Assembly: GCA_951640195.1 (NCBI GenBank) | Contig: OX621163.1 | Span: forward strand, 3,720,001-3,784,000 | DNA: 64,000 nt | Source: Porpolomopsis calyptriformis | Taxonomy: Eukaryota; Basidiomycota; Agaricomycetes; Agaricales; Hygrophoraceae | Direction: 5' to 3' | In this document: positions 1 to 64,000 of the stretch, in pieces | Position numbering within the stretch: the stretch's first letter is position 1 | How the letters are laid out: each line of letters opens with the position of its first letter | Translations under genes and position numbers: made by a program | The notes under the pieces: model-generated | Databases searched by the model: none | What the model was told of the DNA's origin: nothing | What the model saw: the letters and a program-made list of their open reading frames with translations, nothing else

Positions 1-1083
1 GGTGCGTTGCAGTCTCCTATCTGCATTGTATGGCTCACGTAGGTGCCATATATAGTTGCAAACGCGCTTTTATGCACGTCTTCAGGTACTGTCCATACCT
101 GCTCATAAGCATCTGATAGGTCGATTTTTGACCTTATTGTTCCGCCGGCCACATCATATCTGATCTGGTCTTGGTCAGGAAAGGGCGTAACGTCCTTCAA
201 AGTATTGTCGTTGCATTTACGACAATCAATTGGCATCTGTAGAGTGCCATTCTTCTTTGGAATGCACAGCATCGGAGCTGCTTGATCAGTTTGCACTGAT
301 TCCCACCATCCAGCGCGCATGTACTGCGCAATCTTCACCATAAGCTGAGGCTTTAGTGAGTCCAGACATCTCGGAAGGTAATAATTGTACTTCTTATCTT
401 CGTCGATAAGAGGTATGTGGTGATTGACACCATGTACCGGAGGTAATTCCTCGGGTACTCCGTGCATGATATCTTGGCATGCTTCAATCCATTTGGCTCA
501 AAGGCGAGGTCTGTCCTCGTGTGTTAGGGATGTTTCGGTCCTTTCGTTCGGTTGAACAATTTGAGCTACACTCAGTAGCATCTTTTCATTAGACCCGGTA
601 GGGGTACTCTCTTTTATTTTCTTTGTGTTCGCGTCTGAACACCTTTTTCTTGAAAACTCCTCGACAAACTCTTTTGGTTTGTCTGTTTCTATAACGTCCT
701 GTCTGGACGTCTTCCCTGCAGAACCTTTCGGTTCTGCGTCTGCTAGTCATTCAGCAGACCTTTGTTCAGTTCATCGCAGTGATTGTCTGTGCATGATTTC
801 ATCATTTTCCTCCCCTTCAGTTAGAGCGGGAGCAGCTACCCTGCGGACCATTATTTGGTTCGCACTAGGCTCTAGCGTAATTTTGAATTCACGCATGAAT
901 CTGATGCCAATTATAGCATTGAATCTGTCGATATTTACAATATCGAAATAGTATTTCTTAGCGATACTTTCATATCGCATGGGACAGTAAGTACCATAGT
1001 TAATCCGCGATCTGCTACTGCGGCATCCTAGTTGGATCGGAACAGGGTCCTTCAACTGATATATCTTCAATTTTGCGACTCTC
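1..1083 (-). pseudogene. B1 pol fragment: protease C-terminal part to start of reverse transcriptase
   Basis: Read on the minus strand from 1083 to 1. The part at 771-1070 encodes the C-terminal half of a retropepsin-like domain (key stretches RFNAIIGIRFMREF and ANQIMVRRV). The linker before RT follows at about 390-760, then the RT start with the motif SKIDLSDAYEQVW near 100-130 and the GDCNAP region at the window edge. The same protein is encoded at 52370-53450 in B2. Frameshifts and stops interrupt it. The N-terminal part of the protease, including its DTG site, continues at 7524 beyond the inserted element A. Function in the living ancestor would be Gag-Pol processing and cDNA synthesis. 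Confidence 0.8.
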
Positions 1084-1338
1084 TGTTACATCCCAGTTCC
1101 GACGAACTCCGATGAATTCCGATGAACTCCAATTACTCCAACAACTCCGAACACTCCGTACTTTTCACATGTTTCCTACTTATGACGTCCTCTGTCATCA
1201 TTATGTCTCAGATATAATTATCTAGCAGGTATATAAGTACTGCGTTTTTTCCTGTATCTGTAGACAGAATATCGACTAAGTCCCGTCGTTTATTCATCTC
1301 CGATCTCCGAATTCAACTCCGAAACTTCGGACATAACA
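1084..1338 (+). repeat. 5' LTR of element A
   Basis: 255 bp, TG...CA ends, matching the LTR at 7269-7523 and the two LTRs of A-prime (22314-22568 and 28499-28753). It contains a TATA box and the presumed transcript start. The unit GAACTCCGATGAATTCCGATG is a short imperfect tandem repeat of ACTCCGATGA-like blocks in U3. Confidence 0.95.
1230..1272 (+). promoter_or_regulatory. LTR promoter of A: TATA box and predicted RNA 5' end
   Basis: TATATAAG lies at 1230-1237. The sequence AGACAGAATAT at 1262-1272, 32 bp downstream, is the exact reverse complement of 1341-1351 just after the LTR. In Tf1-type elements the first 11 nt of the mRNA serve as primer, so 1262 is the inferred transcription start. 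The TATA spacing supports this independently. Confidence 0.75.
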
Positions 1339-1340
1339 GT

Positions 1341-1351
1341 ATATTCTGTCT
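1341..1351 (+). other. Self-primer binding site of A
   Basis: ATATTCTGTCT, two bases after the LTR end, is fully complementary to 1262-1272 in the same LTR. No tRNA-type site starting TGG is seen here. This is the layout known from Tf1, where the 5' end of the transcript folds back to prime minus-strand synthesis. The same 11-nt pair is kept in A-prime (28486-28496). Confidence 0.8.
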
Positions 1352-1373
1352 CTAGCTTGGGTTTTTATTCACG

Positions 1374-2590
1374 ATGACACAACGTACTCTTGAACGTTTT
1401 ACGGGATTTTCAACTAGAGGTCGATTATCTCCAACCAACTCCGAAACAAGTCCTGTGTCTCCAACTATGCGTATATCTGAAAGGCTTCCTACTGCTTTTC
1501 ATGATTGAGAAAATCCGTTACGACCCGTAACTCCGCAGACTACTCAAGGTCAAGCATCAACTTCGGTTGAAGAGACACCTCAAGTCCAGCCAGCTCAGGA
1601 AGCTCCGGAACAGGAGACAGCTGAAGAGAGATTGATCATGGCTTTTCAAAATATTGCCACCATCGCTCAAGCTTCTTCTGGAGCTAAACCCGCAAAATCC
1701 AAAGTCTGAGAGCCTGATCCTTTTGACAGCTCTGATCCAATGAAACTCCGACCTTTCCTGGTTCAACTTCAATTGAATTTCAAGGATAGGCCTTCTGCGT
1801 TTACTTCCGATGAAGCTAAGGTCAATTATGCTATGTCATTTCTGAAGGGAATGGCGTTATCTTTATTCGAACCTTATCTTTTGGAGACTATTCCTAACCC
1901 TCCGTTGTTCCTCTCGGACTTCTCAGAGTTCTGCTCCGAGTTACAGGACCAATTCGGACCTTTGGATCCAATAGGAACTGCCGAAGCAGAATTGGAATCC
2001 TTGAAGATGTTCAATAATCAACGGATTGCCAAATATATTGTGCACTTCAATAGGCTAGCGGTTCAAGTCCAATGGGACGTTGGAGCACTACGGCATATCT
2101 TTTACTGTGGTCTTCCAGATCGAATCAAGGATCAAATGTCTCAAGTCGGAAAACCAGCCACATTAGTAGCTATGAAGGAGTTAGCTCAAACGATTGATGC
2201 TAGGTATTGGGAACGTAAAGGAGAGCTTAAGCGGGACTCCGGTCATGCTCCTGCACCTCCGACGAACCACCTTCAACTCCAACGACACCTTCTACTTTCA
2301 AGAAAACTCCTATGAAATCCACTCCGACTACCTCAACTCTGAAGCGTCCTGACCTCTCCGATAAGCTTGGAAAAGATGGGAAGCTTACTCTGGCTGAACG
2401 AAAACGTTGTTTGGATAATAACTTGTGTATGTTTTGTGGATCCCCAGGTCATATGGCGAAGGAATGTCCAAAGTCTGGTTCCTCTGCTTCAAAGAAGGCT
2501 TCTGGACGTGCCACTGTTGTTGCTGATCCACCCACTCAGGAATCCCCTACTCCTATTCCGAGCGCCCCTCTGGCTGCTCCGGAAAAATAG
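1374..2590 (+). pseudogene. A gag polyprotein (stops and one frameshift)
   Basis: Begins at ATG 1374 (MTQRTLERF). The capsid-like part is at 1740-2265, and one retroviral-type zinc knuckle, CMFCGSPGHMAKEC (C-X2-C-X4-H-X4-C), is at about 2437-2478. The frame is closed at 1507 and 1708 by TGA codons. Relative to A-prime this copy has lost 10 bp near 2263, which shifts the frame before the zinc knuckle. The frame ends at 2588-2590. Pol is open in the -1 frame from before this point, so a -1 frameshift is a possible way to make Gag-Pol (inference). Role: particle assembly and RNA packaging. Confidence 0.85.
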
Positions 2591-5500
2591 GAGGCAGTCC
2601 GCATGAGACGCGGAATGTGGACTGCATTGAAACCGTTCCTGCGTCTTCTATTGTAAAGCTCAACACTTCCATTCCTTGCTCTGATTCCTTTTTGATCACT
2701 TTATTTATCGATTCATTATCTATTCCGACTCTTATCAATTCAGGATCCACACACTGTTTCTTGGACTTTGACTTTCTCCATCGAAACAAGCTCCAAACAT
2801 CTCCGCTTCCTCCGAAGCAACTCCAATTATTTGATGGATCTCAAGGGAGAACCATTGATATGGGAGTTATCCTCCCTGTCCAATTTCTGTCTGGAGAAAC
2901 TCTAGATATTGAGTTTTTGGTCACTCCGTTGGATGCATCTTGTTCTGCTGTTCTTGGATTCAACTGGCTTACCTGCTACAATCCATTGATTGACTGGGTT
3001 ACAAGCAGTATTTCATTTGGGACACCAAAACCGATGTATTCGTCTTCGTTGTCGACACCTATGCCCTCCGAGGCAACTCCGCTTGACCCTCCAGCTCCGA
3101 CTCCAGCTCCGACTTCACTTCCTCCTGTGTCCATTATTTCAGCAGCTGCATTTGTACATGCTAGCAAGCAAGAAGGATCTCAATCATTCATTCTTCAAAC
3201 TACTGATATTGCGAAAGCGTGTTCTGTCGACATCTCCGATGTTCCTCTGGACTGTACGTTTTACGCGAAAGTTCCTCCGGAATATCATGACTATGCTGAT
3301 GTTTTCAGTGAAGGAAAATCTAAACGTCTTCCTCCTCATCATTACAGCGATCACCATATTGAGCTAGAGGAAGGTACGACACCTCCACTGGGACGCATCT
3401 ATTCTCTTTCTGTTGCAGAACAAGAAGCCCTTCGTATATTCTTGGATGAGCACCTTAGAAAAGGTTGGATATGTTCCTCCGGATCTCCGGGCGGTGCTCC
3501 GATTGGTTTCATCCGCAAGAAAGATGGTTCCTTACGTTTATGCGTGGACTATTGAGGCATCAATAAAATCACCAAGAAAGATCATTACCCACTTCCACTC
3601 ATCTCCAATCTCCTGGACCATGCCAGCAAAGGTCGTATTTACACCAAAATCGATCTACGAATTGGATATTTCAATGTACGAATCGCGGGAGGGGATAAAT
3701 GGAAAACCACTTTCCATACCAGGTATGGTGCTTTCGAATTCTTGGTTATGCCCTTAGGTCTATGCAATGCCCCATCAACATTTCAACGCTTCATGAACGA
3801 GATTTTCTCTGACCTCTCCGATATCTCCATTGTAGTATATCTTGACGATATCCTTATCTACTCGGATAATGTTGCGGATCACCAGAGACATGTCCGCGAG
3901 GTACTCCGAAGACTCCGACTTAACAGTCTTTTCAGAAAACTGGAGAAATGTTTCTTTCATCAAGATACGATTGAATACCTTGGATTTATTCTTTCCCCTG
4001 GTGGAATTACCATGGACCCTGCCAAGGTTCAAATTATCCTGGATTGGCCGGAACCACGGAAAGTCAAGGATGTCCAGTCGTTCTTAGGTTTCGGAAATTT
4101 CTATAGGCGTTTTATCAATAACTACTCGGGATTGGTATCTCCGCTTACGCGACTGACCCGGAAAAATGTTCTGTGGAATTTCGATACTCAATGCAAGTTC
4201 GCATTTGAATCTCTGAAGCGGGCCTTCACTTCCACTCCTGTTCTTGTCAATTTCACTCCAGGATCACATCTGGTAGTAGAGACAGATGCCTCCGATTACG
4301 CCATAGCAGGCATCTTATCAACTTACGCTGATGATGAATCATTACATCCCATTGCGTTCTACTCTCGGACTTTAACTCTGCCGGAGTTGAACTATGATAT
4401 TCATAACAAGGAACTGTTAGCCATTCACGATAGTTTTCACAACTGGCGTCATTACCTTGAAGGCTCTTCTGACCCGGTCGATGTTGTTACTGATCACAAG
4501 AATTTGGTATACTTTTCTACAACCAAACTCCTGTCACGGCGTCAGGCTCGTTGGTCTGAATTTTTGTTGGGCTTTAATCTGGTTATTCGTTTTCGCCCCG
4601 GAAAACTCACAGCAAAACTGGACTTCTTAACATGTCAGTATGACATAAACCCTAAAGAGGGAGATAGTGACTATGCCAGTATCAATCCTCAGAACCTCCG
4701 ACCGGTTTTTACCTTGGAGCAACTGGCTTCGTCCCTATGAGCTTTATCCTTATTGGATCCAGTGCTAAAGGCTGCATTCATTATGGATGTAGACTCCCTC
4801 CACTTAAAAATTCGGAATTCACTCCGTGATGATCCAGTGGCTATGGAGCATCTGAAGGTTGCAGAGTCCAACTCCGAGGCCAACTCCGATGCCAACTCTG
4901 ATCTCCGATGGACTATCGACACTTCTGGTTTCCTTCATCACGATGGTCGTATCTATGTGCCCAACGTAGATGACTTACGACTTCAAATTTTGTGTATGAA
5001 ACATGATCATCCAATTGCTGGTCATTTCAGTCAAAACAAAACGCTTGAATTGATCCAATGAGAATACACATGGCCAGAACTTTGGACCTTTGTAAAGGAC
5101 TACTGTAATTCCTGTACTATATGCGCTAGGTCCAAAGTCCCTCGCCATCGACCTTATAGTTTGCTCAAGCAACTCCCAATTCCGGAGAAACCTTGGAATT
5201 CCATTTCCATGGATTGCATCAAGCAACTCCCTAACTCCGATGAATTCTCCACTATTCTTGTTGTTGTTGATCGATTCTCCAAACAAGCTATTTTCATACC
5301 AACCTTTGACACCATCACTGCTCCTCAACTCGCTCAACTTTTCCTTGTCCATGTATTCTCCAAACATGGAGTTCCCTCACATGTCACCTGTGACCAAGGC
5401 TCGGAGTTCGTCTCCCGCTTTTTCCGGTCATTGGGTAAAGTCCTTGACATGCATCTCCATTTTACCTCCGGGTATCATCCGGAAGGTGACGGACAAACTG

Positions 5501-6285
5501 AACGAGTCAATCAAACCTTGGAGCAATACCTACGGATGTATTGTAACTATCAACAGGACAACTGGTCCCATCTCCTGGCTATTGTGGAATTCGCGTATAA
5601 CAATGCTCCAAATGCTACTACTGGGATATCCCCTTTTTTTGCTAACAAGGGTTATCATCCAAATATTTCAGTACACCCTGAGCGTGATCTTACTTCTGTT
5701 CGAGCCAGAGAACTAGCTGTTGATTTGGACAAACTCCACTCTGAACTCCGAAATACCATCTCCGAAGCTCAAAAGCGTTATCAGCACTACGCTGACTTAA
5801 AACGCATTCCAGCCCCTGATTTCGAAATAGGAACTCAAGCCTTCATAAAGGCCAAGTTTTTCCGAACTACCAGACCCTCCAAGAACCTCTCGGAGAAGAA
5901 CTTAGGTCCTTTCGAGGTCATTGCCCAAGTTGGAACCCATTCCTATACTCTCCGTTTGCCTAGTTCCATGAAAGCTATCCATCCTGTCTTTCATGTATCA
6001 CAGTTGGAACCAGCCTCACCGAATACGATTCCGAACTGAGTACAACCTCCGCCTCCTCCGGTAATCATAAACGGAGAACCGGAGTTCGAGATCTCCAAAA
6101 TCCTAGACTCGAAAATTGATAATAGGCGTCGCTTATGCAAATTATTGTATTTGGTTCGTTGGGAAGGCTACAAAGGTACCGACGAAGAAACCTCATGGAT
6201 CCTTGCTACTGAGCTAGGACATGCTTTGGAACTCGTCTTGGAGTTCCACTCCGCTTATCCAGAGAAACCTGGACCTGACTATTGA
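2590..6285 (+). pseudogene. A pol polyprotein: protease, RT, RNase H, integrase, chromodomain
   Basis: One frame throughout, with TGA stops at 3553, 4738, 5059 and 6037. The protease site reads LINSGSTHCFLD, so the expected catalytic Asp of D-S-G is Asn. RT spans about 3450-4050 with MPLGLCNAPSTFQ and the intact YLDDILIYSDN catalytic box near 3835. RNase H follows (VVETDASDYAIAG, about 4270). The integrase zinc-binding CTMCARS-type segment is near 5110. Catalytic-core blocks are SMDCIKQLP (5207), VTCDQGSEF (5385) and EGDGQTERVNQTLEQ (5480). The C-terminal chromodomain runs from about 6080 to 6250 (YLVRWEGY motif). Role in a living copy: maturation, cDNA synthesis and targeted integration through the chromodomain. 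The CpG changes make this copy inactive. Confidence 0.9.
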
Positions 6286-6334
6286 TTTCTTTCACTCTTA
6301 CTTATTCTTTACTTCAATTCAAAAAATTCATTAT

Positions 6335-7099
6335 CTATTCCAAAGGGACTATTTCTACATCCCTTATGGGCATTTCCTCCTCCGACATCTCCGAACTTTC
6401 TCTGCTTTCTCCACTATCCTTATACTCCCCATCTAACAACTCCTCAGTCCTCTCCATAGACTCCCTCATTCTCTTCATCTCCATCCTCATCTTCCTCATC
6501 TCCCCCCGAACTCCTTGCAGCTCCTCCCTCAAAATCGCCATCTCCGACAACTCTGCATTTCCCTGCCGCCTTTTTCCTCCGTGCTCCGGTTCCTCTGTGG
6601 TACTCCGGATGTGTTTCCTTTTTGCTGGTTCTTCCCCAACCCAGCATTTGGCCTTCACCTGTTGGCAGGCAGTACAACTTCGGGCCTTCCCTTGTCCAGT
6701 CGGCCACACACACCCCTCCGCACTCCCTTTCTTGATGCAAGGCTCGCACGGAGCTCTCCTAAACGAACTCCGGTCAACTCTGGAATAAAGCGGATAAAAA
6801 GAAAATACTTACGGTCATCTGATCAAGGCCTCTTGCCCTGATCTTTCCTCCGCCGCCATCTCCGCCTGCTCTGCTGGCTCCGCTATTTGAGCTGCCTCCT
6901 TCGCCCTCCTTGCTACCTCCCTTTTTGCAGCCTTGGCCACCTTTCTGGCCGCTCGTCATTCCTCTGCCAACCGACACTCTTCCTCCACCCTCCGGGCCTC
7001 CTCCGCTTGCTCCGCTTGCTCGCGCTCTCATTGTTCTTCATTTTCGAGCAAGACTTGAAGCTGTGCAAGTTGAGCTTGGATTTCTTTGTGAGTGGGCAT
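6335..7099 (-). pseudogene. Antisense spliced gene inside A: coiled coil plus cysteine cluster
   Basis: Opposite strand to pol, between pol and the 3' LTR. Start ATG at 7099-7097 (MPTHKEIQAQLAQLQ); exon 1 7099-6813, 33-nt GT-AG intron 6812-6780, exon 2 6779-6335. Only removal of the intron joins the two frames. The N-terminus is a charged heptad-rich coiled coil. Exon 2 holds C-E-P-C, then C-V-W-P, then CTACQQVKAKC, that is C-X2-C-X8-C ... C-X2-C-X6-C. An acidic Arg/Glu/Met coiled coil follows, ending in PIRDVEIVPLE. The copy at 22738-23506 has the same structure. Two CGA-to-TGA-type stops lie in exon 1. The cysteine pattern recalls fungal binuclear zinc clusters (GAL4 type), so DNA binding is possible but unproven. 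Confidence 0.75.
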
Positions 7100-7254
7100 T
7101 GTTAATGAAGAAGGGTGGTCTGCCAGACCTTATTATATATGTTCCAATTTCAAACTCCGACGATTCTCCGAAATCCGCCACATTCCGAAACTCCAATTTC
7201 TTGGTCATTACCAAATATAGTCAAGTCCAATATGCGGTCTCGAGGGCTTGCCCT

Positions 7255-7523
7255 TAAGAGGGAGATACTGTTACATCCCAGTTCCGACGAACTCCGATGA
7301 ATTCCGATGAACTCCGATTACTCCGACAACTCCGAACACTCCGTACTTTTCACATGTTTCCTACTTATGACGTCCTCTATTATCACTATGTCTCAGATAT
7401 AATTATCTAGCAGGTATATAAGTACTGCGTTTTTTCCTGTATCTGTAAACAGAATATCGACTAAGTCCCGTCGTTTATTCATCTCCGATCTCTGAATTCA
7501 ACTCCGAAACTTCGGACATAACA
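7255..7523 (+). repeat. Polypurine tract and 3' LTR of A
   Basis: The purine stretch AAGAGGGAGATA ends one base before the 255-bp LTR (7269-7523). The LTR is the direct copy of 1084-1338 with a few substitutions. Confidence 0.9.
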
Positions 7524-10424
7524 CTCTTGCAAATTCTGGGCTAATAGCATCAGAAGTGCTGCCTGTATCGAACATTACAATGGCTACAAGGCCATTTAAT
7601 TCCATGCGAGCCACTAAAGGCCTTACTTTCGTGCTCAGTTTCACTGGGTGGTCCTGCTGTCTGCTGGACTTACGAATCCATGGTTTGGGTTGAGTGTCCT
7701 CTTTGAACACTTTTTTGTCGTTTATAGACGCTATCAATTCACGAGTATGGTTACTCGTTTCTCGGATTGAACATATCTGTTCATTGACGATGTTATTGTC
7801 GTCTTCCTCTTGTGAGTACTCCTCATACTCATCATATTCTTGGAGGTGATACTCTTCACCTTGTGATGTATACTGCGATCCTTGTAAAGGATCATCCTCT
7901 TCTTCCTCAACTACGATTCTGTAGTTGTGGTGAGGCTCATCTGCCTCTTCGTTGTTCTCGTCGATAGCATCTTCTGCTACCATTTTGAATGCATCCTCCC
8001 CTTCTTGGATTGCTGCCATTCGGGGCTTCCCAAAATTGGGACATTTCGGATTGGTCGCATAATAGCCAAATTTGCCACATGCGTAGCATTTCACACTAGA
8101 CGATCCTGTCTGGTTCCTATTATGTGCCGGCGCCTGCGGCGTTGGTTTACTTCCAGAACCGCTAGGTCTATTTGGCAGTAGTCTGTAAGGCTGACAGTTG
8201 TCAGTCGGTCTATACGGTCGGTATGGACCTCTTTTGTTAGCGTACTTATTGTATGCTGGCTTCGAGTACAACAGTGTCTCTTTATTCGTCGTCTGATTTG
8301 TTGGCAGCCGCATATTCGCGGTTGCTTTCAGCTGACTGGTTACTCTAGATGTCGCCTTGCGTCACTCATCGTAGTGATGCTTTATTCGAATGCTCTCTTT
8401 GACACGTCAAGCAACTTTGAGGATCGTCTCAAGTGACGAGGTTTCAGCGGTAACGCCTTTCTGGACAACTGCATCAGTTATCCTTGCAGGTAGACCCAAT
8501 AGCAATTGGGTTTTAAACGTATACGAGTCAGGCTCGTGTATCATATGACCTGCATACCTCTCAAGGTCGTAGAACAATCCTGAGACACCACCTTCCATGG
8601 TGTACTTTCTCGAATAGAATTTCATCATAGCATCCTGTATGGATGCCTCATGAATGAACCGGTCATACAATCTGGTGATGACCTCTTTAAATGTCCATCA
8701 GTGTTTCTGCCTAGACACACTGTCAACATTGTCGTTGAACCATTGTCTTGCTTTGTCCGCAAGATAAATAGCCATTAAAGCGATATGCTCTGGCTCAGCA
8801 TTAGGTCCAGCATAGTTGGACAATTTCAACCATCTCAAGAATGATTGAAGCCACCCATTGAATTTCTCGATGTCCTCCTCACCACTATACTCTTTTGGAG
8901 TAGGCAGTTTAGGAGATGAGGTTCGGAGACCGGATAGGTTTCCTTTCAGTGGTTTGCCCACTTGTTCATCAATTAATTTATGATATTTACAATGAATATC
9001 TCCGAGGTAATCAGAGCGTCAATCTTTCCCCTCATATCTATGAGGTTTACGGCTACGACTTCTGTGTCATTTTGTTATTTTTGACGTCTGTTTAGATGTT
9101 CTCTTACTACCATGTCCGGTAGCATCGGATGGTCGATTCCTCGACTAGTCACTTCCAGTATCCATCATTTTGCTATGATCGGACTCATCATCAGAAGACA
9201 ATCCTTGATCTGGGTCATCTGAATCACCGTTGTCTGACTGGTGATACCGCCTTCTATCTGAGGGTGGCCTGCGGTCTCATTTGGACCACTTGTTTTGTCC
9301 TTCTGCCCATAAATCTATAGTTTCTCCAGAAGCCTCGAAGGCGATGCCTTGATCGTCCAGGCCGGATCTTCCGGTTTCACGGATGTCGCCATTTCTCAAT
9401 CTTTGGATGGCCACTCTATCCTTGAGTGTGAATGTTACCGGTCTCAAGGCTGCTTCATTTTCTTGTTCGAATGATCTGTTCCGGTTGTTCTTTTTCTTAC
9501 TTCCATGTTGATGTTTATCAACTCGATCAGCCGCGGCTCGCCGTCTCTGATAGACGGAGCTCGCCTTGTCTTCTTGTCGAGGACGGCAAAGCTCAGCTTC
9601 TGCTTGTTGCAGAAGTTCGTCTTCCTCGTCCCTATCTGGACGAATGGTTGTATCTGTCTTATTTCAATGGGTGTTGTCGCTATTCTTATGCACCATAACC
9701 TTGTTAAGGTTGTTGGCTAGCCTCATGAATTCATCACGACTAATTCTGCCCATTCTCGTCTGAACGAGTGCATTGACCCTATCAACTACGTCGGAGAGCA
9801 TCTCGCTTGGTGCCTCGCGGTTCTGTGGGCGCTTTTCTTTTCGTCTCTTAGTACGTGTCACAGTTGACATCTGACTGGGTGTGGGCGATGGGTCTCGTCG
9901 CTCATATTGATCGTCTATTTCATCACGCTGTAATAGATTTAACATTTGATGAACGTATTCTCGTTCATTCAGGTTTCGTGATGAGGAAGGGACTACTGTC
10001 CTCATTTAACCCTCAGTGAGGGTGTGTATTAACGTATCGAGCGTTGGGTTGATTGTCATACTTACATGCCGACTTGTCGTCGGCAACGACTCCTCTCTTT
10101 CCGTAAGTTGGGAACTGCCATCATCTAAGTTGGCACGATGTCTTTGTTCACTCTGGGGTGAATTTATGGCTGACGCTGGCCGTCTTTGGGTGTCGCTGAG
10201 GTCGTGACGTGGCACGCCAGAATCAGCGATGGCACTCGTCTGCGCTGTTCCCAGGTCGTTGTCGTCAGGCGGTTTGCCTTGCGATTTGCGCGCTATTGAG
10301 GCCCGCGTGAGTCAAGTCTTTGTGTGGGTCTTCGTCATTGACGGAGGCCGTCAACAGGGAGGCTTTTTCAATCAAAGTTGATTTACACAGATATTCCACA
10401 ATTTCTTGTGGATGTGCAAAAAAG
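7524..10424 (-). pseudogene. B1 gag and protease N-terminal part
   Basis: Minus-strand reading resumes on the right of element A. The protease site VAIVMFDTGSTSDAISPEF near 7545-7600 keeps its Asp in this copy. Upstream an acidic linker (EEEEDDPLQ, about 7880) precedes a zinc-knuckle-like segment KCYACGKFGYYATNPKCP near 8040-8095, in which the usual His is Tyr and the last spacing is longer. The capsid-like part lies at 8400-8970 and 9660-10010, and the N-terminus (FFAHPQEIVEYL) at about 10400. The frame is broken several times. B2 at 53111-56245 is collinear, including the odd knuckle. Confidence 0.75.
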
Positions 10425-10619
10425 TGTAAGGATTGGGGATAAGTTATCACACTTTGCTCAATACTAGGATATGCACAGAACCAATGTATTGGGGAAATCT
10501 GGTATAAGCGGGAGTGGGATGTAAACTTATTGTTTACCTAAGTGTAACCAGTACTTAAGGTATCCGGTACAAATACGTACAAACACAGCACGGTAGCTGT
10601 ATGTAACATATCTGTTACA
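10425..10619 (-). repeat. 5' LTR of B1
   Basis: 195 bp with ends TGTAACAG and CCTTACA on the element strand. Same length and sequence family as 49914-50108 and 56246-56440. The gag frame is open across the LTR end without an ATG in the LTR. The right-hand neighbour GATGG starts C1 integrase sequence. Confidence 0.9.
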
Positions 10620-11153
10620 GATGGTGCCCCACAAGACATCACCAACTACGTTCGATCCTGTCTAGCTTGTCAACAAAACAAGAATTTCCCTTCAAAACCA
10701 TCAGGATTACTCCAACCCATACCCCCTTCTACAGAACCATGGAAAGAAATCACCGTCAATCTTATCGTCGAACTCCCCAAGTCACAAGGCTATGATGCTG
10801 TAATGGTCATTGTCGATTGCTTCACCAAACGAGCTCACTTCATTCTGACAACTTCCCATCTCTCATCAGAAGGTGCTGTGAAACTCTTTCAGAATCACAT
10901 CTAGAAACATCATAGATGGCCCCAAAAGGTTATATCCGATCGTGGAGTGCAATTTGCATTGAAATTCACAGAAGCTCTCAACAACTCCTTAGGAATCATC
11001 TCCGGTCTCTCTACTGCATACCATCCTCAAACAGATGGCCAAACAGAACATACCAATCAAGAACTCAAAGTCTACTTACGTTTCTACACCAATTTCATGC
11101 AGGACAACTGGTCAGAATGGCTCGCTTCTGCAGAATTTGCCTACAACAACTGA
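10620..11153 (+). pseudogene. C1 integrase, N-terminal and core part
   Basis: Encodes the zinc-finger tail (CLACQQNKN), then ITVNLIVELP where the first catalytic Asp is replaced by Asn, then VDCFTKRAHF, KVISDRGVQFA with the second Asp, and AYHPQTDGQTEHTNQE with the catalytic Glu. A stop replaces Trp or Arg near 10903. The frame ends at the Helitron insertion (FAYNN). Role in the ancestor: strand transfer of retrotransposon cDNA. Confidence 0.85.
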
Positions 11154-11274
11154 CTGGGAAATGCTGACTTCATCGGCAGAAACCTTGCTTGATATTAAAA
11201 AGCGTAATTTTCTATGCTGGCTAGATACAAGTGAACTATTTAAGAGAAAAAAAAGGACAAAAAGGAGGGAAGGA

Positions 11275-12420
11275 TTAAGCAATCTTCACCCTCGCATTGC
11301 GCACATACTCTGGTAACGCAAACTTCCTCTTCTTGCTTGGTGATTTGGAAGGAGACGGCAGTATAACAGCTTTCGGCGGCCTCAAGACACAAAGACCTTC
11401 GATGTCGGCGTAAAACTGATAGCCTTCACCTGCGAAATAATCACAGGATAAAATTATGCAAGCGAGAACGGTTGCACCTGCCAATCTTTTCTCGTATTCC
11501 GCAGGTAGGACAGGTTGCCCACTTATCGTAGTGGCCAGTAAAGGGGAGAAATCATATAATCGGTCCTCTTTGATGCGATCAAGAGCTTCAATTGCTTTTG
11601 GGAATTTGCATGGCATATTTTCAGTTGAAAATTCAGGACCGAGGTTAGAGCCTACACCCGAAGAAATGAGATTGAGATTCATCGCTTATTCGTTGACGAA
11701 TGACTTACTATCTTGACTCTTTATGGTTTCATCATCTTCGATGGTTTCATCATCAGATGGTGCATTGTCGTCTGTATCAGTATCTTGTTTCGGCTATTAA
11801 TGAGGTTCGGTAAGTTGAAAGAAGAAAAAAAAAACGAGTTCAGAATCAATCTCAGTTCGTACCTCAAATATTGCATGTCTGATTTTGATCTCATCATTCT
11901 TTATAATGGTGAACCCAGTCTTTGTATCCTTTTTTTTGGCTGCTGTCAAAATATTGGTGATATTACCAAGACAGGCTTTCCAATCGGATGCAAAAAGGAC
12001 TTGGCTCGGACAGTGTAAGTTGGCCTGCGCTTTTGCTTTCTCGAATGGAGACAGTTTGGCCCAGGAGTCGTTCGGACCCTGTTCACCATTCCACCCAGCA
12101 CAAGCATATAGCCAAAAGTCATTCGGACTGATTTCAGCAACCCACTCGAGTATAGCAGGTTGGTATTGCTCATCTTTGTTATCTTTTTTCACCACAAGCC
12201 TCTGTTGTTGACCTGAGTCAACCCATTCAACATGCTCCAATATGCTAGGATTACCGAGGAACAAATGGATTTTTTTCAGATCAGAATCAATTTCACTAAA
12301 AGGCGGCATTTGTGGATTCGTGATCTGTGAAGATTGCGATGAAGCTGGGGCTGATGGAGATGAAGGAGCATCAGAAGGAAGGTGAGATTTCGAGGAAGAT
12401 GATTTGTGGGTTTGTATCAT
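11275..12420 (-). CDS. Intact three-exon gene of unknown function inside the Helitron
   Basis: Model: exon 1 12420-11863, intron 11862-11794 (69 nt, GTACGA..ATAG), exon 2 11793-11709, intron 11708-11652 (57 nt, GTAAGT..GTAG), exon 3 11651-11275. Phases match at both junctions and give a 339-aa protein without any internal stop. The N-terminus is Ser/Pro-rich and probably disordered (MIQTHKSSSSKSHLP). A tryptophan-rich middle follows (EWVAEISPNDFWLYACAGW, SDWKACLGN), then an acidic stretch (SDDETIEDDET). The tail ends in a basic SPSKSPSKKRKFALPEY that could be a nuclear localisation signal. I do not recognise the family. The flanking Rep gene is full of stops, so an open spliced frame is notable. 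It could be a captured host gene or a Helitron accessory gene. Confidence 0.75.
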
Positions 12421-12821
12421 TTGTATTCAAAGTGATAAAGTGAAGATAGTGAAGGTGTTGAGGTTCATTTTTCTTTTTTGTTAAAAAGAAATGTGACGTA
12501 CTTTGAAAAGAGAAAATGGTCTTCTTTTATATGTTTGTTGGGCTTCAAGAAACATCGAGAAATTTGGTGGAAGAGACAGAGTCATGGAGGCAATTATATT
12601 ATTCATCAAATGGAAATGACTGATATGTAGAGACATCATTCTCTACGTATCAGTCATTTCCATTGATTATGAATATAAACTTACTAATGGGTGCAAGGAA
12701 GTTCATAGAATAAACTAGCAGGGCAAAGAATGTTTCGTCATTGCATTCTGGGCATATATAAGGGACAGGGAAAAATTATTCAAACTTATTTGAACTCTTA
12801 AGGCTTGAATGCTTCTGCTCG
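12421..12821. promoter_or_regulatory. Divergent intergenic region with a long hairpin
   Basis: This 400-bp spacer separates the minus-strand unknown gene from the plus-strand Rep frame. It is A/T-rich and holds a 25-bp inverted repeat at 12609-12633 and 12640-12664 with a 6-nt loop (CATCAT) and one non-Watson-Crick pair. A possible TATA-like GGCATATATAAGGG lies at 12748-12761, about 60 bp before the Rep start. No other coding sequence is seen. Confidence 0.55.
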
Positions 12822-15800
12822 ATGATGGATTCCAACCTTCATGAAGACATTTCGAAGTTAACGTACAGAGAAATACTCACTCTCTTGCAAGTTCATCGCA
12901 GTCAAATCATCATTCCTGCATGCTTTCATTCGAAGAAACAAGTCTTAATTGACTATCTTTTGTTGCACGGATCATCATCTTTTGTGGCAAACCTATGAGA
13001 AGCTGCATTGGCAAAGATGAGACAGTTAGCCAAGGAGGCGGAAGATTGTTTATCGTGTAGGAAGAGGAAACATTGTACCGATCAAATATCTTGCTGTGTT
13101 AAAAGAAAAGATGATGAATCAAATACGTACGAGCATTGGGACCTGACCAAATTCATGGAGTTACCATTGCGGGATCAAATTTATCAATGTTATCATGAGT
13201 TTTACAAAGCAACTAGCAATGACGCTTTGAAAATGTCTGTATGTTCGGTATGCACTCGAGAAGTCAGTTGCACAAAGGGCAATGTTATAACACTCAATAT
13301 TTCCAACATACCTAACTTGTACTGTCTCATCCCAAAAAATCCACATCCGGCTCATACCCTCGTTCGCAGACTCCTCTTGGAACCAAGCGGGGTGGTCCAT
13401 GACTTAGGCGAAAACATTTTTGTGAAAATATGTCGCACCTGTAATACAGACTTGCAGGTTTCTTCTCATAAACCTCCACAATTTTCACTAGCGAATGATA
13501 TGTGGATTGGACTGATTCCTTGGGAACTTGAGCGTCTATCGTTCCCAGAGCAAATGTTGATTGCATTGTTGTTTCCGCGCGTGTTCGTGTTCAAGCTGTA
13601 CACAAAAAATGTGCATCAGCCAGATCCATCAACTTTGCAGCGCGGCATGCGAGGCATGGTTAGCACCTACAATTTGGACGTGGATGCAACGGCATCAATG
13701 ATTCAGGGATGCTTGATGCCTCATTGGTTATATCGGTGACTTTTATCGGTCAAGGACAAATACCTATGCAAAACATATGAAAGCTCTTTCGTGTCCATCG
13801 CCAAGTTGTCCTAGAAGCATTGTTGTGGTTGAAATCCAATAATCCTAAATACTACGGCAATATCATTGTAGACTTCAAAGCCCTTGCACGGTTACCTGAA
13901 GACGATGTGCCCATCGAAATATCCAGTATTGTATGACAAACGGTTGATGTCGGTATAATCAATCAAGAGATGGCAGGGTATGTTCCTGAACAAACTGTTG
14001 AAAACGAAGGCAAGCAAAGAGTTAAATTTATACATCTACTCATGTTTATTGTATTTTCTTATGTTTGACCAGGATCGGATGTAGAACCGACTGGTGCGTG
14101 TACAGTTTCTATATGCTAACGATGTTAAATATTAGAATTGATATCATAGAGAGTGCTGAAGTCATACCTCTTCTTGTCAGTGGAACCGTTGACGCAGATA
14201 TGTCAAAAATGACAGCAAGCGAAATGACGCTCTGGGGGATGGCAAATTTGTGGAATGAAGGACAAGAAGGTCCTTATATCGTATGGCATGGGTGTCAGCC
14301 TGTTAACGATTTTGGTCAACCTCCACGAAAATATTTAATTGAAAAAGACAAGAACGACAATCCCACAGCTCACAATTTCTTCGAAAAAGCCTTTCTGAGT
14401 TTGTATCCATATGGGAGAGGAGGTATTGAAGCGAGGAGATTAGTTCCTGTCGACTTCAAGGAACATGTGAAATGGTCTCTTCAATACTTTGATCGTCGGT
14501 TTCGCAAACACGGAACGTTTCCATTCATCTCTTTCAGGATCTTGCAGCGTCGTGAAGCTTTGGGTTCAGCGAGATTACAGATGCGTAGAGGAAACTTTGA
14601 GCGTGAAGCCCGTATCATATCTTCCATCACAAAAGAACAGTTTGAAAAGGCTCGGCAGGAGGAAGAACAAAAAAAAATAATCACTGATCCTGCCATATGT
14701 TTGCTCCGAAAAAATGTCTACGGGTCAATCAGAAGGGTGGTGGGATCCAACTAAACACGCTATCAGCTACGGAGTCAGATTTGGTCGACTTCTATGTATC
14801 TGGGTCCACCTTACCTTTGGATCACTATAAATCCTTCTGATCTACACGACCCAGTAGTGCAAGTCTTTGCAGGGGAAGACATCAATATAGATGCCTTTCT
14901 GTCCATTGCTGGACCGAATGCCAATAAACGTGCTCAAAACATTGCGGCCGATCCATATGCAGCTGCTAAATTCTTCCATTTTTCGGTTCAAACAGTGTTC
15001 GAGACACTGTTTCAGATCAAAATCCAAGGCCATCAAGTCAAATCGAATATGGGAATTCTCAGTCGTGTTGCAGCATATTTTGGTGCTGTGGAATCACAGG
15101 GCCGCGGAACCCTTCATTTGCATCTTCTGCTTTGGTTGTGCCATGCACCCACTGCGGATGAGATAATAGACCTCTTGAAAAGCTAGACATTCCGAGAACG
15201 TGTCGTGGCTTATATACAAGCCAATTTTCACGCTTATTTGCCTGGTCTGGAGTCAGCGGAGATGATCAAAAATATCCCAATGGATAAAGAAATTACCTAC
15301 AATCGCCCCCCTATCCCTGATTCTCCTGATTACGACTCTCAGCTGCAAATGATAGAATTACATACCGCAAGGACCCAACAGCTACACACATGCAAAATCC
15401 GTCGTTGTCTTTTTCACAACAAGAAAGGTCGACTTCGTTGCAAGTGCAAGGCCCCATTTGATTGTGCCATCAATGACTTCATTCGCGAAGACAGAAAATG
15501 GGGTGTTAAAAGGTTGTATGAGTTTATGAACAGCTGGATTCCAGGGATTCTCATATATCTGCAATGTAACAATGATGGTAAACTGCTTACCAATAGAGGT
15601 GATACTAAAAATGTCACTTTCTATGTTACTGTGTACGCTACAAAGGATCAAGGCAAATCATACAATACATCCACAGTCCTCACTCAAGGCTACGCCTACC
15701 ACCAAAAATACCCGAACCCTGAATACGTCAATATTTTACGCGAAAATTCAAGACTTCTTTTGTTTCGGTTGGTACATGCCATCAATCGTGAACAAGAACT

Positions 15801-15957
15801 GGCAGTGCCCATGGTGATCTCGTATCTGATGGGCTGGGGAGATGTCTATCGCTCTCACACATATTCAACAATTTACTGGACATCTTTTGTTCGAGTGTTA
15901 TTAAACACTTTTCCCGACCTAATTGAACAATCAAAGTATGTCAATTTAATTCTATAA
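12822..15957 (+). pseudogene. Helitron Rep part (zinc fingers and HUH/Y2 nuclease)
   Basis: Start ATG 12822 (MMDSNLHEDISKL). An in-frame TGA near 12990 replaces an Arg codon. The cysteine-rich N-terminal block at 13008-13739 has CLSCRKRKHC, CSVCTREVSC and CRTCNTDL, then PPQFSLANDMWIG and LQRGMRGMVSTY, typical of mushroom Helitrons. After a frameshift near 13735 the frame continues (VVLEALLWLKSNNPKYYG). The Rep core at 14794-15960 shows the HUH-type motif GRGTLHLHLLLW (about 15100). The double-tyrosine segment FYVTVYATKDQGK is near 15620. The C-terminal part ends around 15940, where GTATGT begins a probable intron. The ancestor would nick and rejoin DNA strands in rolling-circle transposition. 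Confidence 0.85.
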
Positions 15958-16009
15958 CCTTTTATATATATTTATGTTGCCGATAGGTATGATTTTCTAG
16001 TTGATGCAC

Positions 16010-18882
16010 CGCAGCCAAAGTAAGTAAACTTATGCTCCCAACAAATCATACAAAATAACAGGATTATGGATTAATCGTTAGAAAACTTCTACCAAGTGAA
16101 GATACATATGAGGACTCACAAACAAATGATAAAATGATGGATCAAATGCAACATGTACGTACCCGATATCAATAAACTGACATTTCCTAATCACCTCAAT
16201 TAATTTTCTAGAATTCTAACGACACACTTTTACTTGACATTAACAATGTCGGAAAGGTTTTCACTAAGAGTCAAATAACTGACTATTCTCTTCGTGGCGA
16301 TGACCTAGACAACTACAACATGTTAAGTTTTTTTGTGGACACATACGAGACTGACCTACAAGATCATGACCGAAATGAAGGCACAATCGCAGATGAAGAT
16401 GATTCGGTTAGAGGTCCTGGGCATCCAAAAAACCATCGAGTCCGGTACCATAAATTACATCCAAAATACAATCAAAAATATCATATTATTCATACCCCTG
16501 GACACAGAAATTTGCCCAATTGTATTGGCCACCATTTACCATGTTGCGATGATCCCGACATCTACGAATTTTATTGTGCTTGCATGCTCATGCTTCTGAA
16601 ACTGTGGCAAGATTTACATTCCTGTCTGAAAAAAGAATGGGAAACATGGACCGATGCCTTCAAAAGATTCAAGTTGTCAACACCTGCTCATATCCACACA
16701 TTACTTTCAGGCATACAATACTTCCATGACTGTGATACAGCAGCGAAAGTGAGTAGGGAAAACAACGACGAAATTGACATAAATCATTCAAAGGAAACAA
16801 AGGAAAAAGATGATTATATTGATGGGGTAGATCCAGACGAAACATTTATCAATCCTCACTACAGCATTACTGAAGAAAATGTACAAGACATGATCGAAAC
16901 ACAAATACCACTCCGAGAAGAAATACACAGCAAAATTGCACTTGAAGTCACCAAACACGCAAATATTTTCCCTTCTAACGACGCGGAATGGGAAACCTTT
17001 CCTGAAAACAAACCACACAATGCGATCGGAGGCAACGTCCAAAACCTATCAAAATGGATAAACCAATTAAACAATGACACGATCTCCCAGAATGTGGACC
17101 ATAATCAAACGATGGCATCACCAGATCCATATGATTGCACTGGTATCGACAGACTTGATAAAGTAGATGAAACTCACTGTATTGATGAATGAGACGAGCC
17201 AAGTGTATCCATCTTTCCTGCAGAAGCACCGCTCCCATCAGTAGATCCTTCAATGTTGAAACAAGATCAATATCGAGCATATAGTATAATCGTATCACAC
17301 CTAAATCAAACTCTTGCGGGTGACAATCCACCTCCTTTGCGGATGATCCTTCATAGTGAAGGAGGAACAGGGAAGTCAAAGGTTATTCAAATGGTGACAG
17401 ATGCTTTTTTACGGGAAAGTGCGTAAACAGAAAACAAACCCCAAAAAAAACTTACGAATTTTTATTACGACAGGTGCAAAACACTTGCTTGTTAAATCAG
17501 CATACACTGGAGTCGCAGCTTCCCTTATCAATGGGAAAACGACGCACACTATTGTGTCACTATCTATCAGTCCAAACAAAAAAATGAGCAACAAAGCAAG
17601 AAAAAAGTTGCAACAGTTTTGGAAGGACAAACAATACCTCATTATCAACAAATATTCAATGCTTTCGAAATCCTTTCTTGCCAAATTATCCTGAATAATC
17701 TCAATCGCGAAGCAAGGATTGGATTTGAAGCAACCGGGATATTCTTTCGGAGGTATAAACGTGATCCTGTGTGGTGACTTGCGCCAATTTCCACCTGTCG
17801 CGCAAAGCACAAACCAGTTTCTATATCGTCCAATAGATCTTGAAAAAGATCCTATCGAATGCCAAATTGGCAGAGCGATCTATGAAGAATTTAACACCAT
17901 CGTTATCCTAAAAAAGCAAATGCGTATAACAGACCCGACATGGCAAGACTTGCTGTCAAACCTACGCAAAGGTCAGATCCAACAAAAAGATATAACCACA
18001 CTTTGACAACTTGTGATCGACAATCAGTCTTCGTTGCATGACGATTACGAACGTGATCCTTGGGCAAACGCTGCATTAGTGACTCCCCAGCATGCAGTAC
18101 GGTTGATGTGGAATGAGGCATTGAGCTGAAAATGGTGTCGAATTAGCAGTGAACAACTTTTCATATGCACAGCAGATGACACCATAGGCAAAAAACCATT
18201 GTCTCTATGTGAACGTTACCATTTAGCGATGCATATGAAAAACGAAAAAAGATGACAGTGAAAGGAACTACCCACCAGATTACAGATATCAAAAGGAATG
18301 AAGGTACTTGTCACGAACAACATCGAAACCGATCTTGACATTACAAATGGTGCCTGAGGTGAAATAGTCGACATAGTCCTCCACCCCAATGAACCACCAA
18401 TCAGGGATGAATCGATCATCCAGTTAAAATATCTCCCACTATACATTCTTGTCAAACTCTCATGGACAAGAGCCTCAAAACTTGATGGATTGGATGATGG
18501 GGTTATACCTATCCAATGTGAACAAACAACGATGGAAATAAAAATTCCCCAAGAAAACGGAAAGTATGTCAAATGCACTGTTAAACGTAAACAATTCCCA
18601 ATAACTGCCGCCTACGCATTCACCGACTATCGTTCACAAGGCCAAACTCTTCTATATGTTATCGTTGACATTGCTTCACCACCATCCGGAACTTTATCCC
18701 TCTTTAACCTCTATATCGCATTATCACGAAGTTCAGGTCGTAAAACGATATGATTACTACATGATTTTGATGAAGATATGTTTAAAAAGACTCACAACAT
18801 ATTCTTATTTGAAGAAGATGATAGGTTAGAGAGACTGAACAAAAATACACAAGAAAGATGTAGATTAGTCAGTAACCCATAA
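16010..18882 (+). pseudogene. Helitron helicase part (Pif1-like)
   Basis: Continues the Rep frame. After a variable linker (16320-17192) comes the Walker A motif SEGGTGKSKVI near 17362, a 56-nt GT-AG intron at about 17418-17474, and TAYTGVAAS-like motif Ia. Motif II reads YLIINKYSML where D-E is expected. Motif III is NVILCGDLRQFPPVAQ (about 17760), and motifs V-VI are AFTDYRSQGQTL and YIALSRSSG near 18640-18735. Stops, nearly all TGA, occur at 17692, 18004, 18127 and other sites. The Asp and Glu of Walker B are Asn and Lys through CG-to-CA changes, which would abolish ATP hydrolysis. Role in the ancestor: unwinding during rolling-circle transposition. Confidence 0.85.
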
Positions 18883-18960
18883 ATTATATATTATATAATA
18901 TATTGATCCATAATTAACTGAAAAGACAAAATCTGGCTTCATTGTGACCTATCAAGTACA

Positions 18961-18975
18961 CCTTGTCGAGCAAGG
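18961..18975 (+). other. Terminal hairpin of the Helitron
   Basis: Arms CCTTG and CAAGG around loop TCGAG, directly followed by C1 integrase sequence. Helitron 3' ends carry a short hairpin that acts as terminator of strand transfer; here it is at the very end. Confidence 0.55.
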
Positions 18976-19636
18976 TAACAACACTCTGCTACTTCACAAT
19001 CACCATTCTATATGGAATATGGACATCATCCCCACCTCCCTACGACTATTCCGGATCAAAGTAATGTGCCTGCAGCCAACACCTTTCACAAATGCCTCAC
19101 ACACACACAGCAAAATGCCGAACAATCTTTGTTGAAGACAACGGAATTGATGAAGAAATATGCCAATCACAAATGGAAACTCTCGCCCTCCTATGAAGAA
19201 GGAGATCTAGTTTGGTTGGACACCAAGAATATCAAGACAACATGACCTTCGAAGAAGCTCGACAACTGACAGACCGGACCATTCAAGGTCTTGAAAAAGA
19301 TATCAGACCTTGCTTATCTGATCGACATCCCCAGAACATGGAGATTACACCCAGTCTTTCACGTTTCACTCCTGAGACCCAATGTCAGAAATAAATTGCT
19401 CCACCCCGATGTCATCGACACATCATGGCCTCCTCCTGATCTGATTGAAAATGAAGAAGAATATGAGGTTGAATCCATATTACAACATTCCAGAGCTAAA
19501 CGACGATGAAAATACTTGGTCAAATGGAAAGGCTATCTGATCGAAGAAGCTACTTGGGAAGATCAATTAAACATTTTACGACACGCCAAGGAAATTGTGA
19601 AGATGTACGAAGACTCAATTCAAACGGCGACTTGAT
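18976..19636 (+). pseudogene. C1 integrase C-terminal part and chromodomain
   Basis: Continues the frame interrupted at 11153. It encodes the GPF-type integrase tail (GDLVWLDTKNIKTT, TGPFKVLKKISDLAYLIDIP, HPVFHVSLLRP), then a chromodomain at about 19450-19620 with EEYEVESILQHS, KYLVKWKGYLIEEATWE and a C-terminal helix. Stops at 19243, 19267 and 19507 are all TGA. The chromodomain would steer integration to marked chromatin. Confidence 0.85.
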
Positions 19637-19799
19637 TCTATTCATTCGTCTGTTATCATATTATCTGCCAAGAATTGACCTCTATTTTTAGAATCACTCC
19701 TTATAAACTGCAAAACATCTCCACTTTCCTTCACGACTCAATAACTTTGTTGCGATGATCAAGACCACCCAACCAAAATGTCGCAATAACTTCATCATG

Positions 19800-20534
19800 C
19801 CCACTACATGATCCACATGATCCCCTTCCCCTCAAATTGCCATCCGACATGCTGGACGGATCTCCCCATCCCACCTCCGATCCCCCACCCCCAGTCCCTC
19901 CACCACTGCTTCCTCTCCTCAACAACTACATCGACAGGCTTGCGCCTGCACAGAAGACTTCTTTGTAGGACAAACCCCTCCTCCCAAAGACCCCGCTATC
20001 ACCATCTCCCACCTCACAGTTCACAGCAATAGCATCAGCAACTGGAACTGAGAACTTCATCAAGAGCGCGACGCCCTACAAGCTGAAAACAAGTTATTAT
20101 GAGAGAGAATCTTGTATTGGAAAGACTGATGGGACAACAGTGAGCTCAAACTTTGGGAGCTCCAATGACAAAAGAAGTGAACATGGGTAGACTGTTACAA
20201 TGTCACCACCTGCGCCACCATTATCAAGCTCGTGGAAGAGAGTCATCAAGCCAAACAGCTCACCAGGGAAGATTTCCTCCAGTCTCAGCGAGATCTCGCA
20301 ATGAGAGAGACGCTGATCAAGTACGGAAGATTAGTCGAGCACCCCATCAACCTTGATTTGGAGTACCTGGACGACAACGACGACGTCGCAATGGTCCGAG
20401 CCCCCTCCCTAGTTGAAGCAACTTGGGAAGCCGAACCCATCGCTTCCCTCTTAGTAGCTATCAAGGCCCCTGCTACTGAGGAAATCCTAACCCAGGCCTC
20501 AGAGAATGAAACGACCGACACTGCCCAAGTTTGA
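19800..20534 (+). pseudogene. C1 third reading frame downstream of pol
   Basis: Same strand as pol, between the chromodomain and the 3' LTR. It is Pro-rich at first, then coiled-coil-like. The best-preserved part (20232-20534) begins with MEESHQAKQLTREDF, followed by MRETLIKYGRLVEHPINLDL, an acidic YLDDNDD segment and APATEEILTQASENETTD. The same protein is recognisable in C3 (36380-37130) and partly in C2 (39000-39245), so it belongs to the family. I know no domain for it. An accessory structural or chromatin-related role is only a guess. Confidence 0.6.
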
Positions 20535-20569
20535 AATTCAGGACAAATTTCCTTTGAAGCCGAGGTGTA

Positions 20570-20978
20570 TGTCACGGTCGCAAATTTTCTTCTTTTCTTT
20601 ATCTTATCATATGCAAACCTGTATCTTATCTTGGGAATCCCCACCATCTTTCCTTATCTCATCTAGGGATTCCCCATTGCCTTTCTCCGGGATTCCCCAT
20701 TACTCTATCCATATGTGGACACCTTTCATTTCCGTTATGTTTCAACCCCTTATGATTCATCATCAGTCATGATGACTCATCCCTTATCTCTACACATGTT
20801 TATGTCGCACTGACTCACACAGATAAGTAGTTAGTATATAAAGGGTACCTTCTGTATGTATCAGACCTTAAGTCTGATTCCTCATTAGCTACTCATAACA
20901 AGGACTTAGAACAATACCTTCATCTCTTGGGACAGAACACCCGAAGTAAAATGCGTTCTAAACAACTGGTTTATAACA
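20570..20978 (+). repeat. 3' LTR of C1
   Basis: 409 bp, TGTCACGGTC to GGTTTATAACA, with TATATAAAGG near 20835 and AAGTCTGATTC about 34 bp further on, matching the self-priming site of this family. Other copies are at 37133, 39620, 45614, 48963, 57183, 57623 and 59268. Confidence 0.9.
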
Positions 20979-22313
20979 GAGATGTAAGCAATGGGCTTCC
21001 AAACGTTGTCTTGTTTTTGTGATAATATAGCACCCAATGCATAGTCAGAGGCATCAGTTTCTACATGGAGGAAGTTGTTATCATTGGCAATAGAGAGAAT
21101 GGGAGAAGTAGTAATGATCGTCTTCAGGGTGTCGAAGGCATCCTGGCATTCAACAGTCCAGTCAAAAGGAGCATTTCCAGTTAACGTGTTGAGAGGTCAA
21201 GCAATCCCAGCAAAGTGATGGATGAATCAATGATAAAAGTTATAGAATCCAAGGAAAGCTTGAACATCATGCTTGCATTCGGGGGTTGGCCAGTCAGTGA
21301 TTCCTTGAACCTTGACAGGATCCATCTTGATATGGCCTTCTGATATGATGACCCTGAGGTATTCCACTTGTCATTGATTGAAGTTACATTTCTCTAGCTT
21401 GAGATAGAGCTTATGTTCATGAAGTGTGGTCATAACTTCATAAACATGTTGATGATGCATTTTGAGGTCCTTGTCGAAGATGAGGATGTCATCTATGTAG
21501 ACCAAGACATGTCCTTCAATGATTTGGATGTGGAAGATGTTATTCATCATGTTTTGGAATATTGCAGGTGAGTTGGTGAGGCTGAAGAACATAACCAAAG
21601 GTTCGAATAGACCGCAATTAGTTTGGAATGCAGCCTTGTGTTCATCTCCTTCCTTGATCCAGACATTGTTGTATCCCCAATGAATGTCTAGCTTGGTAAA
21701 GTAGCAAGCATTCTGTAGGGTGTCAATCAATTCATTGATCAGAGGGAGGGGGTATCGATTCTTGACAGTCATGTTATTAAGCTTTCTGTAATCCTGGATG
21801 GGGCATAGTCAACCATCCTTCTTCTTGATGAAGAAGAAAGGTGATGCAATGGGGGAGATTGATTTTCAAATTCATCTAGTGCAGAGGTTCTCTTCCAAGA
21901 ACTTGTCTAATTAGGCATATTCATCCATAGAAAGGGGGTAGACCTTGCAATCAAGCTTTTCCTCAGTTCCAGGGAGGAGTTCAATTGTGTGATCCCAGGG
22001 ACAACTTGGGGGGAGTTCATTGAAGTCTTCCTTGGTGAAGACGTCTTGGAATTCGTGGAGGTATTCAGGGATAATTTCTTTCCATGTGCAGTCCTTCTTC
22101 TGGGCTTCCCAGGCTTTGATCGCGAGATCCTGAGACTTTTTTCCCATCAAATGAATTTAGATGGCAGGGTTGAAGTCGACCATGAGCAGATGGTTGCCAT
22201 CATCAAGAGTCAATTCATTGATGTTGATAGAATCAGGAAGGGGAGAGGGATGACAGTCCAGGGGGCATTGATCGAGAATCAGAGAGTTTGCCTTCTAGTC
22301 AATAGAGGGGTTA
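20979..22313 (-). pseudogene. E pol: reverse transcriptase and RNase H
   Basis: Minus strand. The pre-RT segment (YLHEFQDVFTKEDFNELPP, about 22060) leads into RT with [37 protein letters not shown] and an intact catalytic box [10 protein letters not shown] near 21500. The thumb and connection follow (GFYNFYH, 21190). RNase H (HVETDASDYALGAILSQKQ) is at about 21030-21080. Stops are present, for example at 21372 and 21911. The frame ends where the C1 LTR begins. Unlike the other families here the YIDD box is unmutated. Confidence 0.85.
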
Positions 22314-22568
22314 TGTTAGGTCCGAAGTTTCGGAGTTGATTTTGGAGATCGGAGTTGAATAAACGACGGGACTTAGTCAATATTCTGTCTACAGATACAG
22401 GAAAAAACGCAGTATTTATATACCTGCTAGATAATTATATCTGAGACATAGTGACGACAGAGGACGTCATAAGTAGGAAACATGTGAAAAGTACAGAGTG
22501 TTCAGAGTTGTTGGAGTTATTGGAGTTCATCGGAGTTCATCGGAGTTCATCGGAACTGGGATGTAACA
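22314..22568 (-). repeat. 3' LTR of A-prime
   Basis: 255 bp, the minus-strand form of the family A LTR. Next to it on the element strand the purine tract AAGAGGGAGATA (22570-22581) precedes it. Confidence 0.95.
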
Positions 22569-22737
22569 GTATCTCCCTCTTAAGGGAGAGCCCTCGAGAC
22601 CACATATTGGACTTGACCATGTTTGGTAATAACCAAGAAATCGGAGTTTCGGAAGGTGGCAGATTTCGGAGAATCGTCGGAGTTTGAAATTGGAACATAT
22701 ATAATAAGGTCCAGTGAATCACTCTTCTTCATTAACA

Positions 22738-23506
22738 ATGCCCACTCGCAATAAGATCCAAGCCCAACTTGCAGAACTGCAAGTCTTACTCGAAAACGAA
22801 GAACAACGAGAGCGCGAGGAAGCGGAGGAGGCCCGGAGGGTGGAGGAAGAGCGTTGGTTGGCAGAGGAGCAATGGGCGGCTAGAAAGGTGGCCAAAGCTG
22901 CAAAAAGGGAGGCAGCAAGGAGGGTAAAGGAGGCGGCTTGAACAGCAGAGCAGGCGGAGATGGCAGCGGAGGAAAGATCAGGGCAAGAGGCCTTGATCAG
23001 ACGGCTGTAAGTATTTTCTTTTTTATCCACTTTATTCCAGAGTTGACTGGAGTTCGTTTAGGAGGGCTCCATGCAATCCTTATATTAGGAAAGTGAGCGC
23101 AGAGGAGTGTGTGTGGCTGACCAGACAGGGGAAGGCCTGGAGTTATACCACCTGCCAACAGGTAAAGGCCAAATGCTGGGTGGGGGAAGAACCAGCAAAA
23201 AGGAAACGTGTCTGGAGTACCACAGAGGAACCGGAGCACAGAGGAAAAAGGCAACATGGAAATGCAGAGTCATCGGAGATGGTGAATCTGAGGGAGGAGT
23301 TGCAAGGAGTTCGGGGGGAGATGAAGAAGATGAGAATGGAGATGAAGAGAATGAGGGAGTCCATGGAAAGGACTGAGGAGTTGTTAGATGGAGATTACAA
23401 GGATAGTGGAGAAAGCGGAGAAAGGTCGGAGGAGCTGGAGGAGTCAGAGATGTCAGAGGAGGAAATGCCCATAAGGGATGTAGAAATAGTCCCTTCAATG
23501 GAATAG
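22738..23506 (+). pseudogene. Antisense spliced gene inside A-prime (second copy)
   Basis: Exon 1 22738-23006, 34-nt intron 23007-23040 (GTAAGT..TTCCAG), exon 2 23041-23506; the joined frame is continuous across the splice. Exon 1 encodes MPTRNKIQAQLAELQVLLE followed by a Glu/Arg/Ala coiled coil. One TGA at 22939 (CAA or CGA in the ancestor) breaks it. Exon 2 has P-C-N-P, C-V-W and CQQVKAKCW, so here some cluster cysteines are changed (CEPC to PCNP, SCTAC to SYTTC). It ends in an acidic coiled coil with EEMPIRDVEIVPSME. The stops lie at different places from copy A, so the reading frame was probably whole when the two copies moved. Confidence 0.75.
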
Positions 23507-23553
23507 ATAATGATTTTTGAATCAAAGAAAAGGATAAATAAGAGTGAAAGAAA

Positions 23554-26500
23554 TCAATAGTCAGGTCTGGGTTTCTCCAGATAAGCGGAGTGGAACTCTG
23601 AGACGAGTTCCGAAGCATGTCCTAGCTCAGTAGCAAGGATCCATGAGGTTTCTTTGTTGGTACCTTCATAGCCTTCCCAACGAACCAAATACAATAATTT
23701 GCATAAGCGATGCCTATTATCAATTTTTGAGTCTAGGATTTCGGAGATCTCGAACTCCGGTTCTCCATCTATGATTACCGGAGGAAGCGGAGGTTGTACT
23801 TGGTTCAGAATCGTATTCGGTGAGGCTGGTTCCAACTGTGATACATGAAAGACTGGATGGATAGCTTTCATAGAACTAGGCAAACAGAGAGTATAGGAAT
23901 GGGTTCTAACTTGGGCAATAACCTTGAAAGGACCTAAGTTCTTCTCCGAGAGTTTCTTGGAGGGTCTGGTAGTTCAGAAAAACTTGGCCTTTACGAAGGC
24001 TTGAGTTCCTATTTCGAAATCAGGGGCTGGAATGCGCTTTAAGTCAGCATAGTGCTGATAACACTTTTGAGCTTCGGAGATGGTATTTCGGAGTTTGGAG
24101 TGGAGTTCGTCCAAATCAACAGCTAGTTCTCTGGCTCGAATGGAAGTAATATCACGCTCAGGGTGTACTGAAATATTAGGATGATAACCCTTGTTAGTGA
24201 AAAAAGGGGATATCCCAGTAGTAGTGTTCGGAGCATTGTTATATGCAAATTCCGCAATAGCCAGGAGATGGGACCAGTTGTCCTGTTGATAGTTACAATA
24301 CATCCATAGGTATTGCTCCAAGGTTTGATTAACTTGTTCGGTTTGTCCATCACCTTCCGGATGATACCCAGAGGTAAAATGGAGACGCATGTCAAGGACT
24401 TTACCCAATGACTGGAAAAAGTGGGAGACGAACTCCGAGCCTCAGTCACAGGTGACATGTGAGGGAACTCCATGTTTGGAGAATACATGGACAAGGAAAA
24501 GTTGAGTGAGTTGAGGAGCAGTGATGGTGTTAAAGGTTGGTATGAAAATAGCTTGTTTGCAGAATCAATCAACAACAATAAGAATAGCGGAGAATTCATC
24601 AGAGTTAGGGAGTTGCTCGATGAAATCCATGGAGATGGAATTCCAAGGCTTCTCCAGAATTGGGAGTTGCTTGAGCAAACCATAAGGTCGATAGTGAGGG
24701 ACTTTGGACCTAGCGCACATAGTACAGGAGTTACAGTAATCCTTTACAAAGGTCTGGAGTTCCGGCCATGTGTATTCTCGTCGGATCAATTCAAGCGTTT
24801 TGTTTTGACCAAAATGACCAGCAATTGGATGATCATGCTTCATATGCAAAATTTGAAGTCATAAGTCATCTACATCGGGCACATAGATACGACTATTGTG
24901 ACGAAGGAAACTAGAGGTGTCAATAGTCCATCGGACATTGGAGTTGGCATTGGAGTTGAACTCCACAACCTCTAGGTGCTCCATAGCCACTGGATCATTA
25001 TGAAGTGAACTCCAAATTTTCAAGTGGAGGGAGTCTACATCTATAATGAATGCAGCTTTTAACACTGGATCCAATAAGGATAAAGCTCATAGGGACGAAG
25101 CCAGTTGCTCCGAGGTAAAAACTGGTCAGAGATTCTGAGGATTGATACTGGCGTAGTCGCTATCTCCCTCTTTAGGATTTATGTCATATCGACGCGTTAA
25201 GAAGTCCGGTTTTGCTCTGAGTTTTCCGGGGCGAAAACGAATGACAAGATTAAAGCCCAATAAAAATTCAGACCAATGAGCCTGATGACGTGATAGGAGT
25301 TTGGTCCTAGAAAAATACACCAAATTCTTGTGATCAGTGACAACGTCGACTGGGTCAGAAGAGCCTTCAAGGTAATGTCGCCAGTTGCGAAAACTATCGT
25401 GAATGGCTAATAGCTCCTTGTTGTGGATATCGTAGTTCAACTCTGGCGGAGTTAAAGTCCAAGAGTAGAACGCGATGGGATGTAATGATTCATCCTCAGC
25501 GTAAGTTGATAAGATGCCTGCTATAGTGTAGTCAGAGGCATCTGTTTCTACTACCAGATGTGATCCTGGAGTGAAATTGACAAGAACAGGAGTGGAAGTG
25601 AAGGCCTGCTTCAGGGATTCAAATGCAAATTTGCATTGAGTATTGAAATTCCACAGAATGTTTTTCTGGGTCAGTCGCATAAGCGGAGATACCAATCCCG
25701 AGTAGTTATTGATAAAACGCCTATAGAAATTTCCAAAACCTAAGAACGACTGGACATCCTTGATTTTCCATGGTTCCAGCCAATCCAGGATAATTTGAAC
25801 TTTGGCAGGGTCCATGGTAATTCCACCAGGGGAAAGGATAAATCCAAGGTATTCAATCGTATCTTGATGAAAGAAACATTTCTCCAGTTTTCCGAAAAGA
25901 CTGTTAAATCGGAGTCTTCGGAGTACCTCGCGGACATGTCTCCAGTGATCTGCAACGTTATCCGAGTAGATAAGGATATCGTCAAGATATACTACAATGG
26001 AGATATCGGAGAGGTTGGAGAAAATCTTGTTCATGAAACATTGAAATGTTGATGGGGCATTGCATAGACCTAAGGGCATAACCAAGAATTCGAAAGCACC
26101 ATATCTGGTATGGAGAGTGGTTTTCCATTCATCCCCTTCTGCGATTCGTACATTGAAGTATCCAATTCACAGATCAATTTTGGTGTAGATACGACCTTTA
26201 CTGGCATGGTCCAGGAGATTGGAGATGAGTGGAAGTGGGTAACGATCTTTCTTGGTGATTTTATTGATGCCTCAATAGTCCACGCATAAATGTAAGGAAC
26301 CATCTTTCTTGCAGATGAAAATGATCGGAGCACCGCCCAGAGATCCAGAGGAACGTATCCAACCTTTTCTAAGGTGCTCATCCAAGAATATACAAAGGGC
26401 TTCTTGTTCCGCAACAGTAGGAGAATAGATGTGTCCCAGTGGAGGTGTCGTACCTTCCTGTAGATCAATATGGTGATCACTATAACAATGAGGAGGAAGA

Positions 26501-27240
26501 CATTTAGATTTTCCTTCACTGAAAACATCAGCATAGTCATGATATTCTGGAGGAACTTTCACATAAAACATAGGGTCTGGAGGAACATCAGAGATGTTAA
26601 CAGAACGCGCTTTTGAAATATCAGCAGTTTGAAGAACAAATGATTGAGATCCTTCTTGCTTGCTAGCATGTACAAATGCGGCTGCCGAAATAATGGACAC
26701 AGGAGGAAGTGAAGTCAGAGTTGGAATCAGAGCTGGAGGGTCAAGCGGAGTTGCCTCAGAGAGTATGGGTGTCGATGATGAAGACAAATACATCAGTTTT
26801 GGTGTCCCAAATGAAATACTGCTTGTAACCCAGTCAATCAACGGATTGTAGCGGGTAAGCCAGTTGAATCCAAGAACAGCAGAACATGATGCATCCAACG
26901 GAGTGACCAAAAACTTAATATCTAGAGTTTCTCCAGACGGAAATTGGACAGGGAGGATAACTTCCACATCAATGGTTCTCCCTTGAGATCCATCAAATAA
27001 TTGGAGTTGCTTCGGAGGAAGCGGAGATGTTTTGAGCTTGTTTCGGTGAATGAAATCAAAGTCCAAGAAACAGTGTGTGGATCCTGAATTGATAAGAGTT
27101 GGAATAGATAACGAGTCGATAAATAAAGTAATTAGAAAGGAATCAGAGCAAGGAATGGAAGCGTTGAGCTTTACAATAGAAGATGCAGGAATGGTTTCAA
27201 TGCAGTCCACATTCCGTGTCTCATGCAGACTGCCTCCTAT
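23554..27240 (-). pseudogene. A-prime pol polyprotein
   Basis: Same order as in A. The protease LINSGSTHCFLD, again Asn for Asp, is at about 27080. RT MPLGLCNAPSTFQ and YLDDILIYSDN are near 26060-25970. RNase H (VVETDASDYTIAG) is near 25540, and the integrase HHCC segment (HMKHDHPIAGHFGQNK, CTMCARS) at 24850-24700. The core is HPEGDGQTEQVNQTLEQ near 24350. The chromodomain is at 23555-23760 (YLVRWEGYEGTNKETSW). Stops at 26272, 25087, 24859 and other sites are mostly TGA. The catalytic boxes of RT and integrase are present, so loss of function comes from nonsense codons and the protease change. Confidence 0.9.
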
Positions 27241-28463
27241 TTTTCCGGAGCAGCTGGAGGGGCGCTCGGAATAGGAGTAGGGGATTCCTGAGTGGATGGT
27301 TCAGTGACAGTAGTAGCACATCCAGAAGCCTTCTTTGAAGCAGAGGAACCAGACTTTGGACATTCCTTTGCCATATGACCTGGGGATCCACAAAACATAC
27401 ACAAGTTATTATCCAAACAACGTTTTCATTTGGCTGGAGTAAGCTTTCTGTCTTTTCCGAGTTTATTGGAGAGGTCAGGATGCTTCGGAGTTGAGGTAGT
27501 CGGAGTGGATTTCATAGGAGTTTTCTTGAAAGTAGAAGGTGTTGTTGGAGTTGAAGGTGGTTTAGGAGCATTCGTTGGAGGTGCCGGAGCATGACCAGAG
27601 TCCCGCTTAAGCTCTCCTTTACATTCCCAATACCTAGCATCAATCATTTGAGCTAATTCCTTCATAGCTACCAATGTGGCTGGTTTTCCGACTTGAGACA
27701 TTTGATCCTTGATTCGATCTGGAAGACCATGGTAAAAGATATGCTGCAGTGCTCCGACGTCCCATTGGACTTGAACTGCTAGCCTATTGAAGTGCACAAT
27801 ATATTTGGCGATCCGTTGATTATCAAACATCTTCAAAGATTCCAATTCCGCTTCGGCAGTTCCTATTGGATCCAAAGGTCCAAATTGGTCCTATAAATCG
27901 GAGCCAAACTCCGAGAAGTCTGAGAGGAACAATGGAGGGTTAGGAATAGTCTCCAAAAGGTAAGGTTCAAATAAAGATAACACCATTCCCTTCAGAAACG
28001 ACATAGCATAATTGACCTTAGCTTCATTGGAAGTAAACGCAGAAGGCCTATCCTTGAAATTCAATTGAAGTTGAACTAGGAAAGGTCAGAGTTTCATTGG
28101 ATCAGAGCCATCGAAAGGATCAGGCTCTCGGACTTTGGATTTTGTGGGTTTAGCTCCAGAAGAAGCTTGAGCGATGGTGGCAATATTTTGAAAAGCCATG
28201 ATCAATCTCTCTTCAGCTGTCTCCTGTTCTGGAGCTTCCTGAGCTGGCTGGACTTGAGGTGTCTCTTCAACTGAAGTTGATGCTTGACCTTGAGTGGTCT
28301 GCGGAGTTACGGGTCATAATGGATTTTCTCGATCATGAAAAGCAGTAGGGAGCCTTTCAGATATACGCATAGTCGGAGACACAGGACTTGTTTCGGAGTT
28401 GGTTGGAGATAATCGACTTCTAGTTGAAAATCCCATGAAACGTTCGAGAGTGTGTTGTGTCAT
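27240..28463 (-). pseudogene. A-prime gag polyprotein
   Basis: ATG at 28463-28461. The capsid-like part is near 28090-27610, a Pro/Thr linker follows, and the zinc knuckle is at about 27410-27360. Three stops interrupt it, including TGA at the position of an Arg codon present in A (28312). Unlike A, the stretch before the knuckle is in frame (NAPKPPSTPTTPSTFKK). Confidence 0.8.
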
Positions 28464-28485
28464 CGTGAATAAAAACCCGAGCTAG

Positions 28486-28753
28486 AGACAGAATATACTG
28501 TTAGGTCCGAAGTTTCGGAGTTGATTTCAGAGATTGGAGTTGAATAAACGACAGGACTTAGTTGATATTCTGTCTACAGATACAGGAAAAAATGCAGTAC
28601 TTATATACCTGCTAGATAATTATATCTGAGACATAGTGACGACAGAGGACATCATAAGTAGGAAACATGTGAAAAGTATGGAGTGTTCAGAGTTGTTGGA
28701 GTTATTGGAGTTCATTGGAGTTCATCAGAGTTTGTCAGAACTGGGATGTAACA
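28486..28753 (-). repeat. 5' LTR and self-primer site of A-prime
   Basis: LTR 28499-28753 (255 bp). The 11-nt site complementary to the RNA start is at 28486-28496, two bases from the LTR, exactly as in A. Confidence 0.9.
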
Positions 28754-30652
28754 GGTTATGAATCTTTAACCAATTGTGTCTGAGGAAAATCTGAGATTTG
28801 CCGAGGTTTGTGATTCCAAAGTTAATCCATTCAACATAGGTGCCGACCTTGAGCTCAAGCGCAACCATTTCAGAGATGGGTCCCTCAGAGTTGGGTTGTC
28901 CATCAGCATTGTGTACTGGAATGGGTCAAGCAAGCTTAGTTGTGTGAAGGTCGTTTTCATGGACATACTTGATATTGATACATGAACCTTCACAACTGCT
29001 GTCAATGAGAGCAGTAGCAAGGTGTTCAGCATGATTATCCAAGGTAGTGATGACAGTCTTGAGGGTCAATTGATTCCTTGAGCCTGAGCCATGAATGAAC
29101 ACGTGAGGTTCCTTGAGTTTGTGGAGGGCTCAGATAGTGCTCTCCATTGAGAGGGCATTGATTTGATCAATAGTGGTCTGAGTCATCTCCAGCGATTGGG
29201 CAGGGTGAGACCATTTTTGAAGAATTGGGATTGCATAATTAGCCTGTTCCTTAATAGCCTTAACGATATCTAAGGGGGAAGAAAGAGAGTCAATGTCGAT
29301 TGAATTGACAGAAGGGAGAGACAATGATTTGGGAAGGGGAGAAGTAGGGGGTTTGGGGCACTCAGTGGTCACATCTGGCATAGACAGGGTGGGACAAGTT
29401 TGATTGACAGACTTGTTGGTATTAGATAATGTATATGCTGTTATAGTAGTACAAAGAAGGGAAAGAGGGGAAGGGGTAACAAAGGGGGTGTCTGATACTG
29501 TCTGTTCATAATGCCAAAGTAAACATGATTCTGTTGAATAGAGCAAGCGCATCTCTATTGACTGTTGCCAAAATCCTAATCATTCAAGTCAGGGGTAGGT
29601 TTGTCGATGCTGTGTTCCTCTGCAGAAAGGAAGTTCATCAGCTCCAAAATTTCGTCAATGGTCAGTTCGTGCTGGAGAGTGCAAACGTTAACCTTTTTGA
29701 GCTCCTATGGACAATCTTGGTGGAAGTGTCCAATCTGACCACAGTTGTAACACTGATTGGTCTAACACATCTTGCTCAGGTCCATTGGTAAACCCTGACC
29801 TCCATGGATGGTGCCTGACAGCACTTGTTTGTCCTGGGAGAGGGGAGGATGGAAAGACAGGTGAGTAGGAGGGGCAGATAGATGTTGGCGACATTCTTGA
29901 TCTCGGAAACATTCCAACAGTTGGCCAATAGCCACAACCTTGTTGTGGTACCTGGGGTAAGTGGTGGGGAGTGGGGGCGACATGTAAATTTGATGAATGA
30001 TATCCTGGCAGACATTCTTTTCAACAATCTGGATACATTCTTTATCCTGGCCAACAAGGCCAGCTTGGTGGAACAAGAGTTCCAATTTGACGAAGTAATC
30101 TGTAATACCTAAATGTCCTTGTGAGAAATGTTCAACTTCCTCACAAGCACACTGCTCCATGGCATGGTCAGTGAAAACTACATCCAAGATGTCTACAAAA
30201 TCTTTCCATGGGCCAAGGGGGATGAGATTACTAGTGATAGGGTCTGTCTGGCCAAAGTATGCGTCCACATATTACTGGGCCCATTCGGTGGCAATGCCCT
30301 CTTTCATGTAGGACAGGGTGACCAATATCATCTTCTCGGGATCAGTAACTTCACTGCCACAAAGGAAGATGATGACCTAGTGGAACTAGTTCTTGTGGAG
30401 TTTTTTGTCGCCATTAAAAACATCGGGTTGGGCAAGTTTGATTATTTTAGAGACTGAGGCCATGGATGTTGTTTGCATGGGGGGAAGTGGATTCGAAGGT
30501 GGAGGTGGAGATGAAGAAGGGGAAGGAACTGGAGAGAAATGAGGGACAGGATTCAGTTCAGAGGGGGAGGGAGACCTTCTCAGTGGAGGAGAGTCTTTCA
30601 GTTTCTTAGGGGGATCCAGGAGCAGTTGTTGCAGGGAAGTTGGGGTGCTCAC
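28754..30652 (-). pseudogene. E gag and protease start
   Basis: Start at 30652 (MSTPTSLQQLLLDPPKKLK), Pro/Ser-rich N-terminus, then a capsid-like domain (PLGPWKDFVDILDVVFTD, HLGITDYFVKLELLFHQAGL, about 30230-30030). A zinc knuckle CYNCGQIGHFHQDC is near 29755-29710. The protease-like region follows at 29110-28760 and is cut at the A-prime insertion. Stops and frameshifts are frequent. The homologue order matches Ty3 gag. Confidence 0.75.
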
Positions 30653-31582
30653 TTTCGCAGGAGTGGATGATGAGTGAGAGAGTGGTGGTGGGGTTCAGAG
30701 AAAGTGGGGACATCTGAACGCGAAAGGTGAGAGTGTGTCTATTGGTCATGGAGTGGGGAGAGTGGTGGGTCTGAGAATGGAGAAGATGGAGGCAGTCGAG
30801 GGGTTGAGGATCTGAGATGACAAGGGTGAGTGTATATTAGATGTGTCGACAGCATCCTGGAACTCTAATTCGTCGTCTGTGAGCCTGAAGTGTGGTTGAT
30901 AGGATCCTGTATGGGGAGGTGTGGTGACAGGTTGTCTCAGATGTGGATCCCTCTGATGTGACCAGAGGATCCGCGATGATAGAAAACATGAATAGAAGAG
31001 GTGAGAAAGTTTGCAACAAGTACTTGGGAATGAAAGATTCTGACACGGATGTGGTTAAACATACATGGTTTGATTTTGAGGAAGGGGTTGAGACTGTCCA
31101 AAGAATCCGGAGGCAAAGGAGCAGTGTAAAAAGAGTCCAAAGAGAGCAAAGAATGGGACGAGGCAGGGGAACGGTTGGTGGAGATGGGAGGAGTGATGTT
31201 GAATGCAAGATGGGAGAACTCAAGCGCAAAAGCTTTGAGTTGATCTTAGTTGATGTCTAAGGCATCAACAGCTTGCCATTCCAAATAGCTAATGAGGTGA
31301 TTCATAGAAGCCTGAAGGGGTTGATGTGGGGGAGAGTAGGAGGGGGGCAGAGTGGATGAGGATCAGTCCAGGGTGGTGGTCACATTTGATACCATGTGAG
31401 GATGTCTTGAGGGGTCTCTTGTGGTTTTCAAAGCAAAAGAGGATGGGCCATTCAGGGGGAGTCTGGTGGGATTCCGGGGAGGCAACAGTGATAGCTTTTG
31501 TCTGGTAACCCAAAACAATAGTGGTTGGTGTTAGACAAATCTTCTCCAGGGACTCTTGTGAAGATAAGTGAGGTGAGGGAAG

Positions 31583-31840
31583 AGTTCTGTTCTTCTGTTA
31601 TGTCAGCAGTGGTAACTCAGGTCACTTCAATGTAAATCACAGAGAAGCTAGCGCATAAACTAGTGGTAACAACATTGAAGAATAGAACTGGGGTATGTAC
31701 AAGCATTCTGTACTTTACTTATACTCCACCTAGGTCTGGACTGTGATTTTGATAACCATGACAATGATCCATGGAATGGTTGACTAATGTGCAGTATTGC
31801 GCAGCCTTGCGCAGCTACTACAGAGTTGCTGTGCAGCACA
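31583..31840 (-). repeat. 5' LTR of E with self-primer site
   Basis: On the element strand the LTR ends CTGACATAACA at 31596. It contains TATAAG (31723-31718), and 34 bp later AGTTCTATTCTTC (31689-31677). Directly after the LTR, 31595-31583 reads GAAGAACAGAACT, complementary to that site in 12 of 13 positions. The outer end at about 31840 (TGTGCTGC) is a guess, because no second LTR is in the window. Confidence 0.6.
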
Positions 31841-31971
31841 TCTTCATCAGCCAATAGTGTTATTGCCTCTAATCTAGGAGAATATAAATAGAAAGATTAG
31901 ATAAGGGAAGATAAGATAAGATAAGACCAAAGATAAGGAAAGTAGTTGAGATGACAAAATGAAGTGGCCAT
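31841..31971. other. Short spacer between E and C3
   Basis: 131 bp without coding signal. It holds an inverted repeat TCTAATCT/AGATTAGA around 31869-31900 and a run of GATAA repeats (about 31898-31930). Confidence 0.5.
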
Positions 31972-33100
31972 GATACACCACCCTCTAAAAATGGAAAGAT
32001 GCAACGACATGTTACCAATATCAAAAGGATAGTCTTGCCTTGCAGAAAGAGTCCTCCATGTCCCGACCCCAATACTCCAACCCCTTTCCTACCCGAGGAT
32101 CATCTGTGGCTGCAACAGCAACCTGCCAAACATCAGTAGCCCCCACAGTCAAAAGAGAAGAGTCTTCCTCTTCTGCCCTTATGATCCCATACAGAAATTG
32201 CTATTCCTACAGCCAACTAGGGCACTTCGCGAATGCCTGCCCCAACTGTGTCACTGGTGATGTGAAGAATTTACCCAATACCTCTTCCTCATGTTGAGGA
32301 GGATATTATCGAGGCAGAGGAGGTTTCCAAGGACAAGGACAAGGACAAGGCTGTGACATACATGTCATTACTGCTAAGCTTAATGTGGAGAATGTCAACT
32401 CACCTGCTACACTAGCAACAAGCAAGACTCCATCAGATATGGCAAAATGTGGTATATGCAATTGGTCAGATAATCAAAAGAAGAGGCTGGCAACGGACCT
32501 GAAGTCCCAGGGTTTTTGAAAGGTTTGGACAATTTGCCCAACATTATGGACTATACCACTCGATGTACCATTACCCCATGCAATTTATTTCAAATTCTTG
32601 GTGCTATCGAAAAGGGCGATTCAGGACTCACAATGGATGTTTGGATCAAAGGTTCAGAGACTGGTCGATGTGTCCCTGCCATGTGTCTTATTGATAGTGG
32701 AGCTTCTGGAAACTTTATGGATGAGACCTTTGCAACTTGTCACAAATTTACTCTTCAGGATTTGGAAACCCCAATCCCTGTACGGAATGCCGATGGGTCA
32801 GAGAACCGAGGAGGCCCAATCGTTTTTGACACTGATGTCTGGATAGAAGCTCTAGGTGGACACACTGAAAGGATCCATTTGGAAGTGACCAACCTTGGAT
32901 CCAAGATTGATATTATCCTTGGCTACCCATGGCTCAGAGCTCAAAACCCTAGTATCAATTGGGAGAAGTCAACACTGGCCCTCAGGAGTAAAGAGACTTC
33001 TTGTCAGTATTGTAGTGGCGAAGCAGAGCCCTCTGTGGTAGAATTAGTCTCACTAGCAATTACAAGTATTTCAAAATCAGACGAAGCTTGAGCCAGCATA
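31972..33100 (+). pseudogene. C3 gag end and protease
   Basis: The gag tail has a degenerate zinc knuckle YSYSQLGHFANAC (about 32205), with both first cysteines lost. The protease region at 32516-33091 keeps MCLIDSGASGNFMDE with its catalytic Asp near 32690, followed by GYPWLRAQNPSINW, typical of Ty3 proteases. Compare C4 and C5, which carry the same block with other mutations. Confidence 0.8.
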
Positions 33101-34560
33101 GTAGAGGAAGATATGCGAAAGTTTATACTGGAGGTCTATTGGAAAGACTATACTAGTGTCTTTGCCAAGGAGTCCTTTGATTACCTTCTACCTCATTCTG
33201 AGTTCAATCACATCATTGACCTTACAGATAACTTCGTACCCCAGAGTGATATGACTTATCTAATGTCCCCTTGAGAGAAAGAATTCCTAGTGAAGTTTTT
33301 AGATGAAAACATGGCTACTGGACAAATATTCAAGGGATCTTCACCTCAAGCTGCCCCCTTCTTCTTAGGAAAGAAAGCTGAAGAAATTAATGTGAAAGGA
33401 CAAGATACTGGATATAGACCAATCAAAGACTACCATTATCTGAATCACTTTACAGTTCCTGACCACTATCCCCTGCTACTCTTGCATCAAATTGTTTAAC
33501 AACTGAAGTTGCGATCTGCTGCATTATTCACAGTTGTGGACATCTGATGGGGATTTAATAATATTTGAATCAAAGAAGGTGACAAATGGAAAGCTGCTTT
33601 CAATATGATTGAGGGACTCTTCATTCCAAGAGTGATGTTCTTTAGTTTACAAAATTCTCCAGCTATGTTCCAATGAATAATTGATATGCAATTTGCTGAA
33701 GTGCTAAGATCAGGTTGTGTTTTTATCTATATCAATGACATTCTCATCTGTGGAGATGATCTAGAAGAAGTGCATTACTGGACATTCAAAACCCTTGAGA
33801 TTATGAAGAAGTACAAACTCTCCTGTAACCCCGTCAAATGTCAATTTGAGAAGGAAGAAGTAATCTATCTGGGAATGACCTTAACAAAAGGTCATATCAG
33901 AACTAATCCCAAGAAGGTCAAAGCTATAGCTGAATGGCCCGAACCTTGAACCATTAAACAACTCCAATCCTTCCTCAGAAGCATGAACTTCTGGAGAAAA
34001 TATATCAAGGATTTTTCAAAGATTGCCCAACCACTTAACCAGTTACTCCGCAAAGATGCTGTATGGGAATAGACCCCCAAATAACAATGCACCTTTGATC
34101 ACTTTAAGCACTCCCTCACCAATGCCCCCATCATCAAAGTCCCAGACCAAGACCTGCCATATTACTTGGAGACTAACACCTCTGGATTTGCCTTAGGAGG
34201 TATATTGTCTCAACTACATGGAAACGAATGGAAACCCATAGGCTTTCACTCAAGATCATTAACCCCTGCTGAAAAGAAATATCTGACTCTCGATGCCAAG
34301 CTTTTGGCTATAATGGACTGTCTCAAGACATGGCAACATCTTTTGGAAGGCTCAAGACATGACCTTTTAATCTGTACTGACAGTCTTGCTCTCAAATATT
34401 TCAGTATTGCTTGTGTGTTATTCAGATGATGCGCTCATTGGTTAGAAATTTTATGAAGATATGAGTACAAAATCGAGTATGCCCCAGGGAGAAAGAACAA
34501 AGCTGATGGATTGTCCAGGCATCCGGACTATTTCTATGAAGGTAAAGGCAAGGTGGAAAA
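33101..34560 (+). pseudogene. C3 reverse transcriptase and RNase H
   Basis: RT blocks YRPIKDYHYLNHFTVPDHYP (33410), then FTVVDI and FSLQNSPAMFQ. The catalytic box is read as YINDILICGDD (33730), where YIDD is expected: the first Asp is Asn through a CG-to-CA change. The thumb has YLGMTLTKGHI. RNase H starts at ETNTSGFALGGILSQ (34167), again with Asp changed to Asn, and ends with the connection PGRKNKADGLSRHPD near 34490-34530. Six or more stops. Confidence 0.85.
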
Positions 34561-36050
34561 TGAAGTTTTAATGACAGAAGACCACTGGATCAATTTGATT
34601 GTCAAACTTTCAAAACCAGACTTTTTCGCAAGACTACACTTCAAGCTACCAATACCAGACAAAATCTTGTCGAAAATTGAGCATACCTCATTGTTTTGGG
34701 ACCAAGCTGATGGGTTGGTTCGTGATGTTGAAGGTTGAATTGTGGTGCCAGAGGAAGTATCTTTGCACACAGACATAATATGAGTGTCCCATGCCTACCC
34801 CCATGCTGGACACCCTGGCATTGAGAAGATGAAGGAGCTGGTGCTCCGAAACTTTGTTTGGGATGGTGTCTCTCAAGACATTATCAACTATGTATGGTCC
34901 TGCCCTGCTTGTCAGCAAAACAAAAACTACCCCTCAAAACTAATAGAACTTTTACAACCTATACCCCCTGCTACTGAACCATGGACTGAGATAACCATCG
35001 ATCTCATCATTCAGTTACCTGACTTGTTTGGATATGATGCTGTAATAGTAGTCATCAATCAATTTACAAGATGTGCCCACTTTATTCTGACAACTTCCAA
35101 TCTCTCATCAGAAGGTGCTGCCCAACTCTTCTGTGATCATATCTGGAAACACCACAGATGGCCAAAGAAGATCATTTCTGATTGTGGAGTTCAATTCATG
35201 TCAAAATTCACAGAAGTCCTCAACAAACTTCTAGGAACCATTTCTGGACTCTCTACTGCTTATCATCCTGAAACCAATAGCTAGACTGAATGAACGAACC
35301 AAGAACTTGAGGTCTAGCTATGGTTCTATACTAACTTCATGCAGGATGACTGGTCCAAATAGCTGGCTTCCGCTAAATTCGCTTCCAATAATCAACAACA
35401 CTCTACTACTTCACAATCACCCTTCTATTTGGAATATGGCTGTCACCCTCATTTACTGAGTACTATCAATTCTCCAAGTAACATCCCCACAGCAAACACC
35501 CTCCATGAATGTCTCACGCATGCTCAGAAAAATGCTGGTGAATCACTATCACATGCCACAGAATCAATGAAGAAATATGGCAATCGAAAATGGAAACTCT
35601 CTCCCCCTTCAGAGTTGGAGACCTGGTTTGGTTAGACACAAAGAATATCAAGACGACTCAACCCGCTAAGAAACTAGATAACCGAAGGACTGGACCATTC
35701 AAGATTCTAAAGCAAATATCAGATCTTGCATATCTTATTGATATCCCCGGAACTTGGAAGCTCTACCTAGTCTTTCACATATCACTCCTGAGACCTAACA
35801 TCAAAGATAAGTTGCTCCACCCTGATGTCACTGATACATCTCAACCTCCCCCAGATTTAATTGAAAATGAGGAAGAATATGAGGTTGAATTGATTCTACA
35901 ACATTCTGGAGCTAAACGCTGACAAAAGTATTTGGTCAAATGGAAAGGTTCTCTGATTGAAGAAGCCACTTGGGAAGAATGATCGAGCATCTTATGACAT
36001 GCCAAGAAATTGTGAAGACTTATGAAGATTCAATTCAAACAGTGACTTAA
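34561..36050 (+). pseudogene. C3 integrase and chromodomain
   Basis: The HHCC domain HAYPHAGHPGIEKMKELV and CPACQQNKN (34785-34930) leads into a core ITIDLIIQLPD with the first catalytic Asp (34999), then KKIISDCGVQFM, then AYHPETNS with the Glu region broken by stops near 35282. The C-terminal GPF tail is at 35590-35800. The chromodomain is at about 35860-36000 (YEVELILQHSGAK, KYLVKWKGSLIEEATWEE). Multiple stops and one frameshift near 35625. Confidence 0.85.
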
Positions 36051-36229
36051 CTTGTTTGTTATCATTCCAGCTGTCCATTTTGTTACTTTATTTTTAGATC
36101 CAAGTAGTGGTTATAAACTCAGAGTTGTTGATATAACTCTATCCAATCTTTTCCCCACTCTCGACGACACCTCTTGTCAACAGTCTAAACTACTGAGCCA
36201 AATTGTCAATGTCATAGTACTATCATTTG

Positions 36230-37132
36230 AAAATGCCTACCACTCATACCCAACCTAACTGTTAAATCGCTACCTGTCGTTAAGGATGAATCCCCTCTCC
36301 TTGCACCCATTCCCATACCCCCAGTCCCTCCTCCACTACTGCTATCCCCATCTCTAGACAACTACGCTGACAACATCGCTTGACTGCCACCGATCTTTTT
36401 GGCAACAAAGTAACTCCTCCCCCAGAAGACCCTAACATCACCATCACCTGTCTGAACATCAATAATGAAAGCCTCAGACAATGGAATCGTGAGTTGCAAG
36501 CAGAGTTAACAGTGACAAAGGCAGAGTTGAAGTTGATGGAGAAACATATTATATTTTGGAAGGACAGTCACGACATGCTCGAATGCAAGCTCTGGACACT
36601 TGAGCGAGAGAAGAAATGAAACTGGATCGATTGCGGGAATGCTACTACCTGTGCCCTTATTTCCCATATGCTGGAAGATTGGCAAGCCATTGATATGACC
36701 CATTGGTCCTTTGGGCTCCGATTCTTGATTTGTATGTGTTGATTCATGATTTGACTAGTTACAGTAGATGTGACATGTAACGAAAGAAGAAGCCTTTGTA
36801 TGCAACCACCACATTCCCTCAGAACTTGCACTTCTGGAGGGCTCAGGCCCAGCCCAGTCGTATCACTGTTTAGGGCTTGACACGATAAGATCTCACAATG
36901 AGGGAGACCCTCATCAAATACAGAAAATCAGTTGAATACCCTATCAACCTCGATTTAGAATACCCAGATGACAATGACAGCGTCACTGCTATTCCCTCCC
37001 CCACCCAGCCAACCTCAGAAGTCAATCCCATCACTTCCCTCTCAGTGGCCATTGAGGCCCCTGCCACTGAGGAAATCCAGACTCAGGCTTCAGAGAATGA
37101 AACGACTGATATTTCCCAAGAAGCGAGGTGTA
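36230..37132 (+). pseudogene. C3 third reading frame
   Basis: Homologous to 19800-20534. Recognisable parts are a Pro-rich start, the coiled-coil segment ESLRQWNRELQAELTVTKAE (36470), and MRETLIKYRKSVEYPINLDL with EAPATEEIQTQASENETTD (36898-37110) just before the LTR. It is broken by several stops. Unknown function. Confidence 0.55.
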
Positions 37133-37543
37133 TGTCATGGACATAATTTTTTCTTCTCTCTCTATGTTTGTCATTGTAGTTAGTCAGACTCATCTTATCT
37201 TACTTGGGATTCCCCACGATTGCACTATGGGATTCCCCATAGTCTTATCTTTTTCATTTACCTAAAGTAGGATATATTTCATTTCTGACTACTTATGTTT
37301 TATGCTTTCACATGCTCTGCATTGTTATCATGCTTATCTCTTACTTACTGCATGTATTCCTCATTGTAACACTGACTCATCTGCAGTAGTGTAGTCAGTA
37401 TATAAACACCTAGTTAGTTATACTCAGACCTTAAGTCTGATTCCTCATTAGACACCCCAATAACTAGGACTTGAGACCATCATCATCATCTTGGACAGAG
37501 CACCTGGAAGTCAAACTGTCTCGACAGCAACAATTTTATAACA
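37133..37543 (+). repeat. 3' LTR of C3 (recombinant, left border of an inversion)
   Basis: 411 bp, same family as 20570-20978. Its right neighbour is CTGCC followed by integrase sequence (C2) that fits exactly onto the minus-strand integrase at 40031, see findings. Confidence 0.85.
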
Positions 37544-39305
37544 CTGCCCCGCTTATCAACAAAACAAGAACTATCCCTCAAAGCTGACAGGACTCTTACA
37601 ACTGATACCCCCCACTACCAAACCATGGACTGAAATAACTGTTGATCTCATCATTCACCTACCTGACTTGCTTGGATATGATGCTGTGATGGTAGTCATC
37701 ACAATCAATTTATGAAATATGCCTATTTTATTCCAACAACTTCTAATCTCTCATCAGAAGACACTGCCTGACTCTTCTGTGATCACATCTGGAAACATCA
37801 TGGATGGCCAAAGAAGATCATTTCCAATCATGGAGTTCAATTTGCATTGAAATTCACTAAAGCCCTCAACAAACTTCTAGGAACTATTTCTGGACTTTCT
37901 ACTACTTATCATCCTGAAACTGATGGTCAGACCGAATCAATGAATCAAGAACTTGAGGTCTACCTATGATTCTATACTAACTTCATGCAGGACAATTGGT
38001 CTGAATGGCTGGCTTCCACTAAATTCACTTACAATAATCAGCAACACTCTACCACTTCACAATCACCCTTCTATCTAGAATATGGCTGTCACCCTCATTT
38101 ACTGATTACCATTAATTCCCCAAGTAATATCCCCACAGCAAACACCTTCCATGAACATCTCACATGTGCTCAGAAGAATGCTAGTGAATCACTATCACAT
38201 GCTGCAGAATCGATGAAGAAGTATGCTGATCGAAAATGGAAACTCTCCCCTTCCTTGAAAGTTGGAGACCTTGTTTGGTTGGATACCAAGAATATCAAGA
38301 TGACTCGACCTGCCAAGAAGCTGGATAACCAAAGAACTGGACCATTCAAGATCCTAGAACAAGTATTGGATCTTGCATATCTTATCAATATTCCCAGAAC
38401 TTGGAAGCTCCACTTAGTCTTTCATGTATTACTCCTGAGACCTAATGTCAAAGATAAGTTGCTCTACCCTGATGTTACTGATACATCTCAACCTCCCCCA
38501 GATTTAATTGAGAATGAAGAGGAATATGAGGTAAAATCTATTTTGCAACACTCTAGAGCTAGATGCCAACAAAAGTATTTGGTCAAATGGAAAGGTTATC
38601 TGATTGAAGAAGCTACTTGGGAAGAATAATTGAATGTCTTACAACATGCCAAGGAAATTGTGAAGGCTTATGAAGATTCAATTCAAATGGCAACTTAACT
38701 TGTTTGTTATCATGCCAGCTGTCCATTTTGCAATTCTATTCTTAGATTCAAATGGTGCTTATAAACCCAGAGCCATTGATACAACTCCATCCAATCTTTT
38801 CCCCACTTTCAACAATACCTCTTGTTGATAGTCTAAACCACTCAACTGAAACATCAACATCTCAGAACTATCATTTGAAATGCCTGCCACTTGCACCCCC
38901 AAACCCAAATGCCAAGTTGCCACCTGCTGCCAAGGATGAATCCCCTCTCCTTGCACTCGCTCTCCTACAGCTGGTCCTTCCGCTGTCCCCATTTCTAGGT
39001 AATTATGCTGACAGCCCTGCACCACTACTACTGACTTTTTCAGAAATAAATCAACTCCTCCCCCCAAAGATCCCAATGTTACCATTGCCCACCTAAATGT
39101 TAATAATGAAAGCATTAGTCAATGGAACCGCGAGTTACAAGCAGAGCTTACAGCACTAAAGGCAGAGTTGAAGGTGACAGAGAAACATATTATATTTTGG
39201 AAGGATAGTCACGATGTGCTCGAATGCAAACTCTAGATGCTCAAGTGAGAAATGAAATGAAATTAGATTGACTGCAGAAATATCACTACCCACACCATCA
39301 TTTCC
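37544..39305 (+). pseudogene. C2: integrase core to third frame, inverted part of C4
   Basis: Starts in mid-integrase (LPRLSTKQELSLKA-like, frame shifted) and has IISNHGVQFALKF and YHPETDGQTESMNQE near 37830-37950. The best part is 37985-38629 with SEWLASTKFTYNNQQHSTTS, GDLVWLDTKNIKMTRPAKKL and the chromodomain EEYEVKSILQHS, KYLVKWKGYLIEEATWEE. The third frame is seen at 38750-39250. It ends at about 39305 where unrelated AT-rich sequence begins. The first bases complete the integrase codon interrupted at 40031, so C2 and C4 are one element. Confidence 0.8.
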
Positions 39306-39619
39306 TGAATCACTAGTGGCAGGGTTAAATTTTATAACTATTAAAATAACCTGTTAAATCTTTGTCTGCTTGTTGAAATTTAGCACCCTATGTAGACACC
39401 TGGAAAATTACACATTTGTGTGGTGATAAAATAAAAGTGAAATTATATATTTTATCTAAATATTATTGGTTACTTAATTTGAGATAGAATCTCAAATTTA
39501 ATATGTGTTGCCTGCTTACTCACCCTTGAAATCTCAAATTTAATATGCTTAACATACTAAATAATACTCAAAATCTCAACTTTGACAACTGATAATATTT
39601 AGATAAAATGTCTAGTTTT
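39306..39619. repeat. AT-rich segment with an 18-bp perfect inverted repeat
   Basis: No coding signal. The arms are 39449-39466 and 39592-39609. Between them the unit ATCTCAAATTTAATATG occurs twice in direct orientation (about 39488 and 39529). It may be a small foldback or MITE-like insertion into the third frame of C2. Confidence 0.5.
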
Positions 39620-40030
39620 TGTTATAAACTTGTTGCTGTTGAGACAGTTTTACTTCTGGGTGCTCTGTCCAAAATGATGATGATGGTCTCAAGTCCTAGT
39701 TATTGGGGTGTCTAATGAGGAATCAGACTTAAGGTCTGAGTACAACTAACTAGGTGTTTATATACTAACTACACTACTGCGGATGAGTCAGTGTTACAAT
39801 GAGGAATACATTTGGTAAGTAAAAGATAAGCATGATAACAATGTGGAGCATGTGAAAGGATGAAACATAAGTAGTCGGAAATGAAATATATCCTACTTTA
39901 GGTAAATGAAAAAGATAAGACTATAGGGAATCCCATAGTGCAATCGTGGGGAATCCCAAGCAAGATAAGATAAGTCTGACTAACTACAATGACAAACATA
40001 GAGAGAGAAGGAAAAATTATGTCCGTGACA
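39620..40030 (-). repeat. C-family LTR, minus strand, inserted in C4 integrase
   Basis: 411 bp, read on the minus strand from TGTCACGGAC to TGTTATAA-type end. Right flank GGCAG equals the reverse complement of the CTGCC that follows the LTR at 37543. Confidence 0.85.
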
Positions 40031-42460
40031 GGCAGGACTGTATGTAGTTGATAACATCTTGAGAGATGCCATCCTAAACAAAGTTTCAGAGCACCAGCTC
40101 CTTCATCTTCTCAATGCCAGGGTGTCCAGCATGGGGGTAGGTGTGGGATAGTTGTATTATGTCTGTGTGTAAAGATACTTCCTCCAGTACCACAATTTGA
40201 CCTTCAACATTGTGAACCAACCCATTGGCTTGGTCCCAAAACAATAAGGCATCCTTGATTTTCTATGGGGTCTTGTCCAGTATGGGTAGCTTGAAGTATA
40301 GTCTTGCGAAAAAGTCTGGTTTTGAAAGTTTGATGATTGAATTGATCCAGTGATCTTCTGCAATTAAAACTTCATTTTCAACCTTGCCTTTACCTTCATC
40401 AAAATAGTCCAGACATCTGGACAATCCATCAGCTTTGTTCTTTCTCCCTGGGATATACTAGATTTTGTATTCATATCTTGACAGAATTTCTGACCAATGA
40501 GCACATTGTCTGAACAATACATAAGCAATACTGAAATATTTGAGGGCAAGACTGTTGGTACAGATCAGAAGGTCATGTCTTGAACCTTCCAAGAGATGTT
40601 GCTATGTTTTAAGACAGTCTATTATAGCTAAAAGCTTGGCTTCATGAGATAGATATTTCTTTTCAGCAGGAGTTAATGATCTTGAGAGAAAGCCTATGGG
40701 TTTCCAGTTGTTTCTTTGCAGTTGAGATAGTATACCTCCTAAAGCAAATCCAGAGGCATCAGTCTCTAACCAATACAGTAGGTCTTGGTCCAGCACTTCA
40801 AGGACAGGGGTATTTGTGAGGGAGTGCTTCAAATGATCAAAGGTGCATTGGCATTCAGGGGTCCATTCCCAAATGGTATCTTTGCAGAGTAACTAGTTAA
40901 GTGGTTGAGTGATCTTTGCAAAGTCCTTGATATATTTTCTCCAGAAGTTTGCACTTCTGAGGAAGGATTGAAGTTGTTTGATGGTTTGAGGCTCTGGCCA
41001 TTCAACTATGGCTTTGAGCTTCTTGGGATTAGTTCTGATATATTCTTTCAACAGGGTCATTCCCAGATAGATCACCTCTTCCTTCTTGAATTGGCATTTG
41101 ACAGGTTTATAGGAGAGTTTGTGTTTCTTCATAATATTAAGGGTTTTGAACATCCAGTAATGCAGTTCTTCTAGATCATCTCTGCAGATGAGAATGTTGT
41201 TGATATAGATAAAAATGCAACCTGATTTTAGCACTTCAGCCAATCGCATATCGATCATCCATTGGAACATAGCTGGAGAATTTTATAAACCAAAGAACAT
41301 TACTCTTGGGACAAAGAGTCCTTCAACCATGTTGAAAGTGGCTTTCCTTTTGTCACCTTCTTTGATTCAAATATTGTTAAATCCCCATTGGATGTCCACA
41401 ACTATGAACAATGTGGTAGACTGCGACTTTGGTTGTTGAATGATTTAGTGCAAGAGTGGCAGGGGATAGTAGTCAGGAACTGTAAAGTGATTCAGATAAT
41501 GGTAGTCTTCGATTGGTCTATATCCAGCATCTTGTGCTTTCACATTGGTTTCTTTAGCTTTCTTTCCTAAGAAGAAGGGAGCAGCTTGAGGCAAAGATCC
41601 TTTGAATATCTATCCAGTGGCCATGTTTTCATCTAAAAACTTCCTCAGGAATTCTTTCTCTTGAGGGGACATTAGATAAACCATGTCAGTTTGGGGTATG
41701 AAGTTATCTCTAAGGTCAATGATGTGATTGAACTCAGAATGCAGTGGAAGGCAATCAAAGGACTCCTTGGTAAAGACACTAGTATAGTCTTTCCAATAGA
41801 CCTCCAGTACAAACTTTCACATATCTTCCTCCACTGTGCTAGCTTAAGCTTTGTCCAATTTTGAAATACTTGTGATTGCCAGCTGCGAGACCAATTCTAC
41901 CACAGAGGGCTCTGCTTCACTGCTACAATACTGACAAGAAGTCTCTTTGCCTCTGAGAGCTAGTGTTGACTTCTCCCAATCGATACTAGGGTTTTGAGCT
42001 CTAAGCCATGGGTTGCTGAGGATAATATCAATCTTGGATCCAAGGTCGGTCACTTCCAAATGGATCCTTTCAGTGTGTCCACCAGGAGCTTCTATCTAGA
42101 CATCTGTGTCAAAAATGATTAGGCCTCCTTGGTTCTCTGACCCATTGGCATTCCATACAGGGATTAGGGATTCCAAATCCAAAAGAGTAAATTTGTAATG
42201 AGTTGTGAAGGTCTTGTCCATAAAGTTTCCAGAAGCTCCACTATCAATCAGACACATGGCAGGGACACATTAGCCAGTATCTGAAGCTTTGATCCAAACA
42301 TCCATTGTGAGTCCTAAATTGCCCTTTTCAATAGCACCAAGAATTCAAAATAGGTTGCATAGGGTAATAGTACATTGAGTAGTATGGTTAGTAACATTAA
42401 GTGAATTGTCTGAACGTTTCAAAAACCCTGGGACTTCAAGTCCATTGCCAGCCTCTTCTT
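40031..42460 (-). pseudogene. C4 pol: protease, RT, RNase H, integrase N-terminus
   Basis: Minus strand. The protease block (GYPWL-like, read SNPWLRAQNPSIDW) is near 42005. RT has the catalytic box read as YINNILICRDD near 41205-41180, so both Asp of YIDD are Asn. RNase H starts at LETDASGFALGGILSQLQ (40760), keeping its Asp. PGRKNKADGLS is near 40430. The integrase HHCC domain at 40200-40080 is cut at 40031. Several stops, mostly TGA or TAG. Confidence 0.85.
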
Positions 42461-43763
42461 TCGATCATCTGACCAATTGCATATACCACATTTCACTATA
42501 TCTAACAGAGTTTCACTTGTTGCCAGTGTAGTGGGCGAGCTGACATTCTCCATGTTAGGCTCAGCAGTAATGACACATATGTCTCGGCCTCATCCTTGTC
42601 CTCATCCTCAGTAACCTCCTCAATGTGAGGAAGAGGTATTGGATAAATTGGTCTCATTACTGGTGACTTGGCTGGGACATGTGTTCACGAAATGCCCAGG
42701 TTGGCTGCAGGTATAACAGTTTCCATGTGGGATCGTAAGGGTAGAAGAAGAAGACTCTTCTCTTTTGACAGTGGGGGCTGCTAACATTTGACAGGTCACT
42801 ATTGCAGCCACAGTTAATCCTCAGGCAGGAAAGGGGTTGGAGTATTGTGGTTGGGATGTGGAGGACTGTTTCTGTAAGGCTAGGATGTCTTTCTGGTGTT
42901 AGTATCATATTGTTGCATCCTTCCATTCTTAGAGGGTGGTAGGGACAGCAGGGAGTTGGTAAATGAATTCAATGAACTCACTATCAAGTCCAGCTTGATA
43001 AAGATCAATGAGGGTGGCATCGTTGAAACCGGTGTCAACCTATAAAGTGCCAAAGCACAGGTTATAGTCTTCTATCTTCTTTCTTCCCTGTTGGAGATTC
43101 TTAATGTCATTATGAGTATGAGACTGTCTGTCACTTCCTTCAAATGTTGATTAGAATTGAACAATAAATGCAGCCCAAGTGGTAGTCAGGCCTGTCCAGT
43201 TTACAGTTCTCATGTCATTAGTCTCCTTTTCAGCCCAGGTTTGGGCCATGGTCCCCTTCATGAAGGAAAGGGCAAAGGGAATCTTGTGTTCATCGCAGTA
43301 TAGTTTTCCCATAAAATACAATTCACAGCTGTTAATAAATTTGTTGACATCCTGCTGTCAACCAGTAAATTCATCTGGTTTGGCTATCTTGATCTTAATA
43401 GTGGGAGCAGTAGGAGGTTGAGGTTGTGGTTGCAGTGGGGGCTAAGGCTGAGCTTGGGTGGCAAGTTGTTGGTTGAGATTCTGAATCTCTATTGCCTGTT
43501 GCATGTTAGCAGCCTGGAGAATACCCACCTCTCTCTGCAAGTCATTCATAGCTGTGAGAATGTCAGTAAGGTTGGGGGCAGGGGGATTAGTGTGAGAACC
43601 CATTGGTGGTGGTGAAGGTGAAGGTGAAGGTGAAGTTAAAGGTGAAGAAGGTTGAGTAGGTTGTTGAAATAGGAAGGGTTGATATCTGATAAAAGGAGGA
43701 GTGACTAGCTGTTGTGACTGGGCAGTGGCAAGTAATCGAGTTGTTTCACTTTGGGTTCTTCCT
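42461..43763 (-). pseudogene. C4 gag
   Basis: Minus strand, interrupted by D at 43764. From the N-terminal side: SPSPSPPPMGSHTNPPAPN (43610), with a GAAGGT microsatellite behind the Ser-Pro repeat, then a coiled coil LQREVGILQAANMQQAIEIQ. The capsid-like domain is at 43340-42960. A zinc knuckle CYTCSQPGHFVNTC is near 42715-42674. Frame broken in several places. C5 (59960-61026) is the better copy. Confidence 0.75.
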
Positions 43764-43975
43764 TGTACCAGATATTACTGTTACAGTGTGTACATTAGGG
43801 ATGTAGTCCTTATGTATTGGTGTTTGTACCAGAGAGTAGTATATAGGCAGTATTTACCCTGATTTAGGTAGTTCTTTTTATATCTTGCCACTGCTCATAC
43901 CAGGTTTACACATATCCAATAGATATTGGTTGTATCCAGCTGGTTGTGAGCACTGCAAGATCAAGAACTCTTACA
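43764..43975 (+). repeat. 5' LTR of D
   Basis: 212 bp, begins TGTACCAG (TGTAACAG in the 3' copy) and ends ACTCTTACA. TATATAGG at about 43860 is a likely promoter. Confidence 0.9.
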
Positions 43976-45613
43976 CTTTTTTGGATATCCAACATAGACT
44001 GTTGGATTACCCAAAATGGGCACAATGATGGCGTTGTTAAATGACGTTGTTGATTTTGGTACAGCCACTGCTAACACTAACCCCCTTGCACTCAAGACCA
44101 ACATGTAGCATCAACACACGCATGTCAAGGGTGGTCCTGGACCACCTAGGAACTAGCCTCTGCAGACTAGCAGGGCCCCATTGGCAATGACGAGGTGCTT
44201 CAACTGCTACATCATCAGCAGCCCTGATGCCGCTAGCACTTGCACTTCGTGAGTACCTACTTCCCAGAGCCTCACAGCTCCCCAAGATGGTCCCATGAAT
44301 GCATGGAAACCAAGAAGGATGGAAGAGGACGCAAGTGAGAGGTAGAAGGTGTGCCACGTCATAGACAACTGACATCCCTCCAGCTACCACCTATGTCCCC
44401 TCCAGCGACCTACCACCCCCCGCAACTCCCCAATGTCACACATCATCCCTGCAATGCAGACAAATGACGAGAATGAGGCCACCAAGGCCAGCAACAGGCA
44501 CATGAAGTGCCACATCACTGCCCAACAGTGGTCCTGACTCTCCCACCTACATCCGCGACTAGCTGCGCAAGCCCAACAACCACAGTGCAGGTCTCCCCGA
44601 GCCTCAGGGCTCCCCCAGGCATCGACGGAAGGCTTGGCCAGCCAACTGCAAAGCCCAATGAGGCCAGCACTGGGCACAGGAAGTAACATGTCACTGCCTA
44701 TAGGCGGTCCCAACATCTACATCCTGCCCCCATGTCGAGCCCAATGGCTCTCGCGATGATACCCATGATACCCAACAATGTCGATGACGCACAGCCGAGC
44801 CCAATGGCTCTGGAAGCAATGATGATGACAATGGAGAACATTGTATGGTAGCAGGGGCTCGGCTCCCACTCCCCCACGCTCTCTTAAGCGCGCTCTGCAC
44901 ACTGTTCCAGTGTTCAGCCATCCCAGACCCAGGGAAGGCCCCCCAGACACTGTCTGATCAATAACAGCAGGTTGGGGCAGTCTCAGTACCGCCAACAATG
45001 GAGATGAGGACATGGGTGCCCCAGGCACCTGTCTATGAGTGCACGTAGCGAAGGCTTTACGCCTAGTGCCACGTTTACATCCCCCCATTGCTAGCACGTC
45101 ACTGTGCTCCGAGGCTGGATCCAGACATGGATCCAGTGCAACTATCGCCAATGCAGTTACCACACCCACTCTGTGAGCACACGGATGCACACGCCAATGA
45201 CGACGGCATGAGAAGCCAACAGGAGTGTGAAGGATGCTACGTCAATGACGTGCACATCCCTCCAGCCCCTCCTGATGGCTACCTCCCATCTCCAGCAACA
45301 TCCCCTTGTTGCCCTACACTCTCGCGACACTAACGATCATGACAACAGACCCCAATGAGGCAAATGACTGCACACGATGTGCCTAGTCATAGCCCAATGC
45401 AGGCTCCACCATCAGCCATTGTCAATGCATGCGATACGCATGCTGAGCCCTATGGCTCTTGTCCCTGGTCCAGAGGAAGCCCCTCAAGCCACCTGAGAAG
45501 ACAGCATAGAGGGTGGACAACCAGAGAAGGACCACTGGTGAGAATGGTGGCCCTAGTGCCAATGAGCACCCAGAGATGGCAACATCCACTCAGGACGTTG
45601 CTCACCATCCTGC
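43976..45613 (+). other. D interior, left part: G/C-rich non-coding with many short hairpins
   Basis: No supportable gene. Perfect inverted repeats include 43988-44006 (TCCAACA), 44130-44146 (GGTGGTCC), 44828-44844 (ACAATG), 44899-44913 (ACACTG), 45015-45029 (GGTGCC), 45115-45136 (CTGGATCC), 45364-45390 (ATGACT plus GCACA) and 45427-45443 (GCATGCG). GAGCC and GGCTC with a 4-nt loop occur four times (44599, 44737, 44797, 45445). Two stretches beginning near 44472 and 44656 are diverged repeats of each other (AATGAGGCCA, then GGCACA, then CACTGCC). Confidence 0.65.
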
Positions 45614-46003
45614 TGTTATAAACTGGTTGCTGTCGAGACAGTTTTACTTCCAAGTGCTCTGTCCAAGACAATGATGATGGTCTCAAGTCCTAGTTATTGG
45701 GGTGTCTAATGAGGAATCAGACTTAAGGTCTGAGTACAACTAACTAGGAGTTTATATACTGACTACAATGCTGCGGATGAGTCAGTGTTACAACAAGGAA
45801 TACATGTGGTCAAGTAAAAGATAAGCATGATAAGAGATGGAGCATGTGAAGGGATGAAACATAAGTAGTTGGAAATGAAAGATATCCTATCTAAGGTAAA
45901 TAAAAAAGGTAAGGCTATGGGGAATCCCAAGTAAAGATAAGACAAGTCTGACTAAGCTACAATGACTAACATAGAGAAAGAATGAAAAATTACATCCATG
46001 ACA
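45614..46003 (-). repeat. Solo C-family LTR inside D
   Basis: 390 bp on the minus strand. Flanks CCTGC and CCCAT do not match, so the target duplication is lost or this is a recombinant. Confidence 0.85.
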
Positions 46004-46843
46004 CCCATGTTGTGAATGCGCAGCCATCCCAATAGCAGCAGCATCAGCAGCCAGATCTAGACACAGATCTGGCATCACCTATGCCCTGGATGTGTAATAC
46101 ATCTGGGCAATTAACTACTTCCCAGGAAGTAGGTTATATATTGGGTGCAATTGGCCCCAATGGCCTGATCCAGACATGGATCAGGTGCCATCTACATCCT
46201 AGATGTCACCTGAGAGGAGTACAACTATGTACCCTCATTGAACAATGGGTTGAAGCTTGCGAAAGCTAAAACCCTTGAAGAGGACATTAGATACCCTCAT
46301 CACCTGTCAGACATAACAGGTTAACTAATATTGTGTGGGTAAGCAAGATACCCATCACAAGTATTCCTAGCTGAGGACAAAAAGGTCACGGCAAAATAAA
46401 AGAGGTGACAGACCTAGTCACTATAGAAAATTAGAGACACTGTGTCTCTCATTGGGAAAAGGCATCATAATGGTGCCTAATCTCAGAGGATTCCTCTGTT
46501 ATGGATAGAGGAAGTAATGAACAACCTTCAGAAGGCAAAGGCAAAGATTGGCACTATATAGAATCACATGTGTACCCTCTGAGAATAATATTTTTTGGAG
46601 GGGAAGGTTTAACCCCTGGAATTTAATTTGGTAGGGGAATACCGGTAGTATAGCGAAGCAGAGCTGAGCTATACAACTAATAAATGTACATGATGCAGAG
46701 TAGTGTCATGAGAAATATGTATATTTTTTAGAATGTATATATTGTTCAGGATCATGTCTTGATTCTGATGTACTTTTTCGAAGCCTTAATTTCAGGCTCT
46801 TCTTGATCGATTGAACCCCTTGGGTTAATTTGGTGAGGGAGGA
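46004..46843 (+). other. D interior, right part: nearly continuous run of hairpins
   Basis: Between 46051 and 46535 about a dozen hairpins follow each other: 46051-46072 (CCAGATCT), 46083-46108, 46115-46132 (CTACTTCC), 46140-46161, 46164-46185 (CCTGATCC), 46189-46205 (CATCTA), 46214-46236, 46236-46247 (CATTG), 46254-46267 (AGCTT), 46302-46321 (ACCTGT), 46327-46365 (15 paired bases with two bulges), 46433-46449 (AGAGACA), 46460-46478, 46484-46498 (CAGAGG) and 46525-46535. No reading frame stands out. Confidence 0.65.
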
Positions 46844-47055
46844 TGTAACAGATATTACTGTTACAGTGTGTACATTAGGGATGTAGTCCTTATGTATTAG
46901 TGTTTGTACCAGAGAGTAGTATATAGGCAGTATTTACCCTGATTTAGGTAGTTCTTTTTATATCTTGCCACCACTTGTACCAGGTTTACACATATCCAAT
47001 AGATATTGGTTGTATCCAGCTGGTTGTGAGCACTGCAAGATCAAGAACTCTTACA
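46832..47055 (+). repeat. Polypurine tract and 3' LTR of D
   Basis: GGTGAGGGAGGA at 46832-46843 followed by the 212-bp LTR 46844-47055. Confidence 0.9.
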
Positions 47056-47096
47056 TTCCTAGACTCAGTGAGGTACCTAGTAAAGGACAAGCTTAA

Positions 47097-47360
47097 CTAG
47101 CTTCCTTGTTTGGGTCTTGCAAGATTCAGGTTTGTGTCACAACTGTAGTTGCAAGTCTTCTCGTTAATCACAAGGCAGGCCTTGGAGCTTAATAAGTCCA
47201 GGAGGATATAGAAAAAGGTTCTGACAGGAACATCTTTGTAAAGGGTAATGATTCCTTCAGTGTTAAGTTTGACTTCTACAAAGAAGTTCTGTTGTGGGTT
47301 AAATCCGTTACGTGCCTCTGCTGAGAGTTTAGGGAATATAGGCATGAACAGTTGGCTCAA
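47097..47360 (-). CDS. Unknown reading frame upstream of C4 gag
   Basis: 87 codons on the minus strand without a stop, beginning MSQLFMPIFPKLSAEARNGF. It has an NFFVEVKLNTEGIITLYKD segment and cysteines in CNYSC; its end runs into the C4 gag leader (ARPKQGS). It may be the end of a captured gene. I see no known motif, and the start is uncertain. Confidence 0.3.
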   Translation of the reverse strand: MSQLFMPIFPKLSAEARNGFNPQQNFFVEVKLNTEGIITLYKDVPVRTFFYILLDLLSSKACLVINEKTCNYSCDTNLNLARPKQGS

Positions 47361-47594
47361 TATTTTTTGAGTTTATGTTTCTCTTTCCTTATTCTGATGG
47401 AAAGGAAGTCTGATGATTCTGATTGCGTTCGTGCTACTACAAGTAATCTCACAGGAGGACGAAGTGATGATCCGCTTCGTCCTCAGGGTTTATATAGTAT
47501 TTCTAAAATAGGAGTCATTATGAGTCAGCCTCCGCAGTCACCCCATTTTCTATTGTTCACAGCCTCCGATTCAAGGTTTGTCATTGTTCCTAGT

Positions 47595-47660
47595 CATACT
47601 GCGGAAGGCTGTGTACTTCTGATGACTCAACTCTATTGGGCATAGCCCTTCCGCAGTATG
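47595..47660. other. Inverted repeat, 16 bp
   Basis: Arms 47595-47610 and 47644-47660, with one extra C in the right arm, 33 bp apart. It lies about 140 bp before the TATA box of the downstream gene. Confidence 0.6.
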
Positions 47661-47797
47661 AGGCTGTGTTGTCTTATGACTGGTTCCTATTGTTCTTCTG
47701 GTCATGAGATCGCCATTGTTTCTATCTCTTGCCTGGCGTATTGGGTTTCTCTTCTTTGACTGAGGAACCCCCTTTTGGTCCTCCCCTTGTTCGTGGG

Positions 47798-47807
47798 CAT
47801 ATAAAAG
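47798..47807 (+). promoter_or_regulatory. TATA box of the gene at 47855
   Basis: CATATAAAAG about 57 bp before the ATG, giving a predicted start of transcription near 47830. Confidence 0.6.
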
Positions 47808-47854
47808 GTGTGGAGTTGTATCCCTATGCTTTAGTTCAATCCTTGTCAATCATC

Positions 47855-48687
47855 ATGACTCCCTCCTACCAAGGCCACTACGTCCGATTCTTCAAGCAGT
47901 CTGGAGTGGTGCACCGCACCGCTCCTGTCTTCCTTGATTGCGATTCTTTCCACTACTACCTTCAGCACACCCCTTCTGATGCCGACCTCTGTTGGTCCTC
48001 CTTCTCTTGTTTTGCTTGCGGTGGCCAGTACAAAGTCAGGAAGTGTCCGTATGTTCGCTAGCCAATCCAGCATGTTTGTGGCTTGATAGAGGATCCGCTT
48101 GGTATGTATCTTGTTTTGTCTTTATTAGTCTGTGTTTGTTGATAATAGGCTTTTCTCTTTTTAGCTTGGGATGATGATGCCCCTCCCCCTAGTTCCAAGC
48201 TCCCTTTAGAGGAGCGAGTTGATTGGAGTTCCGATCATTGGGGGCATCCCCTCCCCTTTGCTGATCCTAAGCCTGAGGACTGGGCTGCCAGTCCCCCTTT
48301 CCGCCCTTGGACGCCTGGTCCATTAAGTCCTCTATCTAGTGGTAATGCTCTCAACTCTCTCGCTCTTCTTCGTGATTGCTAATCCTTTATCTTTTAGTTG
48401 AAGATTTGTCCTTGTCATCAACCAATGTTAACGTTAAGATTGAGGAAGAGGAAGTTCCTCCTAGTTTGTTGTGGAGTCCTACCAACAATTGGTTGGGTGA
48501 AGAGGCGAGGAAGATTGCAATGGGTTTTGTCGAGGGGAAGGCTGCTGAGCTGCAGGCTTCTGGTGGAGATACCAATGGGGCAATTTATTGGGGTAATAAG
48601 TTGGCCGCATTAGATGGTCAAGTAGTTTCGAGTTTCGTAGAGTTCTTGAGGGATAGCATGGTGCAGGAGATTGCCAAGATGGACTAG
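47855..48687 (+). pseudogene. Three-exon unknown gene, antisense inside C4 (one stop)
   Basis: Exon 1 47855-48101, intron 48102-48164 (63 nt), exon 2 48165-48341, intron 48342-48397 (56 nt), exon 3 48398-48687. Phases agree and the model gives 237 codons with a single internal TAG at codon 69 (48059). Features: CWSSFSCFACGGQYKVRKC, a cysteine-rich patch; a Pro-rich middle with many Trp (WDDDAPPPSSKLPLEE, WGHPLPFADPKPEDW); an acidic IEEEEVPPS; and a helical C-terminus ending VQEIAKMD. I do not recognise the family. The 3' flank (48690-48835) reappears at 59101-59267, including the last six codons, so the gene exists in at least two places. It is on the opposite strand to C4. Confidence 0.65.
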
Positions 48688-48962
48688 TTTGATTAGTTAG
48701 TTGGACATGGACTCCCCCTTTTGTACAAATAGCTCCTGCCGCCAATAAAGACAGCCCCCTCCCAAAGAGAACAGACATAGAAAAGAAAAGAAAAAAGTGG
48801 AATTTTAAGAGAGTGAATGCCAATTTTATGACAGTTTGTGAGTAAAGCAATTGAGAAAGAGGATTCTGCTCAGAGGAGTTATAGAAATCTTCTTTGTCAT
48901 CCAGTGTGAAAGCAAAGGGTGGATCAATTAGAGAGGAGAGAGTAAGAAGGAAGTCTGATTCT

Positions 48963-49373
48963 TGTTATAAACTGGTCACTGTTGAGATAGTTTTACTTCA
49001 GGTGCTCTATCCTAGATGATGATGAGGGTCTCAAGTCCTAGTTATTGGGGTAGCTAATGAGGAATCAGACTTAAAGTCTGAGTATAACTAACTATGAGTT
49101 TATATACTGACTACGCTGCTGCAGATGAGTCAGTGTTACATGAGGTTTACATGTGACAAGTAAGAGATAAGCATGATAATAAACTCAGAACATGTGAAGA
49201 AATGAAACATGATAAGTCAGAAATGAAAAGTATCCTACTTTGGGTAAATGAAAGTTATAAAGCTATGGGGAATCCCACGAGGCAATTGAGGGGAATCCCA
49301 AGCAAGATAAGAGAAGTCCAACTAAACTACAGTGACAAATATAGACAGAGAAGGACAATTTATGTCTGTGACA
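48963..49373 (-). repeat. 5' LTR of C4
   Basis: 411 bp. The next bases on the element strand, GAATCAGACTT (48961-48951), are complementary to AAGTCTGATTC in the LTR, the self-primer arrangement of family C. Confidence 0.85.
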
Positions 49374-49913
49374 GTGCCTGACCACTTGTTGCACCCCCTT
49401 GTTTCTCCCATCACTACCTACCTCCATCTCTAACAACAACAATGGCATCTACTACCCATCACATCCCCCCCTCAACTCCCCCCTGTATACCCCCTATTCC
49501 CCCACTGACATTTTGTATCACAGCAGGGTATCCCTGTGCAAGCATGGGGACCCCTTTATAAATACATTGTATAATAGGTATCACGCATATGTTAATAGTG
49601 CTAGGCACCACTGGGATGTCCGCATGCAATCAGATACTTCTTCAGAAGATGATGTATCTTTTATATACCCTGCCAATGCATTCCCTTCTCTTTACATGGG
49701 TGAATTAAGTTAGAATCAAGTCAAAGAAAAGGCTTCTCCCTCTCTCATGGATCCTTCAATCTAGGAAGACATATCCAATACCTCTAGCTCCCCTCAATTA
49801 GCTCACTATCCAGAGCAGACCCTGCTCAACCAGCTACAGGCAGAACCTGTACTCAGCTCACCAGAGCCATTTACATCCTGAATACAGTATCATAGCCAAG
49901 GGGGAAGGCTTGC
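49374..49913. other. Spacer between C4 and B2, no clear gene
   Basis: 540 bp, C-rich at first. A plus-strand open stretch at 49399-49713 (MFLPSLPTSISNNNNG, ending YMGELS) has low-complexity composition at its start and no recognisable motif, so I do not call it a gene. Confidence 0.4.
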
Positions 49914-50123
49914 TGTAAGGATTGGGGTTAAGTTATCACACTTTTCTCAATACTAGGATATACACAGAACCAATGTAATGGGGCAATCTGGTATAAGCAG
50001 GAGTGGGATGTAAACTTATTGTTTACCTAAGTGTAACTAGTACTTAAGGTAACCAGTACAAATAAGTACAAACACAGCACAGTAGCTGTATGTAACAGAT
50101 CTGTTACATCCTCCCCCTTTGGC
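49914..50123 (-). repeat. 3' LTR and purine tract of B2
   Basis: 195-bp LTR 49914-50108. On the element strand it is preceded by GCCAAAGGGGGAGGA. Confidence 0.9.
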
Positions 50124-50277
50124 TTAACTGCTGGGGTAAGTTAAGCCTGAAAGCCAGGCATAGTACACATTAAGAGTCCACATAAAACAATCTATATAAA
50201 ACATAGAAAGAACTAAAAAAAAACAGAAAACTAATGCCATAGTAATACAACTGTGGTGAAGACTACATTCATCCCTA

Positions 50278-51290
50278 GTCTAGCAGGAAGTCAGGTATCT
50301 CTGACATGCTCTCAACACATTCCTGAAGCAAAACTGGCTTAGGCTCAGGGATCAGTGAGCCAAGGGATACTTGCTCACTATTGCTACCTAGTGGTGCAGC
50401 GCTGTCTTGTGAATCACACTGTGAATGGCATCGCAAAGTGCAGGACAAGTCCCAGCCAGGGGGTGGTCCATGCTTAGCAAGCATGTACATAGTTTGTCCA
50501 CACCAAGTGAATAAGTTAGATGCATTAAATGCATCTTAGGTGATAAGGCCTGCAGATGGGGCAACAGACTCATCAGTGGATGAGATATGAGATGGGGGAT
50601 GTCAGTGGGGACATCCATCAGGAAACAAGGTATCATTTCCATCACGAAGTGACAGCGGGATGCTATTCCTGTCAAGGGTACTATGCACAGACTCTCTGTA
50701 CATCTTGAGGGTGGATAAGTCTGAGACATTACCCTGAAGGGTGTCCTTGAGCCATTAAAAGGCATATATGAAGGTGTTATCTACCTGTTCGAATGTAACA
50801 CCTTGTCTGGCAAAGAACAGAATGAGGGATTGTTCTGTGACATTAGATGATCCAGAGTACCAGGCTGGTTCTCTGGGGGGTTCTGCTATAGAAAGATTTG
50901 ATCCCATCACAAGTGATCGATAGTAGCTGGGCATTCCAAACAGGAGGGCTGCTGCTCTGATGTATTGCAACCTTATCTGGTTGGCATCTGTCAATGATCC
51001 AGCAGGAGTATGGGGCTTAGGTGACTTTGGCTTGTGTCAACTAACCAGAAGCATCCTGTGGAGGCTTCACAGTGAAGTGCTACCATCTCATTCAATGTAC
51101 ACTCCAGGGTGTGCAGCAAAGCCTCCACAGGATGCTCATGGTGGTTTATATAAAACCAACAAGCCCACTCTTCAGGGGAGCTTGTGGCAGTTAGCTGAGA
51201 TGGGTTAATCTATCCATGCACAGAAGTAGGTGGCACTGGGACAGGTGCATCAGTGGAATCACCTGAGGCCTAGGTGGGAACTGTTACGAT
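50278..51290 (-). pseudogene. Unknown degenerate reading frame in place of integrase in B2
   Basis: Minus strand. One frame reads from about 51290 (STDAPVPVPPTSVHG, SSPEEWACWFYINHHEHPVE) to about 51040. It then shifts frame and continues from 51020 (KSPKPHTPAGSLTDANQIRL) through SIAEPPREPAWYSGSSN, RQGVTFEQVDNTFIYAF and SLRDGNDTLFPDGCPH to PEPKPVLLQECVESM and a stop at 50278. Three internal stops (50760, 50616, 50539) are of types expected from C-to-T change. It has protein-like composition but no domain I know. It could be a gag-like or captured accessory protein. Confidence 0.45.
51050..51136. other. 18-bp perfect inverted repeat with nested hairpins
   Basis: Arms 51050-51067 and 51119-51136. 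Inside are CTTCAC/GTGAAG (51065-51077) and ACAC/GTGT (51099-51112), so the segment could form a branched structure. Confidence 0.6.
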
Positions 51291-51372
51291 CGCATTCTAG
51301 GCTGCCCCTGTTATAGACTGGTCACCTGGTCCACAGATGTATACTATTCAGTCATAGTTTGTTATCCTTTTC

Positions 51373-53103
51373 TTATCTCGTATCTTTGACTGGATTTATC
51401 AGATTATGATCCCAAGGGAGATCATCCTTTTCTGGGTCTAGATGTATATCTACATCTACATATTCACTCATAGGATGAGCATCATACCATGTATCACTTT
51501 CATAATAACGTGACAATGCATCAGCAACTTTATTCAGTTGCCCTTTGACATATGTTATGTCAAAGTCAAATCTTGACAGGTATTCCATCCAACGAGCTTG
51601 TCGGCTAGACAGGCGTCTTTGCATCTTGAAAAACTCAAGAGCTTGATAGTCGGTCACAACGTGAACCTGATATCCTATCAGTTTGTCCTCCCATTTAAGG
51701 AGGGCTTTGAGTATTGTGATTGTTTCATGCTCGAACGTATGATAATTCCGTTGAGCATCCGTAAACTTTCGCGACATAAATCCTGCTGGTCTGCAGGTTT
51801 TCCAGGTAGGACCTTGTCCGTACATTGCACCGACGCCATGTATTGAGGCATCGCAGATGACCCATATGGGTTCATCTTTCTTGTGACGTATCGGCACTAG
51901 TATAGGTGTCGAGTAGCATATCTGCTTTATCGTTTCAAAGCATTTATCGTGGATTGGTCTCCACGCGAATGGTTGCCCATTCGCTGTCATGGCTGCTAAC
52001 AGCCCTGTATAACTTGAGATATCTGGCAGGAAATGCGCCAGATATTGTATGAGTCCTATAAATTTCTAGACATCATTGTAATTGTGTGGTTGTCGCCAAT
52101 CGCATATTCTCACCATTTCATTGGCATCTGCGTGTAGCCCTTTGTCATCTATCTTATGACCTAGACAGTCAATTACATTGGCATACAGTTCGCACTTCTC
52201 CTCTTGGAGGTAGAACTTGTATTCTTGTAGTTTACCAAACACGAGACCCAAGTGTTTTTTGTGCTCCGAGATGGAAGCACTATAGATGAATAGATTGTTG
52301 AGATAGGCATGCATGAATATGCCAATAAAATCCCCAAAGATCATTGTCATTACCCGCTGGAATGTAGCAGGTGCATTGCAGTCTCCTATCTGCATTGTAT
52401 GGCTCACGTAGGTGCCATATATAGTTGCAAATGCGCTGTTATGCATGTCTTCAGGTACTGTCTATACCTGCTCATAAGCATCTGATAGGTCGATTTTTGA
52501 CCTTATTGTTCCACTGGCCACATCATATCTGATCTGGTCTTAGTCAGGAAAGGGTGTAACGTCCTTCAAAGTATTGTCATTGCGTTTATGACAATCAATT
52601 GGTGTCCGTAGAGTGCTATTCTTCTTTGGAATGCACAGCATCAGAGCTGCTTGATCGGTTTGCACTGATTCCCACCATCCAGCACGCGTATACCGTGCAA
52701 TCTTCGCCATAAGCTGAGGCTTTAGTGAGTCCGGACATCTCAGAAGGTAATAATTGTACTTCTTATCTTTGTCGATAAGAGGTATGTGGTGATTGACACC
52801 ATGTACCAGAGGTAATTCCTCGGGTACTCCATGCATGATATCTTGGCATGCTTTGATCCATTTGGCTCGAAGGCGAGGTCTGTCCTCATGTGTGAGGGAC
52901 ATTTCGGTCCTTTCGTTCAGTTGAACAATTTGAGCTACACTCAGTAGCATCTTTTCATTAGACCCAGTAGGGGTACTCTCTTTTATTTTCTTTGTGTTCG
53001 CGTCTGAACACCTTTTCTTGAAAACTCCTTGACAAACTCTTTTGGTTTGTTGGTTTCTATAACTGTCCGGATGTCTTCCCTGCACAACCTTTCGGTTCTG
53101 CAT
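51373..53103 (-). pseudogene. B2 reverse transcriptase and RNase H
   Basis: The RT N-terminal part is at 53103-52540 (GWWESVQTDQAALMLCIPKK). The fingers and palm follow with GDCNAPATFQRVM and the catalytic box read as HAYLNNLFIYS near 52295, where YLDD is expected. The thumb has CLGHKIDDKGL. RNase H (IWVICDASIHGVGAMY) is near 51850 and ends with VKGQLNKVADALSRYY at about 51510, the usual end before integrase. Stops at 52066, 52540 and 51373. Confidence 0.85.
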
Positions 53104-53110
53104 CCGCTAG

Positions 53111-54232
53111 TCATTCAGCAGACCTTTGTTCAGTTCGTCGCAGCGATTGTCTGTGCATGATTTCGTCATTTTCCTCCCCTTCAGTAAGAGTGGGAGCAGC
53201 TACCCTGCGGACCATTATCTGGTTCGCGCTAGGCTCTAGCATAATTTCGAATTCACGCATGAAACCGATGCCAATTATAGCGTTGAATCTGTCAATATTT
53301 ATGATATCGAAGTAGTATTTCTTTGTGATACTTTCATATCGCACGGGACAGTAAGTACCATAGTTAATCTGCAATCTGCTACTGCGGCATCCTAGTTGGA
53401 TCGGAACAGGGTCCTTCAACTGATATATTTTCAAATTTGTGACTCTCACAAATTCTGGGCTAATGGCATCAGAGGTGCTGCCTGTATTGAACATTACAAT
53501 GGCTACAAGGCCGTTTAATTCCATGCAAGCTACTAAAGGCCTTACTTTCGTGCTCAGCTTTGCTGGGCGGTCCTGCTGTCTGCTGGACTTATGAACCCAT
53601 GATTTGGGTTGAGTGTCCTCTTTGAACACTTGTTTGTCATTTATAGATGCTATAAATTCACGAGCAGAGTTACTCGTTTCTCTTATTGAACGTATTTGTT
53701 CGTTGACGATGTTATTGTCATCTTCCTCTTGTGAGTACTCCTCATACTCATCATATTCTTGGAGGTGATACTCTTCACCTTGTGATGTATACTGCGATCC
53801 TTGTAAAGGATCATCCTCCTCTTCCTCAACTACGATTCTGTAGTTGTTGTGAAGCTCATCTGCCTCTTGGTCATTCTCATCGATAGCATCTTCTGCTACC
53901 ATTTTGAATGCATCCTCCCCCTCTTGGATTGCTGCCATTCGGGGTTTCCCAAAATTGGGACATTTCGGATTGGTCGCATAGTAGCCAAATTTGCCACATG
54001 CGTAGCATTTCACACCAGACAATCCTGTCTGGTTCTTATTATATGCCGGCGCCTGTGGCATCGGTTTACTTCCAGAACTGCTAGGTCTATTTGGCAGTGG
54101 TCTGTAAGGCTGACGGTTGTCAGTTGGTCTATACGGTCGGTATGGACCTTGTTTGTTAGCATACTTATTGTATGCTGGCTTCATATACAATGGCGTCTCT
54201 TTATTCATCATCTGATTTGTTGGCTGCCGCAT
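53111..54232 (-). pseudogene. B2 gag C-terminal part and protease
   Basis: 373-codon open stretch: basic N-terminus with YRPYRPTDNRQPYRPLPNRP, the knuckle-like KCYACGKFGYYATNPKCP, acidic linker EEEEDDPLQ, and a protease with MFNTGSTSDAISPEF (Asp of DTG changed to Asn; B1 keeps Asp). It ends with RRVAAPTLTEGEENDE. Longest uninterrupted frame of family B in the window. Confidence 0.8.
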
Positions 54233-56245
54233 ATTCGCGGTTGCTTTAGGCTGACTGGTTACTCCAGATGTCGCCTTGCGTCACTCATCATAGCGATGCT
54301 TTATTCGAATGCTCTCTTCAACACGTCGAGCAACTTTAAGGATCGTCTCAAGTGACGAGGTTTCAGTGGTAACACCTTTCTGGACAACTGCGTTGGTTAT
54401 CCTTGCAGGTAGACCCAATAACAATTGGGTTTTAAATGTATATGAGTCAGGCTTGTGTATCATATGACCTGCGTACCTCTCAAGGTCATAGAAAAATCCT
54501 GAGACACCACCTTCTGTGGTGTACTTTCTCGAATAGAATTTCGTCGTAGCATCCTGTATGGATACTTCATGAATGAACCGGTCGTACAGTCCGGTGATGA
54601 CCTCTTTAAATGTCCATTAGCATTTCTGCCTAGACATGCTGTCGACATTGTCGTTGAACCATTGTCTTGCTTTGTCCGCAAGATAAATAGCTGTTAAAGC
54701 GATACACTCTGGCTTAGCATTAGGTCCAGCGTAGTTGGACAATTTCAACCATCTCAAGAATGATTGAAGCTGCCCATTGAATTTCTCAATGTCCTCCTCA
54801 CCGCTATACTCTTTTGGAGTAGGCAGTTTAGGTGATGAGGTTCAGAGACCGGATGGGTTTCCTTTCAGTGGTTTGCCCACTTGTTCATCAATTAATTTAT
54901 AATATTTACGATGAATGTCTCTGAGGTAATCAGAGCGTCGATCTTTCCCCTCATATTTATGAGGTTTATGGCTATGACTTCTGTGTTGTATTGTTGTTTT
55001 TGACGTCTATTTAGACGTTCTCTCACTACCATGTCTGGTAGCATCAGATGGTCGATTTCTCGACTGGTCACTTCCAGTGTCCATCATTTTGCTACAATCA
55101 GACTCATCATCAGAAGACGATCCTTGATCTGGGTCATCTGAATCACTGTTGTCTGACTCCAGAGGCGTCGAAGGCGATGCCTTGATCATCCAGGCCAGAT
55201 CTTCTGGTTTCATGGATGTGGCCATTTCTCAACCTTTGGATGGCCACTCTATCCTTGAGTGTGAATGTGCCTGGTCTCAAGGCTGCTTCATTTTCTTGTT
55301 CGAACAATCTGTTCCAGTCATTCCTTTTCTTACTTCCATGTCGATGTTTATCGACTTGATCAGCCGCAGCTCGCCGTCTCTGATAGATGGAACTCGCCTC
55401 GTCTTCTTGTCAAGGATGGCGAAGCTCAGCTTTTGCTTGTTGCAGAAGTTCGTCTTCTTCATCCCTATCTAGACGAATAGTTGTATCCATCTTATTTCGA
55501 CGGGTGTTGTTACTATTCTTACGCACCATAACCTTGTTAAGGTCGTTGGCTAGCTTCATGAATTCATCATGACTTATTCTGCCCATTCTTGTCTGAACGA
55601 GTGCATTGACCCTATCAACTATGTCAGAGAGCGTCTCGCTCGGTGCCTCGCAGTTCTGCAGGCACTTTTCTTTTCGTCTCTTAGTATAGGTCACAGTCAA
55701 CATCTGACTGGGTGTGGGCGACGGGTCTCATTGCTCATATTGATCATCTATTTCATTGTGCTATAACAGATTTAACATTTGATGAATGTATACTCATTCA
55801 TTCAGGTTTTGTGACGAGGAAGGGACTCCTGTCCTTGTTTGACCCTCAGTGAGGGTGTGTATTAACATATTAAGTGTTGGGTCGATTGTCATACTTACAC
55901 GCTGACTCCTCTCTTTCCGTAAGTTGGGAACTGCCATCATCTAAGTTGGCACGATGTCTTCATTCACTCTGGGGTGAATTTATGGCCAATGCTGGCCATC
56001 TTTGGGTGTTGCTGAGGTTGTGACGTGGCACACTGGAATCAGCGATGGCACTCATCTGCGCCGTTCCCAGGTCGTCGTCATCAGGCGGTTTGCCTTGCAA
56101 GTTGCGCGCCATTGAGGCCCGCGTGATTCGAGTCTTTGTGTGGGTCTTCATCATTGACAGAGGCCGTGTCATCGACAGGGAAGCTTTTTCAATCAAGGTT
56201 GATTTACACAGATATTCCACAATTTCTTGTGGATGTGCAAAAAAG
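54233..56245 (-). pseudogene. B2 gag N-terminal and capsid part
   Basis: Broken frames in order from 56220 (MEYLCKSTLIEKASL), 55703-55410 (VDRVNALVQTRMGRISHDEF), and 54680-54281 (SYTFKTQLLLGLPARITNAV). Collinear with 8400-10420. Stops and frameshifts throughout. Confidence 0.65.
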
Positions 56246-56440
56246 TGTAAGGGTTGGGGATAAGTTATTACACTTTGCTCAATACCAGGATATGCACAGA
56301 ACCAATGTATTGGGGCAATCTGGTATAAGCGGGAGTGGGATGTAAACTTATTGTTTACCTAAGCATAACTGGTACTTAAGGTATCCGGTACAAATACGTA
56401 CAAACACAGCACGGTGGCTGTATGTAACATATCTGTTACA
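56246..56440 (-). repeat. 5' LTR of B2
   Basis: 195 bp, closest to the B1 LTR at 10425-10619. Confidence 0.9.
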
Positions 56441-56774
56441 GAATACCAGTAGCAGGTTTTGCCACAGAGTGGCCCTATCAGCCTTATACTTATATTGCAT
56501 TATATGATCAATTCATTTAGTTCATGCCATTTATTGTAAGGTACAAGATGTTTTTTAGTAGACTGGATGTCTAATAAATACATGTGATACTGATATGAAC
56601 ACTAAGTCTAGTGCACAACATGAGAAAAACTTAGGACATGCATAATTGATGAAAGTGGGGAAGAGGCATGATTGAGAGTATGAAAGCAAATGAAAACATG
56701 AATGTGAGGATTGATGCAATAGCAAATCAGCAAGAGGAGATGAAAAAAAAACAATAAAGGCTTAATATTGGTTC
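56441..56774. other. A/T-rich spacer right of B2
   Basis: About 330 bp without coding or repeat signal that I can support; a poly-A run lies at 56741-56750. Confidence 0.4.
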
Positions 56775-57149
56775 CATCAATGTCCTTTGTCCTTTGAGGC
56801 CTTGGGAGTCAGTTTCATTTTCATTTTGGGAGGTTTAGGAGGTGCAGCAGGTGATGGAGGGGAATCTCCATGTGAAGCATTAGAGAGTGGGCCTCTAGAA
56901 AATAGGTCCTAGTTAATACTTGGAGTGGGGATAGGGGATAGTAGCTGACACACTGGTGGAACAAAGGGATACCTGGACTGAGTAGGCACTGGCATCCTAG
57001 TATGCAAGCTTGCAAGGGCAGGGTTGATGGGCTAGTGGGTGGTATGAGAGTTATAGTTAGTTTCACCTATACCCACTAGTAGTTGAGGTCCTAGAGTGGG
57101 TAATGCAGGAGGTGTGGGAGATTGGGTAGGATGGGGTGGGAGGTATAGG

Positions 57150-57182
57150 AGATGGGGCAGGAGGTGCAGGAGATAGGGCAGG
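57150..57182. repeat. Purine-rich 21-bp tandem repeat
   Basis: About two copies of GAGGTGCAGGAGATAGGGCAG-like units, part of the Pro-rich codons on the other strand. The solo LTR at 57183 inserted into it. Confidence 0.55.
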
Positions 57183-57571
57183 TGGTATAAACTAGTTGTT
57201 TGGAATGTGTTTTACTTCAGATATTCTGTCCCTAGAGAAAAGGTATTGTTCCAAGTCCTTGTTATTGGGTAACTAATGAGGAATCAGACTTAAGGTCTGA
57301 TATGTACAAGAGGTTCCCTTTATATACTGACTACTTATCAGTGTAAGTCAGTGTTCCATAACATGAGTCAAAGATAAGGATGAGTTATAATGATTAATGA
57401 TAAATCATAAAGGGAAGAAACATGAGTGGAAATGAAATATGTCCATATATAGATATAGTCTTGGGACAAGACTATGGGGAATCCCAAGGAAAGAGTATGG
57501 GGAATCCAAAGATAAGATAAGGGATAACATAGTGATAAGGAAAAGAGAAATGAAAAATTATGACTGTAACA
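57183..57571 (-). repeat. Solo C-family LTR with target duplication GCAGG
   Basis: 389 bp on the minus strand. GCAGG at 57178-57182 and 57572-57576 is a perfect duplication. Confidence 0.9.
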
Positions 57572-57622
57572 GCAGGAGGTGTAGGGGTGTAGTCTTTGTT
57601 GGCAATGCAGGCATGATAATAG

Positions 57623-58044
57623 TGTTACAGTTATAAATTTTCATCTTATCTTTGTATGATCCTTTATCTTATCACAGTTAGATCACTTATCTCTCTTGGG
57701 ATTCTCCATTACCTTATCATGGGATTCCCCATGGCCTTATCTTTTTCCTTTATCTATACAAGGCTATCTTTTATTTCCAACTAATCATGTTTCATCCCTT
57801 CACATATGCTCCACCTCTTATTATTGACTCACACTTCTAGTGTCAACTCATATGACTCTATCACATGGAGCACTAACTCATCTGCAGTTATGTAGTCAGT
57901 ATATAAGGGTAGTATGACTCATACTCAGACCTTAAGTCTGATTCCTCATTAGCTACCCTAATAACAAGGACTTGAGACATCTTTGTATTTATCCCTGGAC
58001 AGAGCACCCAAAGTAAAACTGTCTCAAACAACTGGTTTATAACA
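57623..58044 (+). repeat. Solo C-family LTR, plus strand
   Basis: 422 bp. Flanks AATAG and GATAG agree in four of five positions, a probable target duplication. Confidence 0.85.
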
Positions 58045-58450
58045 GATAGGCAAGAATGCTTGAAAAATCTGAGGTTAAGCTTGCAATTGAGGGAGAGATC
58101 ATATCATCTTGAGGTTGAGATAGAGGTCTGAAAACAGTACTATTAGGCTAGTATAATTTAGCAATAGAAATGTAGTAGTAGGTACTCACTTGTTCCACCA
58201 TTTTATTGTGTCTACACACCATTCATCCTTAGCATTCAGCTCAAAGATTTTGATAATATTCTTGAAAAACATTTCCTTGTCCCACTTGCCATTGTCTAGC
58301 CTCCAGTTATCTTGCATGCAAATAGCCCAACATGCCTAGACAATAAGTATAGATTAGTAGTTCTAGCTTAATTATATTAATAAATAATGTACCTGAACTG
58401 CAGCATATACAATTGATCTTGGAGTAACTTGCTCTATATTGTTCAACTTT

Positions 58451-59267
58451 GCTTAATATCATGAAAATAGCATTCCTACACTTAAAATTCCTTTTCTGCA
58501 GTTAGGATTCCCTTTCATTTATATGTTTCTCTCCTTTTCTCTTTTGCTTCATTGGGTGTTGACAACTCTACCTATTATTAACTATCTATTATACAAAAGG
58601 GAGTCCAAACTACTGAAAGATAACTAAAGGTCTGCCTTACTAATTTCTTGGACAAGGTTACCCCAGATAGACTGAATAAGCTAGCAACTACTTGGCTGCC
58701 CAAGGCAGCCAACCTACTCCTCTAATAGATTGCTCTATTTATATCTATCCCAGCAGCCCTTATCTCTGCTGCCTTCTCCTCTACAAAGCCCATGGCAATT
58801 CTCCTTGCCTCATCATCTAACCACTCATTTGACACACTTTATAAAAAATCAGGGGGAAAATTCTCCTCCTTCTTGATCTCTAGATAAACCAGAGATGAAA
58901 AATCATCCATTAGAAAGAAACCATAGAATCAACAACCAGCAGACACATTCAAAGAAGAAAGGACTTACAACTAGATAAGGGACTAAGTCCCTTGGGAGAC
59001 TAGAGCTGATACATGGGGCTGTTACCCCAATAGCTCTTCTCATCCTACTCAACCTCAACAGGAGTGGGGATAGGGGGAATGTAATCATCTATCCCTAGAT
59101 ATTGTCATAAGATTGGCAGTCACTCTCTTAAAATTCCATTCATTTCCTCTTTTACTGCTATCACTTTTGCATGGAGTGCTGTCTTTATTGGCAGTGGAAA
59201 CTAGTTATACAGGAAGGGAGAGTCTAAGTCTGATTAACTATTTAAACTAGTCTGTCTTGGCTATCTC
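58451..59267. other. Spacer with the 3' end of a second copy of the 47855 gene
   Basis: 58451-59100 shows no supportable gene. 59101-59267 matches the 3' flank and last six codons of the gene at 47855-48687, in minus orientation (stop at 59249-59247). The rest of that copy was displaced by the LTR inserted at 59268. Confidence 0.6.
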
Positions 59268-59681
59268 TGTTACAGATGTAATTTTTCATTCTTCTTCTAT
59301 ATTTGTCCTTGTAGTCTAGTCGGACTCCTTGTATCTTGCTTGGGATTCCCCATGGTTTCATCATGGGATTCCCCATGACCTTATCTTTTTTTTCATTTAC
59401 CTTAAGTAGGATACATTTCATTTCCAACTCTTATGTTTCATCCCTTCACATGCTCCACATTGTTATCATGCCTATCTCTTATCTACCGAATGTGTTCCTC
59501 ATTGTAACACTGACTCATCTGCAGTAGTGTAGTCAGTATATAAACCCCTAGTTAGTTGTACTCAGACTTTAAGTCTGATTCCTCATTAGACACCCCAATA
59601 ACTAGGACTTGAGACATTGTCATCGTCTTGGGACAGAGCACTCTGAAGTAAAACCGTCTCAACAACAACCAGTTTATAACA
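59268..59681 (+). repeat. 5' LTR of C5
   Basis: 414 bp with TATATAAA at 59537-59544 and the predicted RNA start AAGTCTGATTC at 59571-59581. Confidence 0.9.
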
Positions 59682-59682
59682 A

Positions 59683-59693
59683 GAATCAGACTT
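59683..59693 (+). other. Self-primer binding site of C5
   Basis: GAATCAGACTT, one base after the LTR, exact reverse complement of 59571-59581. Same pair in C4. Confidence 0.8.
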
Positions 59694-59959
59694 CCTTCTT
59701 GCTCTCTCCCCCTACTTGATCCACCCTTGCTTTCACACTGGATAATGAAGAGGATATCTATGACTCTTCTGAGCAAAATCTTCTTTCTCAATTGCTTTAC
59801 TCACAGACACGATTCTTCCCAGACCCAAATGAGGAGGCTAGTCAAGCTGCCCCTCTGCCAGGTGCTTTAGGAAGAACTTAATGTGAAACAACTCAATTAC
59901 TCGCCACCACCCAGTCACAATGTCCCATCACTCCCCCTGCCATCAGATACCAACCCTTC

Positions 59960-61026
59960 CCATTCCAACAACCTACTCAACCTTCATCACCTTTGACAAC
60001 ACCTTCATCTTCACCATCACCACCGCCAATGGGTTCTCACGCTAATCCCCCTGTTCCCAACCTTAATAAAATCCTTGCAATCATGAACAACTTGCAGAGA
60101 GAAGTGGCTGCTCTTCAGGCTTCAAACATGCAACAGGTGACAGAGATTTATAATCTCAATCAACAACTTGCCACCTAAGTTCAGCCTCAGCCCCCACCGC
60201 AACCTCAACCCCCGCTCCTGCTGCTCCAACCATCGAGATCAAGATGGCCAAGCCAGACAAGTTTACTGGTTGACAGCAAGACATCAACAAATTTATCAAC
60301 AGCTGTGAATTATATTTCATGGGAAAACCATACCGCAATGAACACAAGATTCCCTTCACCCTCTCTTTTATGAAAGGGACCATGGCTCAAACCTGGTCTG
60401 AAAAGGAGACTAACGACATGAGAGCTGTCAACTGGACTGGCCCGACTGCTACCTGGGCTACATTTATAGCTCAATTCCAATCTACGTTCGAAGGAATTAA
60501 CAGACAGTCTTGCGCTTGTAATGACATCAAGAATCTCCGACAGGGAAGAAAGAAGATTGAAGACTATAACCTGCACTTTGGTGCTTTACAGGTCAATACT
60601 AGTTTCAATGATGCCACCCTCATTGATCTTTACCAAGCTGGACTCAACAGCAAGTTCATCGAATTCATTTACTAACTCCCCGCCATCCCTACCACCCTCC
60701 AAGAATGGAAGGATGCGATGACATGCTACTAACATCAAAAGGACATTCTTGCCTCACAGAAACAGTTCTCCATGTCCTGACCCTAATACTCCAACCCCTT
60801 TCCTGCCCAAGGATCGACCATGGCTGCAATAGTGACCTGTCAAATGTCAGCAGCTCCTACCATCAAAAGAGAAGAGTCTTCCTCTTCTGCCCTTACGATC
60901 CCATATGGAAACTGCTACTCCTGTGGCCAACCTGGGCACTTCACGAATGCCTGCCCAAACTGTGTCACCGGTGATGCAAAGAATTTACCTGATACCTCTC
61001 CCTCACGTCGAGGAGGATACTATTGA
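59960..61026 (+). pseudogene. C5 gag
   Basis: Best gag of family C: Ser/Pro-rich start (SPSPPPMGSHANPPVPN), coiled coil LQREVAALQASNMQQVTEIY, then a capsid-like domain at 60310-60675 (PFTLSFMKGTMAQTWSEKE, WATFIAQFQSTFEGINRQ). The zinc knuckle CYSCGQPGHFTNAC is at about 60917-60958. Interrupted by stops at 60176, 60274 and 60673 and a frameshift. Confidence 0.8.
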
Positions 61027-61139
61027 GGTAGAGGAGGTTATTGAGGATAAGGACGAGGATGAGGCTATGATGTACATGTTGTTACTGCTGAGCCCAATGT
61101 GGAGAATGTTGGCTTGCCCGCTACACTGGCAACGAGTGA

Positions 61140-62170
61140 GATACTGTCAGATATGGCAAAATGTGGTATATGCAATTGGTTAGATGATATCAAAAGAAGA
61201 GGCTAGCAATAGACTTGAAGTCCCAGGGTTTTTGAAAGGTTTGGACAATTTGCTCAATGTTATGGACCATACCACTTGATGTACCACTATCCCATGCAAT
61301 TTATTTTGAATTCTTGGTGCTATTGAAAGGAGCAATTCTAGACTTACAATGGACATTTGGATCAAAGCTTCAGATACTGGCCAACGTGTCCCCGCCATGT
61401 GTCTTATTGATAGCAGAGCTTCTGGAAACTTTATGGATGAGACTTTCGCAACTCGTCATGAATTTACTCTTCAAGATTTGGAAACCCCAATCCCCATACG
61501 GAATGCTGATAGGTCAGAGAACTGAGGAGGCCCAATCATTTTTGACACTAATGTCTGGATAGAAGCTCCAGGTGGACACATTGAAAGGATCTGTTTGGAA
61601 GTGACTGACCTTGGATCCAAGATTGACATTATCCTCAGCTACCCATGGCTTAGAGCTCAAAACCCTAGTATCGATTGGGAGAAGTCAACACTGGCTCTCA
61701 GAGGTAAAGAGACTTCTCATCAGCATTGTAGTGGCAAAGCAGAGCCCTCTGAGGTAGAATTGGTCCCACTGGCAATTACAAGTATTTCAAAATCAGACGA
61801 AGCTTGAGCCAGCACAGTGGAGGAAGATATGCGAAAGTTTGTACCAGAGATCTATTGGAAAGACTATGCTAGTGTCTTTGCCAAAGGATCCTTCAATTGC
61901 CTTCCACCTCATTCTGAGTTTGATCATGCCATTGATCTTACAGATAACTTTGTACCTCAAAATGACATGACTTATCTGATGTCCCCTTGAGAGAAAGAAT
62001 TCCTAGTGAAGTTTTTAGATGAAAATGTGGCTACAGGATGAATATTCAAGGGATCTTTGCCTCAAGCCACCCCCTTCTTCTTAGGAAAGAAAGCTGAAGA
62101 AATCAATGCGAAAGGACAAGATGCTGGATACAGACTAATCAAAGATTACTATTACTTGAATCACTTTACG
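61140..62170 (+). pseudogene. C5 protease and RT start
   Basis: The protease site reads LIDSRASGNFMDE (61395-61440), so Gly of D-S-G is replaced, followed by SYPWLRAQNPSIDW. The RT approach region (LVKFLDENVATG, GKKAEEINAKGQDAGY) ends at 62170. Stops throughout. Confidence 0.75.
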
Positions 62171-62864
62171 GTGATGTGACCCCTCAGTCCCCTGACCACT
62201 GTTTATTCAACTATACAAATACTAGATGCCTATCAAGTCCTTCGAATACAAACACGAACTCTCCGAATGCTCTCGATAGCTTCCAAACATCCCAAATGAG
62301 TTTGAGAAACATCAAAAATTCTGAATGCGATCAAAGCTTTCTGAACACGAATGAAAGTTTGTATATCAAAGGGAAGACACTATTCAAAGGCATTGGTTCT
62401 CTTCTATTTCTCCCTTTTCATTCAACTTCTTCATTCCCATTCACTACTTTCCCCTTAGATCATTAGAGAGGCTCCCCTTTTATCATATACATTCAAAGGG
62501 ATCCTTGTACTAGAAGATATATATACTGTATGTTGTAGCTAGTGATCCAACAAGTTAGATATTCACTTCTCTCTCATGCTCAAGTCTAGATCCTCTCTAA
62601 GACTTCTTCTTGACTTCCTCTTTCGATTCTCTGACTCTTCCAATCCCCTGATCGATCACATTTGCGAACAATCAAAGACTCCCTTTCCACGATCATTGAT
62701 CATAGACTGTGTTGAGACTCTTTATAGTTGTCCTCACACCTTGTTCTGTGTTCTGTTCTCATACATGAAGCAGATGTATTATTTTAGAGCCCACTGTGAG
62801 GGCCCACTAATAAATCTTAAAAGATTCCTTTGACTCAGTCCTTCAAACCGCCATTCCTGACACA
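62171..62864 (+). repeat. 5' LTR of element F
   Basis: Begins TGATGTGACC exactly where C5 homology ends. TATATATA-like box near 62517. The 3' border near TGACACA (62864) is estimated, since no second LTR is in the window. Confidence 0.65.
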
Positions 62865-63042
62865 CAATCGAGTCACTCAAAGCATAACCCTATGAGATAG
62901 ATTAACTTGGAACATCAGTCTGACCCAACTAACACCTCCCAACCTGCCAATAAATTGAAATTCAACTTCAATCAACCAACCTGATTCACCTGATGAACCA
63001 TCCTCTACCTTATCACTTTCATCATTATCCTTGATTTCTACA

Positions 63043-64000
63043 ATGACTATGATGACTCCACTAAATCTAGTTATACCTGCTTGTGGTCACTCGACTGCCC
63101 TGAAGTTCAACCCCGACTAACCTCAAGAACTTCGAAGATACTTCCAAGACCTCAGAGGTCTTTTCGCTAACTGCAGCATCAATAACAATGATACTAAGAA
63201 GACTTATGCCTGCAAATACATTGACATTGATACCTCTAAACTCTGGGAATACCAAATAGAGTTCCAAGGTGGACATATGTTTGACAAATTCATCGCAGCC
63301 ATCTTTAAGCTCTACCTAGGATCAGAAGACGATTGAAAGTGGTCCATCACCGATATGGACAAAATAGTCAGAGAATAGCTTCAACTAGGGATTATGAATA
63401 CAAATGAACTTGGAGCATATTTCCAATTGTTCCTCGCGATCACCAAATTCCTGCAATTGAAGAACAGAATCTCTGAAGCGGAACAAAGTCGCACTTTCAT
63501 CCAAGGATTCCAACCTGAACTCTAGTCTAGAATCATCTAACAACTGGAAATCAAGTTCCCTAATCACTTCCCCAATGATCCTTACAGGGTAAATGATATC
63601 AATGAGGCAGCCCATTTCATTCTCTATGGAACGTCTCCGAACACTTTTCTACTATGTGAAACTACAACTTCAATGACAACTACAGCCCCCACCACTAAAC
63701 AAGAAGACCTCAGCATCTTTATGGAGAAACTGATGACAATGCTCATCAAAACCCTGGACAATAGAGGTCCCCCGAAATGAAACCTGCCCCCTCAATCACC
63801 ACAGTCATCGGAATGACAACCCAATGCTCCTGACCAAAAACTTGCATCTTCTGTGGAAGTCCTGATCATTTCATAGGAAGCTGCCTGACCTGCTGTGAAT
63901 ATATTCAAAATAGTCAATGCAAGAAGAACTTTGAAGGAAGGATTGTACTCCTGAACAACAGGTTCGTCCCCCAGCAAATGCTGGGAAAAACCTTGAAAGA
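63043..64000 (+). pseudogene. F gag, continues past the window
   Basis: ATG at 63043 (MTMMTPLNLVIPACG). The capsid-like domain has LRRYFQDLRGLFANCSI, AYFQLFLAITKFLQLKNRIS, RTFIQGFQPEL and FILYGTSPNTF. A zinc knuckle CIFCGSPDHFIGSC is read in a shifted frame near 63845-63886, followed by KNFEGRIVLLNNRFVP. Stops occur at 63118, 63337, 63376 and later. Typical Ty3 gag layout; pol lies outside. Confidence 0.75.

Follow-up and report, generated by a model that had tools for sequence, protein, structure and literature searches.

LARDs and TRIMs are LTR elements that lack genes and carry well-conserved RNA structures, and one TRIM, Cassandra, is such an element with a conserved predicted fold (both as described in passages of PMC7215508). 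The element analysed here, D, resembles a LARD (e.g. Sukkula of barley) in being flanked by LTRs and having an interior without gag-pol; LARDs are thought to be moved in trans. Among the features of a LARD, D shows an LTR pair with a target-site duplication, an interior of several kb without gag-pol and a conserved structure. Unlike the LARDs, D resides in a host of fungal type, its sister family D2 has an open frame running through the structured part, and the structure of its lineage consists of many small local hairpins, which also tile a gene-bearing element (gypsyA). D resembles Cassandra in being a gene-poor LTR element whose predicted fold is conserved, but in Cassandra the two LTRs pair with each other as one super-hairpin and there is hardly any interior, whereas small hairpins tile the 2.9-kb interior of D. 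With 2868 bp between its LTRs (43976-46843), D differs from the TRIMs, which have almost no internal domain. Structured gene-poor LTR elements are known from plants (LARD, TRIM), and the frame of D2 and the tiled gag-pol relative go beyond the anatomy of a LARD. A literature search, mostly among papers outside subscription journals, returned no report of a gene-bearing gypsy lineage that is tiled with hairpins through its coding sequence.

D occupies positions 43764-47055 of the window, the 64,000-nucleotide stretch of DNA that was analysed (C1:3720001-3784000 of the 33.5-Mb genome). As originally predicted, it has an intact LTR pair (two LTRs of 212 bp, 97% identical) and a TTCCT target-site duplication on either side. 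Its parts are:

43764-43975, plus strand: 5' LTR
43976-44180, plus strand: hairpin-bearing leader after the 5' LTR (stem counts, comparison with D2)
44181-45613, plus strand: left interior, GC-rich and decayed, with a smaller hairpin excess
45614-46003, plus strand: solo LTR of a non-D family, nested in D
46050-46535, plus strand: dense hairpin array (stem counts, folding, paired changes)
46544-46843, plus strand: 3' interior, ending in the purine-rich GGTGAGGGAGGA directly before the 3' LTR
46844-47055, plus strand: 3' LTR

Relatives of the D LTR (the best 40 of 138 candidate matches in the genome were scored) start with TGTAACAG..CTGTTACA and end with CTCTTACA, and GGTGAGGGAGGA is PPT-like by eye. 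The leader contains three hairpins, ATCCAACA/TGTTGGAT at 43987-44007, GGTGGTC/GACCACC at 44130-44146 and CTCTGC/GCAGGG, the first and third of which are almost identical in sequence in family D2. The left interior shows, in part, 65-73% DNA similarity to D2. The nested solo LTR, which the original prediction had overlooked, has relatives within the window (its segment 45614-45810 is 92% identical to 39620-39816), and it is absent from the D copies on C11, C4, C1 and C12, which are uninterrupted at the insertion point. Neither of the two longest frames in the interior (174 and 117 aa, minus strand in each case) matches a Pfam model, in line with the claim that D lacks a gag or pol motif. No Rfam family reaches the cut-off anywhere in the window, which rules out a known RNA family as the source of the structure. 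Family D2 is the sister of D, which is itself decayed and poor in genes.

Stems were counted as perfect helices with loops of 2-12 nt and compared with 100 dinucleotide shuffles. The D interior (43976-46843) contains 21 stems of at least 6 bp (7.3+-2.5 in shuffles), nine of at least 7 bp (1.9+-1.3) and five of at least 8 bp (0.5). Thus, the predicted surplus of stems of 7 bp or longer is real, and the interior has 3-5 times as many stems of at least 6 and at least 7 bp as the shuffles. The excess is strongest at 46051-46535, where a dense hairpin array had been noticed: 19 stems of at least 5 bp against 5.0, 10 of at least 6 bp against 1.2+-1.0 (shuffle maximum 5) and five of at least 7 bp against 0.4. 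Additional stems had also been claimed for the left part (43976-46050), and they are there, with a weaker excess (10 of at least 6 bp, 5.3+-2.0 in shuffles); there is none at 46536-46843 (1 vs 0.8, stems of at least 6 bp). Folded as sense RNA, 46051-46535 reaches -180.4 kcal/mol (shuffles -125.5+-6.3, z -8.75), bearing out for this segment the expectation that D folds below shuffled controls; z is -5.79 for the antisense RNA and -8.29 for the same segment folded with DNA parameters. A reported hairpin of 15 pairs is found in this fold, as an interrupted helix near 46327-46365.

The hairpin part of D has six copies in the genome: those in the window, on C9 (100%) and, with 90-93% identity, on C11, C4, C1 and C12. 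The remaining matches that were scored, 24 of 30, are confined to the 3' end or to short pieces. The C9 copy forms one block with its flanks, 98-99% identical to the window, so it was left out as an independent witness, leaving five independent copies of this family (D1). In the copies on C11, C4, C1 and C12 the hairpin part is more conserved than the left part (90-93% vs 83-85%). Two 5' pieces of D are found elsewhere in the genome (87-89%). The duplicated block spans 42264-48555 of the window and lies inverted at C9:334046-340309; the RNase H frame of gypsyA has a 99% match close to it. An inverted pair of D LTRs is present twice on C9 (1490499-1491675 and 1519057-1520233), both times with a start-to-start spacing of 965 bp.

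Family D2 shows 65-79% DNA similarity to D over the aligned pieces. It was sampled in five copies, four with both LTRs (96-99% identical within pairs) and one with an LTR cut at the fetch border; a sixth copy was added later. The interiors of the five contain 29-41 stems of at least 6 bp (5.7-8.0 in shuffles). All five carry a frame of 230-307 aa (289-307 aa in four) with an acidic tail at its end. A tblastn search of the genome with this frame matched 17 places, in four of which it is stop-free across the whole query span; the rest are interrupted or partial. None of 869 candidate proteins from a 5.8-billion-protein database scores against the frame, and Pfam gives nothing above the cut-off for three copies. 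Near its C-terminal end this orphan acidic protein (L063:2396-3316, L061:2591-3511, L062:2023-2889) has repeated ADEY-SA-type motifs. Of the region upstream of the D2 frame, D1 retains a remnant (15 of 26 residues). On C2 there is an older relative, which has a 423-aa frame with about 30% identity to that of D2 and is tiled too. Under permutation of synonymous codons the number of stems of at least 6 bp drops from 16 to 3.6 in the D2 frame and from 13 to 3.8 in the C2 frame, and 0 of 200 permutations are as high in either case; at a stem length of at least 7 bp the C2 frame shows no significant excess (3 vs 1.1; 24 of 200 as high). Between the frames of D2 and D3 (78-80% DNA identity), 8-10 of 16 stems are kept, and others are replaced in a different register (e.g. 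TTGCCA/TGGCAA for TTGAAGC/GCTTCAA).

A 92-nt segment was chosen for covariation analysis because it is alignable between D1 and D2. It contains three hairpins, compared in five D1 and six D2 copies. In these stems 96.4% of the cells pair, as opposed to 32-40% when the partner is slid by 1-3 columns. Both sides have changed in 10 of 25 pairs, and 0 of 500 shuffles reach that count or the covariation score, a figure that is not a probability because the copies within a family are related. Further types of pairs are not above shuffles (17 vs 17.2). Paired changes thus preserve the three stems, and D1 and D2 share a conserved RNA secondary structure of three hairpins over 11 copies and two families. 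The compensatory changes sought with the original prediction are therefore present, both among the copies of D and in D2.

The gypsy elements of the window that bear on the limits of the tiling are:

49840-56442, minus strand: gypsyA, a hairpin-tiled Ty3/gypsy element with RVP_2 and RT_RNaseH matches over the cut-off
7524-10621, minus strand: larger part of a second gypsyA copy, tiled (33 stems of at least 6 bp vs 5.7)
1-1082, minus strand: remainder of the second gypsyA copy (12 stems of at least 6 bp vs 2.2)
1083-7523, plus strand: unrelated gypsy element used as a control, untiled (19 stems of at least 6 bp vs 15.7)

The insertion at 1083-7523 apparently split the second gypsyA copy. The enzymes of a Ty3-type element are found in gypsyA: its window copy matches retroviral-type protease and RNase H models, and L070, a gypsyA copy on C5, has database relatives with domains for RT and RNase H; 564 of these relatives reach E <= 0.001, and 120 were listed. 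Some of the 120 listed are from named agaricomycetes, from which we infer that the host is an agaricomycete too; proteins from Peniophora, Pleurotus and Trametes are 60-65% identical. A search of viral contigs yielded no relatives of gypsyA. L070 has integrase motifs by eye. Both gypsyA and D start with TGTAACAG, have a 26-nt stretch with an 88% match across the LTR end and leader, followed directly by a hairpin (by eye), and end in a purine-rich 3' segment. These shared termini make gypsyA a candidate autonomous relative of D, and we infer that gypsyA and the gene-poor families D1, D2 and D3 form one Ty3/gypsy-related lineage. A first scan of the whole genome yielded 890 RT_RNaseH candidates, 150 of which were scored; among the candidates are gypsy frames of more than 1000 aa without stops.

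Tiling of gypsyA extends through its genes. The element contains 66 stems of at least 6 bp (15.3 in shuffles), and its gag-pol frames contain 35 (10.1 after synonymous-codon permutation; 0 of 200 as high). Its mean folding z along the element is -2.6, with 63% of 30 windows below -2, compared to -1.0 and 17% of 29 windows in the control gypsy. L070 is likewise tiled (42 stems vs 7.8), and across D1, D2, D3, the C2 relative and three gypsyA copies there are 7.9-13.6 stems of at least 6 bp per kb (z 5.9-13.4). A relative of the control gypsy at 22314-28754 is not tiled (22 vs 15.0). Nine other gypsy loci, which represent eight families by DNA identity (94% between L078 and L079, less than 77% for all others) and none of which matches gypsyA, have the expected number of stems in eight cases; the ninth, L076, is above it (15 vs 8.4; 0 of 100 codon permutations as high). 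Tiling as a trait of all gypsy elements is rejected by these eight loci, and as a trait of the whole genome by eight arbitrary loci with z of -1.1 to 3.1, six of them below 2 (L083 2.0, L087 3.1). E. coli rpoB has 15 stems vs 8.2. Among the gypsy loci tested, tiling is confined to the gypsyA/D lineage, and since it is common to D and the gene-bearing gypsyA, a whole mobile-element lineage is seemingly built to fold. The original prediction that D has hairpins instead of genes is not supported, as the hairpins of D2 span an open frame and the neighbouring gag-pol element gypsyA is similarly dense: hairpins do not substitute for genes, and tiling tracks one lineage. The accompanying view of D as a non-autonomous element with a structured RNA stands insofar as gag-pol is not recognisable and the element is strongly structured, but this structure is not specific to D.

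Clues to the strand of the folding molecule are mixed, yet lean toward sense RNA. The three D1/D2 stems have G-U in 17 cells and C-A in 8. Wobbles common to D1 copies favour G-U (3-6 vs 0-1 C-A, stems of at least 7 bp), and those common to D2 copies show no such preference (4-6 vs 4-5 at 7 bp or more; 11-16 vs 18-19 at 6 bp or more). In 150-nt windows the sense strand has the lower MFE z in 8 of 8 tiled sets; the margin ranges from 0.09 to 1.21 and is within error in three (gypsyA -0.09+-0.15, A2 -0.13+-0.27, the D2 copy on C8 -0.11+-0.23). The same sense-antisense difference is +0.08 to +0.32 at five untiled loci of the genome; for E. coli it is -0.5 (rRNA) and -0.20 (rpoB). With windows of 200 nt the left part of D (-0.04) and the D2 copy on C10 (0.00) show practically no difference, and the untiled control gypsy is also sense-leaning (-0.30+-0.24). 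Loops are A-richer than shuffled loops in 7 of 8 tiled sets, which are not all independent. AGAC loops account for 5 of 18 in D1, 8 of 37 in the D2 copy on C1 and 5 of 39 in L070, where the enrichment is weak, whereas GTCT loops number 0 in each; AGAC is not significant in gypsyA (3 of 58), C2 (1 of 24) and D3 (0 of 18). The pair that closes a loop is C-G in 44 cases and G-C in 15, a preference identical on both strands. The stems are mostly perfect Watson-Crick helices. With gypsyA, D2 and C2 pooled, the excess of stems containing G-U equals that of stems containing C-A (35.6 vs 31.5), whereas in E. coli rRNA only G-U exceeds expectation (19.1 vs -0.1 for C-A). A large part of this C-A excess in the pooled set may have arisen through decay once the copies had inserted.

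We put the probability that selection for a densely folded, packaged sense RNA explains the tiling at roughly one half. In this reading the sense RNA of the lineage, coding parts included, is tiled with local hairpins of 6-11 bp and D is a decayed non-autonomous LTR retrotransposon of the gypsyA/D1/D2/D3 lineage, its hairpins presumably kept through selection on the folded RNA. Most likely, the Gag of the lineage would package and compact RNAs bearing short stem-loops; as it would carry only RNAs studded with them, gene-poor passengers such as D would have had to remain tiled. RNA viruses can have genome-scale ordered RNA structure, in which the folding energy of coding and noncoding regions is below that of sequence-order controls. 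Over most of its length gypsyA similarly folds below shuffled controls, but here the structure belongs to a Ty3/gypsy retrotransposon lineage and is concentrated in perfect short stems. In viruses with dispersed packaging signals, these consist of many short stem-loops across the genome. Such signals are known in RNA viruses (PMC6281560); the D lineage likewise has many short stem-loops, with Gag as their putative partner, and the AGAC loop motif that D1, D2 and, weakly, L070 share is at most a suggestive parallel. A second code of a structural kind running through the entire RNA, in which dozens of short stem-loops with A-rich, partly AGAC loops would be dispersed Gag sites and tiled LTR passengers could be packaged without coding, is a tentative and on balance doubtful extension.

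The strand, wobble and one-arm-change results place sense-RNA selection ahead of the next contender, which is rather unlikely: the reverse transcriptase of the lineage would switch onto its own nascent strand at quasi-palindromes and perfect imperfect inverted repeats, and passengers would be tiled because the same enzyme copies them. Template switching is described, in passages of PMC8794818, as creating or repairing perfect stems as units and is proposed there to create and maintain RNA hairpins; the scope of that paper is cellular DNA replication and RNA genes, and its main text contains neither 'retro' nor 'reverse transcript'. The dominance of perfect Watson-Crick stems, the equal G-U and C-A excess, the turnover of hairpins in register, and tiling that spans unrelated sequences of one lineage while sparing other gypsy families all fit such an enzyme. 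So does the change of one arm in broken stems (34 vs 27.8 expected in eight tiled comparisons; control 6 vs 5.4), but this excess is small, a nearby inverted copy explains 0 change clusters in 17 comparisons by a strict test that would probably miss short events, and A-rich, AGAC-bearing loops on one strand are not predicted; both tests of template switching are low in power, as the copies differ mainly by changes that resemble decay. It is improbable that the folding molecule under selection is DNA, either single-stranded cDNA or extruded cruciforms (acting e.g. in strand transfer or nuclear import). The DNA-parameter z nearly equals that of RNA and the stem mismatches are strand-symmetric in the pooled set, but folding and loop composition have a modest sense bias. 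Stems of 6-9 bp are also short for stable cruciforms. CpG decay, in which the CpGs of a palindrome turn independently to TG or CA and three of four outcomes still pair, has a very low probability as the main source of the paired changes. TG/CA differences are frequent among copies and five of the 10 pairs with two-sided changes have a CpG context in some row, yet the other five (5-24, C-G to A-T; 6-23; 9-20; 40-58; 72-81) have no CpG in any row, although for the transition pairs among them a CpG may have been lost from all rows. CpG decay is also unable to generate an excess of perfect stems; this excess, together with the pair that went from C-G to A-T, refutes it as a full explanation, and a partial one remains. 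Chance, base composition or codon usage without function is almost negligible, for the mild excess in L076, L087 and rpoB contrasts with tiled loci where dinucleotide shuffles and codon permutations abolish the excess, refuting this explanation there.

Because gene-poor families share the tiling with a relative that bears gag-pol, the cause of the tiling is directly testable. Either Gag selects folded RNA or a polymerase writes hairpins, and by either answer the biology of a retrotransposon lineage can imprint a pattern across unrelated coding and noncoding DNA.

Other repeats were noted in the genome. A weak Helitron_like_N match, below the cut-off, lies at 14026-14754 of the window. L014:1-1480, L021:1733-3212 and L045:340-1480 share another repeat dense in hairpins, which has arrays of GATAA and stems of the type TGAGTCA/TGACTCA; over most of their length these flanks do not match D, D2 or gypsyA. 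Adjoining the C2 relative, L066:25-419 is an array of inverted CAACTGTA..TACAGTTG units that is self-similar in both orientations.
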